This document shows, in pieces, positions 1-64,000 of a stretch of DNA of 64,000 bases. How positions within the stretch are numbered: the first letter of the stretch is position 1; each line of letters opens with the position of its first letter. Source of the stretch: Sulfurovum sp. TSL1 (GTDB lineage: Bacteria; Campylobacterota; Campylobacteria; Campylobacterales; Sulfurovaceae). Location: positions 355,106 through 419,105 of the forward strand of contig NZ_BPFI01000001.1 in the NCBI RefSeq assembly GCF_019972135.1. Direction: 5' to 3'. The notes under the pieces are model-generated. The model was given only the letters and a program-made list of their open reading frames with translations. It searched no databases and was not told where the DNA came from. The position numbers were made by a program, and so were the translations under genes.

Positions 1-1189
1 AATACCATACAATAAAGGTCAGAATAGATATAAGCACTACGGTCGGTACAAAATAAAAGGAGACAAGGTCTGCGAGTTTCTGTATAGGTGCTCGTGAACG
101 TTGTGCTTTGGCGACCATATCGATGATCTGTGAGAGCAGGGTATCTGCACCGATCTTTTCTGCCTCCATCACAAGTGTACCGTTGCCATTGATCGTGGCA
201 CCTATTAGTTTCATGCCTGATGCTTTATTGACAGGGATGGGCTCACCCGTTACCATAGACTCATCCACATGGCTCGCTCCTTCCAGTACGATACCGTCCA
301 CAGGTATCTTTTCTCCGGGACGGATACGCAGTTTGTCACCTACTTTAACCTCTTGTGTAGAGACCCTCGTTTCCGATCCGTCAGGATGAATGAGCGTGGC
401 AGTGTTGGGTGCAAGACTGAGAAGCATTTTAATGGCTTCATTGGTTCTTGAACGTGCCCGAAGCTCCAGTACCTGCCCCATCAGCACCAAGGCAGTGATC
501 ACCGCTGCTGCTTCAAAGTAGACATGTACCGTACCCTCCGTTGAGCGCATCTGTGGCGGGAAAATGGTGGGGAAAAGCAAGGCCACTACACTATAGGTCC
601 ATGCGACGGAGACACCGAGCGCGATGAGCGTGAACATATTGGGGTTCCAACTTTTTACAGAGTGCCAAGCCCTGACAAAAAAAGGCCAGCCTCCCCAAAG
701 CACTACAGGGGTCGCCAAAGCAAACTCTATCCAGTATAATGTTTTTGTTGAGAGTTCTTGCGGCAGCAGTGAAGGCATCATATCTGCTACCATCGCCAAG
801 ACAAAAAGAGGAAGCGCCAGGAACGCAGAGAACCAAAAACGCTGTGTCATTGACGTGAGTTCAATGTTCTCTTCTTCTTGGGCAGCCATCACAGGCTCCA
901 GTGACATACCGCATATAGGACAGTTTCCCGGTCCATCCTTGATGATCTCCGGATGCATGGGGCAGGTGTATTGTGTCACACCCGGGCTTATGTCACAGCT
1001 GCCCTCAGGGCAGGTCACTGCATCATCTGTCTCTTTTGGATGAATATAGGTCTCTGGCGAGGCGTCAAACTTGCTTTTGCACTGCTCACTGCAGAAGTAG
1101 TAGGTCTCATGATGATAGGCACTTTGATATTTGGAATCCTCTGAAACATCCATACCACACACCACATCTTTGTGAGTCTCTTTCATCAT
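1..1189 (-). CDS. copA: Copper-translocating P1B-type ATPase, N-terminal part (cut by left edge)
   Basis: Only the N-terminal ~396 residues are in the window; the catalytic DKTGT site lies beyond base 1. Translation of the minus strand from an ATG at 1189 (a second ATG follows at 1186, both behind AAGGA) gives a YHS-type metal site near residues 11-40 (CGMDV and FCSEQC), then a heavy-metal-binding segment with CPMHPEI and CPICGM near residues 75-96. Transmembrane helices follow, and then the actuator domain with [12 protein letters not shown] plus CPMHPEI/CPICGM modules in front of a P1B ATPase are typical of Cu(I)/Ag(I) exporters, so the protein should pump copper from cytoplasm to periplasm using ATP. 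The multicopper oxidase and other envelope metal proteins downstream support that role. Exact metal is inferred, because the TM6 CPC motif is not visible. Confidence 0.9.
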
Positions 1190-1352
1190 TTTCCTTTTTG
1201 ATTACTATCTTTACAGTCATTTTGTCTATGCTATCATATAAGTGTGTATTGTACGTGCAGATGTGAGTTGGCTGATTTCAAGGAAATAGGAGAGGGGAAA
1301 GTATCTATTTATCAACGATCGTCCTTTTTATCGTATGTTTTGGTATGCTTTG

Positions 1353-2261
1353 TCAGGACCGAAGATGTTTTTTCTTTGCACCTACAAGCCAGTAAGCAAT
1401 GGCCAGTCCGACTATCACTCCGCCTATAATGAGCAGCTCTTCCCCTTTTTCAGAAGAGAGAGAGTATATCAGTACTTTTCTGATGAGGGCTGCCATAGCC
1501 AGCATGATAAACGCACCTATGGCAAAACCTTTGCCCTGAAGGTGGTTTATCTCTTCATGGATAAGCTCGATCGTTGCCCATAGGACAAGCAGGCTTCCAA
1601 GCACTGTCAAGATACCTTCTTCTATCTTCACATCCGTAAACAGTAAGAGATAAATGTCATATAAAAAAAGGCCTATAGAAAAAAAAGCAACGATGGCCAA
1701 CGCAGCCGCCAAAAAATAATTGATATATGAGTTGAACTCTTTCAGTCCGGTTAAGATCTTTTTTTCGATCTTGGACAAAGAGAGAAATCTTCCCAGTTCT
1801 TCTTCTCTGTAGGAACTTGTTAAAGAGTCAAGGTTCATATCTATGATCTTTTCAACAGCATTGATCACTTTAATGTGTTCTTCTTTATTGTCGTAGTCTT
1901 CTTCGATGTGCTTGAGTACAAAGGTTCTGACAAAGGTAAAAGCAGAATTGACATAATGCGTGGGTAGACCGATCTTCATATGTACTTCACCGATCTTATA
2001 GAGGTATAAAAAGTACGGCAGGTCATACTTACCGCTAAACAGGTTGATAAACCATTCTCTGATCTTTTTTCTATGGTTATCAATGATCTCTTTATTTTTC
2101 AAAAACTGGGCCGTTTTACCGAACCCCCAGATATAATCATAAAATTCATCTATAAAAGTATCTGCAATGGCAGCCATTTTAGGCTGAAGTGCTTTTAAGC
2201 CCTCTTCTTCCTCTGGTGTGAACCGGTAGTGCTCTTTAAGGCTTTTATAATCATTCATCAT
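1353..2261 (-). CDS. Globin-coupled membrane protein: protoglobin-type sensor fused to a PsiE-like domain
   Basis: A 302-residue protein. Residues ~1-165 match the globin-coupled-sensor fold: the segment IGEVHMKIGLP (about 90-100) carries the proximal haem histidine (H94) in its usual setting. Residues ~178-300 hold about four hydrophobic helices resembling the phosphate-starvation-inducible PsiE family. The start is placed at the ATG at 2261 (a second ATG is at 2258) because GAAAGGG sits just upstream. The longer reading frame to 2417 would add 52 unsupported residues. Globin sensors usually drive GGDEF or methyl-accepting output domains; here the output is a membrane domain of unknown biochemical role. 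It could sense O2, NO or CO at the membrane. The gene stands alone, with 264 bp separating it from the gene upstream on the same strand. Domain assignment is by eye. Confidence 0.75.
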   Translation of the reverse strand: MMNDYKSLKEHYRFTPEEEEGLKALQPKMAAIADTFIDEFYDYIWGFGKTAQFLKNKEIIDNHRKKIREWFINLFSGKYDLPYFLYLYKIGEVHMKIGLPTHYVNSAFTFVRTFVLKHIEEDYDNKEEHIKVINAVEKIIDMNLDSLTSSYREEELGRFLSLSKIEKKILTGLKEFNSYINYFLAAALAIVAFFSIGLFLYDIYLLLFTDVKIEEGILTVLGSLLVLWATIELIHEEINHLQGKGFAIGAFIMLAMAALIRKVLIYSLSSEKGEELLIIGGVIVGLAIAYWLVGAKKKHLRS

Positions 2262-2525
2262 GAAGACCCTTTCTGGTGCAAATATAGAACGGCTGAAGGA
2301 GCAAAGTCTCCTCTGTTGCACTAGTAATAGTAGGTAGAGTATATCAAAAATGTCTTTGAATAATAAATATTTTAAATTATATGACTTTATAAGTAAAAGT
2401 GAACAAAGAAAAATCAACCCGTCCCATTTAATTCCAATATGTAAATCCTTTTAAATTAATTTACTTGACTACTGTATCAAATAAATCTACTTTTTAGAAT
2501 TTACACAGTTAGATTTACACTCCCT

Positions 2526-3413
2526 CTATTTGATCTTATAGCGACTTCTGTCATTTGCAAAGGTGACTTTACCTTTATAATTTTTGTGTATTTCTTTTTT
2601 TGTCTCTTCTTCTTTCCCCAAAGTTCTAAGCATTCTGTGTGAGATAACGACAGATCCTGCTTTCGCTTTTCTTACTATCTCACCAATAATAAGAGGTGTC
2701 ATATGTAGTTGTGCGGCTACTCCTTTTGCATTTTTAGGTACAGCATTGTGCATGACTAAGATATTTGTTTTAAAACCGAGTTTTTCAAGTGTGTGGTAGT
2801 CCCCATTCATATCGCCAGAGAATGTGATAGACTTTTTACCTATATCTACTCTATATGCGATAGCAGGTATAGGACCATGATGTACACTAACTGCAGTAAT
2901 TTTTATGTCACCTTGTTTATAGACCACTGATTCTTTTTTACTTTTTTTAATGTTATGTGCTTTGAGTTGTAGTCTCGCAGAACCATCTAAGTGGTCTTCG
3001 AGATATTGCCATGCACCTTTATCATTTTCAAAGAGCCTTTTTACAAATATTTTAGTGTTAGGCATAAATTTATTTTTATCAGGTCCAAAGAGTTGTAAAT
3101 TTCCTGAGGCTCCTGTAAAAAAAGATGATTTTAACAGGGCAGGAAGATCTGCTGTGTGATCTACATGTAGATGTGTGAGCAAGATGAGATCCAAGTCTTG
3201 AATGCGGGCACCTGCTTCTTCAAAACGTAAAGAGGCGCCTCCACCAAAATCTATGAGTATTTTACTTTTACCGTCTATCCATATGACGTAAGAGGAAGAG
3301 GCACGCTTGTCTCCGCTTTCTGGGCCACCAGATCCAAGTACTTGTAGGGTAACTGAGGATTGTGCTAAAAGTAGTAGAGGGCTAAGTAAAAGAATTAAAA
3401 AGAGTTTTTTCAA
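2526..3413 (-). CDS. Exported metallo-beta-lactamase-fold hydrolase
   Basis: A 295-residue protein starting at a TTG (3413) with AGGAAAA seven bases upstream. A start at 3473 would put an unlikely 20 residues before the signal peptide. The N-terminus is a short basic stretch followed by a hydrophobic core ending LLLLAQS, a Sec signal. The MBL zinc motif HLHVDH is at residues 81-86, followed downstream by a GPIPAIAYR segment, FSGDMNGDY and a late histidine in VVISHRML. The family resembles periplasmic arylsulfatase/RNase Z-like hydrolases. Substrate is unknown. It has no obvious operon partner. The fold is sure; the activity is not. Confidence 0.8.
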   Translation of the reverse strand: MKKLFLILLLSPLLLLAQSSVTLQVLGSGGPESGDKRASSSYVIWIDGKSKILIDFGGGASLRFEEAGARIQDLDLILLTHLHVDHTADLPALLKSSFFTGASGNLQLFGPDKNKFMPNTKIFVKRLFENDKGAWQYLEDHLDGSARLQLKAHNIKKSKKESVVYKQGDIKITAVSVHHGPIPAIAYRVDIGKKSITFSGDMNGDYHTLEKLGFKTNILVMHNAVPKNAKGVAAQLHMTPLIIGEIVRKAKAGSVVISHRMLRTLGKEEETKKEIHKNYKGKVTFANDRSRYKIK

Positions 3414-3735
3414 GTTGTTTTCCTGTTTTAATATGATTGCATAGAAGCTACATAGAAAAGAGTATATACTCAATATGTGTAAAATTTGTGTACCTTGAAG
3501 GAGTAAGATGATGAAGAATATGTTTTTCTCGTTCTGCCTCTCCGTAGGTGGAATGCATAGGCAAATCTAATATAATCCGGTCTCGTTCCCAACGTCCTTC
3601 TCGTCGTATACTAAAAATGTGCAGAAATTTACATACTTTTAGAATGAATCATACATTTTAGGTATACTGATAAAATGAAAAATTATTATCTTCCCCTAAC
3701 AAATAGTTAGGTGAATAATTTGCAGGAGGAACACT
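3414..3735. other. Intergenic region with a possible 20-residue ORF and repeat-like sequence
   Basis: These 322 bases separate the divergent metallo-hydrolase and ferritin-like genes. A strong GAAGGAG precedes ATGATG at 3508, opening a 20-codon frame ending at 3570 (starts MMKNMF, ends HRQI). From about 3528 to 3590 the minus strand contains CGTTGGGAACGAG-type sequence, which resembles dispersed intergenic repeats seen in many proteobacteria. A TATACT box near 3662 may serve the ferritin-like gene. The short ORF may be a remnant and is not called as a gene. Confidence 0.35.
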
Positions 3736-4164
3736 ATGTCAGAAACCATAAAAAATGTGCTTATAGAAGCGATCAATGATGAATACAAGGCACTTGCAAC
3801 CTATCAACATGTGATCAATAAATTCGGCGAGATACGTCCATTTATTAATATCATTGAGGCAGAGGGTCGGCATATTCAGGCCCTGCTGCCTTTGTTCGAT
3901 AAATATGGCATCGAAGTTCCGGAAGATGATTGGGCTTCACGTACTGAAGCACCTCGCACCATTCAGGAAGCCTGTCAGGTGGGAGTAGAAGCGGAAATTG
4001 AAAATGGCGAAATGTATGACAGACTGCTTTCGTTAACAGTAGATCACCCAGATATTTATGATGTGCTCAAGCAATTACAAAGAGCATCCGTTGAAAACCA
4101 TCTTCCTGCGTTCCAGCGGTGTGTCGAAAGAGGAGGAGGTCAAGGTCAGGGCCGAGGACGTTAA
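3736..4164 (+). CDS. Ferritin-like DUF2202-type protein
   Basis: A 142-residue cytoplasmic protein with a strong GGAGG site ahead of the ATG. It is an all-helical protein with the carboxylate/histidine pattern of the ferritin-like superfamily: EAINDEYKALATYQHV near the start, EAEGRHIQAL around residue 42, EAEIENGEMYD around 90 and ASVENHLPAF around 117. This matches the DUF2202 family, usually annotated as ferritin-like diiron proteins of unknown reaction. The tail is Gly/Arg/Gln-rich (GGGQGQGRGR). It lies between envelope redox genes and converges with the multicopper oxidase gene 22 bp away. A role in iron or peroxide handling is inference. Confidence 0.8.
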   Translation: MSETIKNVLIEAINDEYKALATYQHVINKFGEIRPFINIIEAEGRHIQALLPLFDKYGIEVPEDDWASRTEAPRTIQEACQVGVEAEIENGEMYDRLLSLTVDHPDIYDVLKQLQRASVENHLPAFQRCVERGGGQGQGRGR

Positions 4165-4186
4165 GACCGTCATCGATCATTGGGTG

Positions 4187-6271
4187 CTAGAAAAACCACC
4201 GTATCCCCGCACCCCATTTTGTATCATTGTGATAACGTGCACTTATACTGAATTGTTTATTGATACGGTAATCCAAAGTGGCCGACCATTCACTTTTGAG
4301 TTCTGTATCATACTTATATTCTAGTTCCAAGCCTGTGTTGTTGGTCAACATGATCTCTTTAATGAACCATATCCGCGCATCTCCCTTGCTGTCCACCCAT
4401 AACATTGTATCGATTAGACCGGGAAGCAGGTAATTATATCCGATGATCGCACGTGTCTTATCGTTTTCTCTGTCGGCAATGCTTACACCAGCGAACCAGG
4501 AACTGAAGCGGTCTATATACCTGTTATAAACGAAATAGGTATCATACTCTTTGTCATAATCACTCTCCCAGTAAGCGATCAAACTGTTCTTTCCGCTTGC
4601 ACCTGCAAGTAATCCTTCATTCATACTGTCAAGTGCCAGCATATTACCCCAGAAGTACCACTTGTCAAACTCTTCGAGGAACCTGTCGTAACTGGCTTGT
4701 TCTTCTTCATTTTTCGGTGTATCATAGCTGACGACACGTGTCATGCCTGACATCATATGGTAGAGAAAGTGGCAGTGGAAAAGCCAGTCTTTCTCATAAT
4801 CGGCTGCAAACTCTATAACACTCTTTCCCAAAGGCGGTATGTCTACGGTATGTTTCAGCGGTGAACGACTGCCATGTTCGTTGACTACACGAAAAAAATG
4901 CCCATGCAAATGCAGAGGGTGGTGCATCATGGTCTTGTTATCGAAAATAAAACGTACATTCTCACCTTTTTTGATAGATATTTTGTCTTCTTCGCTCAGT
5001 ATTTTGCCGTTAAAGCTCCAGATATACCTGCGCATATCACCATTGAGTGTAAGATGCACTTCTCTCCATGGCCGTTTTGTATCCAGTGTGGTATCTTCCA
5101 GTGCTTCGAGTTTTGCATAAGGGGTAAGCGGTCTTTGATCTGATGACATATCCATTTTATTCATATTCATGGAAGCACCGCACTTCATACCAGCTGTCGA
5201 CTTCCCACCGCTGCATTTCATTGTTTTGCTACCACCGATCGCTTTACCAATGGATGACATCGAAGAGGCGCATTTCATCGCATAATAATTTGGCTTGGGT
5301 ACCCCTTTGACCGATACCTTTTCTCCTTTGCCTATATAGATAGAAGCTTTTCCTGAACCATCCTGTGCTGTGGCTCTCAGTTCAAAAGCACCGTCTTCTG
5401 GTACAGTGAGAATAGCGTCATACGTCTCTGCGACAGAGATAAGAAGTTTATCTTGATCAAAAGGTTTAACATCTACACCATCAGCAGAGATAATGCGCAA
5501 CGGTCCATCTGCATATTGCATATAAAAATAGGTGGAGGCAGAACCATTGATGATCCGTAACCGTATCTTCTCTCCGGCTTTTGCCTTGTAAGTACTGCTC
5601 TGTTTCCCATTGATAAGGAAAGCATCGTAGTAGACATCAGATATATCCATACCGGGCATTTGGTTTTTCCATTGGGTAAGCATATTACCCACAGCATCAT
5701 TTTGAATGAATCCCCAGAGTGATTGTACAGAACCTTTTTTGATGGCATAGTATTCACTGCCGCGTTTGAGTGTTCTCATGACCTCTTCGGGATCCTCATC
5801 GGTCCAGTCCGAGAGAAGGAGAACCAGTTCTTTATCTACTTTATACCGTTTCTTTTTCGGTTGGATCATGATAGAGCCATAGATTCCTCTTTGTTCATGA
5901 AGCCCTGTATGGGAATGATACCAGTATGTTCCGGACTGTATCAGAGGAAAACGGAATGTAAGCGAGCCGTGTGCTTTTATAGGGGGAGTTGTAAGGTAGG
6001 GAACACCATCCTGATCATTACGTCCAGGAAACAGAATACCATGCCAATGGATGGAAGTGTCAACATCCATCTTGTTTGTCACTTTAATGTTAACCCAGTC
6101 TCCTTCTTCCGCTTTAATGGTTGGACCGGGAATGCCTCCATTGATGGTCATGGCTTCTACATCTTTTCCCGTAAAGTTAACAGTTTTATACTCTATTACA
6201 AGATCGTAGTATACATCTTTGGCTGAAAGTAGAGTACTCAGTAGAGTGAATAATAGCAGTAATTGCTTCAT
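4187..6271 (-). CDS. Periplasmic multicopper oxidase (CopA/CueO type) with CopB-like C-terminal extension
   Basis: A 694-residue protein with a signal peptide (MKQLLLLFTLLSTLLSA). All four copper motifs are visible: HWHG at 75-78, WYHSH at 117-121, HPLHLHGHFF near 450 and HCHFLYHMM at 499-507. A Met/Cys-rich insert (repeated MKC and MNMNKMDM units, about 335-380) resembles methionine-rich Cu(I)-binding inserts of CueO/CopA oxidases. After the last copper motif, about 150 residues (545-694) continue as alternating aromatic strands ending in GIRWFF. This resembles part of the outer-membrane protein CopB. Standard oxidases of this class end soon after the last motif, so this looks like a CopA-CopB fusion. 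Likely role: oxidation of Cu(I) in the periplasm. The start has no close strong Shine-Dalgarno. Confidence 0.88.
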   Translation of the reverse strand: MKQLLLLFTLLSTLLSAKDVYYDLVIEYKTVNFTGKDVEAMTINGGIPGPTIKAEEGDWVNIKVTNKMDVDTSIHWHGILFPGRNDQDGVPYLTTPPIKAHGSLTFRFPLIQSGTYWYHSHTGLHEQRGIYGSIMIQPKKKRYKVDKELVLLLSDWTDEDPEEVMRTLKRGSEYYAIKKGSVQSLWGFIQNDAVGNMLTQWKNQMPGMDISDVYYDAFLINGKQSSTYKAKAGEKIRLRIINGSASTYFYMQYADGPLRIISADGVDVKPFDQDKLLISVAETYDAILTVPEDGAFELRATAQDGSGKASIYIGKGEKVSVKGVPKPNYYAMKCASSMSSIGKAIGGSKTMKCSGGKSTAGMKCGASMNMNKMDMSSDQRPLTPYAKLEALEDTTLDTKRPWREVHLTLNGDMRRYIWSFNGKILSEEDKISIKKGENVRFIFDNKTMMHHPLHLHGHFFRVVNEHGSRSPLKHTVDIPPLGKSVIEFAADYEKDWLFHCHFLYHMMSGMTRVVSYDTPKNEEEQASYDRFLEEFDKWYFWGNMLALDSMNEGLLAGASGKNSLIAYWESDYDKEYDTYFVYNRYIDRFSSWFAGVSIADRENDKTRAIIGYNYLLPGLIDTMLWVDSKGDARIWFIKEIMLTNNTGLELEYKYDTELKSEWSATLDYRINKQFSISARYHNDTKWGAGIRWFF

Positions 6272-6364
6272 AACATCCCCTTCTAACGTTCATGAAACAG
6301 GATAATACAAAAGTGTGTAGTGCCTGTGTAACTTAAAACAAAGTCTCATGAATCGTTTTTCTTA

Positions 6365-6395
6365 TAGAAGTGCGCATCATCTATGCACACTTCTA
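6365..6395. terminator. Strong hairpin between cytochrome and oxidase genes
   Basis: Bases 6365-6377 and 6383-6395 form a 13-position stem with one C/A mismatch around a CATCT loop. It lies four bases past the stop of the mono-heme cytochrome gene. The T-run follows it on the plus strand, not the minus strand, so it may be an attenuator or an mRNA-stabilising 3' hairpin and not a classic terminator for the minus-strand genes. Confidence 0.5.
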
Positions 6396-6398
6396 TTT

Positions 6399-6683
6399 TT
6401 ACTTTGTATCTTTTGTCTTTTTAGAAGCTAAAATAAAAGCCAAAATGTCTCTTGCCTCTTGTCCTGTAAGTCCGGCACGAACACGCATATGCTTCATAGA
6501 AATCGGCCACTTACTTTTACTAAGACTTGATGGGGTACGTAAATTGTGACAACGCATACAAGTATCAGCCCAAAGTTGTGCACCATTTTCAATATTACTG
6601 GTATTTTCATTTGCTACAGAAGCTGTGCCCATTGCAGCAAGTAATAGCATCGTTATTGTTGTTATTTTTAATATATTTTTCAT
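6399..6683 (-). CDS. Small periplasmic mono-heme c-type cytochrome
   Basis: A 94-residue protein with an N-terminal signal (hydrophobic TTITMLLLAAMG, cleavage near ASVANE) and a single heme-binding CMRCH around residues 42-46. A later methionine (for example in ISMKHMR) could be the distal ligand. Mature size is about 70 residues, typical for class I soluble electron carriers. The gene starts only nine bases after the porin gene ends, so the two are probably co-transcribed. A place as electron acceptor for the neighbouring multicopper oxidase is inference. Confidence 0.85.
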   Translation of the reverse strand: MKNILKITTITMLLLAAMGTASVANENTSNIENGAQLWADTCMRCHNLRTPSSLSKSKWPISMKHMRVRAGLTGQEARDILAFILASKKTKDTK

Positions 6684-6692
6684 CTTGTTCTC

Positions 6693-7835
6693 CTAAAAAC
6701 CAATTGCAAACTGTACAAGGAAACGATCGTTATTTGCATGTGAATCAATTGCTGTATCATCTTCATCTTCATTGAACTCATATGCAACTTTGGCAAGAAG
6801 AGTGTTCGTAAAAAGATAGTTCAATCCAAATGCCCACTGGTTGCGATCGGCCTCAGGATTATGATACTCACTGTAACGAACGACGGGTTCAAGTTTCACC
6901 GATGAAAATTGATAGGCTGCCTGGGCATACCATGCCTTCCATGTGCCACCCTCTAATGTACTCAAAGCATTCTCACCAATTTTTTGTTGTATATACTCAG
7001 CTTTTAAATTGAGCGCATCAATGTTATACATTAGATCTGCCCCAAATACATCGTAATCACGGGCAACAGTTTCTTCTGAGGGGAGTTCCTCTTCAACTTC
7101 TCCAGTTGCCAAAGAAACGCCAATTTCCATATTTCCCAAAGGATTAACAGCATAACGTCCACCAATGGTCATACTTGCATCACTCACGTCTGTTTTAGCC
7201 TCTGTATCAATGATCACATCACCATCATCTGCTACACCAAAGGTCGGTGCATTTGCCACAAAGATAGCATAATTACTTCGCATCTCTCCTATCTTTGGCA
7301 AACCACCCCGAAGTGCTATACCGATATTAGAAGAGAGTGCTGCCCCGTCATGTCCAAAGCCGACCGGTGCACTTGGAAGTTTATTGATCCAGGAAGGATG
7401 TTGGTTTTGTACAAACTGTCCTATAGGTGATAGGAACTTACCTACTTGTAACCCCATATAATCATTGATAAAGAATGTACCTGCAGCATATTCAAGGTTC
7501 GTTTCGGTTTCACCTTCATCATTGATCTCAAGCTCTACTTCAGCTTCGAACAAAAAGATATCACCATATGTGTAGAGTAATAAAGGAGAAAACTTAACCT
7601 CAGAGAAGGAACCATCGTCATCTTCTTCATTTACAAAGTCAAAAGATGCATAGCCTGCCAATTGGAATGCAGACATTGAATGATCTTCAAAGCTATTTTG
7701 CATTTGTTTATCTCTTAGTTGCAAGGCGTCTACATCCTCACGCAGCTGTTTTATATCAACATCTTGTGTTTCTGCCACTAATAGTGTTGATGTCATCATC
7801 GTACTTAGTACAACGCCAATCATTAACTTTTTCAT
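6693..7835 (-). CDS. Outer-membrane porin, OprO/P or FmdC-like
   Basis: A 380-residue protein with a signal peptide ending near TLLVAE. A short coiled-coil (DVDIKQLREDVDALQLRDKQ) follows, then an aromatic-rich beta pattern from residue ~60 to the C-terminal phenylalanine (QFAIGF), a classic outer-membrane end. The strong Asp/Glu content and loops such as EEDDDGSFSE suggest a charged channel. It resembles short trimeric phosphate or amide porins of Campylobacterota; the substrate cannot be told from sequence. It is followed closely by the mono-heme cytochrome, and the amino-acid permease gene lies upstream on the same strand. Confidence 0.82.
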   Translation of the reverse strand: MKKLMIGVVLSTMMTSTLLVAETQDVDIKQLREDVDALQLRDKQMQNSFEDHSMSAFQLAGYASFDFVNEEDDDGSFSEVKFSPLLLYTYGDIFLFEAEVELEINDEGETETNLEYAAGTFFINDYMGLQVGKFLSPIGQFVQNQHPSWINKLPSAPVGFGHDGAALSSNIGIALRGGLPKIGEMRSNYAIFVANAPTFGVADDGDVIIDTEAKTDVSDASMTIGGRYAVNPLGNMEIGVSLATGEVEEELPSEETVARDYDVFGADLMYNIDALNLKAEYIQQKIGENALSTLEGGTWKAWYAQAAYQFSSVKLEPVVRYSEYHNPEADRNQWAFGLNYLFTNTLLAKVAYEFNEDEDDTAIDSHANNDRFLVQFAIGF

Positions 7836-7915
7836 ACAATACTCCTTGATGTATAAGATTTAATTATAAAAATTTTATGTGCAGTATGTGTGTAGTTGTT
7901 AGATTGATAAGAACG

Positions 7916-9241
7916 TTAAAGTTCTTCAGTTCTATACTTTTTTAAAAATATACTTTCGCCTATAAGTATGAACAAGATCCCTATCAATGCAGCATAAATT
8001 ATCATGATGTCCGTGGATGCTTTTATCATAAGAAATGCACCAAGTACTATGACATCAAATATGATCGCAGATATCAGAATAAATGCATTAGCATGGATCT
8101 CTTTACGTAAATACCTGAAAACACCCCAGTGAACAGCAATATCCATAATGATATAAAAAATAGCCCCCAGTGATGCGATCCGACTCAAGTCAAAAAATAT
8201 CGTCAGACATATAGCAATGACAACAGTATAGACCAATGTATGCTTTTGGATGTCCCCAGGCATACCAAAATGACTATGTGGTACAAGCTTCATTTCAGTC
8301 AACATAGCAAGCATACGCGATACTGCATACACACTTGCGATCAAACCTGATATAGTAGCTACAATCGCTATGGCTACAGTAAACCATAAACCATAATTAC
8401 CAAATGCAGGTCGTGCTGCCTGAGCCAGTGCATAATCTTTTGCATGGATGATTTCCGGCAACGTTAGATTTGCTGCCACAGCCATAGCGACTAAAAAATA
8501 GATCACTACGCATATCACAATAGAAATGATAATGGCACGTCCGACATTCTTATGTGGGTTTACAATTTCTGAACCGCTATTGGTAATCGTGGTAAACCCC
8601 TTATATGCCAGAATAGCCAGGGCCATTGATGCTATGAACCCAGTAAGAGATGTATCTGTCATATTTACAGAAGTGTTTTCAAATGAAAAACCGGCAACCC
8701 ATAAACCACCGAGTGAAAATACAATGATACCGCCAATTTTTATAAGAGCCATCAGTAAGGAAAAGAGTCCGATTATTCGATTTCCGGAAATGTTAAGCAG
8801 GAAGGCAAAAATCAATAGACCAACACCTAATGCCGGAACTATCCAGCTATTAGGATCAATATCAAATAACTGAGTGGTGTAGGTACCAAAAGTACGTGCG
8901 ACAAGGCTTTCGTTGATGACCATGGAAAAGTACATCAAAAGTGCACCTACAGCTGTCTTAATACCTTTTCCGTAGGCTTTTTCCAAGAACATCGCAATAC
9001 CACCGGCAGACGGATAGGCATTGGACATTTTTACATAGGAATAAGCACTGAATGCAGTGACTACAGCAGCCACAAGAAATACAAGAGGAAACAGTGAACC
9101 TGCAAGCTCGGCAATTTGCCCAGTAAGGGCCAAAATACCTGCACCTATCATCACGCCTGTACCCATTGATACAGCCCCGACAAGTGTCATACTGCTTTCT
9201 TTATATTTGGTAGATCTATCGTGTTTTGAATGATCTTTCAT
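7916..9241 (-). CDS. APC-superfamily amino-acid permease
   Basis: A 441-residue integral membrane protein with about 12 hydrophobic helices. The N-terminal signature GTGVMIGAGILALTG (about 28-42) is the unwound TM1 segment of APC transporters, and SAYSYVKMSNAYPSAGG follows in TM2. The N-terminal tail is charged and cytosolic (MKDHSKHDRSTKYKES). The family exchanges or imports amino acids and related amines across the inner membrane. Substrate is unknown. The Met-rich protein gene lies 25 bases upstream on the same strand, so they may share a transcript. Confidence 0.88.
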   Translation of the reverse strand: MKDHSKHDRSTKYKESSMTLVGAVSMGTGVMIGAGILALTGQIAELAGSLFPLVFLVAAVVTAFSAYSYVKMSNAYPSAGGIAMFLEKAYGKGIKTAVGALLMYFSMVINESLVARTFGTYTTQLFDIDPNSWIVPALGVGLLIFAFLLNISGNRIIGLFSLLMALIKIGGIIVFSLGGLWVAGFSFENTSVNMTDTSLTGFIASMALAILAYKGFTTITNSGSEIVNPHKNVGRAIIISIVICVVIYFLVAMAVAANLTLPEIIHAKDYALAQAARPAFGNYGLWFTVAIAIVATISGLIASVYAVSRMLAMLTEMKLVPHSHFGMPGDIQKHTLVYTVVIAICLTIFFDLSRIASLGAIFYIIMDIAVHWGVFRYLRKEIHANAFILISAIIFDVIVLGAFLMIKASTDIMIIYAALIGILFILIGESIFLKKYRTEEL

Positions 9242-9266
9242 ACTACTCTCTGTTTAATTATTGAAT

Positions 9267-9725
9267 TTATTTGTTCATCATACCTTGATTGCCCATCATG
9301 CCTTGACCACCACATTTCATGCCTTGGCCCTGTTTCATACCTTTACCTTGCTTCATATCCTGGTTGTCCATGCCTTTTTTTCCCATCATACAACGATTGT
9401 TCATCATGCTCTGGCAACAACAGCAGCAACAACAGCAATGCATACCTTGGCCACCCATCATTCCCTGGTTGCCCATGCCCATCATGCCTTGACCACCCAT
9501 CATGCCCTGACCACCCATCATGCCCTTACCTTGCATACCGTATTTTTGACGCTCTTCCTGTGTCATGGATTGCATACGTTTTTGCATCTCTTTTCTAAAG
9601 TCATCTCTCTGTTCCATAGGTACACTTCCACGCATATGCATCATATCTTCAGTACTCATATGTGTAAAATCTATCGCATAAAGTGAAGCGATCATAGCTG
9701 TGATTATGATTAAATATTTCATCAT
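9267..9725 (-). CDS. Secreted Met-rich protein with a run of eight cysteines (DUF1104-like N-terminus)
   Basis: A 152-residue protein with a short signal peptide (MMKYLIIITAMIASLYA). Residues ~19-62 resemble the DUF1104 family of Campylobacterota (DFTHMSTEDMMHMRG, then RKEMQKRMQSMTQEERQKY). From residue 63 the protein is low-complexity GMMGGQ and GMKQGQ units: 34 of 152 residues are methionine. Residues 97-104 are eight consecutive cysteines, encoded by two exact copies of a 12-base unit (bases 9414-9425 and 9426-9437 on the plus strand). Further cysteines are at 112 and 138. Met and Cys clusters are typical Cu(I)/Ag(I) ligands, so an envelope metal buffer is inferred. AAGGA lies 6-9 bases upstream of the two possible ATG codons. 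Confidence 0.8.
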   Translation of the reverse strand: MMKYLIIITAMIASLYAIDFTHMSTEDMMHMRGSVPMEQRDDFRKEMQKRMQSMTQEERQKYGMQGKGMMGGQGMMGGQGMMGMGNQGMMGGQGMHCCCCCCCCQSMMNNRCMMGKKGMDNQDMKQGKGMKQGQGMKCGGQGMMGNQGMMNK

Positions 9726-9924
9726 TTTTTCCTTTTTATGTTAATTATGTCATGATTGGACAGGCTTGATCCCGTCAACATATTGTTTCTTACTCATAAA
9801 TTTGACGCTGATGTATTGTTGATGACATATTATCTACCTCCATCCTTCGCAGGATAGCACGTATGTGTGCATTATATGTGTAGAAGTCCTTTTCTACTAC
9901 ACACTCACTCCATACAGCATCTAT

Positions 9925-9930
9925 TATAAT
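9925..9930 (+). promoter_or_regulatory. -10 box for the beta-oxidation operon
   Basis: An exact TATAAT in the extended context CTATTATAATTAAT lies 29 bases before the ATG of the flavoprotein gene at 9960. As usual in Campylobacterota there is no clear -35 box, only AT-rich DNA. A start site near 9937 would leave a leader of roughly 20 bases. Confidence 0.5.
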
Positions 9931-9959
9931 TAATTATATTAAGCAGAAAAGAGTTATAG

Positions 9960-11162
9960 ATGAAAGATGTATTGATCGTAGGCGGTGGATACGGTGGTAT
10001 TGCCGCCTTGAAAACACTGGCACCGAGAAAAGATATTACTATCACTTTGTTAGATCAGAATCCTTACCATTTTTTACAGACGGAGGGATATTCGTTGATC
10101 GCAGGTACACTTCCTTTTGATAAAACGATCGTCAACTTAAATTCTCTGTGTCAGAGCTACGGTGAAAATATATCTTTCATACATAATGGTGTTTCACACA
10201 TTGACTTGGATAGTAAGTGTGTCTATATAGAGCAAAAAGAGCAAATATTTTATGATTACCTGATCATCGCTACAGGTAGTGTGACACGAATGATGGACTC
10301 TATTGAAGGATTGCAGAACTGCAGTTATGGTATTAAAAGTCTTAGGGGAGCCTTTCATATGAAACAGTTCTTCGAGAAGGAGCTTTTTACAAGGTTGGAA
10401 AATCATAAACATGCTAAAGCCCATTATAGCATTGTTGTCGGTGGTGCAGGGCTTACGGGTGTAGAGATCGCTGCTGAAATGCAGCATTATTTTAACCGCT
10501 ACTATAAGAACAATACACTGGCCTGTGATAAAATTACCATCCATCTCATTTCAGGTTCAGATACAGTGCTCAAAGGTATGCATCCAGATATCATTAAATA
10601 TGCAACAAAACATTTGGAGCATCTTGGTGTGATTCTGCATTGCGGATTGCATATCTCTAAGGTTGAACCTCATAAGGCCTATCTGGAGAATGGTGAAGTG
10701 ATCGATTTTGATTTCATGCTTTTTACCGGAGGAATTAGTGCTACGGCAATGGTAAGGTCCATAGAGGTTGAACACAATAAACTCGGGCAGATCATCGTGA
10801 ACCCAACCTTACAGATACCCGGTCATACTGAAGCGTTTGCTGTGGGGGATGCTGCTGAGATATTGGATACGAAAGGGAAACGCATTGCCGATACTGCACA
10901 AGCAGCCATCAAAAGCGGTATACATGCCGCATCTAACATTGAGCATATCTTGAACGGAAAAGAGCCTGTGGCTGCGGATATAAGAATAGTGGGACTGGCT
11001 ATTGCGATGGGTGGGAATTATGCCATTTTGAGCATTGGATCTATTAAAATGAGAGGGAAGGTAGCCCATTATGTCAAAAAACTGATTGAAAACTTATATA
11101 AATGGCCACTTTGGATACGTTGCAGGTTCGGATTTAATAAAGCGTGCGAAATAGAAGGATAG
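9960..11162 (+). CDS. NDH-2-like FAD/NAD(P)-dependent oxidoreductase
   Basis: A 400-residue flavoprotein of the type-II NADH dehydrogenase family. The FAD site GGGYGGIAALKTL is at residues ~8-20. A second dinucleotide-binding segment, VVGGAGLTGVEIAAE, is near 160. The GDAAEI motif that closes the FAD site is near 298. The C-terminus ends in a short amphipathic region (LIENLYKWPLWIRCRFG), the kind of segment that docks NDH-2 to the membrane. It probably oxidises NAD(P)H and reduces quinone. It is the first gene of a co-directional series reaching 20614, with fadD three bases after its stop, so it may re-oxidise the NADH made by the beta-oxidation dehydrogenase (inference). Confidence 0.85.
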   Translation: MKDVLIVGGGYGGIAALKTLAPRKDITITLLDQNPYHFLQTEGYSLIAGTLPFDKTIVNLNSLCQSYGENISFIHNGVSHIDLDSKCVYIEQKEQIFYDYLIIATGSVTRMMDSIEGLQNCSYGIKSLRGAFHMKQFFEKELFTRLENHKHAKAHYSIVVGGAGLTGVEIAAEMQHYFNRYYKNNTLACDKITIHLISGSDTVLKGMHPDIIKYATKHLEHLGVILHCGLHISKVEPHKAYLENGEVIDFDFMLFTGGISATAMVRSIEVEHNKLGQIIVNPTLQIPGHTEAFAVGDAAEILDTKGKRIADTAQAAIKSGIHAASNIEHILNGKEPVAADIRIVGLAIAMGGNYAILSIGSIKMRGKVAHYVKKLIENLYKWPLWIRCRFGFNKACEIEG

Positions 11163-11165
11163 AAG

Positions 11166-12917
11166 ATGTTGCAAGAGATAGGTACCTTTTCATCACTGTA
11201 TGACCATTTGAAGGGATTACCTGAAAATGAAACATTTTTGAATCATTTGGAAATGGGTGAATGGAAGCGCTTTTCCAAATCGGAATTTCTTGAAACGGTA
11301 CGCTATCTTACACTGGCATTCGATGCAAGAGGATGGCGCGATAAAAAGATCGCGATAGCGGTCTCTCCTTCTTCATACTGGCTGATGGTTGACTATGCAC
11401 TGATGCTTTGCGGTGCGGTCAGTGTACCTCTTTTTACTAATATCTCGCCCAAAAACCTGCATTTTGAGATGGAAAACGCTGAGATCGATACAGTGTTTAT
11501 GCAAACCGATGAGCAAAAAAATGCTATATATCTTGCTGATGAGAGTGTTACTTGTATCCATTTTAGGCCTGCGGATCCTCCATGTCAATCCTTCGAGTCA
11601 TTCATCAAAGAGGGGAAAAGTATCGATCTGGCTGACAATACGAAGTTTGATCGTCTTTTATCCATGATCACACGGGACACACCGCTCACTGTTGTGTATA
11701 CATCGGGTACTTCAGGATTGCCAAAAGGAGCACTGCTTACCCATGCAAACCTGATCTCACAGCTCATAGACACGGAACTTATCTATAAGCTTTATCCTGA
11801 AAGTGACAGAGCACTCAGTGTGCTTCCTTTGGCACACATCTTTGAGAGAATGGTCATGTACTTTTATCTGAGTCAGGGAGTCAGTGTCTATTTTGTCGAT
11901 AAAGTCAAACATATAGCAGCAATTATGCAGGAGGTCCGGCCAACCTTGATGACCGTAGTACCAAGACTGCTTGAGAAGGTCTATTTTCGGATGTACCAAA
12001 AAGCACTTGACAATGCGTTCTTCAAACGTCACATCGCAATGCTGGCTTTCAGATATGCAAAACAAAAGATACCAGATGGTACCTCAAGCTTGCGGGCAAG
12101 GTTCTTCGATCATCTCGTGTATCAAAAACTGCGTGACTCTATGGGTAAAAAGTTCCGTATGATGATCTCGGGTGGGGCACAGCTTCCCGAAGAGATCAAT
12201 TGTTTTTTTACCAATATCGGTATACCTGTGTATCAGGGATACGGGCTCACTGAAGCCAGTCCGGTGATCTGTGCGAATGCACCCGGTGATAATAAAATAG
12301 GTACCTGCGGCAAACGCTATGCACATACGGAAGTCAAACTCAGCAGTGAGGGTGAACTTCTGGCTAAGGGGCCTGGGATCATGCAAGGTTATATCAATAA
12401 TCCTGAAGCGACCAAAGAAGCAGTAGATGAGGAAGGATGGCTTCATACAGGTGATCTGGCTGAGATTGATGCAGAGGGGTACATCACGATCACAGGAAGA
12501 AAGAAAGAACTTGCCAAAACCTCTACGGGTGAATATATTTCGGTGCAATATATAGAAGAACTTTTGACGGCCTGCGGATGGTTTGACTATGCAATGGTCA
12601 TCGGGGATGATCGGCCTTTTGTCGTCGCACTGCTGATGCTCGATCCCAATATGATAAGTAGTTACGCACAAAAACATGGATTTTCAACGGCCCAAGAGGC
12701 TGCTGTATCCAAAAAATTCAAGCAGCATATAGACACCTTTATCGATCAGGTCAATACAAAACTGAACGATTGGGAGAAGATACGGAACTATCATCTGATC
12801 ACTGAAAAGTTGAAAATAGAAAACGGTGATATCACCCCGTCAATGAAACTTGCCAGAGAGCATGTCAAAAAGCATTTTGAAAATGAGATCGCACAGATGT
12901 ATGGAGGCCATAGATGA
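11166..12917 (+). CDS. fadD: Long-chain acyl-CoA synthetase (AMP-forming)
   Basis: A 583-residue ANL-superfamily enzyme that activates fatty acids with ATP and CoA. Visible motifs: the AMP/phosphate loop VYTSGTSGLPKGALLTH (about 177-193), YGLTEASPVI near 360, the hinge region [18 protein letters not shown] (about 437-454) and the lysine-containing GRKKELAKTSTGEYIS that follows. The mid-sequence LPLAHIFERMV is typical of long-chain or very-long-chain synthetases. Its stop overlaps the thiolase start by four bases (ATGA), so translation is likely coupled. The chain-length preference cannot be read from sequence. Confidence 0.9.
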   Translation: MLQEIGTFSSLYDHLKGLPENETFLNHLEMGEWKRFSKSEFLETVRYLTLAFDARGWRDKKIAIAVSPSSYWLMVDYALMLCGAVSVPLFTNISPKNLHFEMENAEIDTVFMQTDEQKNAIYLADESVTCIHFRPADPPCQSFESFIKEGKSIDLADNTKFDRLLSMITRDTPLTVVYTSGTSGLPKGALLTHANLISQLIDTELIYKLYPESDRALSVLPLAHIFERMVMYFYLSQGVSVYFVDKVKHIAAIMQEVRPTLMTVVPRLLEKVYFRMYQKALDNAFFKRHIAMLAFRYAKQKIPDGTSSLRARFFDHLVYQKLRDSMGKKFRMMISGGAQLPEEINCFFTNIGIPVYQGYGLTEASPVICANAPGDNKIGTCGKRYAHTEVKLSSEGELLAKGPGIMQGYINNPEATKEAVDEEGWLHTGDLAEIDAEGYITITGRKKELAKTSTGEYISVQYIEELLTACGWFDYAMVIGDDRPFVVALLMLDPNMISSYAQKHGFSTAQEAAVSKKFKQHIDTFIDQVNTKLNDWEKIRNYHLITEKLKIENGDITPSMKLAREHVKKHFENEIAQMYGGHR

Positions 12918-14206
12918 AAAGAGAACGTATTGCGATCATTTCGGGACTTCGCACGCCAATGGCAAGAGCAGGGGATAAGTTTCAACATCTCCAGGCGGAT
13001 ACCCTGGGGACCAGGATCATACGTGAAACAGTGATGCGTTCACCTCTGGGTTTTGACGAATTTGACGAAGTTATCATTGGAAATGTCGCACAGCCTATTC
13101 ATGCGGCGAACATAGCCAGGGTCATTGCGCTGCGTTCTGGGTTTCCTCGTGAAACTCCGGCTTTTACTGTCAACCGTAACTGTGCTTCAGGTATGCAGTC
13201 GATTACTTCGGCTGCCGATCGTATACGTGCCAATGAAGGGAATATCTATCTGTGTGGAGGAGTGGAATCGATGAGCAATATCCCGCTGGTCTATAATCAA
13301 AAGATGACTGCACTCTTTCTAAAACTCTCTAAATCGAGAACCTTTTTGGAACGCTTCCATGCGCTTTTGAGTTTTCGTCCGGGTTTTCTTAAACCTATTG
13401 TCGGCTTGATGTCAGGTTTGACCGATCCGGTGAGCGGTCTGATGATGGGTTCAACCGCCGAAGTATTGGCCAGGGAATTCGGGATCAGCCGTGAAGCACA
13501 GGATGATTTCGCATTAGAGAGCCACAAAAAAGCAGCAAAAGCCAAACAAAGCGGCAGGTTCGCACAAGAAATGATGCCGATCATCTATGATGAAGAGAAT
13601 GGCAAGATACTTGATTATGATGACGGTATCAGAGACGGACAAACGATAGAAGCACTCGCTGCACTGGAGCCTTACTTTGATAAAAAGAACGGAACCGTCA
13701 CTGCAGGAAACGCATCACAGATCACAGACGCTGCTGCCGCAGTCATCGTTATGGGAGAGGAAGAAGCAAAACAAAGAGGCTTGACACCGTTGGGATATGT
13801 CAGTGACTATGTGTATGCAGGGCTCGATCCCAAACGCATGGGGTTGGGTCCGGTCATCGCAACCCATAAACTTTTCAAACGGACAAAGTTAGGTATGAAG
13901 GATATCGATCTGGTCGAGATCAATGAAGCCTTTGCTGCCCAGGTCATCGCATGTTTGCAATCATTTGACTCTACGGTATTTTCCAAAAAGCATTTTAATG
14001 AAAGTAAAGCTGTCGGTGCCATCGATCCTGCGATACTTAATGTCAATGGCGGTGCAGTAGCATTGGGACATCCTGTGGGAATGACGGGTACGCGCATGGT
14101 ACTGACACTCTTGCATGAACTGAGAAACCGTCATCTTCAGCGGGGATTGGCAACACTTTGTATCGGTGGAGGGCAGGGTGCATCACTACTGCTGGAGGTA
14201 GAATAA
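12914..14206 (+). CDS. fadI: Acetyl-CoA C-acyltransferase (3-ketoacyl-CoA thiolase)
   Basis: A 430-residue thiolase. The acyl-accepting cysteine is in VNRNCASGMQS (about residue 90), the NEAFAAQ motif is near 337, the GGAVALGHPVGMTGTR histidine motif near 380 and the second cysteine in LCIGGGQG near 418. The length and the insert with a hydrophobic loop (about 145-175) fit the FadI-like branch better than short PhaA-type thiolases. It cleaves 3-ketoacyl-CoA to acetyl-CoA and a shortened acyl-CoA. It overlaps fadD by four bases and fadJ by one base (TAATG). Confidence 0.9.
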   Translation: MKRERIAIISGLRTPMARAGDKFQHLQADTLGTRIIRETVMRSPLGFDEFDEVIIGNVAQPIHAANIARVIALRSGFPRETPAFTVNRNCASGMQSITSAADRIRANEGNIYLCGGVESMSNIPLVYNQKMTALFLKLSKSRTFLERFHALLSFRPGFLKPIVGLMSGLTDPVSGLMMGSTAEVLAREFGISREAQDDFALESHKKAAKAKQSGRFAQEMMPIIYDEENGKILDYDDGIRDGQTIEALAALEPYFDKKNGTVTAGNASQITDAAAAVIVMGEEEAKQRGLTPLGYVSDYVYAGLDPKRMGLGPVIATHKLFKRTKLGMKDIDLVEINEAFAAQVIACLQSFDSTVFSKKHFNESKAVGAIDPAILNVNGGAVALGHPVGMTGTRMVLTLLHELRNRHLQRGLATLCIGGGQGASLLLEVE

Positions 14207-16320
14207 TGGACTATTTTAGACTGGAAAGACAAACCGACCAGATCGCAACGCTCTATTTTGATACGCCTGACAGCAAAGCCAATGTTTTCTCCACGACTGC
14301 ACTTGAAACATTTGAAAGATATTTAGATATGTTGGCGCAGGAGAATACGCTTAAAATCCTTTTTATCGAAAGTACCAAAGAGGATATCTTCATTGCCGGG
14401 GCAGATATTCATGAGATCAAGCTGGCAAAAGATGCTCCGAGTGTTGAAACCTTTATACAAAAAGGACAGGACATCTTTAATAAACTTGAAAAATTACCGT
14501 TTGTAACTGTAGCGATCATTGACGGTGCATGTCTGGGCGGCGGGCTTGAGATGTCCCTTGCCTGTAATTACCGTATAGCTACATCAAACTCTCATACCCG
14601 CATAGGATTTCCGGAGATAAAGCTGGGTATTATACCTGGGTTTGGAGGTACACAGAGGCTCTACAGGCTGATAGGATATGCTAAAGCCATGGAACTCATT
14701 GCGGGTGCGAAACAGCTTACAGGTGATGAAGCATTCCAGGCAGGTATCGTCGATGCAAGTGTGCCGCAGGGGTATTTAGGATTTAAAAAAGATGCACTGG
14801 TCCATGGAATTTTAGACGGTACTTTAAAAGAGAAGATCATCTCTCAGCGAAAAGGGATCAAGTGGTACGAACATTTGAGAATAGTACGGCGTATAATAGA
14901 AAAGATAGCAACAAAAAAAGTTTTAAAAAAAACTCAGGGGCATTATCCGGCACCACTGGCCTTGATCAATGTAATAAGTGAGAGTTTCGGTAAGTCTATA
15001 GAAGCAGGTCTGTCCATCGAAAGAGATGCAGTGACCCAACTGGCACTCACCTCAGAATCCAAAAATATGGTCGGACTTTTTTTGATCTCAGAGAGGCTCA
15101 AGCATGAGACGTTCAGTAGAGCAGCTCCCAAAACGATCCTGCATGCTGCGGTCGTAGGCACGGGTACGATGGGGAGCAGTATCGCATGGGCACTGGATAA
15201 TCAGAAGATCGATGTACGCCTGAAAGTGCGTAGTATCTCCAGTGCAGCCAATGCGGTCAAGAAGATACGACAGATCTATGAAACGATGAAGAAACGCCGT
15301 AAAATCGATAGACGTCATATACAACTCAATATGGACAGGATCACATATGCATTGAATGATGAAGGATTTTCGAGAAGCGATTTCCTTATAGAGGCGGTAA
15401 ATGAAGATATCGATGTAAAAAGAACAGTCTATAAAGAGTTTGAAGCACTCCTGGAACCAAATGCGATCATCGCGACGAACACCTCTTCTATCTCTATCAG
15501 CGATCTGGCCAAAGATCTCAAACACCCAGAACGTTTTATAGGAATGCATTTTTTTAATCCAGTGGAACGCATGCCTCTGGTCGAAGTGATCCCCGGGGAG
15601 TTGAGCGATGAAACAACGATCGCAACGGTTGTTAATCTTGCCAAAAGTATGGGGAAAACCCCTGTCAAGGTGAAGGATAGCCCGGGATTTCTAGTCAACA
15701 GGGTCTTATTGCCTTACCTCAAAGAAGCAGCAATGATGTTTGAAGAGGGTGAAGATATAGAAAAGATCGATCGGATACTCACAGATTTCGGGATGCCAAT
15801 GGGCGCATTTTTACTGATGGACGAAGTAGGCGTGGATATCGGTGTGGAAGTTGCCACAGTGCTGCATACAGCATACGGTGAACGTATGGCCATGGGCAAG
15901 GTGCTTGATGGCATGCTAAAGAACGGATGGCTTGGCAAAAAGAGTGGTACCGGGTTTTATAACCATGGACAAAAACGCCCATCGATCAATCCTCATATCC
16001 ATATACTCCAAGAAGGTGAAACACGTTTGGATGCCCAGGCGATCATTCAACGTGCACTCTATATCATGATCAATGAAGCTTCACGTTGTCTTGAAGAGGG
16101 GGTCGTGGAGGATGCTGCATACCTGGATATGGCTATGGTCATTGGTATCGGGTTCCCAGCTTTTAGAGGAGGTTTGATGCGGTATGCAGACAGTGTCGGT
16201 ATCGCTCAGATCGTAGAAACACTGAAACACTTCAGTACCACTTACGGCGATCGGTTTAAGCCATCCTCATTACTGCTTGTGATGGCACAAAAGCATGAAA
16301 CATTTTACGGAGGGCAATGA
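14206..16320 (+). CDS. fadJ: Bifunctional enoyl-CoA hydratase / 3-hydroxyacyl-CoA dehydrogenase
   Basis: A 704-residue multifunctional protein. The start is the ATG at 14206 behind GGAGG; an upstream in-frame start at 14158 lies inside the thiolase gene and is not supported. The N-terminal crotonase half shows the oxyanion and catalytic segments FIAGADIHEI, DGACLGGGLEMSLACNYR and GFPEIKLGIIPGFGGTQR (about 60-150). The C-terminal half is the NAD-dependent dehydrogenase: VVGTGTMGSSIAWALD (about 312-327), NTSSISISDLA and HFFNPVERMPLVEVIPG (about 450). It converts 2-enoyl-CoA to 3-ketoacyl-CoA. It overlaps its neighbours by one base upstream and four downstream. Confidence 0.92.
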   Translation: MDYFRLERQTDQIATLYFDTPDSKANVFSTTALETFERYLDMLAQENTLKILFIESTKEDIFIAGADIHEIKLAKDAPSVETFIQKGQDIFNKLEKLPFVTVAIIDGACLGGGLEMSLACNYRIATSNSHTRIGFPEIKLGIIPGFGGTQRLYRLIGYAKAMELIAGAKQLTGDEAFQAGIVDASVPQGYLGFKKDALVHGILDGTLKEKIISQRKGIKWYEHLRIVRRIIEKIATKKVLKKTQGHYPAPLALINVISESFGKSIEAGLSIERDAVTQLALTSESKNMVGLFLISERLKHETFSRAAPKTILHAAVVGTGTMGSSIAWALDNQKIDVRLKVRSISSAANAVKKIRQIYETMKKRRKIDRRHIQLNMDRITYALNDEGFSRSDFLIEAVNEDIDVKRTVYKEFEALLEPNAIIATNTSSISISDLAKDLKHPERFIGMHFFNPVERMPLVEVIPGELSDETTIATVVNLAKSMGKTPVKVKDSPGFLVNRVLLPYLKEAAMMFEEGEDIEKIDRILTDFGMPMGAFLLMDEVGVDIGVEVATVLHTAYGERMAMGKVLDGMLKNGWLGKKSGTGFYNHGQKRPSINPHIHILQEGETRLDAQAIIQRALYIMINEASRCLEEGVVEDAAYLDMAMVIGIGFPAFRGGLMRYADSVGIAQIVETLKHFSTTYGDRFKPSSLLLVMAQKHETFYGGQ

Positions 16321-18485
16321 TGTCTTTAAAAACATTCAGAACAAATTACATTACCAAACCGCTTTTTAGGACACTCAAGCGTAAAGGATTGCTGCCTTCC
16401 ATCTCCGATACGGAAAAAACAGCATTAAGGGCGGGCAGTGTCTGGATAGAAGGAGAACTCTTCAGCGGCAAGCCCGATTTTGAAAAGATCTTCTCTTATA
16501 GCTATCCGACACTCTCCAAAGAGGAGCAGGCATTTTTGGACAATGAAGTCGAAGAGGTCTGTGCGATGACGGATGACTGGCAAGTTTTTCAGACCAGGAG
16601 ACTGCCTAAGAAAGTTTGGGAGTATCTCAAGGATAAACGCTTTTTTGGGATGATCATACCGAAAGAGCATGGAGGACTCGGGTTCAGTGCCTACGGACAT
16701 AGCTGTGTGATCGAAAAGCTTGCTACACGATCCCAGGTACTTGCTATTACCGTCATGGTACCAAACTCATTGGGACCTGCAGAGCTTTTGCTGCATTATG
16801 GAGAGGAGAAACAAAAAGAGTATTATCTGCCGCGTTTGGCAGAAGGCAAAGAAATACCCTGTTTTGCTTTGACAGAGCCAGAAGCGGGAAGTGATGCCGC
16901 AGCGATCCGTTCTCATGGTACCGTCTTCAAAGATAGTAACGGAATGCTCAAGATCAAATTGGAATTTGAAAAAAGGTACATTACCCTGGGTGCCATCGCA
17001 ACAGTTATCGGTCTTGCATTTGTCTGTAAAGACCCTGAAAATCTGCTTGGGATGGGGGAAGAGCCTGGTATCACCTGTGCACTAGTGGATGCTAAAAAAG
17101 AGGGGGTCGATCAGTCCAGACGCCATGATCCTATGGGGGTACCTTTTATCAATGCACCGCTGGTCGGAAAAGGAGTCGTTATCGATATCGATGATGTGAT
17201 CGGAGGGAGTGAAGGCGTAGGCAAAGGGTGGCAGATGCTGATGGAATCCCTTGCGGTCGGCCGCGGTATTTCACTTCCTTCCACGAGTTCGGGCGGCAGT
17301 AAACTGGCAGCATTTGTTGCTTCGACATACAGTGTTGTACGGTATCAGTTCGGTATTGCCATAGGTAAATTTGAAGGGATTGCCGAAGTGATAGGGCGTA
17401 TGGGTGCAGATGTCTATGTGATGGATGCGGCTAAAAACTTCACACTCGGGGCAATCGACACCGGAGCGAAACCTGCCGTGGCCAATGCCATCATGAAATA
17501 CCACAGTACGGAAAAATTTCGAAAAAATATCATGGATGCGATGGATATACAGGGTGGAGCGGCCATTAGCATGGGTCCCAAGAACCTTCTTGCACATGCC
17601 TACTATGGTGCACCGATATCGATCACGGTAGAGGGTGCCAATATCATGACACGTACGCTGATCCAGTTCGGTCAGGGAATGATACGTTGTCACCCTTATG
17701 TCTATGCAGAGATCGAGGCACTTGAAAAAGAAGATATCGAAGCCTTTGATACGAACTTTTTCGGACATTTGGCGCATATCGGACGGAATATGTTAAGGGC
17801 TTGTCTTCTTGGGATCACAAGAGGGCATTGGCATCGCCCCGAAAGCCGGGGGATAGCAGCTCGATATGAGCAAAAGCTGGCATGGTGTTCGGCGCAGTTT
17901 TCCTGTATGAGTGATATAGCCCTCGGGATCATGGGGTCAGGGTTGAAAAAAAGAGAATCAGTCTCTGGACGCTTTGGAGATGTATTGTCCCAAATGTATA
18001 TACTGAGTGCAGCACTGAGACGTTTTAAAGCAGAAGGAAGTCTAAGATCGGATGAAGTCATACTTAAGGTTGCGATGGAGGAGGGGTTTCGCAAGATAGA
18101 CGAAGCCTTTTGGGGGATACATCAAAATCTCTCTTCCGGGCTGCTTGGGATGCTGTTTCGTTTCAAAGGCTTCTGTGGAAGGATCAACCCAATGGGAAAT
18201 GCAGCCAATGACCGTGATCTGCATGCTGTCGCAATGCTGCTTGCATCGGATGAGTCCGTACGTAACCGTGTATGCAGCAATATGCATATAGGAGGCAGGG
18301 TCGAGGAGCTGCACGAAGCTTCGGATCTGATGATGAAAGCCAAAGAGGCGATCAGAAAACGGAAAAAAACGGGAGAGGATGCATTGAGCGAGAATGAGAA
18401 GAGGCTTTTGGAAAAAGCAGACAGAGCCCAAGCGCATATCATTGCAGTCGATTCCTATACGATAGAGGATTATTTTAAATGCTGA
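16317..18485 (+). CDS. fadE: Acyl-CoA dehydrogenase, FadE type
   Basis: A 722-residue protein, much longer than the ~380-residue soluble acyl-CoA dehydrogenases and close to the FadE/DUF1974 family. Visible: the FAD/substrate segment CFALTEPEAGSDAA (about 180-193), a central GRGISLPSTSSGG, and the C-terminal half with IQGGAAISMGPKNLLAHAY. It makes the first oxidation of beta-oxidation; the electron acceptor in this family is probably electron-transfer flavoprotein, but no etfAB genes are in this window. The gene overlaps fadJ by four bases and the next gene by seven, consistent with one tightly coupled operon. Confidence 0.9.
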   Translation: MMSLKTFRTNYITKPLFRTLKRKGLLPSISDTEKTALRAGSVWIEGELFSGKPDFEKIFSYSYPTLSKEEQAFLDNEVEEVCAMTDDWQVFQTRRLPKKVWEYLKDKRFFGMIIPKEHGGLGFSAYGHSCVIEKLATRSQVLAITVMVPNSLGPAELLLHYGEEKQKEYYLPRLAEGKEIPCFALTEPEAGSDAAAIRSHGTVFKDSNGMLKIKLEFEKRYITLGAIATVIGLAFVCKDPENLLGMGEEPGITCALVDAKKEGVDQSRRHDPMGVPFINAPLVGKGVVIDIDDVIGGSEGVGKGWQMLMESLAVGRGISLPSTSSGGSKLAAFVASTYSVVRYQFGIAIGKFEGIAEVIGRMGADVYVMDAAKNFTLGAIDTGAKPAVANAIMKYHSTEKFRKNIMDAMDIQGGAAISMGPKNLLAHAYYGAPISITVEGANIMTRTLIQFGQGMIRCHPYVYAEIEALEKEDIEAFDTNFFGHLAHIGRNMLRACLLGITRGHWHRPESRGIAARYEQKLAWCSAQFSCMSDIALGIMGSGLKKRESVSGRFGDVLSQMYILSAALRRFKAEGSLRSDEVILKVAMEEGFRKIDEAFWGIHQNLSSGLLGMLFRFKGFCGRINPMGNAANDRDLHAVAMLLASDESVRNRVCSNMHIGGRVEELHEASDLMMKAKEAIRKRKKTGEDALSENEKRLLEKADRAQAHIIAVDSYTIEDYFKC

Positions 18486-20614
18486 AGCTGATACTCTGGA
18501 TATCATATTTCATTATCTATTTGATCAAAAAACTCAGTGGTGCCAACATCACTACAAGCGGTGAAAATATACCCGATCCCCCTATAATGTTTTTGGCAAA
18601 TCACTTTACACGTTTTGAAACATTTGTCGTACCTTATTTGATCTTCACCAAACATAAGTATGTATCACGTTCCTTGGCCGATGACACGATCTTTGTAGGA
18701 TGGTTGGGTGAGTATATGAGATTGGCAGGTACCATCTCAAATAAAAATAAAGAACGCGACTGTATCATATTGGATGATCTGATTTCGGCCAAAGCATGCT
18801 GGATCATCTATCCGGAAGGAGAAATGGTCAAAAACAAACAGATCAGTTTTGAGAACGGCGAGTTTCACATCCATATGGAAGATTATAACGGGCATGTGCA
18901 TACAGGTTCCGCTGTACTGGCACTCAAAGCCGAGATCATGCGCGAACGTATCAAAACTATGGATGATGAAGCAGCGATCCGACGGTTTTGCAAAGCCCAT
19001 CGTGTGGATCGTTCCAAACTGCAAGAAGGCGTGCATCTCCATATTATGCCGCTTTCGATCACCTATTATCCTATTCGTCCGGGTGAAAATAGACTGCTTT
19101 TGTTCATCGATAAGTTTTTGAACCTGCGGGGAACACGTTTTTTTGAAGAGCTGGAGGTAGAGATCAACCTGTTGATGAAAGCCAATATGCATCTCCATTT
19201 TGGAAAACCGATCGTAGTTAAAGAGTATATTGATGCATATCTTTCTAAACATGGTGGTACCATTGATGATGACAGCCTAATGGAAGAACTCATTGAGAAC
19301 CAGAGAAAGAAACTTACCACAGATATCATGCGTGAAGTGTATGGTAATATGCAGATCAACTTTGATCATATCTTCATTCTGAGCCTTGTGACTATGCCGA
19401 CCTTGAAAGTCTGCCCCAGCTATCTTAAAACATTGATCTACAAGAATGCCAGAGAGCTTCGGGTTATCCCAAAATTAAACCTGCATCCGGAACTTCAAAC
19501 AGGTCTGTTCAGATTGATCCTTGATGAGGACTATGCACCGTTCGTCTCTGCCCTGAAAATAGCAGATGCACAGAATATCCTTTATCAAGACAGTGACGGG
19601 GATTATCTTTTTGATAAAAGTTTGTTGGAAAAAAACTATGATTTTCATAAGATCAGAGTGAAAAACACTATGCAGGTTGTTCTGAATGAGATCAATTGGC
19701 AGGAAAGATTTGTTAGCAAAGCAAAAGAGAATGCTACATTGAGTGAACAGGAGCTTAGAGTTGATAATTTTGAATATCTGAAAACATCTGATAGAAAAGA
19801 GTTTGAAAGAGAATATGTCTATTACCATTATCTACCGCCAGCAAAAAACAGCATCGGTGTTCCACAATTCTATTACGATCAAAAAAATTCGGTTGGACTG
19901 GTCTTCTCACACGGCTATCTTTCCGTGCCTGCAGCACTTGAGGAAATGGCAAAATATCTCTTTGAAAAAGGGATCAATGTCTATCTTGTGAGACTCAGAG
20001 GACACGGTACGGACCCTAGAGCACTTCAAAAGGTTAAATTTGAAGAGTGGGAGTGTGATTTTGGACGCGCTTTCACGGCTATGAGGCAAGTGTGTGACAA
20101 AGTCTTTATCGGAGGATTCTCTACCGGAGGGCTTTTGGCACTATTACATGCCGGAAAATATCATGTGGATGGTGTGATTGTGGTCAATACTGCCCTTAAA
20201 CTCAATAACTTAAAGGTGGAATATGTCGTTACGACACTGAATGCCTTTAATGAGATGGTCGTACATTTGCATGCACAGGGTATCAAAGAGTGGATCGATA
20301 ACCACAGTGAACTTTCTGATTTCAATTATCCAAGACACCCGCTTTCATCTGTTTCTGAACTAGAAAAACTGATGGATAAAACCCGTAAACTACTTTCACA
20401 GGTAGATGATCCTATTTTGATCATTCAGGGCGATCATGATCCTGTAGTCTATACGAAAAGTGCCAATATGATCTATGAAAGGGTCAGTACACAAAAGAAA
20501 GAACTGCTATTTATCCCTAGTATATACCATAATATTCTGACGCCAGGTAAAACTGATCCTTATGATCTTTATGAAAACATCTATGACTATATTATTCGGG
20601 CAATTGCTAACTAA
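18479..20614 (+). CDS. Acyltransferase / alpha-beta hydrolase fusion protein
   Basis: A 711-residue protein with two lipid-handling halves. The N-terminal half begins with a hydrophobic helix (residues 1-18) and resembles PlsC/glycerophosphate acyltransferases: NHFTRFE at 41-47 replaces the usual NHxxxxD, with Glu for Asp, and YPEGEM follows near 103. The C-terminal third is an alpha/beta hydrolase with LVFSHGYLS, nucleophile elbow GGFSTGG (Ser548), acid region QGDHDP (about 650-655) and His684 in PSIYHN. This resembles monoacylglycerol lipase or lysophospholipase. It ends the fad operon, so it may release or re-esterify acyl chains for the upstream enzymes. Function of the middle region (~280-460) is unknown. 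Confidence 0.75.
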   Translation: MLKLILWISYFIIYLIKKLSGANITTSGENIPDPPIMFLANHFTRFETFVVPYLIFTKHKYVSRSLADDTIFVGWLGEYMRLAGTISNKNKERDCIILDDLISAKACWIIYPEGEMVKNKQISFENGEFHIHMEDYNGHVHTGSAVLALKAEIMRERIKTMDDEAAIRRFCKAHRVDRSKLQEGVHLHIMPLSITYYPIRPGENRLLLFIDKFLNLRGTRFFEELEVEINLLMKANMHLHFGKPIVVKEYIDAYLSKHGGTIDDDSLMEELIENQRKKLTTDIMREVYGNMQINFDHIFILSLVTMPTLKVCPSYLKTLIYKNARELRVIPKLNLHPELQTGLFRLILDEDYAPFVSALKIADAQNILYQDSDGDYLFDKSLLEKNYDFHKIRVKNTMQVVLNEINWQERFVSKAKENATLSEQELRVDNFEYLKTSDRKEFEREYVYYHYLPPAKNSIGVPQFYYDQKNSVGLVFSHGYLSVPAALEEMAKYLFEKGINVYLVRLRGHGTDPRALQKVKFEEWECDFGRAFTAMRQVCDKVFIGGFSTGGLLALLHAGKYHVDGVIVVNTALKLNNLKVEYVVTTLNAFNEMVVHLHAQGIKEWIDNHSELSDFNYPRHPLSSVSELEKLMDKTRKLLSQVDDPILIIQGDHDPVVYTKSANMIYERVSTQKKELLFIPSIYHNILTPGKTDPYDLYENIYDYIIRAIAN

Positions 20615-20671
20615 TATCGATACCATACGCTAGAGAAATAGAGACAGTTGGATGCGTTATTTTTTAAGTCT

Positions 20672-21130
20672 CTAATAGATGATCTTATCTCCGACATGTA
20701 TCATACCACTTTGTACAATGAGAGCCCTGTACCCGCCTATATATTTCAGTCCCTTCATCATATCTTCATCTAACAGTCTAGAGAGGTAACGGCAGGGAGG
20801 GCAGGTACGTACGATGCGGAACTTTGCCGTTCCGATGGTAAATATTTTGTCTTCCAGAAGTGAAGCATCGAAGTTTTTGATGACAAGATTTCTACGCAGA
20901 TCCAGAAAATCCAGATCACTCCCCAATCGTCTGTTACACTCTGCAAGGGATTCAAAAGGAAGTATGCTGACCTCTCGGACATCCTGGGAGAGTGGGGGTT
21001 TGTTGAAGGTACCTTGCCCGTAGAAATAACGGTCACCTTCCAGTCCTTTGCCTTTGACAGCCCGGACACGCTCTACATAATGCAAAGGTTCTTTGGCTTT
21101 TTCTCCGATGATAATGGCATGCAGGGTCAT
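20672..21130 (-). CDS. MOSC-domain protein
   Basis: A 152-residue MOSC (molybdenum cofactor sulfurase C-terminal) domain protein. It has GKGLEGDRYFYGQG near 28-41 and the conserved cysteine region VRTCPPCRYLSRL near 108-120, a sulfur-carrying or cofactor-binding site. Family members transfer sulfur to metal cofactors or act in Moco-dependent reduction; the exact substrate here is unknown. It starts 12 bases after the end of thiI, so the two sulfur-chemistry genes probably share a transcript. The Shine-Dalgarno is weak. Confidence 0.85.
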   Translation of the reverse strand: MTLHAIIIGEKAKEPLHYVERVRAVKGKGLEGDRYFYGQGTFNKPPLSQDVREVSILPFESLAECNRRLGSDLDFLDLRRNLVIKNFDASLLEDKIFTIGTAKFRIVRTCPPCRYLSRLLDEDMMKGLKYIGGYRALIVQSGMIHVGDKIIY

Positions 21131-21142
21131 GATTTTCAGACA

Positions 21143-22606
21143 CTATTCGGGTCTGTATACCCTTACATTTTTAACATCTTCCGCATCCCGCAGATATTGG
21201 GCATGCAATTGACTCATGATCCCTTTGTCACAGTAGAGGAGATACTCTTTGTCCTGCGGCAGCTTCTTGAACTCTGTTTTGAGTTTGTGGAAAGGAATCT
21301 TAATGCTCTTGCATGGTGTTTGGATGCATTCATCTTCCGTACGTATATCTATGACCACATACTTGTCATCATTGAGATCATGTATCACCTCTACCGGTGC
21401 TGCATTGGTGACATCATCGATGATCTCATCCACATAGATCTTCTGTGCATCTTCTACGGCTTTATCCAACACACTGTAATCAAAACGTGCTGCTTCTTTT
21501 TCCATACGTTTGTATGAACCGTGTGTAATAGGGTTCTTGGAGATGACACCGCAGTACTCCGGCATATTCTCTGCAAAACGGCGTGTACCTATCTCACTGG
21601 CTATCTTGATGATCTCCGGTTTGTTCATGGTAGCCAGAGGACGTAAAATGAGTTTATTGGTCACCTGGTCTATGAGTGCCAGGTTACGCAGGGTCTGACT
21701 TGAAACCTGTGCCACACTCTCACCCGTAAGCAGTGCATCTATCTCGAGTTCATTGGCCACTTTTTCAGAAGCAAGGAGCATCAGGCGTTTCAGGGTCACA
21801 CCCATATAGCTCTCATGTGTAGAACGGAATATCTCCTCGATCACTGCATCAAACGGTACAGAGATGAAAGAGACACGATGCGACGCACCGAACTTGGACC
21901 AGAGGTAAAGGGCCACCTGCTTAACACCTATCTCATGGGCGATCCCCCCAAGATTGAAGAAGATAAAATGGGTTTTTATACCTCTTTTCATCGTGAGGTA
22001 AGAAGCCACTGTCGAGTCAAAACCGCCGGACATCAGCGAGAGGATATCTCCCTGTGTGCCCAAAGGAAAACCGCTGAGTCCTGCATGTTTGAGAGTAATG
22101 ATATTGAGTTGCTTGTTGATAAGTTCCAGACGAATGGTCACTTCGGGATGATGCAGATCGACACCTTTTGTGTCATTGTGTGCCAGCATATATCCGCCCA
22201 CCGTTTGCTCTATATCAAGTGATCTAAAAGGGTGTTGTCCCGAACGTTTGACACGTACCACAAAGCTCTTGCCAATGATCTCTTTGGCCATCATTTCATT
22301 GACCTTGACCTTGATCTGATCCAGTGTTTCCATGCCGTCAAACTGTAAAGCTTCAAGGACCTGCTCTATACCCGGAGTGTCAAGGAGCGTTTGGCGTACT
22401 TCCGTGAGAAATTCTATAGGTGTCACAACCTCAATCTTATCAGAAAACTTTTTGACGGTGATCTCAGCACTGTATCTGCCTAAAAGTTTTACAAGATTAT
22501 TGTAAAGCTGTCCTACCATCTGCTTTTTGGCAGATGCACCTTTGACCATGATCTCCGGAAAGAGTTTTAAAATGAATTTTTGTGTTTTGACTGATGGTGT
22601 TCCCAC
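21143..22606 (-). CDS. thiI: tRNA 4-thiouridine synthase with rhodanese domain
   Basis: A protein of about 487 residues: a THUMP region, an ATP-PPase loop (SLMSGGFDSTVASYL) and a C-terminal rhodanese domain whose active cysteine lies in LLYCDKGIMSQLHAQYL. It uses ATP and a persulfide to make s4U8 in tRNA, and in many bacteria it also supplies sulfur for thiamine thiazole. The frame opens at an ATG at 22639, but that codon overlaps a perfect TATAAT promoter box (22638-22643), so translation more likely begins at the in-frame GTG at 22606, close to where homologues begin (KFILKLFPEIMVKG). Start choice is inferred. Confidence 0.9.
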   Translation of the reverse strand: MGTPSVKTQKFILKLFPEIMVKGASAKKQMVGQLYNNLVKLLGRYSAEITVKKFSDKIEVVTPIEFLTEVRQTLLDTPGIEQVLEALQFDGMETLDQIKVKVNEMMAKEIIGKSFVVRVKRSGQHPFRSLDIEQTVGGYMLAHNDTKGVDLHHPEVTIRLELINKQLNIITLKHAGLSGFPLGTQGDILSLMSGGFDSTVASYLTMKRGIKTHFIFFNLGGIAHEIGVKQVALYLWSKFGASHRVSFISVPFDAVIEEIFRSTHESYMGVTLKRLMLLASEKVANELEIDALLTGESVAQVSSQTLRNLALIDQVTNKLILRPLATMNKPEIIKIASEIGTRRFAENMPEYCGVISKNPITHGSYKRMEKEAARFDYSVLDKAVEDAQKIYVDEIIDDVTNAAPVEVIHDLNDDKYVVIDIRTEDECIQTPCKSIKIPFHKLKTEFKKLPQDKEYLLYCDKGIMSQLHAQYLRDAEDVKNVRVYRPE

Positions 22607-22637
22607 TGTTGTATACCCTTGTTTTTGTCTGAGCGGC

Positions 22638-22643
22638 ATTATA
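22638..22643 (-). promoter_or_regulatory. -10 box for thiI
   Basis: The minus strand reads TTGTGTTATAATGCCGC. The TATAAT overlaps the upstream ATG at 22639, which argues that this ATG is not translated and that thiI begins at the GTG about 33 bases further on. Confidence 0.45.
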
Positions 22644-22669
22644 ACACAAGAGGACTAAATGGCTATCAC

Positions 22670-24322
22670 CTAATCTTCAAGCGGAAAGTGCAATGATACA
22701 GATCTTGATGCTTCAAAAAGGGCCTGCGTTGCAATGAAAACACTGCGGTTTGTATTGAGCAGAGAGATCACGTTCTTTTCGTTGATACCTTTATGACTGA
22801 TAGAGATACTTGCTTCGTTCATGATTCGATGATTCTCTTCTTCTGCTTTAGAGAATTTTTCCTTACAGGTATCCATACTCCACACTTCATCCATATAATT
22901 GATATAGATCATGATCGCATAGAGAAGATTTCTTCGTATCGCATCATAAATAGTATGAATGGTCTCACTGCTGCTTTCGGAGAATTCGTTCATATCATTC
23001 TTGATATCTTTAAGCATTTTTGCTGCATAGACAGATTCACGTACAGAAGCTAAAAGTGTATCCAGGCTCTCTTTCTCATCCGGCAGTAGATCCTGTTGGT
23101 TCAAAGCCGACACAAATTCCATGATCTTGATCTCTATCTCTTTGATCGTGTTATAGGCTATTTTATGATTGAATTCTATTTGGTCCTGATTGGCTTCTAC
23201 GGCCTCTTTCAAACCAAGTTTTTTTACAAAAACATCATTGGGTTTTATATTTGCGATCAAAAGTGCATATTTCATTGTTTTAACAAACAGATTGTTGACT
23301 TCATCACGTAATGCCACAAGAGCCGTTTCTGAAAATTGGGGATCGACCAAATGTATGTATCGTGTGGGTGCTGGTTCAACATGTACGAAGAGTTGATTCA
23401 GGTATTTGGCCATCAATGATACAAAAGGAAGAAGCAGCACCACACCGAGCAGATTAAATATCGTATGAAAGAGTGCCAATGCTATGACCGGGTCATCATA
23501 CAACTTTTGAATCCCCATCAAAAAGTGTGCCAACGGTGTCAGTATGATAAATGCTGCTATTGCGGTCATAAAATTAAATATAAAATGTGCCAGTGCAACA
23601 CGCTTTTTATCGGGTATACCACCCATAGCACCAATCATTGCTGTCACGGTTGTCCCTATATTCGTACCTATCACCATTGCAGCAGACTGTTCAAAGCTCA
23701 AGATATGTACATAAAGTGCACTCAGTACGATCGCCGTAGCTGCCGAACTTGACTGGATCAATGCAGTGAGAAAAAATCCGATACCGATAAAAGCGATGAG
23801 AGGTAAATGTGAAAATTTCTCAAGATCAATAAGAGTGGTCAAAGATTCTATAGCGCTTTTCATAAATTCAAGACCAAGAAACAGAAGACCAAACCCCACA
23901 AATACCTTGGCAACGAGAGTGATCTTTTTATGATCAGGCGCAAATATAAGCAGTAGCCCTCCTGCACCTATCATAGGCAGGGCAAACGCTTCGATCTTGA
24001 CCTTGAAACCCAGTGTGGCTACGATCCATGACGTCAGTGTCGTACCCACATTTGCACCAAATATAACGACAATCCCTGAATACAGTGAGATCAATGACGC
24101 ACTTACAAAAGAGAGCGTCATAAGCGTGACAACGGAAGAACTTTGAAGCAGGGCAGTCGCAACAGTCCCGGTCATGAGTGATTTTATCGTAGAGGAAGTT
24201 GAATTCTTGACCCAGCTTTTAAAACGACGGCCCGCTGACTCCTTCAATGCAAGTTCCATATACAACATACCAAACAGGAACATTCCCAAACCAGAAAGTG
24301 CTTGTACAAGTTGCGCAGTCAT
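22670..24322 (-). CDS. Na/Pi cotransporter family protein with PhoU-like C-terminus
   Basis: A 550-residue protein. Two inverted repeats of the Na/Pi-cotransporter core are visible by their repeated glutamine-serine motifs: ALLQSSSVVTLMTLSFV near 60 and ALIQSSSAATAIVLSALY near 190. Each is followed by a GANVGTT/GTNIGTT motif. After about residue 330 the protein is soluble and helical, like PhoU. The family moves phosphate with sodium across the inner membrane. The start is taken at the ATG at 24322 (GAGA about nine bases upstream); an in-frame start at 24382 would add a charged 20-residue leader that family members lack. Divergent from the SQR-like gene. Confidence 0.9.
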   Translation of the reverse strand: MTAQLVQALSGLGMFLFGMLYMELALKESAGRRFKSWVKNSTSSTIKSLMTGTVATALLQSSSVVTLMTLSFVSASLISLYSGIVVIFGANVGTTLTSWIVATLGFKVKIEAFALPMIGAGGLLLIFAPDHKKITLVAKVFVGFGLLFLGLEFMKSAIESLTTLIDLEKFSHLPLIAFIGIGFFLTALIQSSSAATAIVLSALYVHILSFEQSAAMVIGTNIGTTVTAMIGAMGGIPDKKRVALAHFIFNFMTAIAAFIILTPLAHFLMGIQKLYDDPVIALALFHTIFNLLGVVLLLPFVSLMAKYLNQLFVHVEPAPTRYIHLVDPQFSETALVALRDEVNNLFVKTMKYALLIANIKPNDVFVKKLGLKEAVEANQDQIEFNHKIAYNTIKEIEIKIMEFVSALNQQDLLPDEKESLDTLLASVRESVYAAKMLKDIKNDMNEFSESSSETIHTIYDAIRRNLLYAIMIYINYMDEVWSMDTCKEKFSKAEEENHRIMNEASISISHKGINEKNVISLLNTNRSVFIATQALFEASRSVSLHFPLED

Positions 24323-24510
24323 ACATTTATCTCTTTTTTTGACCATTATAACACTATTATTGTCATCAAGCAACCAAGTCATTTGAATAATTATGACTGT
24401 GGCAAGGGTTAAAGGTATTTAACACTATCACCATATTCATAAATTATTTTCAGTATTTCTAAAATTAATTTATCTTATACTTAATTTATGTATATCAAAA
24501 GGAGCTCAAT

Positions 24511-25974
24511 ATGAAGCATAAAAAGATAGAGCATAGTAAACCTTTAGTGGATCTGTTACATGGTGAACCTACAGAAGGCATAAGCAGGAGAACCGCACTT
24601 AAAATGATGGGTGTTGGCGGTGCAGCCACACTGATGGGCTTGCCTACTTCTACACATGCAGATGAAACATCCACAGTCAAAAGTGAAAAGAACGCCAGGA
24701 TCCTGGTCGTAGGCGGTGGGGCAGGTGGTATTATGGCACTTGCCAGGCTGCACAGTGCTTTGTCCAATGCAGATATTACGATCATTGCACCCAATGAAAC
24801 ACACCTGTATCAGCCCGGACAGGTCTTTATGGCCGCCGGTCTTTATACGTTAGATGATATTGCTAAAGAGAATAGAGAGTTCATACCGGAGGATGTCACT
24901 TGGATCAAAGATGAAGTCGCTTCTTTTGATCCGGATAACAATAAAGTGACTACACGTGCAGGGGTGGAAGTTCTTTATGACTATATGGTCGTAGCCACAG
25001 GTATTGTCTACCATTATGACTGGATCAAGGGACTGAGAGAAGAGGATATCGGTACAAATGGTATCTCCAGTGTCTATCTGAACAATCTGGAAAAAGGTAC
25101 CGCCAAAGGCGGTGAAGTCACATGGGAATGGTTCAATGCACTCAAAGAGGCAGCAGCTTCAGGAAAAAAACCAACGGCTCTCTATACAAGCCCGAACACA
25201 CCGATCAAATGTGGCGGGGCACCGCAAAAAATTCTCTATCTTAGTGCAGATCATTTGAAAAAAGATGATCTAGGGGCCAATTTTATCTACGTAACAGACA
25301 GTGCAAAGTTGTTTAGTATTCCTGAGATCGAAAGTTCACTGCTCGAAGTACAGAAGAGATATGACACCATTACCAATCATTTCAGACACAATCTTGTTGC
25401 TATAGATGTAAAGAACAAGGTAGCCACTTTTGAAGAGACCTATGAGGTCAAAGGTGAATATGATGAAGATCTGGAAGAGTATGATATATCAGAAGAGAAA
25501 AGAATGGTCGATATCGCTTATGACTTCATTCATGTCGTACCGCCTATGGGGCCGCCTCAGGCATTGGCGGATTCTCTTTTAGGATGGCAAAAAGGTACAG
25601 CTAAAGGATGGCTTGAAGTAGACCAGGTAACGCTACAGCATAGAAGATACCCAAATGTATTCGGCATGGGTGATGTCTGTGGTATTCCGCTAGGAAAAAC
25701 CGGCGGATCTGCAAGACATCATGGTCCTGTCGCTGTGGGGAACCTTGTTTCGGCATTGGAAGGCAAACCACTGGTAGAGAAGTTCGATGGGTACACTGTA
25801 TGCCCGCTTAAAACGCAATATGGTGAGATCATCATGGCAGAATTCAACTATAAAGGTCTGGCACCTACCATGCCATTCCTGGATCCTGCAAAACCAAGAT
25901 TTATGTGGTGGGTTTTTGACCTGTATCAGTTGAAACCGATGTACTGGTATCTTATGTTGAGAGGTTGGTTTTAG
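24511..25974 (+). CDS. Tat-exported sulfide:quinone oxidoreductase-like flavoprotein
   Basis: A 487-residue flavoprotein. A twin-arginine signal, SRRTALKMMGVGGAATLMG, is at residues ~25-43, ending near THADE. The FAD site VVGGGAGGIMALARL is near 66-80. Candidate redox cysteines lie in TPIKCGGAPQKI (~232), GDVCGIPLGKTGG (~392) and YTVCPLKTQYG. The C-terminus (MWWVFDLYQLKPMYWYLMLRGWF region) is aromatic and amphipathic, suited to membrane docking. This pattern fits the SQR/flavocytochrome-c flavoprotein family; periplasmic sulfide oxidation with quinone or a cytochrome as acceptor is the likely role. GGAG precedes the ATG by eight bases. It lies immediately upstream of the hydrogenase operon. 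Exact subgroup is not determined. Confidence 0.82.
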   Translation: MKHKKIEHSKPLVDLLHGEPTEGISRRTALKMMGVGGAATLMGLPTSTHADETSTVKSEKNARILVVGGGAGGIMALARLHSALSNADITIIAPNETHLYQPGQVFMAAGLYTLDDIAKENREFIPEDVTWIKDEVASFDPDNNKVTTRAGVEVLYDYMVVATGIVYHYDWIKGLREEDIGTNGISSVYLNNLEKGTAKGGEVTWEWFNALKEAAASGKKPTALYTSPNTPIKCGGAPQKILYLSADHLKKDDLGANFIYVTDSAKLFSIPEIESSLLEVQKRYDTITNHFRHNLVAIDVKNKVATFEETYEVKGEYDEDLEEYDISEEKRMVDIAYDFIHVVPPMGPPQALADSLLGWQKGTAKGWLEVDQVTLQHRRYPNVFGMGDVCGIPLGKTGGSARHHGPVAVGNLVSALEGKPLVEKFDGYTVCPLKTQYGEIIMAEFNYKGLAPTMPFLDPAKPRFMWWVFDLYQLKPMYWYLMLRGWF

Positions 25975-25990
25975 AAAATAGAGAGCATTG

Positions 25991-25996
25991 TATAAT
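25991..25996 (+). promoter_or_regulatory. Possible -10 box upstream of hydA
   Basis: TATAAT in the extended form TTGTATAATG lies about 90 bases before hydA, after the stop of the SQR-like gene. A second candidate, TATGATATACT, lies nearer at about 26046-26056. Which is used cannot be told from sequence, but either would let the hydrogenase operon be expressed apart from the SQR-like gene. Confidence 0.35.
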
Positions 25997-26086
25997 GTAA
26001 AATTATCTAATGATATTTATAATTATAAACATCATTGGAATTCCTATGATATACTTAGCACATATAAAAAATAAAAGGGGTTGAAG

Positions 26087-27232
26087 ATGAATGGTTTTGA
26101 TGCACTTTATGCAAAAGCAAAAGATCGTATACGGGCGTTGTCTGAGTTACCTTCGATCAAAGAAGAGTCGATCGAACAGATGCTTGAAGCACGTGGCGTT
26201 GAGCGGCGTGATTTCATGAAGTGGGCTGCGGGTATTACCGCAATGCTTGCCTTACCGTCCCAGTTCACCCCTTTATTTGCTGATGCTGTGAAAATGGCAG
26301 ACCGCATACCATTGGTCTGGCTGCATTTTGCAGAGTGTACAGGATGCAGTGAATCATTTATACGCTCGGATGCGCCAACGATCGATTCACTTATCTTTGA
26401 TTATATCTCTCTTGAATACCATGAAACACTGATGGCTGCATCAGGCTGGCAGGCCGAAGAAAACCTGAATCATGCTTTGAAAAAATATGCAGGAAGATAT
26501 ATTTTGTTGGTTGAAGGGGGTATACCCACAGCTATGGATGGACAGTATTTGACCCTGGGGCCCCAAAGCCGGACTGGGCTCAGTGTAATCACTGAAGCGG
26601 CCAAAGATGCAGCAGCGATCTTCTCCATTGGGACCTGTGCCGCGTTTGGCGGTATTCAGGCTGCTGCACCTAATCCTACCGGTGCAAAAGGTGTGGACAA
26701 GGTGATCTCACAACCCGTGATCAATGTGCCTGGCTGTCCTCCAAGTGCTTCAAATATCGTCGGGACACTGATGCACTTCTTACTTTTTGGTACACTGCCG
26801 GCCCTGGATCGTTACCATCGTCCAAAATGGGCATACGGTAACCGTATACACGATCTTTGTGAACGTCGCGGACATTTTGATGCAGGAGAATTCGTAGAGA
26901 GTTTCGGTGACGACGGGGCCAAAGAGGGATGGTGCCTTTATAAACAGGGATGCAAAGGTCCTTATACCTTTAACAACTGTTCCACGGAACGATTCAACCA
27001 GCATGTCAATTGGCCTATTGGTGCAGGCCATGGCTGTATGGGATGTTCTGAACCAGACTTCTGGGATACGATGGGGCCATTGGAAAAACCCATTGATTCT
27101 CATCTCGTCATGGGACTCAATTCTACCGTTGATAAGATCGGAACGACACTTCTTACTGCTACGCTGGTCGGTATCGGTGCACATGCCGTTGCGAGTATCT
27201 TTATGAATAAAAATGATGAGAAGGGGGAGTAA
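26087..27232 (+). CDS. hydA: Uptake [NiFe] hydrogenase small subunit
   Basis: A 381-residue subunit. The start is the ATG at 26087 with AGGGG eight bases upstream; a TTG six bases earlier has no spaced ribosome site. A Tat signal with RRDFMKWAAG lies near residues 43-52. Cluster ligands are visible: CTGCSES (proximal), GTCAAFGG, PGCPPSA, a distal RIHDLC, and the GWCLYKQGC, FNNCS and HGCMGCSEPDF group. A C-terminal hydrophobic helix (TTLLTATLVGIGAHAVASIFM) anchors it to the membrane. The proximal motif is CTGC and not CTCC, so the extra cysteine of O2-tolerant group 1d enzymes is absent and a standard O2-sensitive enzyme is inferred. First gene of hydABCDE. Confidence 0.95.
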   Translation: MNGFDALYAKAKDRIRALSELPSIKEESIEQMLEARGVERRDFMKWAAGITAMLALPSQFTPLFADAVKMADRIPLVWLHFAECTGCSESFIRSDAPTIDSLIFDYISLEYHETLMAASGWQAEENLNHALKKYAGRYILLVEGGIPTAMDGQYLTLGPQSRTGLSVITEAAKDAAAIFSIGTCAAFGGIQAAAPNPTGAKGVDKVISQPVINVPGCPPSASNIVGTLMHFLLFGTLPALDRYHRPKWAYGNRIHDLCERRGHFDAGEFVESFGDDGAKEGWCLYKQGCKGPYTFNNCSTERFNQHVNWPIGAGHGCMGCSEPDFWDTMGPLEKPIDSHLVMGLNSTVDKIGTTLLTATLVGIGAHAVASIFMNKNDEKGE

Positions 27233-27235
27233 GTC

Positions 27236-28954
27236 ATGGGTAACAGACGTGTAGTGATCGATCCGATCACGAGAATTGAAGGCCATCTGCGTATAGAAGT
27301 AGAAGTGGATGAAAACAATGTGGTACAAAAAGCCTACTCCTCATCCACATTATGGAGAGGTATTGAACTTATTCTCAAAGGGCGTGACCCTAGAGATGCA
27401 GGCCTAATGGCTCAGCGCATCTGCGGTGTTTGTACCTACTCACACTATAAGGCTGGAGTAGAAGCGGTAGAAAATGCATTGGGTGTGGAAGCACCCTACA
27501 ATGCACGATTGGTACGTTCGCTTCTGAATGAATCCCTTTATATGCATGACCATGTGGTGCATTTCTATCACCTGCACGGGCTTGACTGGGTGGATGTGGT
27601 CTCAGCATTGAGTGCTGACCCTGCAAAAGCATCAAAGCTGGCTTTCAAGTATTCCGACTCTCCTATTGCAACAGGTACGGATGAACTGACGGCTGTTCAA
27701 AAAAGAGTCAAAGAGTTTGTTGATAAAGGGCAACTGGGACCGTTCGCCAATGCCTATTGGGGAAACGGCACCTACAAATTCTCTCCCGAACAGAACCTTA
27801 TCGCACTGTCTCACTATCTTAAGGCACTGGAAGTACAGCGTGTAGCCGCACAGATGTTCGCTATCTTTGGTGCAAAACAGCCACATCCTCAAAGTCTTGT
27901 AGTGGGTGGAGTGACCTGTGTGAGAGATATATTGAGTCCTACCCGTCTGGCCCAATGGAAAGAAAAATACAAGATCGTTAAAGATTTTATCGACCGTGCC
28001 TATCAGGCAGATATCATCATGGCTGCAGAAGCCTACGGTACAGAAGAGACCGTACTGGGTGGCGTAGGGGTAAAGAACTTTCTTGCTGCTGATGCATTTA
28101 TGCTGAACCGCACAGAAAATCTTTTCCAAAGCGGATACATTAAAAACGGTGATCTCTCTCAAGTCTATGATATAGATGATATGAAAATAGAAGAGGATGT
28201 AACACATGCCTGGTACAAAGGCACAACGCCGCTTCAACCCTATGATGGGGTCACAGACCCTGAATATACAGGTTTTATAGATGGTGACACCGTCAATGGA
28301 GAAGCAAAGATCATTGATGAAACGCAGAAATACTCATGGGTGAAAGCACCTCGTTATGATGGTGAAGCGATGGAAGTAGGTCCTCTATCTTGTCTGCTCG
28401 TCAATTATGCCAGAGGTAATAAAAAGGTGCAAAATGAAGTCGGCGCCTTCCTCAAACGTACAGGATTGCCAGTGGGGGCACTCTTTACGACACTGGGCAG
28501 AACCGCAGCGAGAATGCTTCAAACTAAATTGATCTCTGACAATGCCATCATAACGTTCAATTCATTGGTGGAAAATATTAAAAGTGATGACAGTACCTAT
28601 ACCAAGTTTGAAATAAACCCTGACAAAGAGTACACAGGACGTTTTATCGGTGAAGTGCCTCGCGGGACACTGAGTCACTGGGTACGTATTAAAAATGGTC
28701 TTATTGAAAACTATCAGGCAGTCGTACCGACAACCTGGAATGCCGGGCCGATGGACGGTAACGGTACAATCGGTCCTTATGAAGCATCTCTGGTAGGATT
28801 AAAACTTGAAGATCCTGCAAAACCGCTTGAAGTTTTGAGGGTCATACACTCTTTTGATCCATGTATGTCCTGTTCTGTGCATGTGATGGATATGAAAGGG
28901 GTAGAACTCAGTGAATTTAAAGTAACCCCTATGAGCAGTGGAGCGGCCTGTTAG
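27236..28954 (+). CDS. hydB: Uptake [NiFe] hydrogenase large subunit
   Basis: A 572-residue subunit carrying the NiFe active site. N-terminal ligands are in QRICGVCTYSH (near residue 60) and the C-terminal ligands in FDPCMSCSVH (near 543-552). The C-terminal tail after that histidine (about 20 residues ending SSGAAC) is the extension removed by the maturation protease, here probably HydD. It follows hydA after three bases, with GGGGGAG ahead. It oxidises H2 in the periplasm together with HydA; the pair crosses the membrane folded by the Tat system using the HydA signal. Confidence 0.96.
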   Translation: MGNRRVVIDPITRIEGHLRIEVEVDENNVVQKAYSSSTLWRGIELILKGRDPRDAGLMAQRICGVCTYSHYKAGVEAVENALGVEAPYNARLVRSLLNESLYMHDHVVHFYHLHGLDWVDVVSALSADPAKASKLAFKYSDSPIATGTDELTAVQKRVKEFVDKGQLGPFANAYWGNGTYKFSPEQNLIALSHYLKALEVQRVAAQMFAIFGAKQPHPQSLVVGGVTCVRDILSPTRLAQWKEKYKIVKDFIDRAYQADIIMAAEAYGTEETVLGGVGVKNFLAADAFMLNRTENLFQSGYIKNGDLSQVYDIDDMKIEEDVTHAWYKGTTPLQPYDGVTDPEYTGFIDGDTVNGEAKIIDETQKYSWVKAPRYDGEAMEVGPLSCLLVNYARGNKKVQNEVGAFLKRTGLPVGALFTTLGRTAARMLQTKLISDNAIITFNSLVENIKSDDSTYTKFEINPDKEYTGRFIGEVPRGTLSHWVRIKNGLIENYQAVVPTTWNAGPMDGNGTIGPYEASLVGLKLEDPAKPLEVLRVIHSFDPCMSCSVHVMDMKGVELSEFKVTPMSSGAAC

Positions 28955-29000
28955 GGGATTAAATGAAAATGTTCATACAGATAAACGAGAAGGAGTAACC

Positions 29001-29705
29001 GTGGGACAACCAGAAAAATATACGTCAGACCATCCTGATTTTGTCTATAGTGCTATCAATCGCATCCTCCACTGGATAAGGGCGCTTGTGATAACTGGCC
29101 TTATCATCACAGGTTTTTACATCGCTGAACCTTACCTTTCCTCAAAAGGTTCAAGCGATATACTGATCTATGGAGAGTGGTCTATGTGGCACTTTATCCT
29201 GGGTTTCATCCTTATCTCTTCAGGGTTGTTAAGGATCTATCTTTTCTTTTTTGGAAACGACAGTGGAAGAGAGCTGAGTTCGCTCAAGGATGTCTTGAGT
29301 ATCAAGTCCTGGATCACGCAGTTGAAATCTTACTTTTTTATCGGGGAGTTGCGTAAAAAAGGTTTTTATGGTCCTTTACAGTTCATTATTTACACGGCTA
29401 TTATGATCCTGGTTGTTTTGGCTTCGATCACAGGATTGATCCTGTATGTCCATGTCTATCATCAGGGAATAGGTGGCTTACTCTATGAACCTATGCGCGT
29501 GATTGAAGCATGGATGGGTGGCCTTGCCAATGTCCGCTATATTCACCATATTACAATGTGGGGTTTTTTGATCTTTATTCCTATACATATCTATATGGTC
29601 GTCTGGTCTGCGGTTCGATTCAAGCATGGTGCACTGGATGTGATGTTCACAGGTTATGACTACCATCTGAAAAAAAAGCAAGAAGAGAAAGAAGAGAATA
29701 CGTGA
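29001..29705 (+). CDS. hydC: Hydrogenase cytochrome b subunit
   Basis: A 234-residue membrane protein, placed at the GTG at 29001 because AAGGAG sits six bases before it; the earlier in-frame start at 28938 lies within hydB and has no site. It has four to five hydrophobic helices with histidines in positions typical of the HupC/HydC di-heme family (NRILHWIRALVI at the first helix, HHITMWGFLIFIPIHIYMVV near the end). It takes electrons from HydA and passes them to menaquinone. Its stop overlaps the start of hydD by four bases (GTGA). Confidence 0.92.
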   Translation: MGQPEKYTSDHPDFVYSAINRILHWIRALVITGLIITGFYIAEPYLSSKGSSDILIYGEWSMWHFILGFILISSGLLRIYLFFFGNDSGRELSSLKDVLSIKSWITQLKSYFFIGELRKKGFYGPLQFIIYTAIMILVVLASITGLILYVHVYHQGIGGLLYEPMRVIEAWMGGLANVRYIHHITMWGFLIFIPIHIYMVVWSAVRFKHGALDVMFTGYDYHLKKKQEEKEENT

Positions 29706-30250
29706 AAATACTACTACTAGGCATAGGTAACCTGCTTTTTGGGGACGAGGGCATAGGTGTCCATTTCATCAATTATATAGGAGAGAAATACCGTTTTGAA
29801 GGTGAACCAAAGATCGATCTGGTGGATGGAGGAACCCTGGCACAAAGACTCATACCTATTATTGTAGAGTATGATCATGTGATCATTGTTGATACGATCA
29901 ATGCTCCGGGCGTACAGGCGGGTGAAGTCTACTTCTTTGATTTTGATGCTATACCTGATACTGTAGACTGGCAGGGAAGTGCACATGAAGTTGAAATGCT
30001 GCAGACCCTCAATATGATGGACCTTGCAGGTGATCGTCCGACTACGATGATCATGGGAGTCGTACCCACAGTAATAGAAGCCACAGAATTCTCTCTTTCT
30101 GAAGGTGTGGCTGCCGCTGTACCACTGATGGAAAAGACACTGCTGCATTACTTAAAGAGCATGGGGATCGATGCGGTGAAAAAAGCTGAAGTCGATATAC
30201 AGGCCATTCTCCCAAATTCATATAGGGTACTTGATGCATATTGCATTTAA
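29702..30250 (+). CDS. hydD: Hydrogenase maturation endopeptidase
   Basis: A 182-residue protease of the HyaD/HupD family starting at a GTG. The nickel-sensing acidic motif is in GIGNLLFGDEGIG (residues 7-19), with VDTINAPG near 66 and a late histidine in GSAHEVEML. These proteases sense nickel in the large subunit and remove its C-terminal tail. It overlaps hydC by four bases and hydE by about 17, so the whole hydA-E set is one operon. Confidence 0.93.
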   Translation: MKILLLGIGNLLFGDEGIGVHFINYIGEKYRFEGEPKIDLVDGGTLAQRLIPIIVEYDHVIIVDTINAPGVQAGEVYFFDFDAIPDTVDWQGSAHEVEMLQTLNMMDLAGDRPTTMIMGVVPTVIEATEFSLSEGVAAAVPLMEKTLLHYLKSMGIDAVKKAEVDIQAILPNSYRVLDAYCI

Positions 30251-32024
30251 ATTTAGATACACCCATAGTAATGGGTTGTTCGCACGGCTGTTATACCGCA
30301 TCAATGAACTCTCAAATCTGCCGCTTTCACTGCATCAAAATGGTACAGAGTTCAGGATAGAAGCTTCAGGTGACCAAACAAGTTTAGAGGCACTGGCGGA
30401 ACAAATAGCCTCACTCGTACCCCAATCTCTCTTTTTGGAAGCGTACAAGATAGAAGAGGCTGACACTGAGGAAGCTTCTGAGATACTCTCTAAGAATGAT
30501 ACTCCATATGAAGTGCCCTATTGTCCTGAATGCCAGGAAAAAGTGATCAACACATTAAATCCCTTTCATCTATGTACTGTTTGCGGGTTCAGCGAAGTGT
30601 CTATTTCTATGGATGATCTCACTAGATATACAGGCATCACAGCAACTACAGATGAGGACTTTTTTCTGCAGTTGGCAACTGCTTTAAAGGAGACAGGGGA
30701 ATTGACCTTGCCCACCTATAATGGTACACGCCGCTTTGCTTTGTTACATACAAAGGAGCAGAACGGGCAGGGTATTCTTTTTTGTGATCCTACAGATATT
30801 TCCGATAAATTTCTTATCACGCAAGGTGAACTCGATAGCTTGATGACGGTGGAAAAACCTTCCATACGTTTGAAACCGAAATTGAGGTTTCGTTCTGAAC
30901 ATGAACTAAATAAACCGTTTTACCCGGTTTTTTTCGCAGATGATAAGATCACTTTGGCTCTCTCCACAGCACTCAAAAGCAAAGGCATCGATGCAGTCTA
31001 TTGCGACTGTCTATCGACACTGCGTGTTGCAACCGCACTGGATGAACAGATGATCATTACATCAGGTCGTGATATGCTTCCATGTTCTATGGATATCCCT
31101 TTAAAACAACCTTCTTTCTGTGACTATAACGGTTTCCAAGCCTATGGAGATGCAAATGGCTTACAGTTGAACAAAGTACTTCACTTAGAAAAACCAACGA
31201 TACACTATATTGCAAACCATGAAACACCTAACGTTGCCAACGCGATACGTTTTGAACCTGCACATGCCGCCATGCGTTCCATTGTACTTGAACATGGACT
31301 GGGAGGAGAAGCTCTCTGCGGGATACATTTCAGCCGGGTTCATCCATCTCATATCTTCTCTTTTTCCACCAAAATAGGCTATACCCCTATGGTACTCTTC
31401 AGAGATAATGCCATCACACAACCAAATCAGTTGTTAGAAGCGATCAAAACTATGGACGAGGGTGGTATGCGTCTGGTGAACAATTTCCAAAAACGTTTTC
31501 CTGCCCTCTATGATACGATCGAACAAGTGGAGTTTACCTCCCATACCGATATTTCTGACATTACCAAAATATGGTCTATGGCAGCTGTTTTTATCGGCTT
31601 GTATGCAGGGAGTGATGCACTGGAGTCATGCGAAAAACTTGAGTCGACTGCTATTGAATTCAACGGTAAATCCGGTCCTCGTATCGATTATAAGGTCATA
31701 AGCACAGAAGAGGGATACCAGCTTGACCCGAGGCTTGCCATCCGTTCTGCCATGAGTTTCAAACTTGCCGGCCTTGATGACTATCTTCTGAGTTTTGGTT
31801 TTATTGATTCTTTGGCAGACTTTATTGCACTGCAGGCTGAAAATGCGGATGCAAATATAGGGATCCGCGGTGTGACACTCAGCGGTGGGTTATTTGAAAA
31901 CCGTCAATTGTTGATGCGTGCCTATAATGCTCTGAGCGTCAATTATCCGATCTACAGAAACAAGCGTTTGAGCATAGACGATGCCAATGTCGCATTCGGA
32001 GCGATCACCCTTGGAAGTGAATAA
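30234..32024 (+). CDS. hydE: HypF-related hydrogenase assembly protein HydE
   Basis: A 596-residue protein starting at the ATG at 30234 (AGGG eight bases before). A C4 zinc finger (CPECQEKV and CTVCGF, about 95-125) and a C-terminal Kae1/HypF-like region (FSMAAVFIGLYAG-like stretch, then VTLSGGLFENRQLL near 555) recall HypF, but the acylphosphatase domain and the full YrdC-type carbamoyl-AMP domain are not visible. Position after the protease matches hydE of Wolinella succinogenes and Helicobacter pylori, where the gene is linked to hydrogenase maturation. The chemical role is unknown. It precedes hypF with a short overlap. Not to be confused with the [FeFe] maturase HydE. Confidence 0.75.
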   Translation: MHIAFKFRYTHSNGLFARLLYRINELSNLPLSLHQNGTEFRIEASGDQTSLEALAEQIASLVPQSLFLEAYKIEEADTEEASEILSKNDTPYEVPYCPECQEKVINTLNPFHLCTVCGFSEVSISMDDLTRYTGITATTDEDFFLQLATALKETGELTLPTYNGTRRFALLHTKEQNGQGILFCDPTDISDKFLITQGELDSLMTVEKPSIRLKPKLRFRSEHELNKPFYPVFFADDKITLALSTALKSKGIDAVYCDCLSTLRVATALDEQMIITSGRDMLPCSMDIPLKQPSFCDYNGFQAYGDANGLQLNKVLHLEKPTIHYIANHETPNVANAIRFEPAHAAMRSIVLEHGLGGEALCGIHFSRVHPSHIFSFSTKIGYTPMVLFRDNAITQPNQLLEAIKTMDEGGMRLVNNFQKRFPALYDTIEQVEFTSHTDISDITKIWSMAAVFIGLYAGSDALESCEKLESTAIEFNGKSGPRIDYKVISTEEGYQLDPRLAIRSAMSFKLAGLDDYLLSFGFIDSLADFIALQAENADANIGIRGVTLSGGLFENRQLLMRAYNALSVNYPIYRNKRLSIDDANVAFGAITLGSE

Positions 32025-34278
32025 AAAACTCGACATCACAGGGATCGTACAAGGCGTAGGTTTTCGTCCTTTCGTCTACCAGCTCGCGGACCGTTTCCAT
32101 CTGAACGGATCCATATGTAACACTGCATCCGGGGTAAAGATAGAGCTTGAGGGTCAAGAGCATGCCATTGATGCTTTTACAGATGCACTCTATGAAGAAT
32201 TGCCTCCTTTAGCACGTATTGATGCATTCTCAAGTGAAAATGCACCGTATGTCGGTCATACAACTTTTCAAATTCTTCAAAGTGAAACAGAAAATCAGAA
32301 ATCCACTTTAGTCTCTCCTGATATAGCGATCTGTAAACATTGTCTGCAGGAGATGCATGATCCAACCAATAGACGATATGCCTATCCTTTTATCAACTGT
32401 ACAGACTGTGGACCGCGTTACAGCATCATAGAAACACTACCCTATGACAGACCCAACACGTCTATGCATGTTTTCAGGATGTGCAAATCATGCAGGAAAG
32501 AGTATACGGATCCCTTGAATCGACGTTTTCATGCACAGCCTATCAGCTGTCCTGACTGCGGGCCCACGCTTAGATTACTTGATAACAGCGATAAAGTCTT
32601 AGAAGAGGGAAATGACACTATAAAAACAACTGCTGAGGCCATCAAAAAAGGTGCTATTGTCGCAGTCAAAGGACTTGGAGGATTTCATCTGATCTGTGAT
32701 GCGACCAGCACCCATGCCGTTGAAAAATTGAGAAGAAGGAAACAAAGGCCACTCAAGCCTTTTGCTGTAATGTTTCCGGATATCGAAAATATCAAAGCTT
32801 CTGCAGAAGTATCTCCAAGGGAAGCAGAACTGATCACTTCGAAAGAAAAACCTATCGTGATCGTTCCTCAAAGAGAAGAGAGTTCTATCTCTTCTCTTGT
32901 AGCACCGGGTATCGATCGTATCGGTGTTTTTCTTCCTTATACACCTTTGCATCATCTTTTGCTCAGAGAGCTCAATGTCCCTCTTGTCGCCACAAGTGCG
33001 AATCTGAGCGATGAGCCGATCATACGGGACAGTGTTGAGTTACTTGAAAAACTTGGCCCGGTTATTGACCTGGTACTCGACCATGACCGTGATATACGCA
33101 ATGCAAATGATGACAGTGTGGTGCAAATGGCAGGAGATGAGAAGATCACGCTTCGTATGTCCAGAGGCTATGCACCCAAAAGCATAAAGCTGCCATTGAA
33201 GAGTAAGAAAAAGATTCTTGCTGTCGGAGCCAATCAAAAGAACAGTATGGCTTTGGTCTTTGATGATACGCTTGTGATGACTCCCTACATCGGTGATCTG
33301 AATTCACTGGAAGCCTTCGAATATTTTGAACGTACACTGCGCTCTTTTAAACGCTTTTATGATTTTGAACCTGATGTCATCGTCTATGACAAGCATCCGG
33401 AATATATGACCACAAAGTGGGTGAATGAATCACAAAAAGAAAACCCTGAGTTACAAGCTATTGAAGTCCAGCACCATTATGCTCATCTACTTGCAGCGAT
33501 GGGAGAACATCAGATTGATGGAAAGGTGTTGGGCTTTGCATTTGATGGAACAGGCTATGGTGATGACGGAAACATATGGGGCGGGGAAGTGATGATAGCG
33601 GATCAGCAGAACTATGAACGTATCGTATCCCTTGCATCTTTTCGTCTTCTGGGAGGAGAAAAGGCCATTAAGGAGCCACGCAGAACTGCACTTTCGCTCT
33701 TGTTTGAAACCTATACACTGGATGAGATAGTTACACTTAAGATACCGCTACTACAGCAGTTTTCTGATGAAGAGATCCTTATGCTCCATAAGGTATGGGA
33801 GAAGGGTATCAATGCTCCATTGTGCAGTTCTATGGGAAGACTCTTTGATGCGGTGGCAAGCTTTGCAGACATTGTACATCTGTCAAGTTTTGAAGGAGAA
33901 AGCGGCTTGCGCATGGAACAGTATGTCGACGAGAATATCACTGACATCTTTGAGTTTGAGATAAAAAGTGGCACCATAAACCTGCAATCCATGGTAAGAT
34001 CCATGGTCAAAATGAACGATAAACAACAGATGGTCTCCACCTTTTTCAATACGATCACAGAGATCATTTTTCATATCGCTCGGAAACATCCTGCACTTCC
34101 GCTGGTTTTTTCCGGAGGTGTTTTCCAGAATAAAGTACTGGTGGAGAAAATAAGCAGTCGCTGTAAAGTAGAGAACCGTACCTTTTATTTTCAAAATGAA
34201 ACAGCGATCAATGATGGAGGTATTGCATTCGGACAGGCATGGTATGCCTTGCATGATTACTCAACACAAAACGCATGA
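32017..34278 (+). CDS. hypF: Carbamoyltransferase HypF
   Basis: About 753 residues when started at the GTG at 32017; the frame is open to an ATG at 31981, and neither start has a clear Shine-Dalgarno. Domains in order: acylphosphatase (GIVQGVGFRPFVYQL, about 8-22), two C4 zinc fingers (CKHCLQEM with CTDCGPRYS, and CKSCRKEY with CPDCGPT), YrdC-like carbamoyl-adenylate domain (AVKGLGGFHLICDAT), and the Kae1-like transferase (EVQHHYAHLLA, AFDGTGYGDDG, LVFSGGVFQNKVL). It makes the carbamoyl group that becomes cyanide ligands of the Fe(CN)2CO centre, passing it to HypE. Confidence 0.93.
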   Translation: MNKKLDITGIVQGVGFRPFVYQLADRFHLNGSICNTASGVKIELEGQEHAIDAFTDALYEELPPLARIDAFSSENAPYVGHTTFQILQSETENQKSTLVSPDIAICKHCLQEMHDPTNRRYAYPFINCTDCGPRYSIIETLPYDRPNTSMHVFRMCKSCRKEYTDPLNRRFHAQPISCPDCGPTLRLLDNSDKVLEEGNDTIKTTAEAIKKGAIVAVKGLGGFHLICDATSTHAVEKLRRRKQRPLKPFAVMFPDIENIKASAEVSPREAELITSKEKPIVIVPQREESSISSLVAPGIDRIGVFLPYTPLHHLLLRELNVPLVATSANLSDEPIIRDSVELLEKLGPVIDLVLDHDRDIRNANDDSVVQMAGDEKITLRMSRGYAPKSIKLPLKSKKKILAVGANQKNSMALVFDDTLVMTPYIGDLNSLEAFEYFERTLRSFKRFYDFEPDVIVYDKHPEYMTTKWVNESQKENPELQAIEVQHHYAHLLAAMGEHQIDGKVLGFAFDGTGYGDDGNIWGGEVMIADQQNYERIVSLASFRLLGGEKAIKEPRRTALSLLFETYTLDEIVTLKIPLLQQFSDEEILMLHKVWEKGINAPLCSSMGRLFDAVASFADIVHLSSFEGESGLRMEQYVDENITDIFEFEIKSGTINLQSMVRSMVKMNDKQQMVSTFFNTITEIIFHIARKHPALPLVFSGGVFQNKVLVEKISSRCKVENRTFYFQNETAINDGGIAFGQAWYALHDYSTQNA

Positions 34279-34319
34279 TCAAGATACCAATCTTTAAACA
34301 CAATTTTATGAAAAGACTC

Positions 34320-34325
34320 TATAAT
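34320..34325 (+). promoter_or_regulatory. Internal -10 box ahead of the nickel permease and hypBCDEA
   Basis: A perfect TATAAT lies 21 bases before the permease ATG, in the only sizeable gap (68 bp) between hypF and the rest of the maturation genes. A start near 34332 would leave room for the AAGGAAGG ribosome site. It suggests that nickel uptake and Hyp expression can be set apart from the structural genes. Confidence 0.45.
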
Positions 34326-34346
34326 TAAAACTATAAGGAAGGTAAG

Positions 34347-34985
34347 ATGGAAGCTGGCTTATTACTCATTTTCTGGTATGGCATATTACATGCATTCGGT
34401 CCTGATCATCTTACCGCCATTGCTGATTTTTCCATAGGAAAAGATAAACCAAAAACCTTGTTGATCACGGCACTCTTTGCCGTAGGTCATGGCCTCAGTC
34501 TTTTTATCTTTGCAAAAATACTTCAACATACTGCATTATCTGAAGAAATTTTAGCCTATGGAGATATGATCTCCGCCTTAGTGATCATTGGTATAGGTAT
34601 CTATTTGCTTCTTATGGTCTTTACAGATCGTATTCAACTTCGAAAACATACCCATGGTAAAAAAGTGCATATACACATTTGGTTCGGAAAATCACATGAA
34701 CACCATGCTATAGAGAACAGTTCTTCATTTTCACTGGGACTTTTAATGGGAGCAGGAGGTGTGAGAGGTATGCTGATCACACTGGGTGCTGTTCAGGGTG
34801 GCAGTGTAGATCTATCGATGGTAGCTCTTTTTACACTGGGGGTCATGCTGGTATTTTTTGCATTTGGACTGTTGATACTCTATATCAATCAAAGCTTTTT
34901 AGGTACTCTACAAAACGTAAGAAGAGCATTTGCAACGGCCGGTTTGGTTTCACTGCTTGTAGGAACCAATATATTATTAGGATAA
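34347..34985 (+). CDS. Nickel/cobalt permease, NicO/RcnA-like
   Basis: A 212-residue protein with about six hydrophobic helices. The first helix has HAFGPDHLTAI (about 15-25), the HxxxxDH-type metal signature of NiCoT/NicO carriers, and a second histidine is in AVGHGLSLF (~46). A His-rich loop (RKHTHGKKVHIHIWFG and SHEHH) lies between helices three and four, likely binding metal before transport. Sitting between hypF and hypB, it most likely provides nickel for hydrogenase, though RcnA-like proteins can also export. Direction of transport is inferred from context. Confidence 0.75.
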   Translation: MEAGLLLIFWYGILHAFGPDHLTAIADFSIGKDKPKTLLITALFAVGHGLSLFIFAKILQHTALSEEILAYGDMISALVIIGIGIYLLLMVFTDRIQLRKHTHGKKVHIHIWFGKSHEHHAIENSSSFSLGLLMGAGGVRGMLITLGAVQGGSVDLSMVALFTLGVMLVFFAFGLLILYINQSFLGTLQNVRRAFATAGLVSLLVGTNILLG

Positions 34986-34994
34986 AGGAAAAAT

Positions 34995-35777
34995 ATGTGT
35001 ACAGATTGCGGGTGTAGTATAACAGAGAGTGTGATGGAACACAGCCATGAGGGGAATGGTCATGAGCATTCACATCAGCATCAAAAAGCACATGAGCATT
35101 TACATCACAACCCTCAGCTCAATGATGCCAAGACCATCTCGGTCATTCAAAAGATCCTGGATAAAAATGACCATGAAGCAGAGCATAACAGACAACATTT
35201 TAACAACAAGGGTATCTTGGGTATCAACCTTATGAGCAGCCCGGGAAGCGGGAAAACCACACTCTTGGAGCATATGGCAGATGTAGCAGATTTCAAATTC
35301 GGTGTGGTTGAGGGTGACTTGGAAACCAGTAAAGATGCCCAGAGGCTTCAAGCAAAAGGCATTCCTGCAATGCAGATACAGACTGGTTCAGCGTGCCACC
35401 TGGATGCTTTTATGGTGCACAAAGGTCTGCATGATATGCCACTGGATGAGTTGGATGTATGCTTTGTGGAAAATGTAGGGAACCTGGTCTGTCCTGCCTC
35501 ATATGATGTGGGTACACATTTGAACATTGTACTGGTCTCTATACCCGAAGGGGAAGACAAGATAGCCAAATACCCAGTCATGTTCCGTCAGGCAGACCTT
35601 GTTCTCATCACGAAAACAGACCTTCTTCCATACTTCAAGTATGATATTGAAAATGAAAAAGCCCAGGCCAGACGCATCAAACCCAATGTGGATATCCTGG
35701 AGGTCAATGTCAATGATAAAGAATCTATTCGTTCCGTTGTAGAGTGGATCAATTTCAAACGAAAAATGAGAGGATAA
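34995..35777 (+). CDS. hypB: Hydrogenase nickel-insertion GTPase HypB
   Basis: A 260-residue protein. The N-terminus has a CTDCGC metal site (high-affinity Ni site of HypB) followed by a His-rich stretch (HEHSHQHQKAHEHLHH, about 22-37). The G-domain shows the P-loop SSPGSGKTTLL (near 75), GDLETSKDA and the base motif ITKTDLL. It delivers nickel to the large subunit with HypA, driven by GTP. It follows the permease by nine bases and precedes hypC by one. Confidence 0.96.
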   Translation: MCTDCGCSITESVMEHSHEGNGHEHSHQHQKAHEHLHHNPQLNDAKTISVIQKILDKNDHEAEHNRQHFNNKGILGINLMSSPGSGKTTLLEHMADVADFKFGVVEGDLETSKDAQRLQAKGIPAMQIQTGSACHLDAFMVHKGLHDMPLDELDVCFVENVGNLVCPASYDVGTHLNIVLVSIPEGEDKIAKYPVMFRQADLVLITKTDLLPYFKYDIENEKAQARRIKPNVDILEVNVNDKESIRSVVEWINFKRKMRG

Positions 35778-35778
35778 T

Positions 35779-36066
35779 ATGTGTCTCTCCATACCCTCAA
35801 AAGTGGTTGAAATCGATGAGTGCAATATGGCCACGGTCGATACCATGGGGATCAAGCGTCATGTCAGCCTTGATCTCATAGCGGATGAGATCCATATAGG
35901 AGACTACATACTCATCCATGTCGGTTTTGCCATGAACAAAATAGATGAAGAGGAAGCGCTGCAAAGTTTAGAGCTTTATCGAGAAATGCTTGAAGCCATG
36001 GAAGAGGAAGAGAGACGTCAGGTCATTGAATCTGATGATAATTGTGAGAATCGGACCCAAGCATGA
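35779..36066 (+). CDS. hypC: Hydrogenase chaperone HypC
   Basis: A 95-residue HypC/HupF-family protein. The essential N-terminal cysteine is in MCLSIPSKVVEID, and VGDYILIHVGFAMNKIDEEEA-like residues follow (about 45-65). The C-terminal 25 residues are acidic and poorly conserved. It binds HypD during assembly of the Fe(CN)2CO group and escorts the iron centre to HydB. Its stop overlaps the ATG of hypD by four bases. Confidence 0.95.
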   Translation: MCLSIPSKVVEIDECNMATVDTMGIKRHVSLDLIADEIHIGDYILIHVGFAMNKIDEEEALQSLELYREMLEAMEEEERRQVIESDDNCENRTQA

Positions 36067-37187
36067 GTGAACTTCAGCTTAAAGATCTGTATGACGGCTT
36101 TCGAGATCCTGATGTGATCAAAGCCCTGGCTAAGAGCATTATAGATGAGGCAAAGCATTTAAAAGAACCGTTAAAACTCATGGAAGTCTGCGGCGGGCAT
36201 ACCCATACCATTATGAAATACGGCCTCAAGCAGCTGCTTCCTGACCGTATAGATTTTATACATGGTCCTGGCTGCCCGGTGTGTATCATGCCAAAAGAAC
36301 GCATCGATCATGCCATTACCCTGGCACAGATGTCAGATACCATTTTACTGACCCTGGGTGATATGATACGTGTACCGGGATCTAAAAGTTCTTTGGCTGT
36401 GGAACGGGCCAATGGGTATGATATACGAGCACTTTATTCTCCTTTGGATGCGCTCAGGATCGCACGTGAGAACCCGGACAAAAAAGTTGTTTTCTTTGCC
36501 ATAGGTTTTGAAACAACCACCCCTATGACAGCAGCACTTCTTGAGCTGGTGGAGAAACAGGGTATCACTAATCTCTATTTTCATATCAATCATGTGCTTG
36601 TGCCTCCCGCAGTGGATGCCATCATGGCAGATGGTCAGGCAAAGATCAATGCATTTATAGGTCCTGCTCATGTCAGCGTGATCAGTGGAGCGAAGATCTA
36701 TCAGCCATTACCGGAAAAATACAGTACACCTGTGGTTGTCAGCGGATTTGAGCCTATTGATGTCTTGCAGAGTATTTTGATGATCGTGAGACAAAAGAAT
36801 GAAGCACGCTGTGAGATGGAGATTCAATACAGCCGTTCTGTCACACTGGAGGGCAATACTAAAGCACAGGAAATGATCGAAAAATTCATGGAACCCCGTG
36901 TACATTTTCGCTGGCGCGGCATAGGTGACATTCCCTATAGTGCATTGGCTTTAAAAGCACAGTATGCTGCGTATGATGCCGAGAAAATATTTGCCGATAT
37001 TCTTCCAACAGAGCCTATTGATGATCATAAACTCTGTATATGCGGTACCATACTCAAGGGATTGGCCAAACCGAATGACTGTCAAGTCTTTGGAACGGCC
37101 TGTACGCCAAATACACCTATGGGAAGCTGTATGGTAAGCTCAGAGGGTGCCTGTAATGCCTACTACCGATATGGAGCCATTAAATGA
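36063..37187 (+). CDS. hypD: Hydrogenase iron-centre assembly protein HypD
   Basis: A 374-residue protein. It shows MEVCGGHTHTIMKYGL (about 40-55), the cysteine motif GPGCPVCIMP (about 68-77), GFETTTPMTAALL near 148 and the C-terminal FeS ligands in CICGTILKGLAKPNDCQVFG and GTACTPNTPMGSCMVSSEGAC. It holds a [4Fe-4S] cluster and builds the Fe(CN)2CO unit with HypC. It is overlapped by hypC and hypE by four bases each. Confidence 0.96.
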   Translation: MSELQLKDLYDGFRDPDVIKALAKSIIDEAKHLKEPLKLMEVCGGHTHTIMKYGLKQLLPDRIDFIHGPGCPVCIMPKERIDHAITLAQMSDTILLTLGDMIRVPGSKSSLAVERANGYDIRALYSPLDALRIARENPDKKVVFFAIGFETTTPMTAALLELVEKQGITNLYFHINHVLVPPAVDAIMADGQAKINAFIGPAHVSVISGAKIYQPLPEKYSTPVVVSGFEPIDVLQSILMIVRQKNEARCEMEIQYSRSVTLEGNTKAQEMIEKFMEPRVHFRWRGIGDIPYSALALKAQYAAYDAEKIFADILPTEPIDDHKLCICGTILKGLAKPNDCQVFGTACTPNTPMGSCMVSSEGACNAYYRYGAIK

Positions 37188-38191
37188 CACGTCCGAAACA
37201 GATACAGCTAAGCCACGGAGGAGGAGGCGAAGAGACCAACAGTCTCATACATGATCTCTTTTACCATCATTTTTCCAATGATACACTGCTGGCTGCAGAA
37301 GATGCTGCCGTTTTGGATGTCAAAAACAAGATCGCTTTCACTACAGACAGTTTTACCGTAAGTCCGATCTTTTTCAATGGCGGTAATATAGGGAAACTCG
37401 CCATAGCCGGCACGGTCAATGATCTTGCCATGATGGGCGCGAAACCGCTTTATCTCAGTGCATCCTTCATCATCGAGGAAGGGTTTACTTTTGCTGACCT
37501 TGAGAGTATCGTCAAAGCCATGGCAGAGGAGCTTAAACACTCTGGGGCAAAGATCGTCTGCGGCGATACCAAAGTGGTTCCCAAAGGTGCTGTTGACAAA
37601 CTGTTTATCAATACCTCCGGCATAGGGGAGATAGAAAAAGAGGGGATCTCAGCGAATCATCTCCAGGAGGGAGATGTCATTATCGTTTCAGGTGATGTGG
37701 GACGGCATGGTGCAGCGATCCTTATGGAACGTGAAGGATTGGGGATCTCCGGTGACCTGCAAAGTGATTGTGCCACACTGTGGCCGGCAGTGCAAGCCTT
37801 GATCGATGCAAATATTTCTATCTCTGCGATGCGTGATGCTACACGTGGAGGTCTTTCAGCCGTATTGAACGAATGGGCTGAACAAAGTGCAGTGTGTTTG
37901 GAAATAGAAGAGTCAAGTATACCCGTTGATGAAGCAGTACAGGGGATATGCGAGCTGTTTGGTTTTGAAGCGTTTGATTTTGCCAATGAGGGTACCTGCA
38001 TACTGGCTGTCCCCCAAAAAGATGTACAATCGGCTTTGGATGCTCTGCATGAAGTAGAGGTCACAAAGAAGGCGACGATTATCGGTCAGGTAAGCAGAAA
38101 AAAAGAGGGCAGAGTGATCCTTCATTCTGCTTATGGAAGCAGCCGTTATCTTGACTTGCCTAAAGGCGAACTTTTACCCAGGATTTGCTGA
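37184..38191 (+). CDS. hypE: Carbamoyl dehydratase HypE
   Basis: A 335-residue PurM-like protein: LSHGGGGEETNSLIHDLF at the N-terminus, DVGRHGAAIL (about 167-176), ATRGGLSAVLNEWA (about 222) and the C-terminal PRIC whose last cysteine carries the carbamoyl/thiocyanate group. It dehydrates the carbamoyl group made by HypF to a cyanide for HypD. It is followed three bases later by hypA. Confidence 0.96.
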   Translation: MTRPKQIQLSHGGGGEETNSLIHDLFYHHFSNDTLLAAEDAAVLDVKNKIAFTTDSFTVSPIFFNGGNIGKLAIAGTVNDLAMMGAKPLYLSASFIIEEGFTFADLESIVKAMAEELKHSGAKIVCGDTKVVPKGAVDKLFINTSGIGEIEKEGISANHLQEGDVIIVSGDVGRHGAAILMEREGLGISGDLQSDCATLWPAVQALIDANISISAMRDATRGGLSAVLNEWAEQSAVCLEIEESSIPVDEAVQGICELFGFEAFDFANEGTCILAVPQKDVQSALDALHEVEVTKKATIIGQVSRKKEGRVILHSAYGSSRYLDLPKGELLPRIC

Positions 38192-38194
38192 CGC

Positions 38195-38536
38195 ATGCAT
38201 GAATACTCCATCGTCCAGGCTCTTTTAGATCAATGTGAAGCACATGCCAAAGCGAATGATTCAACAAAAGTCACCAAAGTAGTAACCAAGATAGGAAAAC
38301 TCAGCGGTGTGGAACCGCATCTGCTGGAAAGTGCTTTTGAAACCTTTAAAGAGCATACCGTCTGTGACGGAGCAGAGTTTGTCATGCATCTACAAGACCT
38401 TAGGCTCTACTGCAATGCCTGCCAAAAAGAGAGCGAGCAAAATGAAGTACGGTATCAGTGTCTCCACTGTCAAAGTACAGAAGTATCTGTCATTGACGGT
38501 GAAGAGATGTATTTAATGACACTGGAGATGGAATAA
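38195..38536 (+). CDS. hypA: Hydrogenase nickel-insertion protein HypA
   Basis: A 113-residue protein starting MHEYSIVQALLDQC, where His2 is the nickel ligand. The zinc site is formed by CNAC (about 73-76) and CLHC (about 89-92). It passes nickel to the hydrogenase large subunit with HypB. It is the last gene of the locus; the DASS transporter gene converges with it 10 bp away and no hairpin is visible in the gap. Confidence 0.95.
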   Translation: MHEYSIVQALLDQCEAHAKANDSTKVTKVVTKIGKLSGVEPHLLESAFETFKEHTVCDGAEFVMHLQDLRLYCNACQKESEQNEVRYQCLHCQSTEVSVIDGEEMYLMTLEME

Positions 38537-38546
38537 GCTGCACGAT

Positions 38547-39893
38547 CTACAGAAAATGTATCCAAAAAGATCGGGCCACCGTAACGATCAGTAAAATACC
38601 CAAGATGTTAAAAACAATACCGTACGTTGCCATGGTTTTGACAGAAACTGCCCCTGAACTCATCGCTATCGCATTAGGCGGAGTAGCAATAGGAAGCATA
38701 AATGCATAGGAAGCACAGATCGTCGCAACCATCATGATCAATGTTGCATCGATACCCGTTTGTTCTGCCACCTTGTAGAGAATAGGGAGCATGATAGAGA
38801 TCAGTGCTGTATTGCTGGTGATCTCTGTAGTAAAGGTGATCATCACAGCAATGATGAGCAAAAAGAGCATCATAGGCATGTTCGCAAAGCCCATAAGATG
38901 GGAAGCGATCTCTTCGGCCATGCCTGTCTGTGTGACCGCTGCTGCGATCGCAAAACCTGCACCAAAAAGAAACATAATACGGTAAGGGATACTGTCTTTG
39001 TCACTCATCCAATCCAAAATGGAAAAAGGCGGGGCAAAAAGGAGCAGCCCGGCTGCAAGCAGTATACCGGGTTCACTCAATCCCAATCCGTTATAATAGG
39101 GTTTGATCGGAGCATTCACCAAAAGAAGTATGATCAATCCGGAGATAAGATAGACGACTTTCTTTTGATCCGCATTCAGTGTTTTGTTGCTGAGATCTGC
39201 TTCGATGTACAGGTTTTTAACACCCAATCCCAGTATAAAAGCCACCACTACAAACATCATAAGAACCAACGGTAACACCATATATATCCATTGTACAAAA
39301 GGGATAGGTTCCATCCCCATCTCATTCATGATCCCCAGAAGTATAAGGTTGGGCGGTGTACCGATAGGGGTCAATATACCCCCGATGCTTGCCCCATACG
39401 CTATACCCAAAGCAAAACGCATTTTGAGTTTAGGATCATCAGTCAAAAAGAGTGCGATAGGAAGCAGGAGAAGGGTGGTCGTGGTATTGGAAAGTATAGA
39501 GCTTAAAAGCCCCGATGTGATGATCAAAGCAAAGATAATACCTCTGACAGAACTTGGGAAAAGATACAACATTCTACTTGCTATCACTTTGTGAAGACCT
39601 GTTTTCTCCACGGCGATCGCGATCAGAAAACCACCCAGAAAAAGGTAGATGATAGGATTGGCATAATTAACTGCCGTCTCTTTGGTAGACAATATACCCG
39701 CCGCTGGGAAAAGAACAATCGGAAGCAGTGAAACCACAGCCAGAGGCAACCCTTCATTGGTCCACAGTGTGACCATCAACACGATCACTGAAACCATGAG
39801 GGACTGCTGCAGTGTAAAAAATGCGATCATCATTCCAAATGCGATCACACCCAATAAAAATGCCATGAATATTTTATCTGTCTGTCTAGCCAT
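38547..39893 (-). CDS. DASS/SLC13-family sodium:anion symporter
   Basis: A 448-residue membrane protein with about 11-12 hydrophobic helices. The signature TEITSNTALISIMLPILY (about 352-369) and SNTTTTLLLLPIAL in the first half are the paired Na/substrate-binding motifs of divalent-anion symporters, and GTPPNLILLGIMNEM and ATPPNAIAMSSG are the paired Pro-Pro-Asn turns. Substrates in the family are C4-dicarboxylates, citrate or sulfate; which one is unknown here. It has its own region, not part of the hyp operon. Confidence 0.88.
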   Translation of the reverse strand: MARQTDKIFMAFLLGVIAFGMMIAFFTLQQSLMVSVIVLMVTLWTNEGLPLAVVSLLPIVLFPAAGILSTKETAVNYANPIIYLFLGGFLIAIAVEKTGLHKVIASRMLYLFPSSVRGIIFALIITSGLLSSILSNTTTTLLLLPIALFLTDDPKLKMRFALGIAYGASIGGILTPIGTPPNLILLGIMNEMGMEPIPFVQWIYMVLPLVLMMFVVVAFILGLGVKNLYIEADLSNKTLNADQKKVVYLISGLIILLLVNAPIKPYYNGLGLSEPGILLAAGLLLFAPPFSILDWMSDKDSIPYRIMFLFGAGFAIAAAVTQTGMAEEIASHLMGFANMPMMLFLLIIAVMITFTTEITSNTALISIMLPILYKVAEQTGIDATLIMMVATICASYAFMLPIATPPNAIAMSSGAVSVKTMATYGIVFNILGILLIVTVARSFWIHFL

Positions 39894-40078
39894 TGATGTT
39901 CTATATCCCTTTTATTATCAACTTGTAGTTTCATTGTGCCTCAAAAAACTTAAGAGTAGTTCTCATTTTTACTTATATAGATACAAAGTGTAACAGGTGA
40001 ATCTAAGTGATGCGTATAGCGCAGTATTATTCATAAAAACAACATAGTAGGGTTTACCACTTCAACAAAAAAACAAGT

Positions 40079-41824
40079 TTAAAACTTTACCTTTTCAGTA
40101 CCATTCTGTTGGCTAATCCCTATACTTCGATGTACATTGGTCAGTGGCTTTATATGAGAATCTCTACCATATATATAGCTCTGTTCATCGACAATCACTT
40201 TGTATGCCTTATTCAGATTCAAGGCTCTGCTTGTTGAAGGGTAAAGAAGATAAGAGATATCCTCTTTGATCTTCGCTGTTGCTTCCTCCTTTAGTGTTCC
40301 ATTTTGATCAAAGAACTTCTCCAATATCTCATCATTTGCTCTAAATTCATCACCTGCATGGTTGACAGAAAGATAGAGCTGATATTCATCTCGTCCATCT
40401 TTCGTCAGAGGCTCAGCGATATCTTTTAGACCGTTTGGTTTTTGACTCCAATGGTACCAACTGTTTTTTTCTAATTTTCTTTGGAAAACAAATGTACTAT
40501 CTTTGATCGCACCAATACCACTGTGACACCCGATGCAGTATTGAGTCTCCTCATAATTTTGCGGTCTTAACTCCCCTTGAACATCTTCGATAAATCCCTG
40601 ATAGACCCACCCTAGACTAGTTTGAAGTCCCTGTTCTGTGTCACCTATGATAGTTCTAAGTCTGTTTGGAAACGCATCTTTCTCTTTGATCTCTGCAGTA
40701 GCCGCATTTGAAAGCTGAGGATAGGTATTCCAGTTCACTTTGACACCGTAGCGAAGTTCTTTCATACGCTCTGCCATTTTGATAGAGACATTGTTTTCAT
40801 CGATATCGATATAGCGTACAGAGTGTAAAAACTCTGTATACCTTGGATAGAGCCCAGGTGCAATAAGAGACTCGTTTGTTGCAAGCAAGGATTTTGCCTT
40901 TCCAACATAACTCATTGAAAAATTTTCGATTTTTCCTGTTCCACTGTTATATCTTGGGGGAATCCATCGGAAGACGATCTTATCTGCCAGACCAAGTTTT
41001 CCGTTTTGATCCAGATCCACCCTATACACATTTTCATCAACTGCAGATTCAAGCTTGATATTTTTTTCTTTGATCAGTGATTCAACAATTGCGAGATTGA
41101 CTTTATAAGTTTGTAGATCAAAGACCCCCGCTTCATTTTCACGGAACACTTTTGGAAGTCGGATCAGCACATCATCCGTAGAACCGTTGGTAGGCCAAAA
41201 TGTACCCAAGACCGGATAGTATGCAAAAGCTCTCCATCCAGTGTACTTTCCGCTTTTATCTTTATCAAATCCTTCATGATCGAAGTTAAAATAACAATCT
41301 GGTATATACCCGTCCCATTTCCCGTTTTCATTCGCATCCCAAACACTTGGAAGATTTTTCAGTTTTTGAGCGAGTTTTAGCTGACCATTTACATCTTTAT
41401 AGTTATCCTCTCTGACATACTCCAATATCTCTTTATCACTGATAGCTGCTACTTCTTCCGTTCTGTCTTTGAACAGGTTCTTAAACCTGTTGATCCTGGT
41501 ATATTCTCCAAACTCATTATTGAGTTGAAGTTCCCAGTCATTTATATAGTTTGGACCTTTGGAATTGATATGACAGCTAAAGCACGGATTATGGATATTA
41601 CCGTTATTGTCCATGGTTTTAGTATAACACTGGGAAGTCACATAGGCTGCTTTATTGTTCTGTGATACAGTCACTTCAAAATCAATACCGCTTTCATCAA
41701 TATGGGAAATATTTTCTTCCATTTGATTGACATGATTTGTACCAGAACTGCTATAGCCTGTCAGGTAAATGCCAAAAGCAGTCACTACAGTGATAGAGAG
41801 ACCTAAAAATATATTTTTATTCAT
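40079..41824 (-). CDS. Exported di-heme c-type cytochrome-like protein
   Basis: A 581-residue protein. The start is the ATG at 41824, ahead of a signal segment (FLGLSITVVTAFGIYLTGYSS); the frame is open further upstream to 41926 without support. Two heme-binding motifs are present: CFSCH near residue 74 and CIGCH near 428. The rest has no motif I recognise, though several acidic loops such as DENENGKWDG and DKSGKYTG look like Ca2+-binding. AAGGA lies eleven bases before the start. It lies directly downstream of the PhoX-type gene, beyond a terminator. The redox partner is unknown. Confidence 0.7.
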   Translation of the reverse strand: MNKNIFLGLSITVVTAFGIYLTGYSSSGTNHVNQMEENISHIDESGIDFEVTVSQNNKAAYVTSQCYTKTMDNNGNIHNPCFSCHINSKGPNYINDWELQLNNEFGEYTRINRFKNLFKDRTEEVAAISDKEILEYVREDNYKDVNGQLKLAQKLKNLPSVWDANENGKWDGYIPDCYFNFDHEGFDKDKSGKYTGWRAFAYYPVLGTFWPTNGSTDDVLIRLPKVFRENEAGVFDLQTYKVNLAIVESLIKEKNIKLESAVDENVYRVDLDQNGKLGLADKIVFRWIPPRYNSGTGKIENFSMSYVGKAKSLLATNESLIAPGLYPRYTEFLHSVRYIDIDENNVSIKMAERMKELRYGVKVNWNTYPQLSNAATAEIKEKDAFPNRLRTIIGDTEQGLQTSLGWVYQGFIEDVQGELRPQNYEETQYCIGCHSGIGAIKDSTFVFQRKLEKNSWYHWSQKPNGLKDIAEPLTKDGRDEYQLYLSVNHAGDEFRANDEILEKFFDQNGTLKEEATAKIKEDISYLLYPSTSRALNLNKAYKVIVDEQSYIYGRDSHIKPLTNVHRSIGISQQNGTEKVKF

Positions 41825-41896
41825 TGTGTGGATCCTTATCGCATAAAAAATACCTATACGAAACGTACATGAGATATTTTTTATACCATACGAGGC

Positions 41897-41919
41897 AAAA
41901 AAGGGGATTCCCCTTTTTT
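41897..41919 (-). terminator. Rho-independent terminator after the PhoX-type gene
   Basis: A 10-bp perfect stem (six A-T and four G-C pairs) around a three-base loop, with the T-run at the end of the stem on the minus strand. It begins 16 bases past the phosphatase stop. Because the stem is A6G4/C4T6 it could also act on the other strand. It lies between the phosphatase and cytochrome genes, so the cytochrome may need read-through or its own promoter. Confidence 0.8.
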
Positions 41920-41934
41920 GAGACAATCATATGA

Positions 41935-43827
41935 TTATCTAACTCCTTTGCCGTCACCTTCGATAAAGTCAAATGGTCCAACCACACCGATAGATGAATC
42001 TTTTTCAGCTGTGCTATCTGAAGCAAGTGCATAATCAGGATCAGATGAAGACGTTTCACCAAATGGGTGCTGTGTAGTAAGTGTCATATATCCAAATCCG
42101 TTCACATCTTTATACCAGTATGGAGAAGTTGTTTCAGAACCATAAGGTGTAGATACGATTCTAGTCAATGCACCTGTTTGTGTATTCATCGCCCATACAA
42201 AGTCGTTTGGATGTGAACCTGTATCTTCCCCGATTGCCAGTATATGTGAACCTTCAAGATATGTGACGTTGTCCGGGTTTGAGATACCATTTACATCACA
42301 GGTATAAGCAACATACGGTGATGATGCATCATAAGTCGTAGGTGTACCGGCAATGATACCTTTCATATTCATAACAACCATAGAACTGTTGATGTCCTTT
42401 CCTGTTGAATCTTTGATAGCACCTTGAACATCTAACGCATAAACTGCACCACAACTATTTCCTGTAAGTTTAATATCACCGCTAGTGTCGCTCATTCCTT
42501 TGGTTACCTGACTCATTGCAACGTAAAGCTTGTTATCATCTGCATTAAATGTGATACCCTCTTCTTTTCTGAACTCTGTCGTAGCACCAAGGTATGAAGC
42601 ATATCTTCTTGTCTCCATAAATGCAGCTGCTTTCTCTTGTCCTGCAACCACTTTCAGACATTCATCTCCAGTAGCGGTTTTCGTATGTATAAAGTCTGCA
42701 GGACATCCTGTTGTCGGATTAGCAGTAGTATCATAAACAGCTGTATCAAAAATATCACTAAACATTGGTTGACCTGAAACTATAGCCTTGATTTCTGCAT
42801 CTGTTGCTTTTCCAAGTTTTACCCAGCTGAGATCTGCTTCACCACCGTTTGCTGTATCAGCAGTCTGATTCCATTTTGCAGCATAAAGTGTACCGGAACT
42901 AAGATCTTGTGCTTTGTCTGCAATATACATATAGAACCCTACATTTGTGCCATCATCTGAAAGATATACTGTTCTTTCATCCGGCATTACATAAGCCATT
43001 TCCCATGCCGCTCTACCCATAGAGAAGTGTTTTGTATAAGTATATGCTGTAGTGGCACCACTACTGTCTACTGTAACTTCCGGGATATATCCATAGTAGT
43101 AAGGGTTATTATCATACATTGCATTGGCATTGTTTTCATCGTTCCAATAATATTGTGTTACTTCATCAAACCTCCCATTACCTGTAAGTTTTGTAGTCGG
43201 ATCCATTATAGTTTTACGTGCATCAGGCTCATACTCTTCTGAACCAAGGTGAGTGTTCCATGGTGTCGTCATACCTGCACAGTGTACCCATCCACCAAAA
43301 CCATCCTTTTGGCTGATATATTGCATTGAGTTTTCTTTCACGCTAAGCTCGCCTGTCATACTGTCCTGTGCAAGCTCCATACCGTACATCGCTCCTACTC
43401 CACACTCAAACTGAGTAACCATAAAGATTTTTCCGTCCTTTTGAAGGATCGAAGCATGGTCAAGCCCAGAACCACTTGCATTACCATTAGCTCCATCACA
43501 GATGAACGGTGAACCGTCCGAAAAATTAATTGGGTTATCATTGTGGTCTTTTAGAAGACCAAAAGTTTCTCCATTATTGATATCTCTTGCTTTAATTAGC
43601 TGAGTATAGAGAAGATCATCTGCTTCCCCATTACTATATGTTACGCTATCTGAAGTCATGATAGCCATTTTTTCAGCATCTGTTATAGGTGCAGAAACTT
43701 CACTGAAACTCTCTACCGCAACACTTGTAACACTTACAGATTCATTTGTAGTATTACTATCACTATTACACCCTGTCAAAGTACCTAATAATACTGCAGA
43801 TGCAGCTAAACTTATCCATTTATTCAC
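41935..43827 (-). CDS. PhoX-family alkaline phosphatase-like lipoprotein
   Basis: A 630-residue protein with a lipoprotein signal (LLGTLTGC, lipid cysteine at residue 20). The body fits the DUF839/PhoX family: GWVHCAGMTTPWNTHLGSEE (about 185-204) and ETRRYASYLGATTEFRKEEG, followed by calcium/iron ligand regions such as LYVAMSQVTKGM and GEDTGSHPNDFVWAM. PhoX enzymes are Ca2+/Fe3+-dependent phosphatases or phosphodiesterases; they usually leave by Tat, whereas this one has a lipobox. It may hydrolyse organic phosphate outside the inner membrane. Expression under phosphate starvation is possible but no pho-box was identified. Confidence 0.82.
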   Translation of the reverse strand: MNKWISLAASAVLLGTLTGCNSDSNTTNESVSVTSVAVESFSEVSAPITDAEKMAIMTSDSVTYSNGEADDLLYTQLIKARDINNGETFGLLKDHNDNPINFSDGSPFICDGANGNASGSGLDHASILQKDGKIFMVTQFECGVGAMYGMELAQDSMTGELSVKENSMQYISQKDGFGGWVHCAGMTTPWNTHLGSEEYEPDARKTIMDPTTKLTGNGRFDEVTQYYWNDENNANAMYDNNPYYYGYIPEVTVDSSGATTAYTYTKHFSMGRAAWEMAYVMPDERTVYLSDDGTNVGFYMYIADKAQDLSSGTLYAAKWNQTADTANGGEADLSWVKLGKATDAEIKAIVSGQPMFSDIFDTAVYDTTANPTTGCPADFIHTKTATGDECLKVVAGQEKAAAFMETRRYASYLGATTEFRKEEGITFNADDNKLYVAMSQVTKGMSDTSGDIKLTGNSCGAVYALDVQGAIKDSTGKDINSSMVVMNMKGIIAGTPTTYDASSPYVAYTCDVNGISNPDNVTYLEGSHILAIGEDTGSHPNDFVWAMNTQTGALTRIVSTPYGSETTSPYWYKDVNGFGYMTLTTQHPFGETSSSDPDYALASDSTAEKDSSIGVVGPFDFIEGDGKGVR

Positions 43828-44044
43828 AACATTCTCCTTGTTTTGTTTTTTGTTGTAGGCGAATGGTAAAGTAGTTTGATAACAAATTTATATCATTATG
43901 ATAACTTTTTTGTATCTAATTTTTTTGATTGTCGTATAAAATGACCAAGACACACGTTTAGATTGTAAAAGTATCTTAATGCCCGAAAAAACTCACTATT
44001 GATTTATCCAATGAGTATAGATATATTGAAAAGTGTGACTCGTA

Positions 44045-44050
44045 TATAAT
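44045..44050 (+). promoter_or_regulatory. -10 box ahead of the host-attachment-type gene
   Basis: TATAAT in CGTATATAATAGAC lies 69 bases before the ATG at 44119. The intervening leader is nearly all A and T and shows no structure. Confidence 0.4.
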
Positions 44051-44118
44051 AGACTTGACTAAAGTATATAAAATTATTATAATAAAATATAATAAAAAAT
44101 AAAATAGGTAATGTGGTT

Positions 44119-44586
44119 ATGAATTTTGATGGAAATATTATTGTTATTGCCAACTTAGGCGGGTTTGAAGCATATCAGGTTGAAACGGTCACAGGTATTG
44201 ATCAGCAAGAAACAAGAAATGTCAGTGCCAACACGCAAAAAGTAAGAAGAAATCTCACCTTAATTAAAAAATTTGAATACATCGAACCGCATACCCATAC
44301 CTCTGATGATATGAGCGACCAGTTAGGAAATCAAGGGCATAATACCGGAGAGCAGCATAACCGTTCATTAGAAGCAGAACGCCGTGCTATGCAACAGATC
44401 TCTGAGGATATTACTGCATTGATCTCGAATACCAATCCAAAGAAATGGCATCTTGCTTTTCCACAGGAAAATTTGAATAAAGTTACTGAAATGATCGATA
44501 CTAAAACCAAAGGAAAGCTCGGAAAGAGTATTGGAAAAGATCTGAGAAATGCACATGTGAAAGATCTGTTATCTTTTTTTGAATAG
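44119..44586 (+). CDS. Host-attachment (PF10116-type) protein
   Basis: A 155-residue soluble protein. I place it at the ATG at 44119 (AGGT nine bases upstream); an in-frame GTG at 44113 is possible. It begins with a beta strand, NIIVIANLGGFEAYQV, and has a conserved middle (EAERRAMQQISEDI) and an end LGKSIGKDLRNAHVKDLLSFFE. This matches the family named for attachment to host cells in Agrobacterium, now seen as related to RNase/translation-associated bacterial eRF1-like folds. The true function in free-living bacteria is unknown. Confidence 0.7.
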   Translation: MNFDGNIIVIANLGGFEAYQVETVTGIDQQETRNVSANTQKVRRNLTLIKKFEYIEPHTHTSDDMSDQLGNQGHNTGEQHNRSLEAERRAMQQISEDITALISNTNPKKWHLAFPQENLNKVTEMIDTKTKGKLGKSIGKDLRNAHVKDLLSFFE

Positions 44587-44679
44587 GTTTCCATTCTTAA
44601 TACTTTGATCATGAAGTGATGGTAGGCCGTAGTGTTCAATGTATACATGGTGATATCATTGCATGACCTGGAGAAACCG

Positions 44680-44982
44680 CTACAATCCCAAGACTACATT
44701 CAATGCATCATAAAGACCTCGTTTATACTCTGTATCATCAAGACAATCATAACGCTTCAACTGTTTTGATATCTGCTGCTTGAACTCTTCACCTATCTTC
44801 TTCTCTTCCTGCAGGTAATAGTAAGTAAGCTCGGTAAGGTATTCCAGAGCGGTTAATCTCCCTTCTCTATACTTATCACTGATATGAAGTGTCGCAGTGT
44901 TGAACTTATACAGTGTTAACTCATTATAGCAATGCTTACTGACCGCTTCAAGCAGTTCCTTAGATGTAGGTTTCATACGCAT
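44680..44982 (-). CDS. Small conserved-looking protein of unknown function
   Basis: A 100-residue charged, helical cytoplasmic protein (MRMKPTSKELLEAVSKHCYNE at the start; LTALEYLTELTYYYLQEEKK in the middle). No family recognised. Codon use resembles the neighbours. Two starts are possible, at 44982 and 44976, with no strong ribosome site. It sits alone between divergent or unrelated small genes. Confidence 0.55.
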   Translation of the reverse strand: MRMKPTSKELLEAVSKHCYNELTLYKFNTATLHISDKYREGRLTALEYLTELTYYYLQEEKKIGEEFKQQISKQLKRYDCLDDTEYKRGLYDALNVVLGL

Positions 44983-45175
44983 ATTCTGACAGAAAAAAAT
45001 GGAAGAAGTTGAAAGTATGTCAAATTGTCATAGAAAATAATAGGGATAAACAGCTCATGGTATTTTTGATAAGTCAATGGCGAAAAAAGTGCTACAATAA
45101 TAGTATAGATGTAATGCTGAATTTCAGCCTCTGAAGTGCCTGTGTGAGGGCTAAGATCAAAAATAGGAGAGAAAG

Positions 45176-45574
45176 ATGGACAGAAGATTTGTATTAACCG
45201 GTTTGATGTATGCCATTGTCGGATTGGCACTCGGTATCTACATGGCAGCATCCAAAGATCATGGTCATTTGGTAACGCATACACATATCCTGCTTATAGG
45301 GTTTGTCGTCTCATTTATCTATGGGGTGTGTCACAAACTATGGCTCAATAATCTGATATCAAAACTATCTGTTGCCCAATTTTATATTCATCAGGTCGGA
45401 ACACTTGGTGCTGTGATCGGATTATTTTTATATTATGGAAATTTTGTTTCCCTTCAAACTATTGACCCTTTTTTGGCACTCTTTTCTATCACCATATTTA
45501 TAGGAATGATCCTTATGACAGTTCTTTTCATTCAATCATCTAAAACTATATCGAAAGATGCTCAAGTAAAATAG
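45176..45574 (+). CDS. Small four-helix membrane protein, heme-copper oxidase subunit-I-like
   Basis: A 132-residue protein with four hydrophobic helices. The segment THTHILLIGFVVSFIYGVCHKLWL (quoted here in part: THTHILLIGF, residues ~34-43) resembles the histidine-bearing helix found in subunit I of heme-copper oxidases and NO reductases, and similar short proteins occur in other bacteria beside respiratory genes. It is far too short to be a catalytic subunit. It starts at an ATG behind AGGAGAG. It may bind one heme or help oxidase assembly; this is speculation. Confidence 0.6.
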   Translation: MDRRFVLTGLMYAIVGLALGIYMAASKDHGHLVTHTHILLIGFVVSFIYGVCHKLWLNNLISKLSVAQFYIHQVGTLGAVIGLFLYYGNFVSLQTIDPFLALFSITIFIGMILMTVLFIQSSKTISKDAQVK

Positions 45575-45694
45575 GTAACGATGCTTTGATAATGGTCGAA
45601 GAAGAAACATCATAAAAAATAATGTCAAAAAAATATCAAAGATAAATCATCTTGCTAATAAAATAGGTAATATAATTTAAAAAAAGGAACAGAA

Positions 45695-45997
45695 ATGAAA
45701 AGAATACTACTCGCAGGTATACTCGTATTAGCAATGGGTGCCTTTGCACATGCAGAATCCGATGAGTTCGATGATGATCTGGGTGAAGATCTAACAGATA
45801 GAGAGATCGTCCAGGATTTTATAGATGATTGTAACAATCATGGGGACTATTACGGATGTTTTTCAGCCGCAATGAAATATGAAAAGGGTGAGGTATTGGA
45901 AAAAGATATTTCAAAAGCGATCGAGTATTACGAAAAAGCCTGTAAACTTGGTTCTAAAGAGGGCTGTAAAATGGCGGAAAAGCTTAAGACAAAGTAA
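45695..45997 (+). CDS. Exported Sel1-like repeat protein
   Basis: A 100-residue protein with a clear signal peptide (MKRILLAGILVLAMGAFAHA). The mature part is acidic at first (DEFDDDLGEDLTDRE), then carries one and a half Sel1-type helical units (FSAAMKYEKGEVLEKDISKAIEYY, then EKACKLGSKEGCKMAEKL), with cysteines in the spacing of cysteine-rich Sel1 proteins of Campylobacterota (Hcp-like). These proteins are secreted or periplasmic; the function is likely protein binding. AAGGAA precedes the start. Confidence 0.78.
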   Translation: MKRILLAGILVLAMGAFAHAESDEFDDDLGEDLTDREIVQDFIDDCNNHGDYYGCFSAAMKYEKGEVLEKDISKAIEYYEKACKLGSKEGCKMAEKLKTK

Positions 45998-46095
45998 TTC
46001 AATTCTCTAGATTAGGAGGATAAGATAAAAATAGTTTTTATACAATCGCTCCACATTTTTATTCTATACTATGATGTATAAAACGAGGAGGAACA

Positions 46096-46665
46096 ATGAA
46101 AAAAATGATGATGACGGGGTTGCTGTGTATCAGTGCATGCATGCCTTTACAAGTGTCCGCACAGTCTTTGCTGGAAAGAGTGGTGGTAGATGTGATCTTG
46201 GGTGTGTATGATAAACCGCAGTACCGTGATAACAGACCTTACTACTTTTACAATAACAGATACTATTATGGCGGTGACTGGAGAAACGGATACTACTACT
46301 ATGAGGGTAGAAGACTAAGCGGTGGCCACTATTATGAAAGAGGATATTACGACCACTATAATAGAGCGTATGATAGACCACACTACCGTGATGAGAGACC
46401 GTATTACTTTTACAATAACAGATACTACTATGGTGGTGACTGGAGGAACGGATACTACTACTATAAGGGTGAAAGACTCAGAGGCGGCCACTACTATGAA
46501 AGAGGGTACCAAGAGCACTATAGAAAACAAAAGCATCCAAACCATAAGAACGGCCACTACAAACATAACAAGCACTATCGAGATAATGACGGTCATAGAT
46601 ATAGAGAGTATGACGATCATAAAAAATATAAAAAGAACGGAAAGCCAAAGAAACATGAGAGATAG
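46096..46665 (+). CDS. Secreted Tyr/Arg/His-rich tandem-repeat protein
   Basis: A 189-residue protein with a signal peptide (ending near VSAQS) and a GAGGAGG site. Residues 43-91 and 97-143 are two copies of a 54-residue unit (offset 162 bases): YRDxRPYYFYNNRYYYGG, then DWRNGYYYY, then GGHYYERGY. The unit is about one-third tyrosine. The tail (from ~145) is Lys/His/Asn-rich and ends KNGKPKKHER. The two copies are close in DNA as well as in protein. No family recognised; similar YXXRG and WRNG-rich proteins exist among exported stress proteins. A cell-surface or polymer-binding role is a guess. A hairpin covers its stop codon. Confidence 0.75.
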   Translation: MKKMMMTGLLCISACMPLQVSAQSLLERVVVDVILGVYDKPQYRDNRPYYFYNNRYYYGGDWRNGYYYYEGRRLSGGHYYERGYYDHYNRAYDRPHYRDERPYYFYNNRYYYGGDWRNGYYYYKGERLRGGHYYERGYQEHYRKQKHPNHKNGHYKHNKHYRDNDGHRYREYDDHKKYKKNGKPKKHER

Positions 46666-46677
46666 CTCTCTTGTTTC
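46650..46677 (+). terminator. Hairpin at the end of the Tyr-rich gene
   Basis: Twelve-position stem (46650-46661 with 46666-46677) with one T/T mismatch around an ATAG loop; it overlaps the stop codon at 46663-46665. The sequence after it is AAATTGAATTT, so the T-run is poor. Confidence 0.5.
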
Positions 46678-46886
46678 AAATTGAATTTAAAGACGTTGAT
46701 TCACACTATTCTAAATAAGTTTAAATAACTATCTTATTAGAAGAGGATCAAAAATCCCTACTTGAAAATCGGCATTCCTTTTGTTGATTTTTTCTTCTAC
46801 TCTCAAGAATGAAAACCCTTTCTACACACACATTACACCTACTGTTACTATACTTTTAACATAAGAATGTTCATAAAGGATAGAAA

Positions 46887-47102
46887 ATGGATTTTATCGG
46901 ACATGGTTGGGGTATGGGTTTTGGTATGTGGTTTTTACCGGTATTGCTGATCATCATTGTCATCTATTTTTTAAAAGATAACAGTAAAAATGAAGAAAAA
47001 CACTCTTCTGCACAGGATATACTTGATAAACGCTATGCCGGTGGAGAGATAGATACAGAGGAGTATAAAGAAAAGAGTGATGTCCTCAAAAAAAGAAAAT
47101 GA
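46887..47102 (+). CDS. Small SHOCT-domain membrane protein
   Basis: A 71-residue protein. One transmembrane helix (about residues 13-30, FLPVLLIIIVIYFL) follows a Gly/Met-rich start (GHGWGMGFGMWF). The C-terminal ~28 residues (LDKRYAGGEIDTEEYKEK) form a SHOCT module, a short helical domain found at the ends of many small membrane proteins. AAAGGAT lies ahead of the start. The role is unknown. Confidence 0.8.
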   Translation: MDFIGHGWGMGFGMWFLPVLLIIIVIYFLKDNSKNEEKHSSAQDILDKRYAGGEIDTEEYKEKSDVLKKRK

Positions 47103-47141
47103 CAAATATGACTGTGTGTAGTAAGTGACTGGAGATGTGTG

Positions 47142-48227
47142 ATGGAGAACAAGATGAATTTATTTTCAGAATTAACCATAGGAAAGAGCACTTTAAAAAA
47201 TAGGATCATCATGGCGCCTATGACACGATGTAGAGCGGTAGAGAAGAACTGTGCCAATGATCTTATGGCTACCTATTATGCCCAGAGAGCAAGTGCAGGG
47301 CTTATCATTACTGAGGCATCACAGATATCTCCTTTGGGGGTAGGGTACCGAAATACGCCTGGTATCCATACTGATGCACAGATAGAGGGATGGAAAAAAG
47401 TCACTGCAGCAGTACATGAAAATGGTGGGATCATCTATCTGCAATTATGGCATGTGGGCAGGGTCTCCCATTCCTCTTTCTTAAATGGCCAACTTCCTGT
47501 AGCGCCATCGGCTGTAAAAATTGATGGCAAACATTATACCCCTGAAGGCATGCAGCCATATGAGACACCAAGAGCACTAGAGGTTCATGAGATCAAAGAG
47601 ATCGTAAAAACCTATGCGCAGGCAGCTACGAATGCCATGAAAGCGGGTTTTGATGGCATAGAGATACATGGAGCAAATGGCTACCTGATAGACCAGTTCA
47701 TCAAGGATGGCACCAATAAGAGAACCGATGCGTATGGCGGAGGTATAGAAAACAGAAGCAGATTTCTCTTTGAAGTTGTTTCAGCTGTCTGTGAGGCTAT
47801 AGGCAGTGAGAAAACAGCTCTTAGACTTTCACCCAGCGGTACATTCAACAGTATGACCGATACCGATCCCCATGGAGACTTCACCTATATTTGTAAAAAA
47901 CTGAATGATCATGATCTGGCATATCTACATGTCATTGATGCACTGGATGAAGATATCAGACACGGTGCCAATGTAGTGGAGCTTCAAGCACTTCGAAATG
48001 CATACAAAGGGATATTGATCACCAATGGTGCATACGATAAATCAAGAGGTAACGAAGCCATAGAGAACAATCTTGCAGATGCTGTTGCATACGGTACATT
48101 ATACATTGCAAATCCTGATCTGCCTAGACGTTTTGAAATTGATGCGCCTTTGGCTACAGCGGATCCCCATACATTCTATACACACGATGAGAAAGGGTAT
48201 ACAGACTATAAAAGTTTGGAACGTTAG
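47142..48227 (+). CDS. Old yellow enzyme family NADPH-dependent reductase
   Basis: A 361-residue FMN flavoprotein of the OYE/NemA family, starting at the ATG at 47142 with GGAG seven bases before. Motifs: IMAPMTRCRA (start of the barrel), QLWHVGRVSHSS (about 105-116), GFDGIEIHGANGYLIDQF (about 170-187) and the GAYD/NPDLPRRF segments near the end. It reduces alpha,beta-unsaturated carbonyls, nitro-compounds or N-ethylmaleimide using NAD(P)H. The physiological substrate is unknown. It is preceded by the SHOCT protein and may be co-transcribed. Confidence 0.92.
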   Translation: MENKMNLFSELTIGKSTLKNRIIMAPMTRCRAVEKNCANDLMATYYAQRASAGLIITEASQISPLGVGYRNTPGIHTDAQIEGWKKVTAAVHENGGIIYLQLWHVGRVSHSSFLNGQLPVAPSAVKIDGKHYTPEGMQPYETPRALEVHEIKEIVKTYAQAATNAMKAGFDGIEIHGANGYLIDQFIKDGTNKRTDAYGGGIENRSRFLFEVVSAVCEAIGSEKTALRLSPSGTFNSMTDTDPHGDFTYICKKLNDHDLAYLHVIDALDEDIRHGANVVELQALRNAYKGILITNGAYDKSRGNEAIENNLADAVAYGTLYIANPDLPRRFEIDAPLATADPHTFYTHDEKGYTDYKSLER

Positions 48228-48308
48228 ATATGTTTTCTTCCCTATTAAAGCCTTAAGTCTGTACAGATACAATAATGAATAAACATATACAACTTTAAAG
48301 GGACACTT

Positions 48309-48614
48309 ATGAAAACCATTGGCATCCTTATGTTCGTCATCTTGGCTATCCTTCTTATTTTTACCGGTCGTGAGGATACACAGGAAGTGGATACAACTAC
48401 TACACAAACACCTCAGAAAACCTACCTTGATACCCCGACAAATACCTACAAAAGGCAAGTGGAAGCGCTGAGTATCTCCAACACCCTGCAAAACCCTGTC
48501 AATAGCTATATGGACAGTCGTGTCGATGCGATAGGCAATTCCAGAAAGTCGGTCAATGTGGCTAATAAAAGGATGAAAGAGCAAGATAAGGCCATGGAAG
48601 ATTTCATAAAATAA
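48309..48614 (+). CDS. Small membrane-anchored or exported protein, unknown function
   Basis: A 101-residue protein with one N-terminal hydrophobic helix (ILMFVILAILLIF, residues 6-18), then a Thr-rich linker (TTTTQTPQKTYLDTPTNTYK) and a charged helix ending EQDKAMEDFIK. No family recognised. The start has AAAGGGACACTT upstream. Confidence 0.6.
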   Translation: MKTIGILMFVILAILLIFTGREDTQEVDTTTTQTPQKTYLDTPTNTYKRQVEALSISNTLQNPVNSYMDSRVDAIGNSRKSVNVANKRMKEQDKAMEDFIK

Positions 48615-48677
48615 TATTTAACTTTTTTTTCATATGTATTGTACTCATACCAAACAAATTAAATGATATAATTACTA

Positions 48678-48935
48678 ATGATAAAACTAATTTTATTACT
48701 ATTATCTATTTCATATACATACAGTGCCTACGGATTGATGATACAAGGTACACAAAATGCAACGGCCAAAGATCACAACTTAGGGGGATTTGGACAATTG
48801 CGATATACCTATTATAAAGGTGATATTTATAGACTCGATGGGATCAATAAAACACCTTTTTCATTCAACAGACCTGATCTGAAAAAGCAAGAGACATGTA
48901 TACTCTCTCGTTTAAGAGCTGGATTAAAAGGATGA
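48678..48935 (+). CDS. Short exported protein, possibly a truncated porin start, overlapping the GGDEF/EAL gene
   Basis: An 85-residue frame with a signal-like N-terminus (MIKLILLLLSISYTYSAYG). Residues ~30-48 (LGGFGQLRYTYYKGDIYRL) and the end (LSRLRAGLKG) look like beta-strands from the N-terminus of an outer-membrane porin, so this may be a porin cut short. Its stop TGA overlaps the ATG at 48932 of the large GGDEF/EAL gene (ATGA). That would couple translation, so it may be a real accessory ORF. There is no good Shine-Dalgarno at its own start. Confidence 0.4.
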   Translation: MIKLILLLLSISYTYSAYGLMIQGTQNATAKDHNLGGFGQLRYTYYKGDIYRLDGINKTPFSFNRPDLKKQETCILSRLRAGLKG

Positions 48936-51670
48936 GATTCAATCAAGCAGCTTTATCAAATATTGTTTTAACAATTATCGGGCTTGTTATGATTGTTTTT
49001 TTTAGCCATACTCTACTCAATATCCGTACAGATGCACTTGTCAACGAGAAATATACCAGTGTTGCCAACGATATACAGTTTAAAACCCAATCATACATTG
49101 ATGCGAAAAAAGAGTCTATTTTATTTATTGCACTCTCTCTGGCACAGGATGATCGATACATCAATGCGCTTGCATCATCAGCTAAACCAAATTTTGATCT
49201 GGATACGTTTATAGAAAACCTACGTCTTAATACAGACTATCAAAATGTATGGATACAGGTCTCTGATGAAAAAGGAATAAGTTTATACAGGAGTTGGACC
49301 GACAAAAATGGTGATGATCTTAGTAAAGTGCGTAAAGACATTATCCAAATGATCCATGATCCAAAAGTCAGGTCAACTATAAGTACAGGCATTTATGATA
49401 TGACTTTTAAAGCGATGGTTCCCATACTGAAAGATGGCAAATATATGGGCACTATCGAAGTCATCTCAAAATTTAACTCTATTTCCAGACAATTGTCCAA
49501 TATAGGATATGAATCTGTATTACTTGTCGACAGAGCCTATACGGATCAGATCAAGAGACCTTTCACAAAAATGTTTTTGGATGATTACTATATTGCGAAT
49601 TTAAATGCTTCGGAGTCAAATCGACACTATATTCAGAATTTTGGCATTGAAAAACTATTGCATGACAAAAACACCTATATCATTGATCAAAAGCATAATC
49701 AATTTATCACCAAATATGTACAAAAAGATATCAATGGCAAGGATATGGCATATTTTATTTTATTCTATCCATTAGATAAGATCGATCTAAGTCATATCAA
49801 CTTTTTTCACAATGCGATATTACTTTTTATCTCTTTATTGATCATCGGTATATATCTGGTGTTGCAATTGCTTAGATCCAAACATAAAAAAGAAAAGACC
49901 GATCTGAAGAATCAACTCTTATCAAAAGAGATTGAAGAGAAAAATAATGAATTGGAAGAACAACATGACTTTTTACAGAAAGTGATTAATGGTATAGACC
50001 AATCTGTTATGGTTATAGATAAAGAATCTAATGTTCTCTTGGCAAATGATGCAGCTAAAAAATTCGATGATAAAAAAATGATAAAAGGGATATCACAACC
50101 TAAATGCTATGAATTATCACATTCTCAAGATCATAGTTATAACTGTGACCAACAACCATGGCCACTTATAGATACATTTGATAAACAAAAAAGTGTACAG
50201 AAGATTCATAAGTATATGACTCCTTCAGGAGAGGATGAGTACATTGAATTAACATCGACACCACTCTATAACAGAGATAATGAACTCTGTGCCGTTGTAG
50301 AATTAGGCCACAATATCACAGAGCACTTGAGAATACAAAAAGTACTTGAAGAACAAAAAGATGAGCTTGATTATCAAGCACATTATGATGCTTTGACCGG
50401 ACTTCCAAATAGAGTACTCTTCTTGGATCGATTAAAGCATTCGATAGATATTGCAAAACGTGACAACAATAAAATTGCATTGATCTTTATCGATCTGGAC
50501 CATTTTAAAGAGATCAATGACTCCATAGGCCATCATGCAGGAGATTACATTCTTAAAAAGTGTGCAAAAAGACTGAAATCTATGTTGAAAAACAGTGATA
50601 CAGTATCAAGGTTCGGAGGTGATGAGTTTACCATTATCCTGGAAAAGATCGATAATGATAATGAGATCGTCGATATCGTACAACGCATGCTTCATAAACT
50701 CCAGGAACCTTACTTTTATGAACACAGAAAATTGTACAGTGGCGCGAGTATCGGGATAAGCATTTATCCGGAAAATGGATACAGCGATCAAGAGTTACTC
50801 AAGAACGCAGATGCGGCTATGTACGAAGCAAAAGAAAAAAGTAGAAATACCTACAGTTTCTATACACAAGCTATGACACAAAAAGCACATGAAAGAGTGG
50901 TTCTGGAGACTAAGCTAAGAGAAGCGCTTATATACAATGCATTTACACTGCATTATCAACCTATCATCAATATGCAAACAAATAAGGTGATAGGATATGA
51001 GGCACTGCTTCGCTGGATAGACTTAGATGGTACTATCATATATCCAGACGCCTTTATATCGATCGTGGAAGAGATAGGACTCATCATTGATATAGGAAAA
51101 TCCATATTAAATAGTGTTTTTTTACAAGCTGTCACATGGAAAAAAATAAATATGCCGTTTGAACGGATATCCATTAATATCTCTGCAAAACAGTTAAAAG
51201 ACCCTGACTTTATACCTTTTATTGAACAACTGCTGAAACATACTGAATGTGCATCTGAATGGATAGAATTTGAGATCATTGAAAGTTTTATCATTGGAGA
51301 TATTGTTGAAGCGATAGATATACTGGAAAAGATCAGAAACATAGGTATCAACATCAGTTTGGACGATTTTGGTACAGGGTATTCATCATTATCCTATCTT
51401 AAAAAACTTCCGATCGACAAACTCAAAATAGACAAATCCTTCATCGATGACATACCCATTGATGAAAATGATATGATGATCACAAAGACCATTATCAATC
51501 TCGCAAAATATATGAATATCGATGTCCTGGCTGAAGGTGTTGAAACCATAGAACAAGAGAAGTTTTTGATAGAAACCGGGTGTAACCTGGCTCAAGGATA
51601 CCTCTACGATAAGCCATTATCAGTCAAAGAGATAAATAAAAAGTGGAATGCTGCTTTAGATGAATTATAA
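48932..51670 (+). CDS. Membrane-bound cyclic-di-GMP enzyme with PAS, GGDEF and EAL domains
   Basis: A 912-residue protein if begun at the ATG at 48932, which overlaps the preceding stop (ATGA); an in-frame ATG at 48896 is also possible. Order: N-terminal helix, a ~250-residue periplasmic Cache-like sensor, a second helix (about residues 300-318), a coiled-coil, a PAS-type domain (about 350-460), GGDEF (RFGGDEFTII, active motif intact; the upstream inhibitory site reads KNSD instead of RxxD) and EAL (YEALLRW, DDFGTGYSS, DKLKIDKSFI). It both looks able to make and to hydrolyse c-di-GMP; the balance is unknown. It ends next to a tRNA remnant. Confidence 0.9.
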   Translation: MRFNQAALSNIVLTIIGLVMIVFFSHTLLNIRTDALVNEKYTSVANDIQFKTQSYIDAKKESILFIALSLAQDDRYINALASSAKPNFDLDTFIENLRLNTDYQNVWIQVSDEKGISLYRSWTDKNGDDLSKVRKDIIQMIHDPKVRSTISTGIYDMTFKAMVPILKDGKYMGTIEVISKFNSISRQLSNIGYESVLLVDRAYTDQIKRPFTKMFLDDYYIANLNASESNRHYIQNFGIEKLLHDKNTYIIDQKHNQFITKYVQKDINGKDMAYFILFYPLDKIDLSHINFFHNAILLFISLLIIGIYLVLQLLRSKHKKEKTDLKNQLLSKEIEEKNNELEEQHDFLQKVINGIDQSVMVIDKESNVLLANDAAKKFDDKKMIKGISQPKCYELSHSQDHSYNCDQQPWPLIDTFDKQKSVQKIHKYMTPSGEDEYIELTSTPLYNRDNELCAVVELGHNITEHLRIQKVLEEQKDELDYQAHYDALTGLPNRVLFLDRLKHSIDIAKRDNNKIALIFIDLDHFKEINDSIGHHAGDYILKKCAKRLKSMLKNSDTVSRFGGDEFTIILEKIDNDNEIVDIVQRMLHKLQEPYFYEHRKLYSGASIGISIYPENGYSDQELLKNADAAMYEAKEKSRNTYSFYTQAMTQKAHERVVLETKLREALIYNAFTLHYQPIINMQTNKVIGYEALLRWIDLDGTIIYPDAFISIVEEIGLIIDIGKSILNSVFLQAVTWKKINMPFERISINISAKQLKDPDFIPFIEQLLKHTECASEWIEFEIIESFIIGDIVEAIDILEKIRNIGINISLDDFGTGYSSLSYLKKLPIDKLKIDKSFIDDIPIDENDMMITKTIINLAKYMNIDVLAEGVETIEQEKFLIETGCNLAQGYLYDKPLSVKEINKKWNAALDEL

Positions 51671-51673
51671 ATT

Positions 51674-51712
51674 TGGTTGCGGAGACCGGATTTGAACTCA
51701 CTACCTTCGGGG
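51674..51712 (-). pseudogene. Remnant of the 3' half of an initiator tRNA
   Basis: Bases 51674-51712 read on the minus strand as a CCA-bearing tRNA 3' end (GAGTTCAAATCCGGTCTCC, then GCAACCA). They resemble the intact tRNA-fMet at 54924-55000, differing by about eight bases and lacking the anticodon arm and 5' half. The T-stem does not pair well, so it is not a working tRNA. It starts three bases after the GGDEF/EAL stop and may be an old attachment-site duplicate. Confidence 0.6.
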
Positions 51713-51843
51713 GGATACATTTTATACCATAAGATTGCGAAGCTGACTTGCCAAATTCCATTATAGCTTTAAATATGGATTTTATTGCACATGTAGTACA
51801 CGCTACTTTAGGATAATTGATATATTGCATAAAAGGATATGTC

Positions 51844-52929
51844 ATGAAAATGTTTTATATTTTCGCAGTGATACTGTTAGTTTCAATAAGTAGTTATGGT
51901 GCTTCGAACCAGAATGCAAGCCAAAACGCACAGAACCCAAATCAAGAAATACTGGACAGACTGAGTGATCTTGAGACAAAAATAGATGACCTAGCTGGTC
52001 CCCAAGTTACAGCAACTTTTTGTATGTCTCAAGATCGTGCAATTAGTTTAGGGGCCGACTGGATACTTCAAATCGATGCAGAGTTTGAAGCTGGTGTTGG
52101 TTGGGCGGAAGTTTTTAGCGGAGAGGGGACATACGAATCAAAGATACCTGCTGGACCTATTCCATCAGAAACAGCTATTAGTGTAGCTGCAAGTAAAGGA
52201 CGGGGTCTCAATGTCTGTGTAGACTTACCTATAAGACTTGGTCCGACAGATACCGCTTTACTTACTGAACTTGCTCAGGATATTAATGTTAATGCTAACG
52301 ATTTTCCTGATCGAGGAAAATTTCAACGTAGGGCTCATCGTCTGCTTAATTACACTAAACTTCGTGTTCCTGGAGTACAAATACGTACAGATGCAGATCC
52401 AGCATTTTCCACTCTTGCTGTTATACAGGAAGAGGAAGAGGGTAGTGATGATGAATTTGACGTGAGTGATACGGCGGTTGAGAATATATTTACTAACGGC
52501 CTCAGAGGAGGGAATGGCCCTTTCGCTGTTTTCAAAAATACAGATATTAAAAACCTGGTTGCTTCTCTTGGTGGATTACCAACAGATATAACTGCAATGA
52601 TAAATGATCCCGAACAGATAATCAACCCGATTTCAGATGCCGTAAATAGTGGAATCGATAACATGGATTGTGCAAGCTTTGGTATTGATACAGGGTTACG
52701 TAATGAAAAGCCGGGACTTAATAAGCTTTGTAACAGACTTGAAGGGCTCCCTGATTACTCGGATATAGAGCGTGTACTTTCCGGTGAACTTATTGGTGAA
52801 CTCTTTTCAGCGTTAGATACTCTTACAATCGGTGATACCGCAGGTAATGTAAAAGATGGTGCACAGAATAGGTTTTGTCAAACTAGAATTGGCCAGCTTC
52901 CAAAATTTGATCAATTTTGTAAGCGATAA
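51844..52929 (+). CDS. Secreted protein of unknown function
   Basis: A 361-residue protein starting at the ATG at 51844 with AAGGA seven bases upstream. It has a signal peptide (FYIFAVILLVSISSYGA), then an Asn/Gln-rich linker and a short coiled-coil (EILDRLSDLETKIDDL). The mature region holds nine cysteines, for example TFCMSQDR, LNVCVDLP and MDCASFG, so disulfides are likely in the periplasm or outside. No known family recognised. Codon use and the lone position behind a tRNA remnant suggest accessory DNA. A hairpin follows its stop. Confidence 0.65.
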   Translation: MKMFYIFAVILLVSISSYGASNQNASQNAQNPNQEILDRLSDLETKIDDLAGPQVTATFCMSQDRAISLGADWILQIDAEFEAGVGWAEVFSGEGTYESKIPAGPIPSETAISVAASKGRGLNVCVDLPIRLGPTDTALLTELAQDINVNANDFPDRGKFQRRAHRLLNYTKLRVPGVQIRTDADPAFSTLAVIQEEEEGSDDEFDVSDTAVENIFTNGLRGGNGPFAVFKNTDIKNLVASLGGLPTDITAMINDPEQIINPISDAVNSGIDNMDCASFGIDTGLRNEKPGLNKLCNRLEGLPDYSDIERVLSGELIGELFSALDTLTIGDTAGNVKDGAQNRFCQTRIGQLPKFDQFCKR

Positions 52930-52956
52930 TAAAGACTAAAAGGATAGAAATAAAAG

Positions 52957-52978
52957 GGGATGGAATCACTTCCGTCCC
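52957..52978 (+). terminator. Hairpin after the secreted-protein gene
   Basis: A nine-position stem, GGGATGGAA with TTCCGTCCC (one G-T wobble), around a TCAC loop, 28 bases after the stop. The following sequence is ACATAATAATTA without a clear T-run. Confidence 0.55.
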
Positions 52979-53463
52979 ACATAATAATTATAGAAAATCA
53001 CTATTACAGTTCTAATAGAGCTGTTAGCGATGGAAAAGTAAAATGAAAACAATTAAAAGTAAAAGTGTTGTAAGATTATGAAAACGCCAATTCTAACAAT
53101 AAACGCAATTTTACAAATCAAGACCAAGAAGTCTTTATGAATATCTCGCAAAAAAAGATATCAGCTGTTAAACTGTTATTGACAACTGGAAATTATATTA
53201 ACGCTTCTAAAGAATAAGGTCACCCCCCCTCACAGAAAAGGTTTGGCATTTATTTTAAATAGGGATGGTCATGTCCTAGAAATATTAGCCAAAGTTAACT
53301 GATCTAAGAAGACAGCTATAAAAAACGATACTTAACCAAGAGTCCGAGCGGAATTTCTTTGTATTGCTAAGCTATGCTACGACTCATCTAATATACTCAC
53401 AAGAATTCGCTACACAGGCAATACACACTTTCATAATATTCTATAAAAAATAGGAGAATAGTT
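52979..53463. other. Non-coding stretch with decayed reading frames
   Basis: About 485 bases with no gene I can support. Short frames are broken by stops. A segment near 53115-53215 translates, across two frames, to something like SLYEYLAKKDIS and LLLTTGNYINASKE, which could be the relic of a lost gene. This is weak. There is no integrase or transposase. Confidence 0.4.
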
Positions 53464-53598
53464 ATGAAAACATTAAACATTAAAAACATTTTACTTGCTG
53501 GTACTGTAAGTGTAGGTGGAAATGATGATTATGTTTACGATTCGCCAAATAATTATAAAAGGAAAATAAAATGCTTGAAACGATTGCAATTATTCTAA
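53464..53598 (+). pseudogene. Truncated copy of a small lipoprotein leader
   Basis: A 44-residue frame (begins MKTLNIKNILLAGTVSVGG) with an AGGAGAA ribosome site. Its first 18 residues and the preceding ATAGGAGAATA resemble those of the gly-zipper lipoprotein at 54157. After GG it has no lipid cysteine or zipper and its end overlaps the next gene out of frame. It reads as a duplicated and deleted lipoprotein gene. Confidence 0.45.
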
Positions 53599-53720
53599 TT
53601 ATACTTTGGGCTCTTGGACTTGTCAGTGCATATACTATGGGCGGATTCATCCATATTCTTCTAGTCATTGCAATTGTGGTTATTTTGATTCGTGTTATTA
53701 AAGGTCGTCGCATACTTTAA
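53571..53720 (+). CDS. Small lmo0937-family (DUF5670-type) membrane protein
   Basis: A 49-residue protein, below the usual gene-length cut-off. It is almost all hydrophobic: METIAIIL-like start (here MLETIAIILIILWALGL), a GGFIHILLVIAIVVILIRV helix and a basic end (IKGRRIL). This pattern is the one of the lmo0937 family of tiny two-helix membrane proteins linked to envelope stress. AAAAGGAAAA precedes the ATG. Confidence 0.75.
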   Translation: MLETIAIILIILWALGLVSAYTMGGFIHILLVIAIVVILIRVIKGRRIL

Positions 53721-53811
53721 AGAGTCAAAAATAGCTCTGCACAGAAAACATCTGGCTTCTATTTTTTAGTTACTTGTATCTGGCGGAGAATCAAATCGAA
53801 AAGGAAGTAAA

Positions 53812-54033
53812 ATGAATGCAATCAGAATTTTTGGGATCATACTGATCATAGCTGGTGCACTAGGTTTAGCATACAGCAGTTTCAGCTACACTAAGGATAC
53901 AGAGGCGGTCAAGGTGGGACCAGTAGAGATGACCGTAGAAGAAAAACAGACGGTAAATATTCCAGTTTGGGCTGGTACTGGTGCCATAGTATTAGGCAGC
54001 TTGATATTGCTTTTGGGAAACAGACGAAGCTAA
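53812..54033 (+). CDS. DUF3185-family small membrane protein
   Basis: A 73-residue protein with two transmembrane helices (residues ~4-24, IFGIILIIAGALGLAYSSF; and ~50-68, VWAGTGAIVLGSLILLLG) flanking a soluble loop (VKVGPVEMTVEEKQTVNIP). The motif KVGPVEMTVEEK and the WAG...GSLILL end match DUF3185. Function unknown; members often sit with lmo0937-like proteins, as here. AAAAGGAAG precedes the ATG. Confidence 0.8.
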   Translation: MNAIRIFGIILIIAGALGLAYSSFSYTKDTEAVKVGPVEMTVEEKQTVNIPVWAGTGAIVLGSLILLLGNRRS

Positions 54034-54040
54034 ATAGAGT

Positions 54041-54090
54041 ATTTTGGGTAACTAGGTAGATCAGACATTTATTTGAAAGTCACCCAAAAT
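54041..54090 (+). terminator. Long-loop inverted repeat after the DUF3185 gene
   Basis: ATTTTGGGT at 54041-54049 pairs with ACCCAAAAT at 54082-54090; three more bases, ACT and AGT, can pair after one mismatch. The loop is about 25 bases. It may end the transcript or be an operator; neither is certain. Confidence 0.3.
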
Positions 54091-54156
54091 AAAACAAACT
54101 TATTACATAATAATTTATGATATAATAAGTTTATCTAAAGAAATAGGAGAATAATA

Positions 54157-54375
54157 ATGAAAAATATAAACGTTAAAAAGATGTTAGTTGCTATTTCAGT
54201 TGCAGGGTTGATCTCTGGATGTGCTCAGCCCGGCCCAAAAACACAAAAAGGTGCTCTGATCGGAGCCGGTACCGGAGCAGTGGTTGGTGCAGTATCTGGA
54301 GGTTCTGTACTTAAATCAGCAGCCGTCGGTACAGCCATAGGTGCAGGTGTTGGATATTACGAAGACACAAAATAA
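54157..54375 (+). CDS. Glycine-zipper lipoprotein
   Basis: A 72-residue lipoprotein. The lipobox is in GLISGC (lipid cysteine at residue 22), then a glycine-zipper segment (GALIGAGTGAVVGAVSGG, about 32-49, and VGTAIGAGVGYY near the end). Such OsmB/YMGG-type proteins insert in the outer membrane or periplasm and often respond to envelope stress. AGGAGAATAATA precedes the start, as in the truncated copy upstream at 53464. Confidence 0.8.
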   Translation: MKNINVKKMLVAISVAGLISGCAQPGPKTQKGALIGAGTGAVVGAVSGGSVLKSAAVGTAIGAGVGYYEDTK

Positions 54376-54775
54376 GATAAACACCCGTAAAAAGTGTAAA
54401 ATTAGACCTCTGTCTAATTCAGCCTTTAGTTGACTCATTACAAAGCCCTACATAGAGAGACATTCTGACCATTTTGGGAGTGTAGTGAGTCAAGAAATGC
54501 GTCAAGCATATGACTTTTTTTCATCTTCATCTCTTGTATTTCACCCATTCTAACAATAAACATGATTTTCTAAATGTAGTGTGAACGAGGGGATTAATCG
54601 AATATTGGCTATCCTTTTTCACTACGATAAAGATGTGACAACTCAAGAATATACTATGCATTTGCAAATACAGTTGCAACACAATTCGCTTAAGTTTTAG
54701 CTGCTTGATCAAGGTGAAATTACACATGTGATTAGAATTGGCGATTAATTTAACGATGTAGTAGATGCTTATGAT
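54376..54775. other. Intergenic region with one terminator-like hairpin, no gene
   Basis: About 400 bases between the gly-zipper gene and the first initiator tRNA. It contains the hairpin at 54400-54419 and otherwise AT-rich sequence without a supportable reading frame. A possible tRNA-proximal integrase was looked for and not seen. Confidence 0.5.
54400..54419 (+). terminator. Terminator-like hairpin after the gly-zipper gene
   Basis: Perfect 8-bp stem, AATTAGAC with GTCTAATT, around a CTCT loop, 25 bases after the gly-zipper stop. The T-run after it is short (CAGCCTTTAG). Confidence 0.55.
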
Positions 54776-54852
<77 letters not shown>

Positions 54853-54923
54853 ACATTTTGTTGTAGTAAATTGTTTGCTTAAAAAAAGATTCAGGTTAGT
54901 GAAAATATTCAGAAGAAAATAAT

Positions 54924-55000
<77 letters not shown>

Positions 55001-55077
55001 ACAGGAAATCATAAATCTTTACGATTTAATTGGAGTGAGATTGTATCTTGATTTAATTAAACCAAGATTAAATCTTA

Positions 55078-55152
55078 TGGATGGGGTAGAGGGATTCGAA
55101 CCCCCGAATAACGGTACCAAAAACCGTTGCCTTACCGCTTGGCGATACCCCA
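55078..55152 (-). tRNA. tRNA-Gln (UUG)
   Basis: A 75-base tRNA with encoded CCA. Acceptor TGGGGTA pairs with TACCCCA; the anticodon loop TTTTGGT centres on TTG, and the T-arm is GGGGGTTCGAATCCCTC-like. The gene is part of a three-tRNA minus-strand cluster with the two initiator tRNAs. Confidence 0.95.
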
Positions 55153-55265
55153 ATCGATATAAGCTAACTGCTTATGTGGACGGCATTATAGCACCATATA
55201 CTTCACATGTCAAGGGGTTTGAAAGAAAAATTTAAAAAAGTTTCTAAAGTGAAGTACGAGATAGG

Positions 55266-55271
55266 TATAAT
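55266..55271 (+). promoter_or_regulatory. -10 box ahead of ribBA
   Basis: TATAAT in AGGTATAATACG lies 55 bases before the ATG at 55327; a GGAG ribosome site lies between them at about eight bases from the start. Confidence 0.45.
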
Positions 55272-55326
55272 ACGATTCATAATATATACAGTATAAAACA
55301 GTAATAAAAGTTTTTGGAGTAATTGA

Positions 55327-56361
55327 ATGTCAATTGAAGCGATTAAAAGAGTAGAAAAAGCGATTGAAGATATAAAACATGGGAAAATGGTCATCATGAT
55401 GGATGATGAAGATCGTGAAAATGAAGGTGATCTTGTTTATGCAGCGACGTTCTCTACACCGGATATGGTAAACTTCATGGCAAAAGAAGCCAGAGGACTG
55501 ATCTGTACACCCATCACCAATGAGATCGCCTCCAGGCTTGATCTAGCACCCATGGTAAGCAATAATGTGTCTGCCCATGAAACGGCATTTACTGTATCTA
55601 TAGACTCTACCAATGCTGAGACAGGTATCTCTGCAGCAGAGAGAGATGACTGTATCTCCAAACTTGCGAATCCTCAAACAGTGAGTGAAGACTTTGTACG
55701 TCCGGGGCATATCTTTCCGTTGATCGCCAAAGATGGTGGTGTTTTAGTACGAACCGGGCACACTGAAGGTTCTGTAGATCTCTGTAAGCTCGCTGGACTT
55801 GCTCCTGCAGCTGTGATCTGTGAGATCATCAAAGATGATGGCAAAATGGCACGAATGGATGACCTTAAGATCTTTTCACAAGAGCATGATCTCTCCATCG
55901 TGTATATTTCAGATATCGTTGAATACCGTTTGGCCCATGAAAAACTTATCAAACGTATCAAAGAAGAAGATTGTGAACTCAGGGGTATCAAAGTAGAAAA
56001 GATCACATACTGTGACCATCTCGATAGAACACATACCGTCATACAGTTTTACAAACCACATGAAACTGCCAATGTGAAGTTCCATAATATAGGCTCAGAT
56101 ATAGGACTGGTGCTTGACGACAAACGTTTTGATGCACTCAACAACTCTATGGAGTACTTAAAAATCAATGGAGGAACATTGATCTTCCTTGATACTAAAG
56201 TGATCTCTCACGAACAGGCCAAAGAGTTTGGCGTGGGTGCACAGATACTCAAAGACCTTGGTATTAAAAATATTAATCTGCTTACCACAAATAAAGACAC
56301 GGAATTTGTCGGACTGGCAGGTTTTGGACTGGATGTCATAGAAAAAATTGAGATCATATAA
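55327..56361 (+). CDS. ribBA: 3,4-Dihydroxy-2-butanone-4-phosphate synthase with decayed GTP cyclohydrolase II domain
   Basis: A 344-residue protein. Residues 1-~205 are a full DHBP synthase: MMDDEDRENEGDLVYAATF (~27-45), MVNFMAKEARGLICTPIT, GHIFPLIAKDGGVLVRTGHTE (~132-152). It makes the four-carbon precursor of riboflavin. The C-terminal half is GTP cyclohydrolase II in outline (FGVGAQILKDLGIKNINLLT near 300) but the zinc-binding CxxGDxFGSxRCDCG segment is missing, so this half should be inactive. This is known for Campylobacterota RibBA proteins. Another RibA should be elsewhere. Confidence 0.9.
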   Translation: MSIEAIKRVEKAIEDIKHGKMVIMMDDEDRENEGDLVYAATFSTPDMVNFMAKEARGLICTPITNEIASRLDLAPMVSNNVSAHETAFTVSIDSTNAETGISAAERDDCISKLANPQTVSEDFVRPGHIFPLIAKDGGVLVRTGHTEGSVDLCKLAGLAPAAVICEIIKDDGKMARMDDLKIFSQEHDLSIVYISDIVEYRLAHEKLIKRIKEEDCELRGIKVEKITYCDHLDRTHTVIQFYKPHETANVKFHNIGSDIGLVLDDKRFDALNNSMEYLKINGGTLIFLDTKVISHEQAKEFGVGAQILKDLGIKNINLLTTNKDTEFVGLAGFGLDVIEKIEII

Positions 56362-56385
56362 TACACATTGGTCCCAACATCTAAC

Positions 56386-56409
56386 AAATAGGAGCAAATA
56401 CTCCTATTT
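56386..56409 (+). terminator. Terminator-like hairpin after ribBA
   Basis: Perfect 9-bp stem, AAATAGGAG with CTCCTATTT, around a CAAATA loop, 25 bases after the ribBA stop. The following bases are AAACTTTCTTACTT. Confidence 0.6.
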
Positions 56410-56469
56410 AAACTTTCTTACTTAATTCTATGTTAAAATGATTCTTATACTTATACAAAAGGATGGTTA

Positions 56470-58413
56470 ATGATAAAAGAGACTTTTAACCCAAATCCAG
56501 AACTCGCTGCAAATGCCGCAATTAAAAATATGGATGAATATTGGGCGTTACAAAACAAGGCTTTAGAAGACTATGAAGGTTTTTGGAAAGAATATGCTGA
56601 CGAGAAGATCGATTGGTTAGCTCCTTATGATCAAGTACTTGACGAGAGTGATGCACCTTTTTATAAGTGGTTTATCAATGGTAAACTCAATGTTTCCAAC
56701 CAGTGTATCGACAGACACCTTGCAGACAAAGCAGATAAAACCGCTATCTTATTCGAGGGTGACAGAGGCGATGTAGAGCAGATCACTTATGCGCAGCTCT
56801 CATTACGTGTAAATAGAATGGCAAACCTGCTCAGAAATGAATTTGGTGTAGGCAAAGGAGACAGGGTTGTACTCTATATGCCGATGATCCCTGAAGCTGC
56901 CTATGCGATGCTTGCATGTGCCCGTATCGGTGCAATACACTCTATCGTTTTTGGCGGTTTTTCTACAGAAGCACTAAAAGACCGTATCGAAGATGCAGAA
57001 GCGAAGCTTGTGATCACTGCTGATGGTGCCTACAGAAAAGGGAAACCTTATATGCTTAAACAAGTGGTCGATGATGCACTCTCTCAAGGTGGAAAGAGTG
57101 TTGAAGCAGTACTTGTCGTAAAAAGAAACAATGAAGAGATCAACTGGATAGAGGGTAGAGACCATGATTACAACGAACTGATCACATCTCAGCATGCAGA
57201 GTGCCCATTTGAACTGATGGACAGTGAAGACCCGCTTTTCTTACTCTATACCTCAGGAAGTACGGGTAAACCAAAAGGGGTACAGCATGCGAGTGCAGGG
57301 TACATTCTTTGGGCACAAATGACCATGGAGTGGGTCTTTGATCTCAAAGAGGATGATGTCTACTGGTGTACCGCAGACATCGGTTGGATCACAGGGCATA
57401 CGTATATTGTTTATGGACCTTTAGCCGCCGGTACAACAACACTCATGTTCGAAGGCGTACCGACATACCCTGATGCAGGCCGTGCATGGAAAATGGTACA
57501 AGACCATAAGATCAACCAGTTCTATACTGCACCGACTGCGATCCGTGTGCTGCATAAGATGGGAGAACATGAGCCTGAAAAATATGACCTCTCAAGTTTA
57601 AAGGTACTGGGAACCGTTGGAGAACCGATAGATCCGCCGGCATGGAAATGGTATTATGAAACCGTAGGTAATTCAAAATGTGCCATAGTGGATACATGGT
57701 GGCAGACAGAAACAGGTGGACATATGATCTCGCCACTGCCTGGTGCTACGCCTATCAGACCCGGATGTGCGACATTTGCACTACCGGGGATCATCGCAGA
57801 GGTCATTGATCCTGATGGCACGTCTAAAAAAGTAGGGGAGACAGGACTCCTTTGTATTACAAGACCTTGGCCAAGTATGATCAGAAATATTTGGGGTGAT
57901 CCTGAACGTTATAAAAAAGCATACTTTGGTGATGCAGTAAAAGACGGTAAACCGGTTTATTTCTCCGGAGATGGTGCAGTAGTTGATGAAGATGGCTACA
58001 TTACGATCACAGGTCGTGTGGATGATGTGATTAATGTTTCCGGTCACCGTATGGGAACCGCTGAGATCGAAGCAGCAGTAAAAAAAGATGATTCTGTAGC
58101 AGAAGTTGCTGTTGTAGGACGTCCACATGAGATCAAAGGTGAATCTATTTTCATCTATATCGTACTCAAAGAGGGGCATATCAACAAAGATATCAAGAAT
58201 CATATCAATGCGTTGCTTGCAGCTGAGATCGGTAATATTGCCAAAGCAGATCATATCATTGAAGTACCTGGATTACCTAAAACACGTTCCGGTAAGATCA
58301 TGAGAAGGATTTTACGTTCTATCGCGAAACACGAAGAGATCACGCAGGATATATCCACACTTGAAGATCCGTCTATCGTTAAGGAGATCGAAACAAAAGC
58401 AAGAGAAGCCTAA
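56470..58413 (+). CDS. acs: Acetyl-CoA synthetase (AMP-forming)
   Basis: A 647-residue enzyme of the usual Acs length. Motifs: [20 protein letters not shown] (~260-279), [20 protein letters not shown] (~301-320), [16 protein letters not shown] (~410-425), [20 protein letters not shown] (~512) and the catalytic lysine region [14 protein letters not shown] (~603-616), with Lys609 the expected acetylation site. It activates acetate with ATP and CoA. With the fad operon and its acetyl-CoA product elsewhere in the window, it points to acetate use. AAAGGA lies eight bases before the ATG. Confidence 0.97.
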
Positions 58414-58431
58414 GCACTTCTGATTCATCGT

Positions 58432-58455
58432 ATTTCCCGATTTGGATCGGGAAAT
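58432..58455. terminator. Bidirectional terminator between acs and the uracil-DNA glycosylase gene
   Basis: A perfect 10-bp stem, ATTTCCCGAT with ATCGGGAAAT, around a TTGG loop, in the 47-bp gap between the two converging genes. A/T flanks lie on both sides, so it can stop transcription from either. Confidence 0.75.
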
Positions 58456-58460
58456 AGTAT

Positions 58461-59126
58461 TTATTTATCCATCAACTCTTTGACTTTCAACAGATCCTCA
58501 AACACTTCTTTTTTAGCACTTGGATTTCTAAGTAAATAACTTGGATGATAGGTAGGAATGACCGTATAGTCATTTTGTTTGTGTATCGTACCTCTCACTT
58601 TACTGATCTCTGTATCATCCCCTGTAAGATAGTGATATGCAGTTGCACCCAGCGTGACTATGAGCTTTGGCCGTATCAGTTCGATCTGCTTCATCAAGTA
58701 GGGTTGACAGGTATGTGCCTGGGTTGGGGTAGGTGTTGCATTATTTGCTGGACGGCATTTTACGATATTGGTGATGTAGACATCTGATCGGGAAACCAGC
58801 AATACATTTTCTATCATTTTCGTGAGCAGTTCACCCGATCTACCGACAAAAGGTTTACCCGAACTGTCTTCCATCGTACCTGGTCCTTCACCGATAAAAA
58901 GTATATCTGCTTGTGGATCACCCTCTCCAAATACCACTTTCTGACGACTTTTACTCAGTTCACACAGATGACACTCCATGGCTTGTTTTTTCAGTGACTC
59001 CAGTGTATTTGGAAGTCTAAGGTCCTGTTCATCTTCTTTGTAGGGTGTGACTGATGTATATTTGTACCCCAATTGTTTCAATTGATAAAGTTGTTTAAGT
59101 AAAAGTGCATTTCGCAGGTTCTTCAT
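58461..59126 (-). CDS. Family-4 uracil-DNA glycosylase (Fe-S)
   Basis: A 221-residue DNA-repair enzyme. The Fe-S ligands start CHLCELSKSRQKVVFGEGD (~53-71), with further ones CRPANNATPTPTQAHTC (~122-138). The catalytic segment is GEGPGTMEDSSGKPFVGRSG (~77-96), with TYHPSYLLRNP near the end. It removes uracil from DNA. The ATG at 59126 lies six bases past a TATAAT box (59133-59138), so the mRNA may be leaderless, or the true start is a little further downstream. Confidence 0.9.
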   Translation of the reverse strand: MKNLRNALLLKQLYQLKQLGYKYTSVTPYKEDEQDLRLPNTLESLKKQAMECHLCELSKSRQKVVFGEGDPQADILFIGEGPGTMEDSSGKPFVGRSGELLTKMIENVLLVSRSDVYITNIVKCRPANNATPTPTQAHTCQPYLMKQIELIRPKLIVTLGATAYHYLTGDDTEISKVRGTIHKQNDYTVIPTYHPSYLLRNPSAKKEVFEDLLKVKELMDK

Positions 59127-59456
59127 GGAGATATTATACTCCCTAATCTCTTAATATGTACACTCTTGCTACTAAACTAAAGAGTTAACTCTAAAACAAC
59201 TTATTTTGTTTATTATTTTTGTTCTCTTGCTCATAATAAACTAAAACAGTTTACCATAGATACTTTGAATCAAAACCTGAGGGTAGTAAAAAGAGAAGCG
59301 TGGCGAAAACTATGGCTTACCCAAAAAAGATATTGATAGGTAGAGACCTCTAAACAGTTAGCGTTTATATGTTTGTAGTGTTCTAATAAAATACGAAAAT
59401 AGTACACTTCCTGCTGAACAGTTGACATAATACTTAAAAGCCTTCTTACAAGAGTT
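59127..59456. other. 330-bp intergenic region, no gene supported
   Basis: Sequence between the glycosylase start and the GGDEF sensor stop. It holds the TATAAT at 59133-59138 near the glycosylase start. A minus-strand frame at 59270-59497 overlaps the end of the sensor gene out of frame and lacks any family signal, so it is not called. Confidence 0.5.
59133..59138 (-). promoter_or_regulatory. -10 box abutting the glycosylase start
   Basis: On the minus strand the sequence reads GGAGTATAATATCTCCATG. A start site about seven bases after TATAAT would coincide with the ATG, giving a leaderless message. Confidence 0.4.
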
Positions 59457-61793
59457 CTATTTTGTTTTCTCATTGGAAACGATTCCATTTTTTCCATTCA
59501 TTTTTGCTCTATACAGTGCCTTATCCGCACGAGAAATTATACTCACTATGGTATCATTTGGAGAAAATGCCGTAACGCCCATACTGACCGTTTTATTACC
59601 GACTGTTTTAAAGTTATTCGCATCGACCTTTGACCTAATACTTTCTGCAACTTCTAACGCTGAGTTTAAATCTGTCTCCGTGCAGATTATAAGGAACTCT
59701 TCTCCTCCCCATCTTCCAAAGACATCAGTTTTACGTATCATAGGTAAGATGATAGCAACAAGATCAACTAAAACCTTATCCCCTATAATATGGCCATACT
59801 GATCATTTACACTTTTAAAGTCGTCGATATCTATTAAAATAATAGACAAATCATTACCATACCTTTGTGATCTTTGTATCTCCTCTTCTAAGAACTGATC
59901 TAAATATAAACGATTGCAAATCCCCGTAAGCGTATCTGTGAGGGAAAGTTTCGTTGTTTTTTTCACAGCTTCTTGAAGCTCTTTTTCTACTTCTTTTCTT
60001 TTTATGATCTGATTCCGTAGTAAAACGACCCAAACCATGGGAATTATCAATAAAACAATTAATCCAGCAATGATCTTCATAAGTACATAGTAATCGATTT
60101 CATGTTTATGGTCAAAGAACAGCCAATTACTATATAGATCATCTTTTTCTTTTTCAGTGATGGAATCCATGGCTTTCTGCAAGATATAAGCAAATTCAGG
60201 CCAATCCTTTCGTACAGCCATTCTCAATTCTAAATGCTCACCCATATCTCCGGAAATTTTTAAATTACTTAACCCATTTGCTTTAATATAGTGACTGCAT
60301 GTTGCAATATTCTCTACCATAGCAAAAGCATTTCCATATGAGACCATTTTTAATCCCTCTTCTATGGTTGGGACTCCAATAAAATCCATTTTCGGATACT
60401 TTCTGGCAAGTATATGCTGAGTGATAGAGCCATTCTGTATAACTACTTTTTTTTCTTTAAGCTGTCGCAGGTCATGCAAATATGAGACATTGTCTTTTGT
60501 AATAATCGAGATAGGGAAAGAGAGATAAGGTTTAGTATAATTTACATATTGAATTTGATCTGCACTTAAAATAGACAGACCCAGCATGTCCAGTTCTTTT
60601 GATTCCATCTTATTCTTTACTTCAGACCGACTATAAAACGTTTCTACCTGAAACTTAACACCTATTTTTTTTTCGAGAATATCCAAATATGCACGAACCA
60701 TTCCCGTATGTCCCATTGTATCAACATATTCAAAAGGTTGATAATTTTTATGAGCACCGATATTGATCACAGGATGTTCTTTTATCCATTTTAATTCTTC
60801 TTGGCTAAACTGAAGTTTTCTTTTATCTTTAAAGTCACTATAGAGAATATCATCAATAATATACTCTTTTTCAATAAGCCCTAAAATGAAATAGATATCT
60901 GCTATACGTCGTACCTTATTAATATCGACATGTCCTAAATCTATGTTATCCCTATAAGCATACTTTTTTAATACTCTTCCTTCATAGATCAAAGCATCTA
61001 AACTTTTGTTTTGTGTATTGTATTTAGTACTGATCAGCTTAGCCGTTTCTTCAATATGGGAAAAAGCATATTCCCAACCTTTCAATGTTGCCTTGTAGAA
61101 TGCCTCTACCTGCTTAGGATGTTGCCTTAGTTCTTCTTTTGAAGTAAATAAGAGATCACCATAAAGGTCAAAACCATAATCTGCCGGATCCAATATATTG
61201 TATTTAATCCCTTTTTTCTTTAGTTGATAAGGTTCATTAGAGACGTAAGCACCCATAATATCTGTATTTTCTTCGATTAAGTCATTAAGATCAAAAGTAT
61301 GTTCTTGTATCTTTATATCATTTAAGGAGAGTCCCTGATTCGCTAACATCGCTACAATTGAAGCTGAATTGATCAGATCATTAGTAATCATTGCCCGCTT
61401 GTTTTTCAGGTCTGATACACTCTTGATATTTGATGATTCTTTAGATAGAAGTATGTGTGGTGATTTTTGAAAAATGGCTCCGAGTATAATGATCGGCTTA
61501 TCTTGAATCCTATCAATAATCAATGATGATCTGCCAACACCAAAGTTACTTTTCCCTTCAAGCACTTCATCCCTAACATTCATTCCATATTTGAATTCTT
61601 TTAACGCTACATCTAATCCTGAATGTTTATAGAATCCTTTCTCTTTTGCCATGTAATAACCAGCAAACTGAAACTGGTGAAGCCATAAAAGTTGAACAGA
61701 TACTTTTTCAAGATCATCATCTCCAGACTTAGAGTTATCTGCATTTATGATAGATGAAAATAAAATAAATAATATTAAAAATATTTTATTCAT
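59457..61793 (-). CDS. Sensor diguanylate cyclase with NMT1-type and SBP3-type periplasmic domains
   Basis: A 778-residue protein: signal peptide, then an NMT1/THI5-like ligand-binding domain (VQLLWLHQFQFAGYYMAKEKGFY, ~33-55, to ~315), a solute-binding family-3 domain (INIGAHKNYQPFEYVDTMGH, ~340, to ~585), one transmembrane helix (MKIIAGLIVLLIIPMVWVVLL, ~578-598), a short coiled-coil and GGDEF (GRWGGEEFLII). The inhibition site RKTD sits five residues before the motif, as in product-inhibited cyclases. It should make c-di-GMP in response to small solutes, perhaps thiamine precursors or amino acids. The ligands are unknown. Confidence 0.88.
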   Translation of the reverse strand: MNKIFLILFILFSSIINADNSKSGDDDLEKVSVQLLWLHQFQFAGYYMAKEKGFYKHSGLDVALKEFKYGMNVRDEVLEGKSNFGVGRSSLIIDRIQDKPIIILGAIFQKSPHILLSKESSNIKSVSDLKNKRAMITNDLINSASIVAMLANQGLSLNDIKIQEHTFDLNDLIEENTDIMGAYVSNEPYQLKKKGIKYNILDPADYGFDLYGDLLFTSKEELRQHPKQVEAFYKATLKGWEYAFSHIEETAKLISTKYNTQNKSLDALIYEGRVLKKYAYRDNIDLGHVDINKVRRIADIYFILGLIEKEYIIDDILYSDFKDKRKLQFSQEELKWIKEHPVINIGAHKNYQPFEYVDTMGHTGMVRAYLDILEKKIGVKFQVETFYSRSEVKNKMESKELDMLGLSILSADQIQYVNYTKPYLSFPISIITKDNVSYLHDLRQLKEKKVVIQNGSITQHILARKYPKMDFIGVPTIEEGLKMVSYGNAFAMVENIATCSHYIKANGLSNLKISGDMGEHLELRMAVRKDWPEFAYILQKAMDSITEKEKDDLYSNWLFFDHKHEIDYYVLMKIIAGLIVLLIIPMVWVVLLRNQIIKRKEVEKELQEAVKKTTKLSLTDTLTGICNRLYLDQFLEEEIQRSQRYGNDLSIILIDIDDFKSVNDQYGHIIGDKVLVDLVAIILPMIRKTDVFGRWGGEEFLIICTETDLNSALEVAESIRSKVDANNFKTVGNKTVSMGVTAFSPNDTIVSIISRADKALYRAKMNGKNGIVSNEKTK

Positions 61794-62103
61794 CTTTTTA
61801 TCCCTTACATAAAGATTTACTAACTCGCCATTGGTCCTCTAAATATTATAATTATTTTAACTTGATCATCTACACTTATATATACATTTATAAATTATTT
61901 ATAAATCAATTATACCCATATTTTTTATCTGAAGAAAATAATTTTCAGTAATAATTTTTTTATTATTCTTCCTACTGTTCGTTAATAATAGCATTTTGAA
62001 TATAATATTCAGAAATTAAAAAATTAAAAATATTTTAGATGATTTTTTAGCCTATTTTTAGGTTAGCTCGCTAAAGTGCACATTATATCCTAAAGGAAAA
62101 AAT
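61794..62103. other. Very AT-rich divergent promoter region
   Basis: About 310 bases with no gene, between the divergent sensor cyclase and the NifU-like gene. A palindromic stretch, CTGAAGAAAATAATTTTCAG, lies at about 61930-61949, and many TATA-like words are present. The ribosome site AAAGGA is at 62092-62097. No specific operator can be named. Confidence 0.5.
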
Positions 62104-63024
62104 ATGGATCAACAGACAAACAATGAGTATGGTATCAAGGTTGCGATGTTTATAAACGAACCCAAATATTTAGGTACTATCTCTGAAGAAGAAGCCAAAG
62201 CCCTAGGTGCCACACTTTTTAGCTATACCTATGGAGATGAATCTCTAGGGTACAAACTTACAATATATTGGGCTGTAAACACACATGAAGACACCATTGT
62301 TCGTGCACGTTATACGTATGAAGGAATAGCGTCCGGTATTGCAGTCAATCATATACTGGCGCTCATTTGTACGAATAAAAGCATACCACAGATCAATGAC
62401 ATCTCTTACAAAGCTTTGGAACGCTTGCTGCGTGACAACCCTACGATAGAAGCACTCCCTGCTTCTGAACGCTATACGATCACTTTCGCGATTGATGCTG
62501 CAAAATTGGCGGTAAAAGAGTATATTCATACACCGCTGAGCCATGAAGAAAAAACTGTTCCCTGTAAAGACAGCCCAATGAGCATTGCCTCTATCAAAGA
62601 GTCTATTGAATTACATAACATCGATACACTCGAAGGCCTTGTAGAGTATACAAAAGCAGGATCTTCGGACGCTGCTTGCAAAGAGAACCTTTTAAGCTAC
62701 ATTGAGGCACACCAAAAATTATTGGAAGAACAAAAAGAAGCAGAGAATGCGTTGGCGGATGTACCGTTTAGAGAACTAAGTACAGGATATAAAATTATGG
62801 CAGTGGAGACTGCCATAGACAACACTGTAAGACAGTTTCTTATTATGGATGGTGGCGATATCGATGTGCTTAATGTCAAAGAGAACGGTGAGATATTTGA
62901 GGTTTACATCAGTTATCTTGGTGCATGCAGTGACTGTTCCAGTTCAGGTACAGGTACACTCCAGGCCATACAAAATGCGCTAAGGGATAAACTCGATCCA
63001 AATATCTATGTTATTGCTATTTAA
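62104..63024 (+). CDS. NifU-like protein lacking scaffold cysteines
   Basis: A 306-residue protein with the domain order of NifU: an IscU-like N-terminal region (~10-125), a BFD-like middle (~145-205) and an Nfu C-terminal domain (~225-306). The Nfu motif GACSDCSSSGTGTL is intact (Cys275, Cys278). The N-terminal cysteines that hold the transient cluster in real NifU are not in place: YGDES and RYTYEGIASG stand where CGD and GCGS-type motifs belong. The middle cysteines are also mostly lost. It may still act as an Fe-S carrier through the Nfu end. A stem-loop terminator follows. AAAGGA precedes the start. Confidence 0.8.
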   Translation: MDQQTNNEYGIKVAMFINEPKYLGTISEEEAKALGATLFSYTYGDESLGYKLTIYWAVNTHEDTIVRARYTYEGIASGIAVNHILALICTNKSIPQINDISYKALERLLRDNPTIEALPASERYTITFAIDAAKLAVKEYIHTPLSHEEKTVPCKDSPMSIASIKESIELHNIDTLEGLVEYTKAGSSDAACKENLLSYIEAHQKLLEEQKEAENALADVPFRELSTGYKIMAVETAIDNTVRQFLIMDGGDIDVLNVKENGEIFEVYISYLGACSDCSSSGTGTLQAIQNALRDKLDPNIYVIAI

Positions 63025-63051
63025 TGATAAAAGTAAGATCCAGGTCTTTTA

Positions 63052-63085
63052 AAAGCCATACGTTATTGTATGGCTTTATTTATTT
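63052..63085 (+). terminator. Rho-independent terminator after the NifU-like gene
   Basis: A perfect 10-bp stem, AAAGCCATAC (63052-63061) with GTATGGCTTT (63068-63077), around GTTATT, followed by ATTTATTTT. It lies 27 bases after the stop. Confidence 0.85.
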
Positions 63086-63102
63086 TGACACTCTTTGTTA
63101 GA

Positions 63103-63357
63103 TTACTCTTCAGGACATTGATTGCATTCATCAAAAATTTCATCCATACCTTCGATAGATTTTATCTCGCTAATACATTTTTCCATTGATTTTATAAAGC
63201 TTTCTGTCACTTTACCCTCTGATTCACAATAGATCGTGAGCATACGACAGTATCTTTTGATCAACGGTAAGGGTACAATCGAACTGTCACCCATCTTCTC
63301 TTCTATTTTTTCTAAAAACTTCTTTTCACACGTGTCTGCTATCTCTTGCATGTTCAT
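63103..63357 (-). CDS. Small four-cysteine cytoplasmic protein of unknown function
   Basis: An 84-residue helical protein (starts MNMQEIADTCEKK; a second possible ATG is two codons later). It has five cysteines, two of them in the C-terminal DECNQCPEE, which could hold metal or form a disulfide. No family recognised. It converges with the NifU-like gene. Confidence 0.6.
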   Translation of the reverse strand: MNMQEIADTCEKKFLEKIEEKMGDSSIVPLPLIKRYCRMLTIYCESEGKVTESFIKSMEKCISEIKSIEGMDEIFDECNQCPEE

Positions 63358-63584
63358 TTTTAACCCTTAATCTTTTGTAAACGTAGTGTAGCAGAAGATA
63401 GATAAAGGTGTGAAAATAAAAATCTTTTATCCCCCTATCAAATCTATACTAAAAGATTAGAACGAAACATATGAAGCAGATGTGTGAGAATTTTATATTT
63501 AATAATATCAGTTTTATATTATCTTTTTTACGTTACTATAGATAGACCAAATCATAGGTTATCTAAGAAATGAGAGGTAAAAGT

Positions 63585-64000
63585 ATGAAGTTTTGCACTA
63601 GTTGTGGTCATAAGGTTTCCCCGTCTGACCGTTTTTGCAGTAATTGTGGCATGGAATTAAGTCATGTGACCGACAATGCCGGTTTTATAAAATCGGATCT
63701 GAAAGTTCAAAATATTATTTCTGATACAAAAAAATCTGCAAAAAAAGTAAGAAAACTGCTATTACCGACATTATCAGTATTCATCGTCGGTGGAGTTGCA
63801 TTGGTAGCATACAAGATCATAAAAGATCAGGAGCAGGAAAAAGTGTACGCCGTTCGTGATCAGGCATTACAGGAACAGGAAGCTAAACAAAGGTTAATAA
63901 AACTGGAAGAATGCGTACTTGAAAATTTTGCCAATGCGCATGGTAACAGTAAGAAGGTTTGGAGTTATCTAAAGGTCATGTGTTCGTTAAAAAATGCAGA
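63585..64000 (+). CDS. Zinc-ribbon membrane protein, N-terminal part (cut by right edge)
   Basis: The ATG at 63585 has GAGAGG seven bases ahead; an in-frame ATG 15 bases earlier is less well placed. The N-terminus is a zinc ribbon (FCTSCGHKVSPSDRFCSNCG, residues ~3-22). A basic stretch precedes one transmembrane helix (LLPTLSVFIVGGVALVAYKI, ~63-82). A coiled, Glu/Gln-rich segment follows and runs past the window end. Such zinc-ribbon-plus-helix proteins have various roles; the rest of the gene would be needed to tell. Confidence 0.7.
   Translation, partial: MKFCTSCGHKVSPSDRFCSNCGMELSHVTDNAGFIKSDLKVQNIISDTKKSAKKVRKLLLPTLSVFIVGGVALVAYKIIKDQEQEKVYAVRDQALQEQEAKQRLIKLEECVLENFANAHGNSKKVWSYLKVMCSLKNA

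Follow-up and report, generated by a model that had tools for sequence, protein, structure and literature searches.

What role would a run of eight consecutive cysteines play in a probably exported bacterial protein encoded among copper genes? The question is raised by one gene in a 64,000-nucleotide stretch of DNA from Sulfurovum sp. TSL1 (the window), which reads on the minus strand, a detail missing from an earlier note on this DNA. The answer we favor, as moderately probable, is a periplasmic sponge for Cu(I) and Ag(I) that works like SilE, with oligocysteine as its novelty. The gene and its parts are as follows.

9267..9725, minus strand: gene for a 152-residue, probably exported DUF1104-Met/Cys-rich protein (ORF and Pfam match; dN/dS ∼0.09 against the orthologue of Sulfurovum sp. 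AR).
9675..9725, minus strand: predicted signal peptide, residues 1–17 (sequence reading and relatives).
9531..9671, minus strand: DUF1104 segment, residues 19–65, predicted short helices (Pfam; AlphaFold; solved relative HP0721, 2xrh).
9270..9530, minus strand: Met-rich tail, residues 66–152, with GQGMM-type repeats, predicted disordered (AlphaFold pLDDT; tandem repeats).
9414..9437, minus strand: Cys8 tract, residues 97–104, two identical 12-base units, preceded by His96 (sequence; TRF).

The Cys8 protein contains 34 Met, 10 Cys, and 3 His in its 152 residues, with a single Pro near residue 36, and between 37 and 54 residues are left between the tract and the C terminus. The methionine richness described earlier was borne out, as were the signal-peptide-like start and the DUF1104-like segment. 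Judged from that start, the protein is probably exported, and alignment with relatives ending AWA/A suggests cleavage after A17. The Pfam family PF06518 (DUF1104) was matched at residues 19 to 65 above its cut-off (E 7.3e-8; 33.1 bits, gathering cut-off 25), with the match spanning only profile positions 1 to 47 of 92; since the protein shares the N-terminal half of the family, it is named DUF1104-containing rather than a full-length member. AlphaFold placed helices within residues 25 to 64 and returned pLDDT <50 for residues 68 to 149. With a mean pLDDT of 56.7, only the small domain of the model is usable, and the low model confidence elsewhere points to a disordered tail. The closest solved relative, HP0721 of H. 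pylori (PDB 2xrh), was detected at E 4e-4 by sequence and weakly by fold (E 4.9). HP0721 was among proteins retained on a nickel column (PMC2225478), which by analogy may lend weak support to metal binding. DUF1104 relatives in the genus mostly carry EF-hands or short tails, in contrast to the Met/Cys tail of the window protein, a pattern that suggests one N-terminal part with exchangeable, putatively metal-binding tails. Many DUF1104 proteins of the genus, including that at L067 5507–6157 and its relatives, have EF-hand repeats behind the same N terminus.

The HCys8 motif (residues 96–104) is encoded, past its histidine, by TGC TGT TGT TGC twice over, and TRF returned 9414–9437 as a repeat of period 12, with 2.0 copies and 100% identity, in agreement with the earlier placement of Cys8 at residues 97 to 104 on two identical 12-base units. 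Shuffling the protein's own residues 200,000 times never yielded a Cys run of at least 6. The orthologue in genome G524 also has Cys8, encoded as TGC TGT TGC TGC / TGC TGT TGT TGC, one silent base apart from the window tract. With no exact 12-base repeat in that orthologue, the origin of the tract cannot be read from the repeat. By our own arithmetic, two identical halves among eight two-fold degenerate Cys codons are expected about 1 time in 16 if both codons are equally used. An old duplication behind the tract is possible, but the earlier claim that a 12-base duplication made it is not supported. In the orthologue of Sulfurovum sp. AR (L005), the tract is HCys6-Phe-Cys, and the same protein occurs in G027; because the G524 protein has HCys8 and is otherwise identical to that of AR, the AR tract differs by one codon, TTT for TGT. 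Copy number had also been expected to vary between strains. Lengths of 6, 7, and 8 do occur among paralogous tails, but the true orthologues are constant, all with eight codons at the site.

Comparison of the window gene with its AR orthologue, a diverged pair (dS ∼0.8), gave dN/dS of 0.094 for the whole gene and 0.075 for the tail, much like the neighboring oxidase (0.082). The gene and its tail are under strong purifying selection, and a low dN/dS by itself does not prove selection on each Cys. Together with the tracts of the G524 and AR orthologues, the low dN/dS counts against a neutral tail and against an assembly error, the artifact that the earlier note had named as a refutation.

A second gene type combines an unrelated N terminus, with no match in Pfam, and the same kind of tail, in which the tract is HCys6 or HCys7. 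The second gene of this genome (L068) has 6 Cys and an identical copy in G003, whose other copy has 7. Tails of the second type and of the window gene align at the DNA level with the tract in register; as both are rich in repeats, part of this similarity could be convergent. One tail is carried on two N termini, and both gene types lie ∼25 nt ahead of the same permease (93–94% identical). Among the eight intact permease loci found in 100 genomes searched, a Met-rich gene of such kind was directly upstream in five and contained the tract in four.

Coding Met-rich tract genes occur in only four of 175 genomes of the family, all of one genus (G000, G003, G027, and G524), and a phylum-wide sample of 397 genomes held no tract gene besides the window's own, with search patterns that required MHCys5 or longer and would miss shorter or differently preceded runs outside the 100 relatives. 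Matches were kept only if they lay in a Met-rich ORF with a signal-peptide-like start. Nearly all oligocysteine pattern matches in the 100 relatives sat in frames that are short or improbable as genes and that probably represent the opposite strand of genes rich in Gln or Ala; also set aside were a match in G025 (a short frame overlapping a long ORF) and two on viral contigs (HCys5 in a frame unlike a gene). No tract was found in a search of plasmids. The tract-bearing tail is real, conserved, and restricted to one lineage, a variant of a Met-rich tail that is probably exported and metal-binding. A distant second-type relative at L114 1513–1839 (G015) is Met-rich, probably exported, has a Cys pair, and adjoins a small metal-chaperone-like gene.

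The following neighbors of the Cys8 gene bear on its function.

7916..9241, minus strand: APC-type amino acid permease (Pfam), beginning 25 nt after the Cys8 gene; four tract-bearing copies are followed by this partner.
6693..7835, minus strand: porin-like outer-membrane protein (Pfam).
6399..6683, minus strand: small c-type cytochrome (Pfam).
4187..6271, minus strand: CopA-like multicopper oxidase with a Met/Cys-rich insert (Pfam Cu-oxidase domains).
1..1186, minus strand: P1B-type ATPase, partial, cut by the window edge (∼91% identical to the ATPase of the AR locus; longer stretch in L103).

The Cys8 gene, permease, porin, cytochrome c, and oxidase thus follow one another on the same strand, with the P1B ATPase further on, past other genes. 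The oxidase matched TIGR01480 at E 2e-120, yet below the cut-off of that model. Beyond its last copper-oxidase domain it continues for ∼150 additional residues; a resemblance of its C terminus to that of CopB was not supported. In AR/G027 and G524, ∼0.4 kb separates the orthologues from the same oxidase (88% identical) downstream, and the P1B ATPase is within a few kb. The AR locus consists of the Cys8 gene, a small SHOCT-like gene, and the oxidase, with the ATPase nearby, an arrangement repeated gene for gene in G524. The cluster core (Cys8 gene, multicopper oxidase, and P1B ATPase) persists in relatives, in support of the copper-gene neighborhood pointed out earlier. The link to copper is strengthened by the DUF1104 copies: a copper oxidase adjoins each of the six Met-tailed copies examined and none of ∼19 others, many of which have EF-hands. 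Given related loci and some short contigs, this contrast is suggestive rather than a clean test. Among the copies at oxidases are Cys-free, Met-tailed paralogues (at L066, with a copy in L081, and at L083). The second-type loci L064 and L068 share the permease, porin, and cytochrome c and adjoin a YHS-domain gene, with no multicopper oxidase within the stretch read. In these two tract-bearing clusters, the YHS domain is fused to an SLOG/LDcluster4 domain, beside the permease (L064 7805–8542; L068 6757–7494). In a second copper cluster of this genome (L066 4926–6805), only fragments of the permease are left beside the Met-tailed DUF1104 gene. DUF1104 copies share a palindrome-like stretch ahead of the start codon, which was tested as an operator and had one genome match within three mismatches, before the paralogue; a single match shows no regulon, and no shared copper operator was found. 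Elsewhere, positions 46096–46665 of the window encode a probably exported protein that is rich in Tyr and His and contains two nearly identical repeats.

SilE and PcoE are the best-studied exported silver/copper sponges and use Met and His as ligands. Bacterial metallothioneins and Csp copper storage proteins offer many thiolates for Cu(I), with spaced Cys in a folded protein. The window protein resembles the latter in its many thiolates and differs in that its Cys are consecutive rather than spaced; no metallothionein or Csp family was matched in Pfam or NCBIfam. SilE has been shown by experiment to be disordered, has Met and His motifs with ten His, folds on six Ag(I), and is proposed to be a periplasmic molecular sponge (PMC5008109). 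SilE and PcoE are small, exported, disordered, Met-rich, and encoded in metal resistance operons; the window protein is predicted to be of the same kind and is encoded in a copper cluster, its Met-rich chain (34 of 152) being disordered to judge from model confidence over residues 68 to 149. In contrast to the Met and His motifs of SilE, it has 3 His, 10 Cys, and the oligocysteine run. As no SilE/PcoE model in Pfam or NCBIfam was matched, the Cys8 protein is not filed as a member. A literature search on oligocysteine bacterial proteins and on copper resistance in Sulfurovum found nothing on point.

Since the gene lies inside a copper-handling cluster, its tail most likely sequesters toxic ions of copper-like metals on the outer side of the inner membrane. 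A Sec-exported periplasmic protein would combine the small helical DUF1104 domain with a disordered, metal-sponging tail. Cu(I) or Ag(I) would be held weakly by the numerous Met residues, while the HCys8 run would provide a high-affinity thiolate site and could hold a small metal-thiolate cluster. The protein would thereby lower free periplasmic metal, in a role complementary to two other products of the cluster, the multicopper oxidase and the P1B ATPase. Against a sponge, periplasmic thiols may be oxidized to disulfides. Met-tailed paralogues at copper loci do without any Cys, and the Cys run is therefore dispensable for whatever the basic role is. More tentatively, a Met/oligocysteine tail found on two unrelated N termini ahead of one copper-cluster permease might, though we consider this doubtful, hold Cu(I) or Ag(I) in a thiolate cluster built from consecutive periplasmic Cys, a metallothionein-like site within a SilE-like sponge.

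Other explanations fit parts of these data. The Met tail may function while the Cys run, produced by repeat slippage, has no role; the abundance of repeats in the tail, the Cys-free paralogues, and the Cys-to-Phe change in one orthologue would all be accommodated. We regard such a by-product as unlikely, because eight Cys codons are kept in the diverged pair of window and AR, only one silent change separates the tract of the window from that of G524, and the tract is carried on two N termini. Sulfurovum is a vent bacterium, its genus is one of sulfur oxidizers, and cysteine persulfides are common sulfur carriers. As the named relative is a Sulfurovum, the Cys run might serve a sulfur-oxidizing bacterium by binding periplasmic sulfane sulfur or polysulfide. 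With copper genes as neighbors and no obvious use for a Met-rich tail in carrying sulfur, we consider such binding very unlikely.

Position ahead of the permease raises two regulatory alternatives. CutF, which regulates CutO and combines a Sec signal with a metal motif that lies 45 residues ahead of a C-terminal motif, and CruR, which regulates a TonB-dependent transporter, are, with CopL, small Cys-containing proteins encoded ahead of metal-handling or transporter genes (PMC9973294). Likewise, the Cys/Met tail could sense copper during translation and export, with translation of the gene controlling those downstream: in four tract-bearing copies, the gene directly precedes the permease (by ∼25 nt), and the 37 to 54 residues that follow the tract are comparable to the spacing in CutF. 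This reading is improbable nonetheless, as the protein lacks a proline-rich C-terminal stalling motif (one Pro in the whole protein), no stem-loop hides the permease start (folding no better than shuffles, z +0.54), and the whole protein is under strong purifying selection. Alternatively, ribosomes pausing at the eight Cys codons when charged tRNA-Cys is scarce could turn on the amino acid permease, as the placement of a Cys codon run ahead of such a gene might suggest. Such attenuation is hardly credible, given that no terminator-like hairpin lies between tract and permease, that the AR orthologue has no adjoining permease, and that the permease of G055 sits behind a Cys-free version of the gene.

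The SilE-like sponge accordingly remains the favored reading, and relative to the SilE model, the oligocysteine run is the new element. For an exported bacterial protein, a conserved eight-Cys run would be an unusual way to bind metal, and the tract offers a short peptide in which the binding of metal to consecutive thiolates could be measured. For a DUF1104-containing protein, a periplasmic metal sponge would be the first testable role offered.

Follow-up and report, generated by a model that had tools for sequence, protein, structure and literature searches.

The window, a 64 kb stretch of DNA, lies entirely inside a 1.78 Mb contig of a Sulfurovum-like genome of the Campylobacterota (2.35 Mb, 99.94% complete), making contamination unlikely. 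The closest named relatives were mostly Sulfurovum and Campylobacterales MAGs, in agreement with the Campylobacterota-like origin that had been read from the sequence in the original prediction. The predicted six-gene beta-oxidation run was recovered as six co-directional ORFs that fill positions 9960 to 20614 of the forward strand and match the corresponding Pfam and NCBIfam domains: NDH-2, fadD, fadI, fadJ, fadE and an acyltransferase-lipase fusion. A gap of 3 bases separates the NDH-2 gene from fadD, and the overlaps are 4 bases for fadD-fadI, 4 bases for fadJ-fadE and 7 bases for fadE-fusion. The fadI-fadJ overlap is 49 bases from a TTG start or 1 base from an in-frame ATG at 14206 (from the translation), and with the latter start the fad genes overlap by one to seven bases, as had been described. 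Scans for promoter-like sites (36 versus 23.9 in shuffles, standard deviation 5.6) and terminator-like sites (10 versus 8.0, standard deviation 2.5) returned nothing usable.

The first gene (P0001, 9960 to 11162, +; Pyr_redox_2, 4e-38) encodes a type II NADH:quinone oxidoreductase-like flavoprotein. It carries an AQAA motif, consistent with the AQxA signature of NDH-2, and its best solved relatives belong to the NDH-2 family, including 4nwz (1e-44), YjlD and SAOUHSC_00878, with named NADH dehydrogenases among them. It is thus a predicted NADH:quinone oxidoreductase. Orthologues (at least 45% identity) were found in 4/4 cassette carriers versus 0/7 sampled noncarriers of the genus (p 0.003), and within the genus they follow the cassette even where unlinked. 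The host encodes a second NDH-2 (41% identity) and, in a single domain search, was the sole genome of 30 to lack the NADH_4Fe-4S domain (PF10589) of NuoF-type proteins, fitting a need for NDH-2.

The acyl-CoA synthetase FadD (P0002, 11166 to 12917, +; AMP-binding, 2e-59) has the motifs YTSGTSGLPKG and GYGLTE. The 3-ketoacyl-CoA thiolase FadI (P0003, 12914 to 14206, +; Thiolase_N, 3e-74; Thiolase_C, 3.5e-41) retains the thiolase Cys and the NEAF, GHP and C-terminal Cys motifs, and the enoyl-CoA hydratase/3-hydroxyacyl-CoA dehydrogenase FadJ (P0004, 14158 to 16320, +, likely start ATG 14206; ECH_1, 3HCDH_N, 3HCDH) retains GGGLE, GFPE, GTGTMG and HFFNP. Together they contain the thiolase and hydratase/dehydrogenase domains of a FadIJ trifunctional complex with their catalytic residues. 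The scores were below the NCBIfam equivalog cutoffs, at 335.9 versus 711.6 bits for FadI (TIGR02446) and 595 versus 968 bits for FadJ (TIGR02440), and the pair is classified as FadIJ-like rather than as strict equivalogs. The enzymes of the operon are presumably active.

FadE (P0005, 16317 to 18485, +) is an Escherichia coli-type acyl-CoA dehydrogenase with Acyl-CoA_dh N, M and 1 domains followed by ACDH_C (2e-59; 201.8 bits, cutoff 25) and the catalytic-Glu motif VEGAN. Structure comparison revealed an acyl-CoA dehydrogenase (ACAD) fold (Z 36) over residues 61 to 459, the aligned rows covering 61 to 460. The protein passed the curated cutoff of NF007000 (908.5 versus 600 bits) and fell below that of the FadE_coli exception model NF038187 (780 versus 1300 bits), placing it by these models in the wider PF09317/NF007000 family, outside the E. 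coli exception group. E. coli FadE (b0221) aligned from its residue 63 onward, with 44.5% identity over 741 columns; its N-terminal two-helix hydrophobic anchor is absent from host FadE. Since 37 of 44 unique ACDH_C carriers have such an N-terminal hydrophobic extension, host FadE has, judging from these alignments, lost the anchor. The best solved sequence relatives are VLCAD and ACAD9, ACADs that are likewise long and carry an additional domain at the C terminus; host FadE differs in having ACDH_C there instead. VLCAD depends on electron-transfer flavoprotein (ETF).

The last gene (P0006, 18479 to 20614, +) had been described as a lipid acyltransferase/hydrolase, and both halves were identified: a PF01553 match in residues 1 to 260 and a monoacylglycerol-lipase-like hydrolase (C-terminal Hydrolase_4, 1e-22) in residues 474 to 687. 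The N-terminal segment scored 24.9 bits against a PF01553 cutoff of 23, and PF01553 matched 31/31 N-terminal segments of fusion homologues at an E value of ≤1; the full-length protein gave no PF01553 match at an E value of ≤0.001. Motif I of LPLAT proteins is HX4D. In all 59 fusion homologues it is HX4E, within an invariant NHFTRxE, and a PEG motif is present. A 31-row profile of the N-terminal half produced no match to PDB sequences at an E value of ≤1. This half was filed as putatively acyltransferase-like, not as a canonical PF01553 LPLAT member. In the C-terminal half, the triad Ser548/Asp654/His684 was invariant in 59/59 homologues, in an alpha/beta-hydrolase fold. The structural model (pLDDT 88) exhibited the monoacylglycerol lipase fold, and a Foldseek search with the full model had hydrolases among the matches listed (best 50). 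Bacillus sp. H257 monoacylglycerol lipase resembled this half in sequence (E value of about 1e-23), fold (TMt 0.85 to 0.91) and catalytic triad; the host hydrolase differs in that an acyltransferase and a helical middle region precede it in the same protein. Plant phytyl ester synthases also join an acyltransferase to an alpha/beta-hydrolase domain, in the reverse order. The host fusion further differs from them in having HX4E in place of HX4D and in its location among fad genes. Its substrates may be (lyso)glycerolipid, monoacylglycerol and acyl-CoA. A solitary homologue in an alphaproteobacterial MAG (L098) gave no functional hint from the 6 neighboring genes scanned.

Across 397 Campylobacterota genomes, FadE, FadJ and the full-length fusion co-occurred in exactly the same 23 genomes from four families; full-length FadE or FadJ was never found without the fusion or each other. 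This survey supports the claim that beta-oxidation is uncommon in the phylum and suggests that fatty-acid oxidation reaches a minority of its members. The order fadI-J-E-fusion was also observed in Sulfurimonas, Arcobacteraceae, Desulfobulbaceae, a Rickettsiales MAG, Planctomycetota, Verrucomicrobia and Kiritimatiellia, which points to the conserved, predicted acyltransferase-lipase fusion as a routine partner of beta-oxidation across several phyla. The FadEs of three scanned Planctomycetota/Verrucomicrobia cassettes matched ACAD9-ACADV_C. Judged by position and ORF size, the only constant genes are fadD-I-J-E and the fusion. A literature search covering few subscription journals returned no paper on this cassette or on ETF-free FadE in Campylobacterota.

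The original prediction had also suggested a search for etfAB. Profile searches of the host genome found no ETF-alpha (PF00766), no ETF domain (PF01012) and no ETF-quinone oxidoreductase (ETF-QO; PF05187); the ETF search was positive in E. coli and 9 other controls. FadE is the host's only ACAD, and the absence of ETF and ETF-QO beside it was unexpected. The description of the operon as complete therefore holds for activation and the four-step cycle, which are encoded, but not for ETF. ETF was missing from 21 of the 23 surveyed carriers, and from all 15 carriers in which FadE is the sole ACAD. It was likewise not found in 8/8 Planctomycetota/Verrucomicrobia/Kiritimatiellia carriers or the Rickettsiales carrier, MAGs of unstated completeness. 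Two cultivated carriers, Arcobacter caeni and Poseidonibacter ostreae, likewise yielded no ETF. In the carriers that do encode ETF, it mostly has another role: in G310, G402, G403 and G404 it is found close to an additional ACAD of 380 to 387 residues, in G310 together with an EtfD-like protein, and in G333 it stands next to genes for ETF-QO and malate dehydrogenase/fumarase. Acquisition of ETF as a cassette partner was unsupported, as ETF occurred in 20/397 Campylobacterota, comprising 2/23 carriers and 18/374 noncarriers (p 0.32). Because ETF is absent from most of the phylum in any case, carriers do not differ from noncarriers; what matters is that the genomes housing the cassette are ETF free, not that the cassette displaces ETF.

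On balance, with slightly better than even confidence, we favor the interpretation that these genes form a self-contained, ETF-free module, exchanged laterally, that oxidizes long-chain acyl chains, with FadE passing electrons to the quinone pool. At the level of sequence, its gene content and order, motifs, co-occurrence, lack of ETF and ETF-QO, and anchor state are established. FadD would activate the fatty acid, FadE would form enoyl-CoA and reduce the membrane quinone pool independently of ETF, FadJ and FadI would finish the cycle, and NDH-2 would probably reoxidize the NADH from FadJ. The fusion may supply or withdraw acyl chains: the lipase half would release fatty acids from monoacylglycerol or (lyso)glycerolipid, and the acyltransferase half would put acyl-CoA back into glycerolipid. 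ETF/ETF-QO- and EtfD-coupled beta-oxidation, as in mitochondria and Mycobacterium tuberculosis, has the same four-step chemistry and the same need to reach quinone; it differs in its use of ETF and ETF-QO, which were not found in the host genome. E. coli shares the ACDH_C-type FadE, the catalytic motif and FadI/FadJ-like enzymes; its fad regulon is scattered, whereas the host genes form one operon that adds the fusion and NDH-2, and its FadE is anchored, whereas the host combines an anchorless FadE with an ETF-free genome. The general proposition that ACDH_C FadE is an acyl-CoA:quinone oxidoreductase and that fadD-I-J-E-fusion is a transferable ETF-free module spread between phyla is advanced tentatively, at a little short of an even chance. 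If true, it would explain why no ETF partner of E. coli FadE has been found. Flavin reoxidation by E. coli-type FadE is stated as unresolved in PMC11495604 and PMC9329746, and with three ETF-like pairs in its genome (PMC9329746), E. coli does not settle the ETF question by gene content. The carrier genomes make this question testable: an isolate among them would be a clean test system because most are ETF free with FadE as the only ACAD.

The module might instead serve mainly to recycle lipid from membranes or stores, beta-oxidation then being a disposal branch for the released acyl chains rather than a means of growth on outside fatty acids. This is somewhat unlikely, although no gene is shared more widely than the fusion, which has no fad gene beside it in 36/80 loci (some cut by contig ends), and a FadL-family porin was absent from 16/16 Arcobacteraceae-like carriers; the strict co-occurrence of FadE and FadJ with the fusion argues against it, as does the one FadL-family porin of the host. 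The membrane-lipid turnover suggested originally is thus compatible with the constant fusion partner and the porin-free carriers, less so with the host's own porin. As an uptake marker this porin did not track the cassette (7/23 carriers, 5/7 noncarrier congeners), and its distribution bears on uptake neither for nor against.

Returning to direct electron transfer from FadE to quinone, ETF was present in 6/7 genomes with anchorless FadE versus 2/37 with anchored FadE (Fisher 2.7e-5), an association that counts as one event, not seven, because the anchorless copies form one clade. Anchorless FadE may be ETF using, with the host genome an exception, and because host FadE is anchorless, direct quinone reduction here would require peripheral membrane binding. 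This association, together with the lack of a known quinone site in FadE, speaks for electrons reaching quinone through an unrecognized soluble carrier or an ETF missed by the assembly. We regard that route as unlikely, given the near-complete host genome, the empty ETF and ETF-QO searches, the agreement of nearly all carriers and a locus offering, by position and ORF size, no further constant gene. Quite improbable is an acyl-CoA oxidase that uses O2 as electron acceptor and makes H2O2. H2O2 production is increased by E. coli FadE, and a similarity to ACOX-1 is remarked on in PMC11495604, but its authors discuss this in terms of reactive oxygen formation rather than of O2 as the principal acceptor, and the 37 anchored homologues suggest a membrane role.

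As for the lateral exchange in the favored interpretation, trees separated the host copy from its congeners and joined it to Desulfobulbaceae and another family of the Campylobacterota. Grouping with congeners was opposed by the AU test (p 0.011, on 16/48 tree rows), and the Desulfobulbaceae copies nested within the clade of the host copy. Misbinning of the latter was rejected for L087 and L112, the copies compared (L077 lay outside the comparison), which were kept because their flanks resemble another contig of their own MAG (tetranucleotide r of 0.86 and 0.89) rather than the window (0.53 and 0.55). An ordinary vertical pathway lost elsewhere, for which the mostly family-wise grouping of Campylobacterota copies speaks, is the least probable reading and already disfavored by the position of the host copy, the nested Desulfobulbaceae copies with flanks true to their own genomes and the restriction of the cassette to so few genomes and families. 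Plasmid spread was unsupported, since tblastn of the fusion against 72,556 plasmid records matched 10, none over 80% of the query and all in the hydrolase region only. The lateral gain proposed originally is thus supported for the host genome but not as an isolated case; the cassette is not a one-off, because the phylum has long-standing cassette lineages of its own in Arcobacteraceae, Sulfurimonadaceae and Sulfurovum.

The predicted fad operon was confirmed as six co-directional genes spanning positions 9960-20614. The first encodes an NDH-2-like protein (P0001) and is followed in order by fadD, fadI, fadJ and fadE, whose products carry their catalytic motifs. The last encodes a fusion protein (P0006) with an acyltransferase domain at the N-terminus and a monoacylglycerol-lipase-like hydrolase at the C-terminus. 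A 3-base gap separates the NDH-2 gene from fadD, and the fad genes overlap as described originally, by 4 (fadD-fadI), 1 (fadI-fadJ), 4 (fadJ-fadE) and 7 bases (fadE-P0006), where the 1-base value holds if fadJ starts at the ATG at 14206 and becomes 49 from the listed TTG. Since the flanking genes, encoding a DUF1104 protein (9267-9725), MOSC (20672-21130) and ThiI (21143-22639), run in the opposite direction, we regard the six-gene run as a discrete unit. The host genome is 2.35 Mb (99.94% complete, 3.45% contamination), and the window lies inside a 1.78-Mb contig.

Beta-oxidation had been expected to be uncommon in Campylobacterota, and a survey of 397 genomes of the phylum, host included, agreed. 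FadE (PF09317) was above the cut-off in 23 genomes (24 matched at E ≤ 0.001); full-length FadJ and full-length P0006 were likewise each found in 23 (36 and 49 matched at E ≤ 0.001, the rest being partial), and the three sets were identical. These carriers of the fadD-fadI-fadJ-fadE-P0006 cassette comprised the host and 3 of 10 sampled congeners (family f1), 16 members of f6, which we infer to be Arcobacteraceae, two of f7 and one of f10. Gene order was checked in 19 of the 22 other carriers: fadI, fadJ, fadE and P0006 were consecutive in 18, with a 1.5-kb gap after fadJ in G388, and were broken into two blocks in G221; fadD was next to fadI in 17 and was not seen in G333 or G186.

A P0006 profile was scanned against one genome per GTDB species, giving at least 544 stretches with a relative, the best 80 of which were analysed; the nearest named relatives were mostly Sulfurovum/Campylobacterales MAGs, and it is these that suggest the host's genus. 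FadE and/or FadJ lay upstream at 44 loci, in the order fadD-fadI-fadJ-fadE-P0006 as far as the contig extended, and neither was seen in the available stretch at 36, several of which end at contig edges. Seventeen of the best 80 were non-Campylobacterota loci with upstream FadE/FadJ (3 Desulfobulbaceae, 1 Rickettsiales, 9 Planctomycetota, 3 Verrucomicrobia and 1 Kiritimatiellia). The Desulfobulbaceae FadE was close to that of the window and the Rickettsiales FadE was ACDH_C-type. FadE was VLCAD-like in all three Planctomycetota/Verrucomicrobia copies scanned (L116, L120, L136), indicating that the acyl-CoA dehydrogenase (ACAD) was swapped and P0006 retained. At two MAG loci FadE was split into two ORFs (L087:7804-10007, 267 and 459 aa; L078:7648-10004, 341 and 479 aa) by frameshift or assembly error.

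In a FadI, FadJ and P0006 tree (48 rows), the window copy fell into one group (SH-aLRT 100) with G333 (f7), a Campylobacterales MAG locus (L076) and two Desulfobulbaceae copies, next to the other Sulfurovum copies rather than inside them, and a FadJ tree (53 rows) was concordant. Constraining it with seven congeners was 38 log units worse (AU p 0.011, on 16 of the 48 rows), and the flanks of the Desulfobulbaceae cassettes fit their own MAGs in composition. The window's cassette lineage was therefore exchanged, in one direction or the other, among Campylobacterota families and Desulfobulbaceae, which supports the lateral gain proposed in the original prediction.

FadE is the sole ACAD of the host. 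The electron-transfer flavoprotein (ETF) genes etfAB had been proposed as a search target, and no ETF-alpha (PF00766) was found in the host; 20 of the 397 genomes had a match, and controls for both ETF families were positive in E. coli and nine others. The ETF domain PF01012 occurred in 2 of the 23 carriers and ETF-quinone oxidoreductase (ETF-QO) in 1. FadE was the sole ACAD in 15 carriers, host included, none of which had ETF. In a second set of 41 genomes with named loci, whose completeness is not stated, ETF-alpha was found in 6 of the 33 that carry the cassette and in 5 of the 8 whose P0006 homologue stands alone; none of 8 Planctomycetota/Verrucomicrobia/Kiritimatiellia carriers had it. 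With both sets pooled and four duplicates removed, 8 of 52 carriers had ETF. Since ETF was about as rare in non-carriers (18/374), the cassette has not displaced it; the cassette occurs in genomes of a phylum mostly without ETF. Among five genomes in which ETF gene context was inspected, ETF lay near a separate short ACAD in G310 (also with an EtfD-like protein), G402, G403 and G404. In G333 (L168:6156-9770), a 645-aa fused ETF adjoins ETF-QO, flanked by malate/lactate dehydrogenase and fumarase genes. Similar fused frames (640-676 aa) were present in 10 other genomes of the phylum, none with FadE.

We lean slightly towards reading the cassette as an ETF-free, quinone-directed module. One paper states that E. 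coli FadE so far lacks an identified ETF partner and may reduce quinones directly (PMC11495604). Another reports that an ETF required for fatty-acid use is yet to be identified in E. coli, and that in Salmonella the C-terminus of FadE is essential (PMC9329746). A third describes ETF transfer in Pseudomonas as predicted but still unproven (PMC11890623). The rival readings are that FadE passes its electrons to an unrecognised carrier or acts as an oxidase. The present genomes provide an ETF-free background so far missing for the question of the FadE electron acceptor.

The N-terminus of E. coli FadE has two hydrophobic stretches, whereas window FadE has none. Of 44 unique ACDH_C carriers, 37 had such an anchor, a hydrophobic extension of about 48-63 residues with mostly two helices and in a few only one (Kyte-Doolittle window ≥1.6); it was lacking from the window copy, G333, L076, L077, L087, L088 and L112. 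ETF was found in 6 of these 7 anchorless genomes compared with 2 of the 37 anchored (Fisher 2.7e-5), an association that amounts to a single correlated event because the anchorless copies form one clade. The host was the exception, having neither anchor nor ETF. Its modelled FadE starts with a helix (residues 2-23) rich in basic residues that could serve for peripheral membrane binding.

Orthologues of P0001 (≥45% identity) were present in 4 of 4 cassette carriers of the genus compared with 0 of 7 sampled non-carriers (p 0.003), unlinked to the cassette in two of the four. The NADH_4Fe-4S domain (PF10589), carried by congeners in a ~670-aa protein, had no match in the host, the only such genome of 30 in this single domain search. 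Together, these data suggest that the NADH from beta-oxidation is reoxidised by NDH-2 in the host, which also has a second NDH-2. Another pyridine nucleotide-disulphide oxidoreductase (24511-25974, 487 aa) is weakly similar to P0001.

The PF01553 acyltransferase domain of P0006 (model pLDDT 88, high confidence) was detected when residues 1-260 were scanned alone. In 59 of 59 homologues, Ser548, Asp654 and His684 were invariant, as were NHFTRxE and PEG, both acyltransferase motifs; the usual motif is HX4D, whereas P0006 has glutamate in place of aspartate. It is plausible that P0006 acts as a lipase supplying FadD and as an acyltransferase putting acyl-CoA back into lipid. A FadL-family porin was found in the host and in 0 of 16 f6 carriers.

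Elsewhere in the window, a co-directional run (27236-34278) suggests H2 oxidation, as it encodes the large subunit of a [NiFe]-hydrogenase (27236-28954) along with HypF (31981-34278). An acetyl-CoA synthetase-like AMP-binding protein with ACAS_N is encoded at 56470-58413, and two tRNA-Met genes and a tRNA-Gln lie at 54776-55152. Large GGDEF and GGDEF-EAL sensor proteins are encoded at 59457-61793 and 48896-51670, one of them with NMT1/THI5-like and SBP_bac_3 domains.
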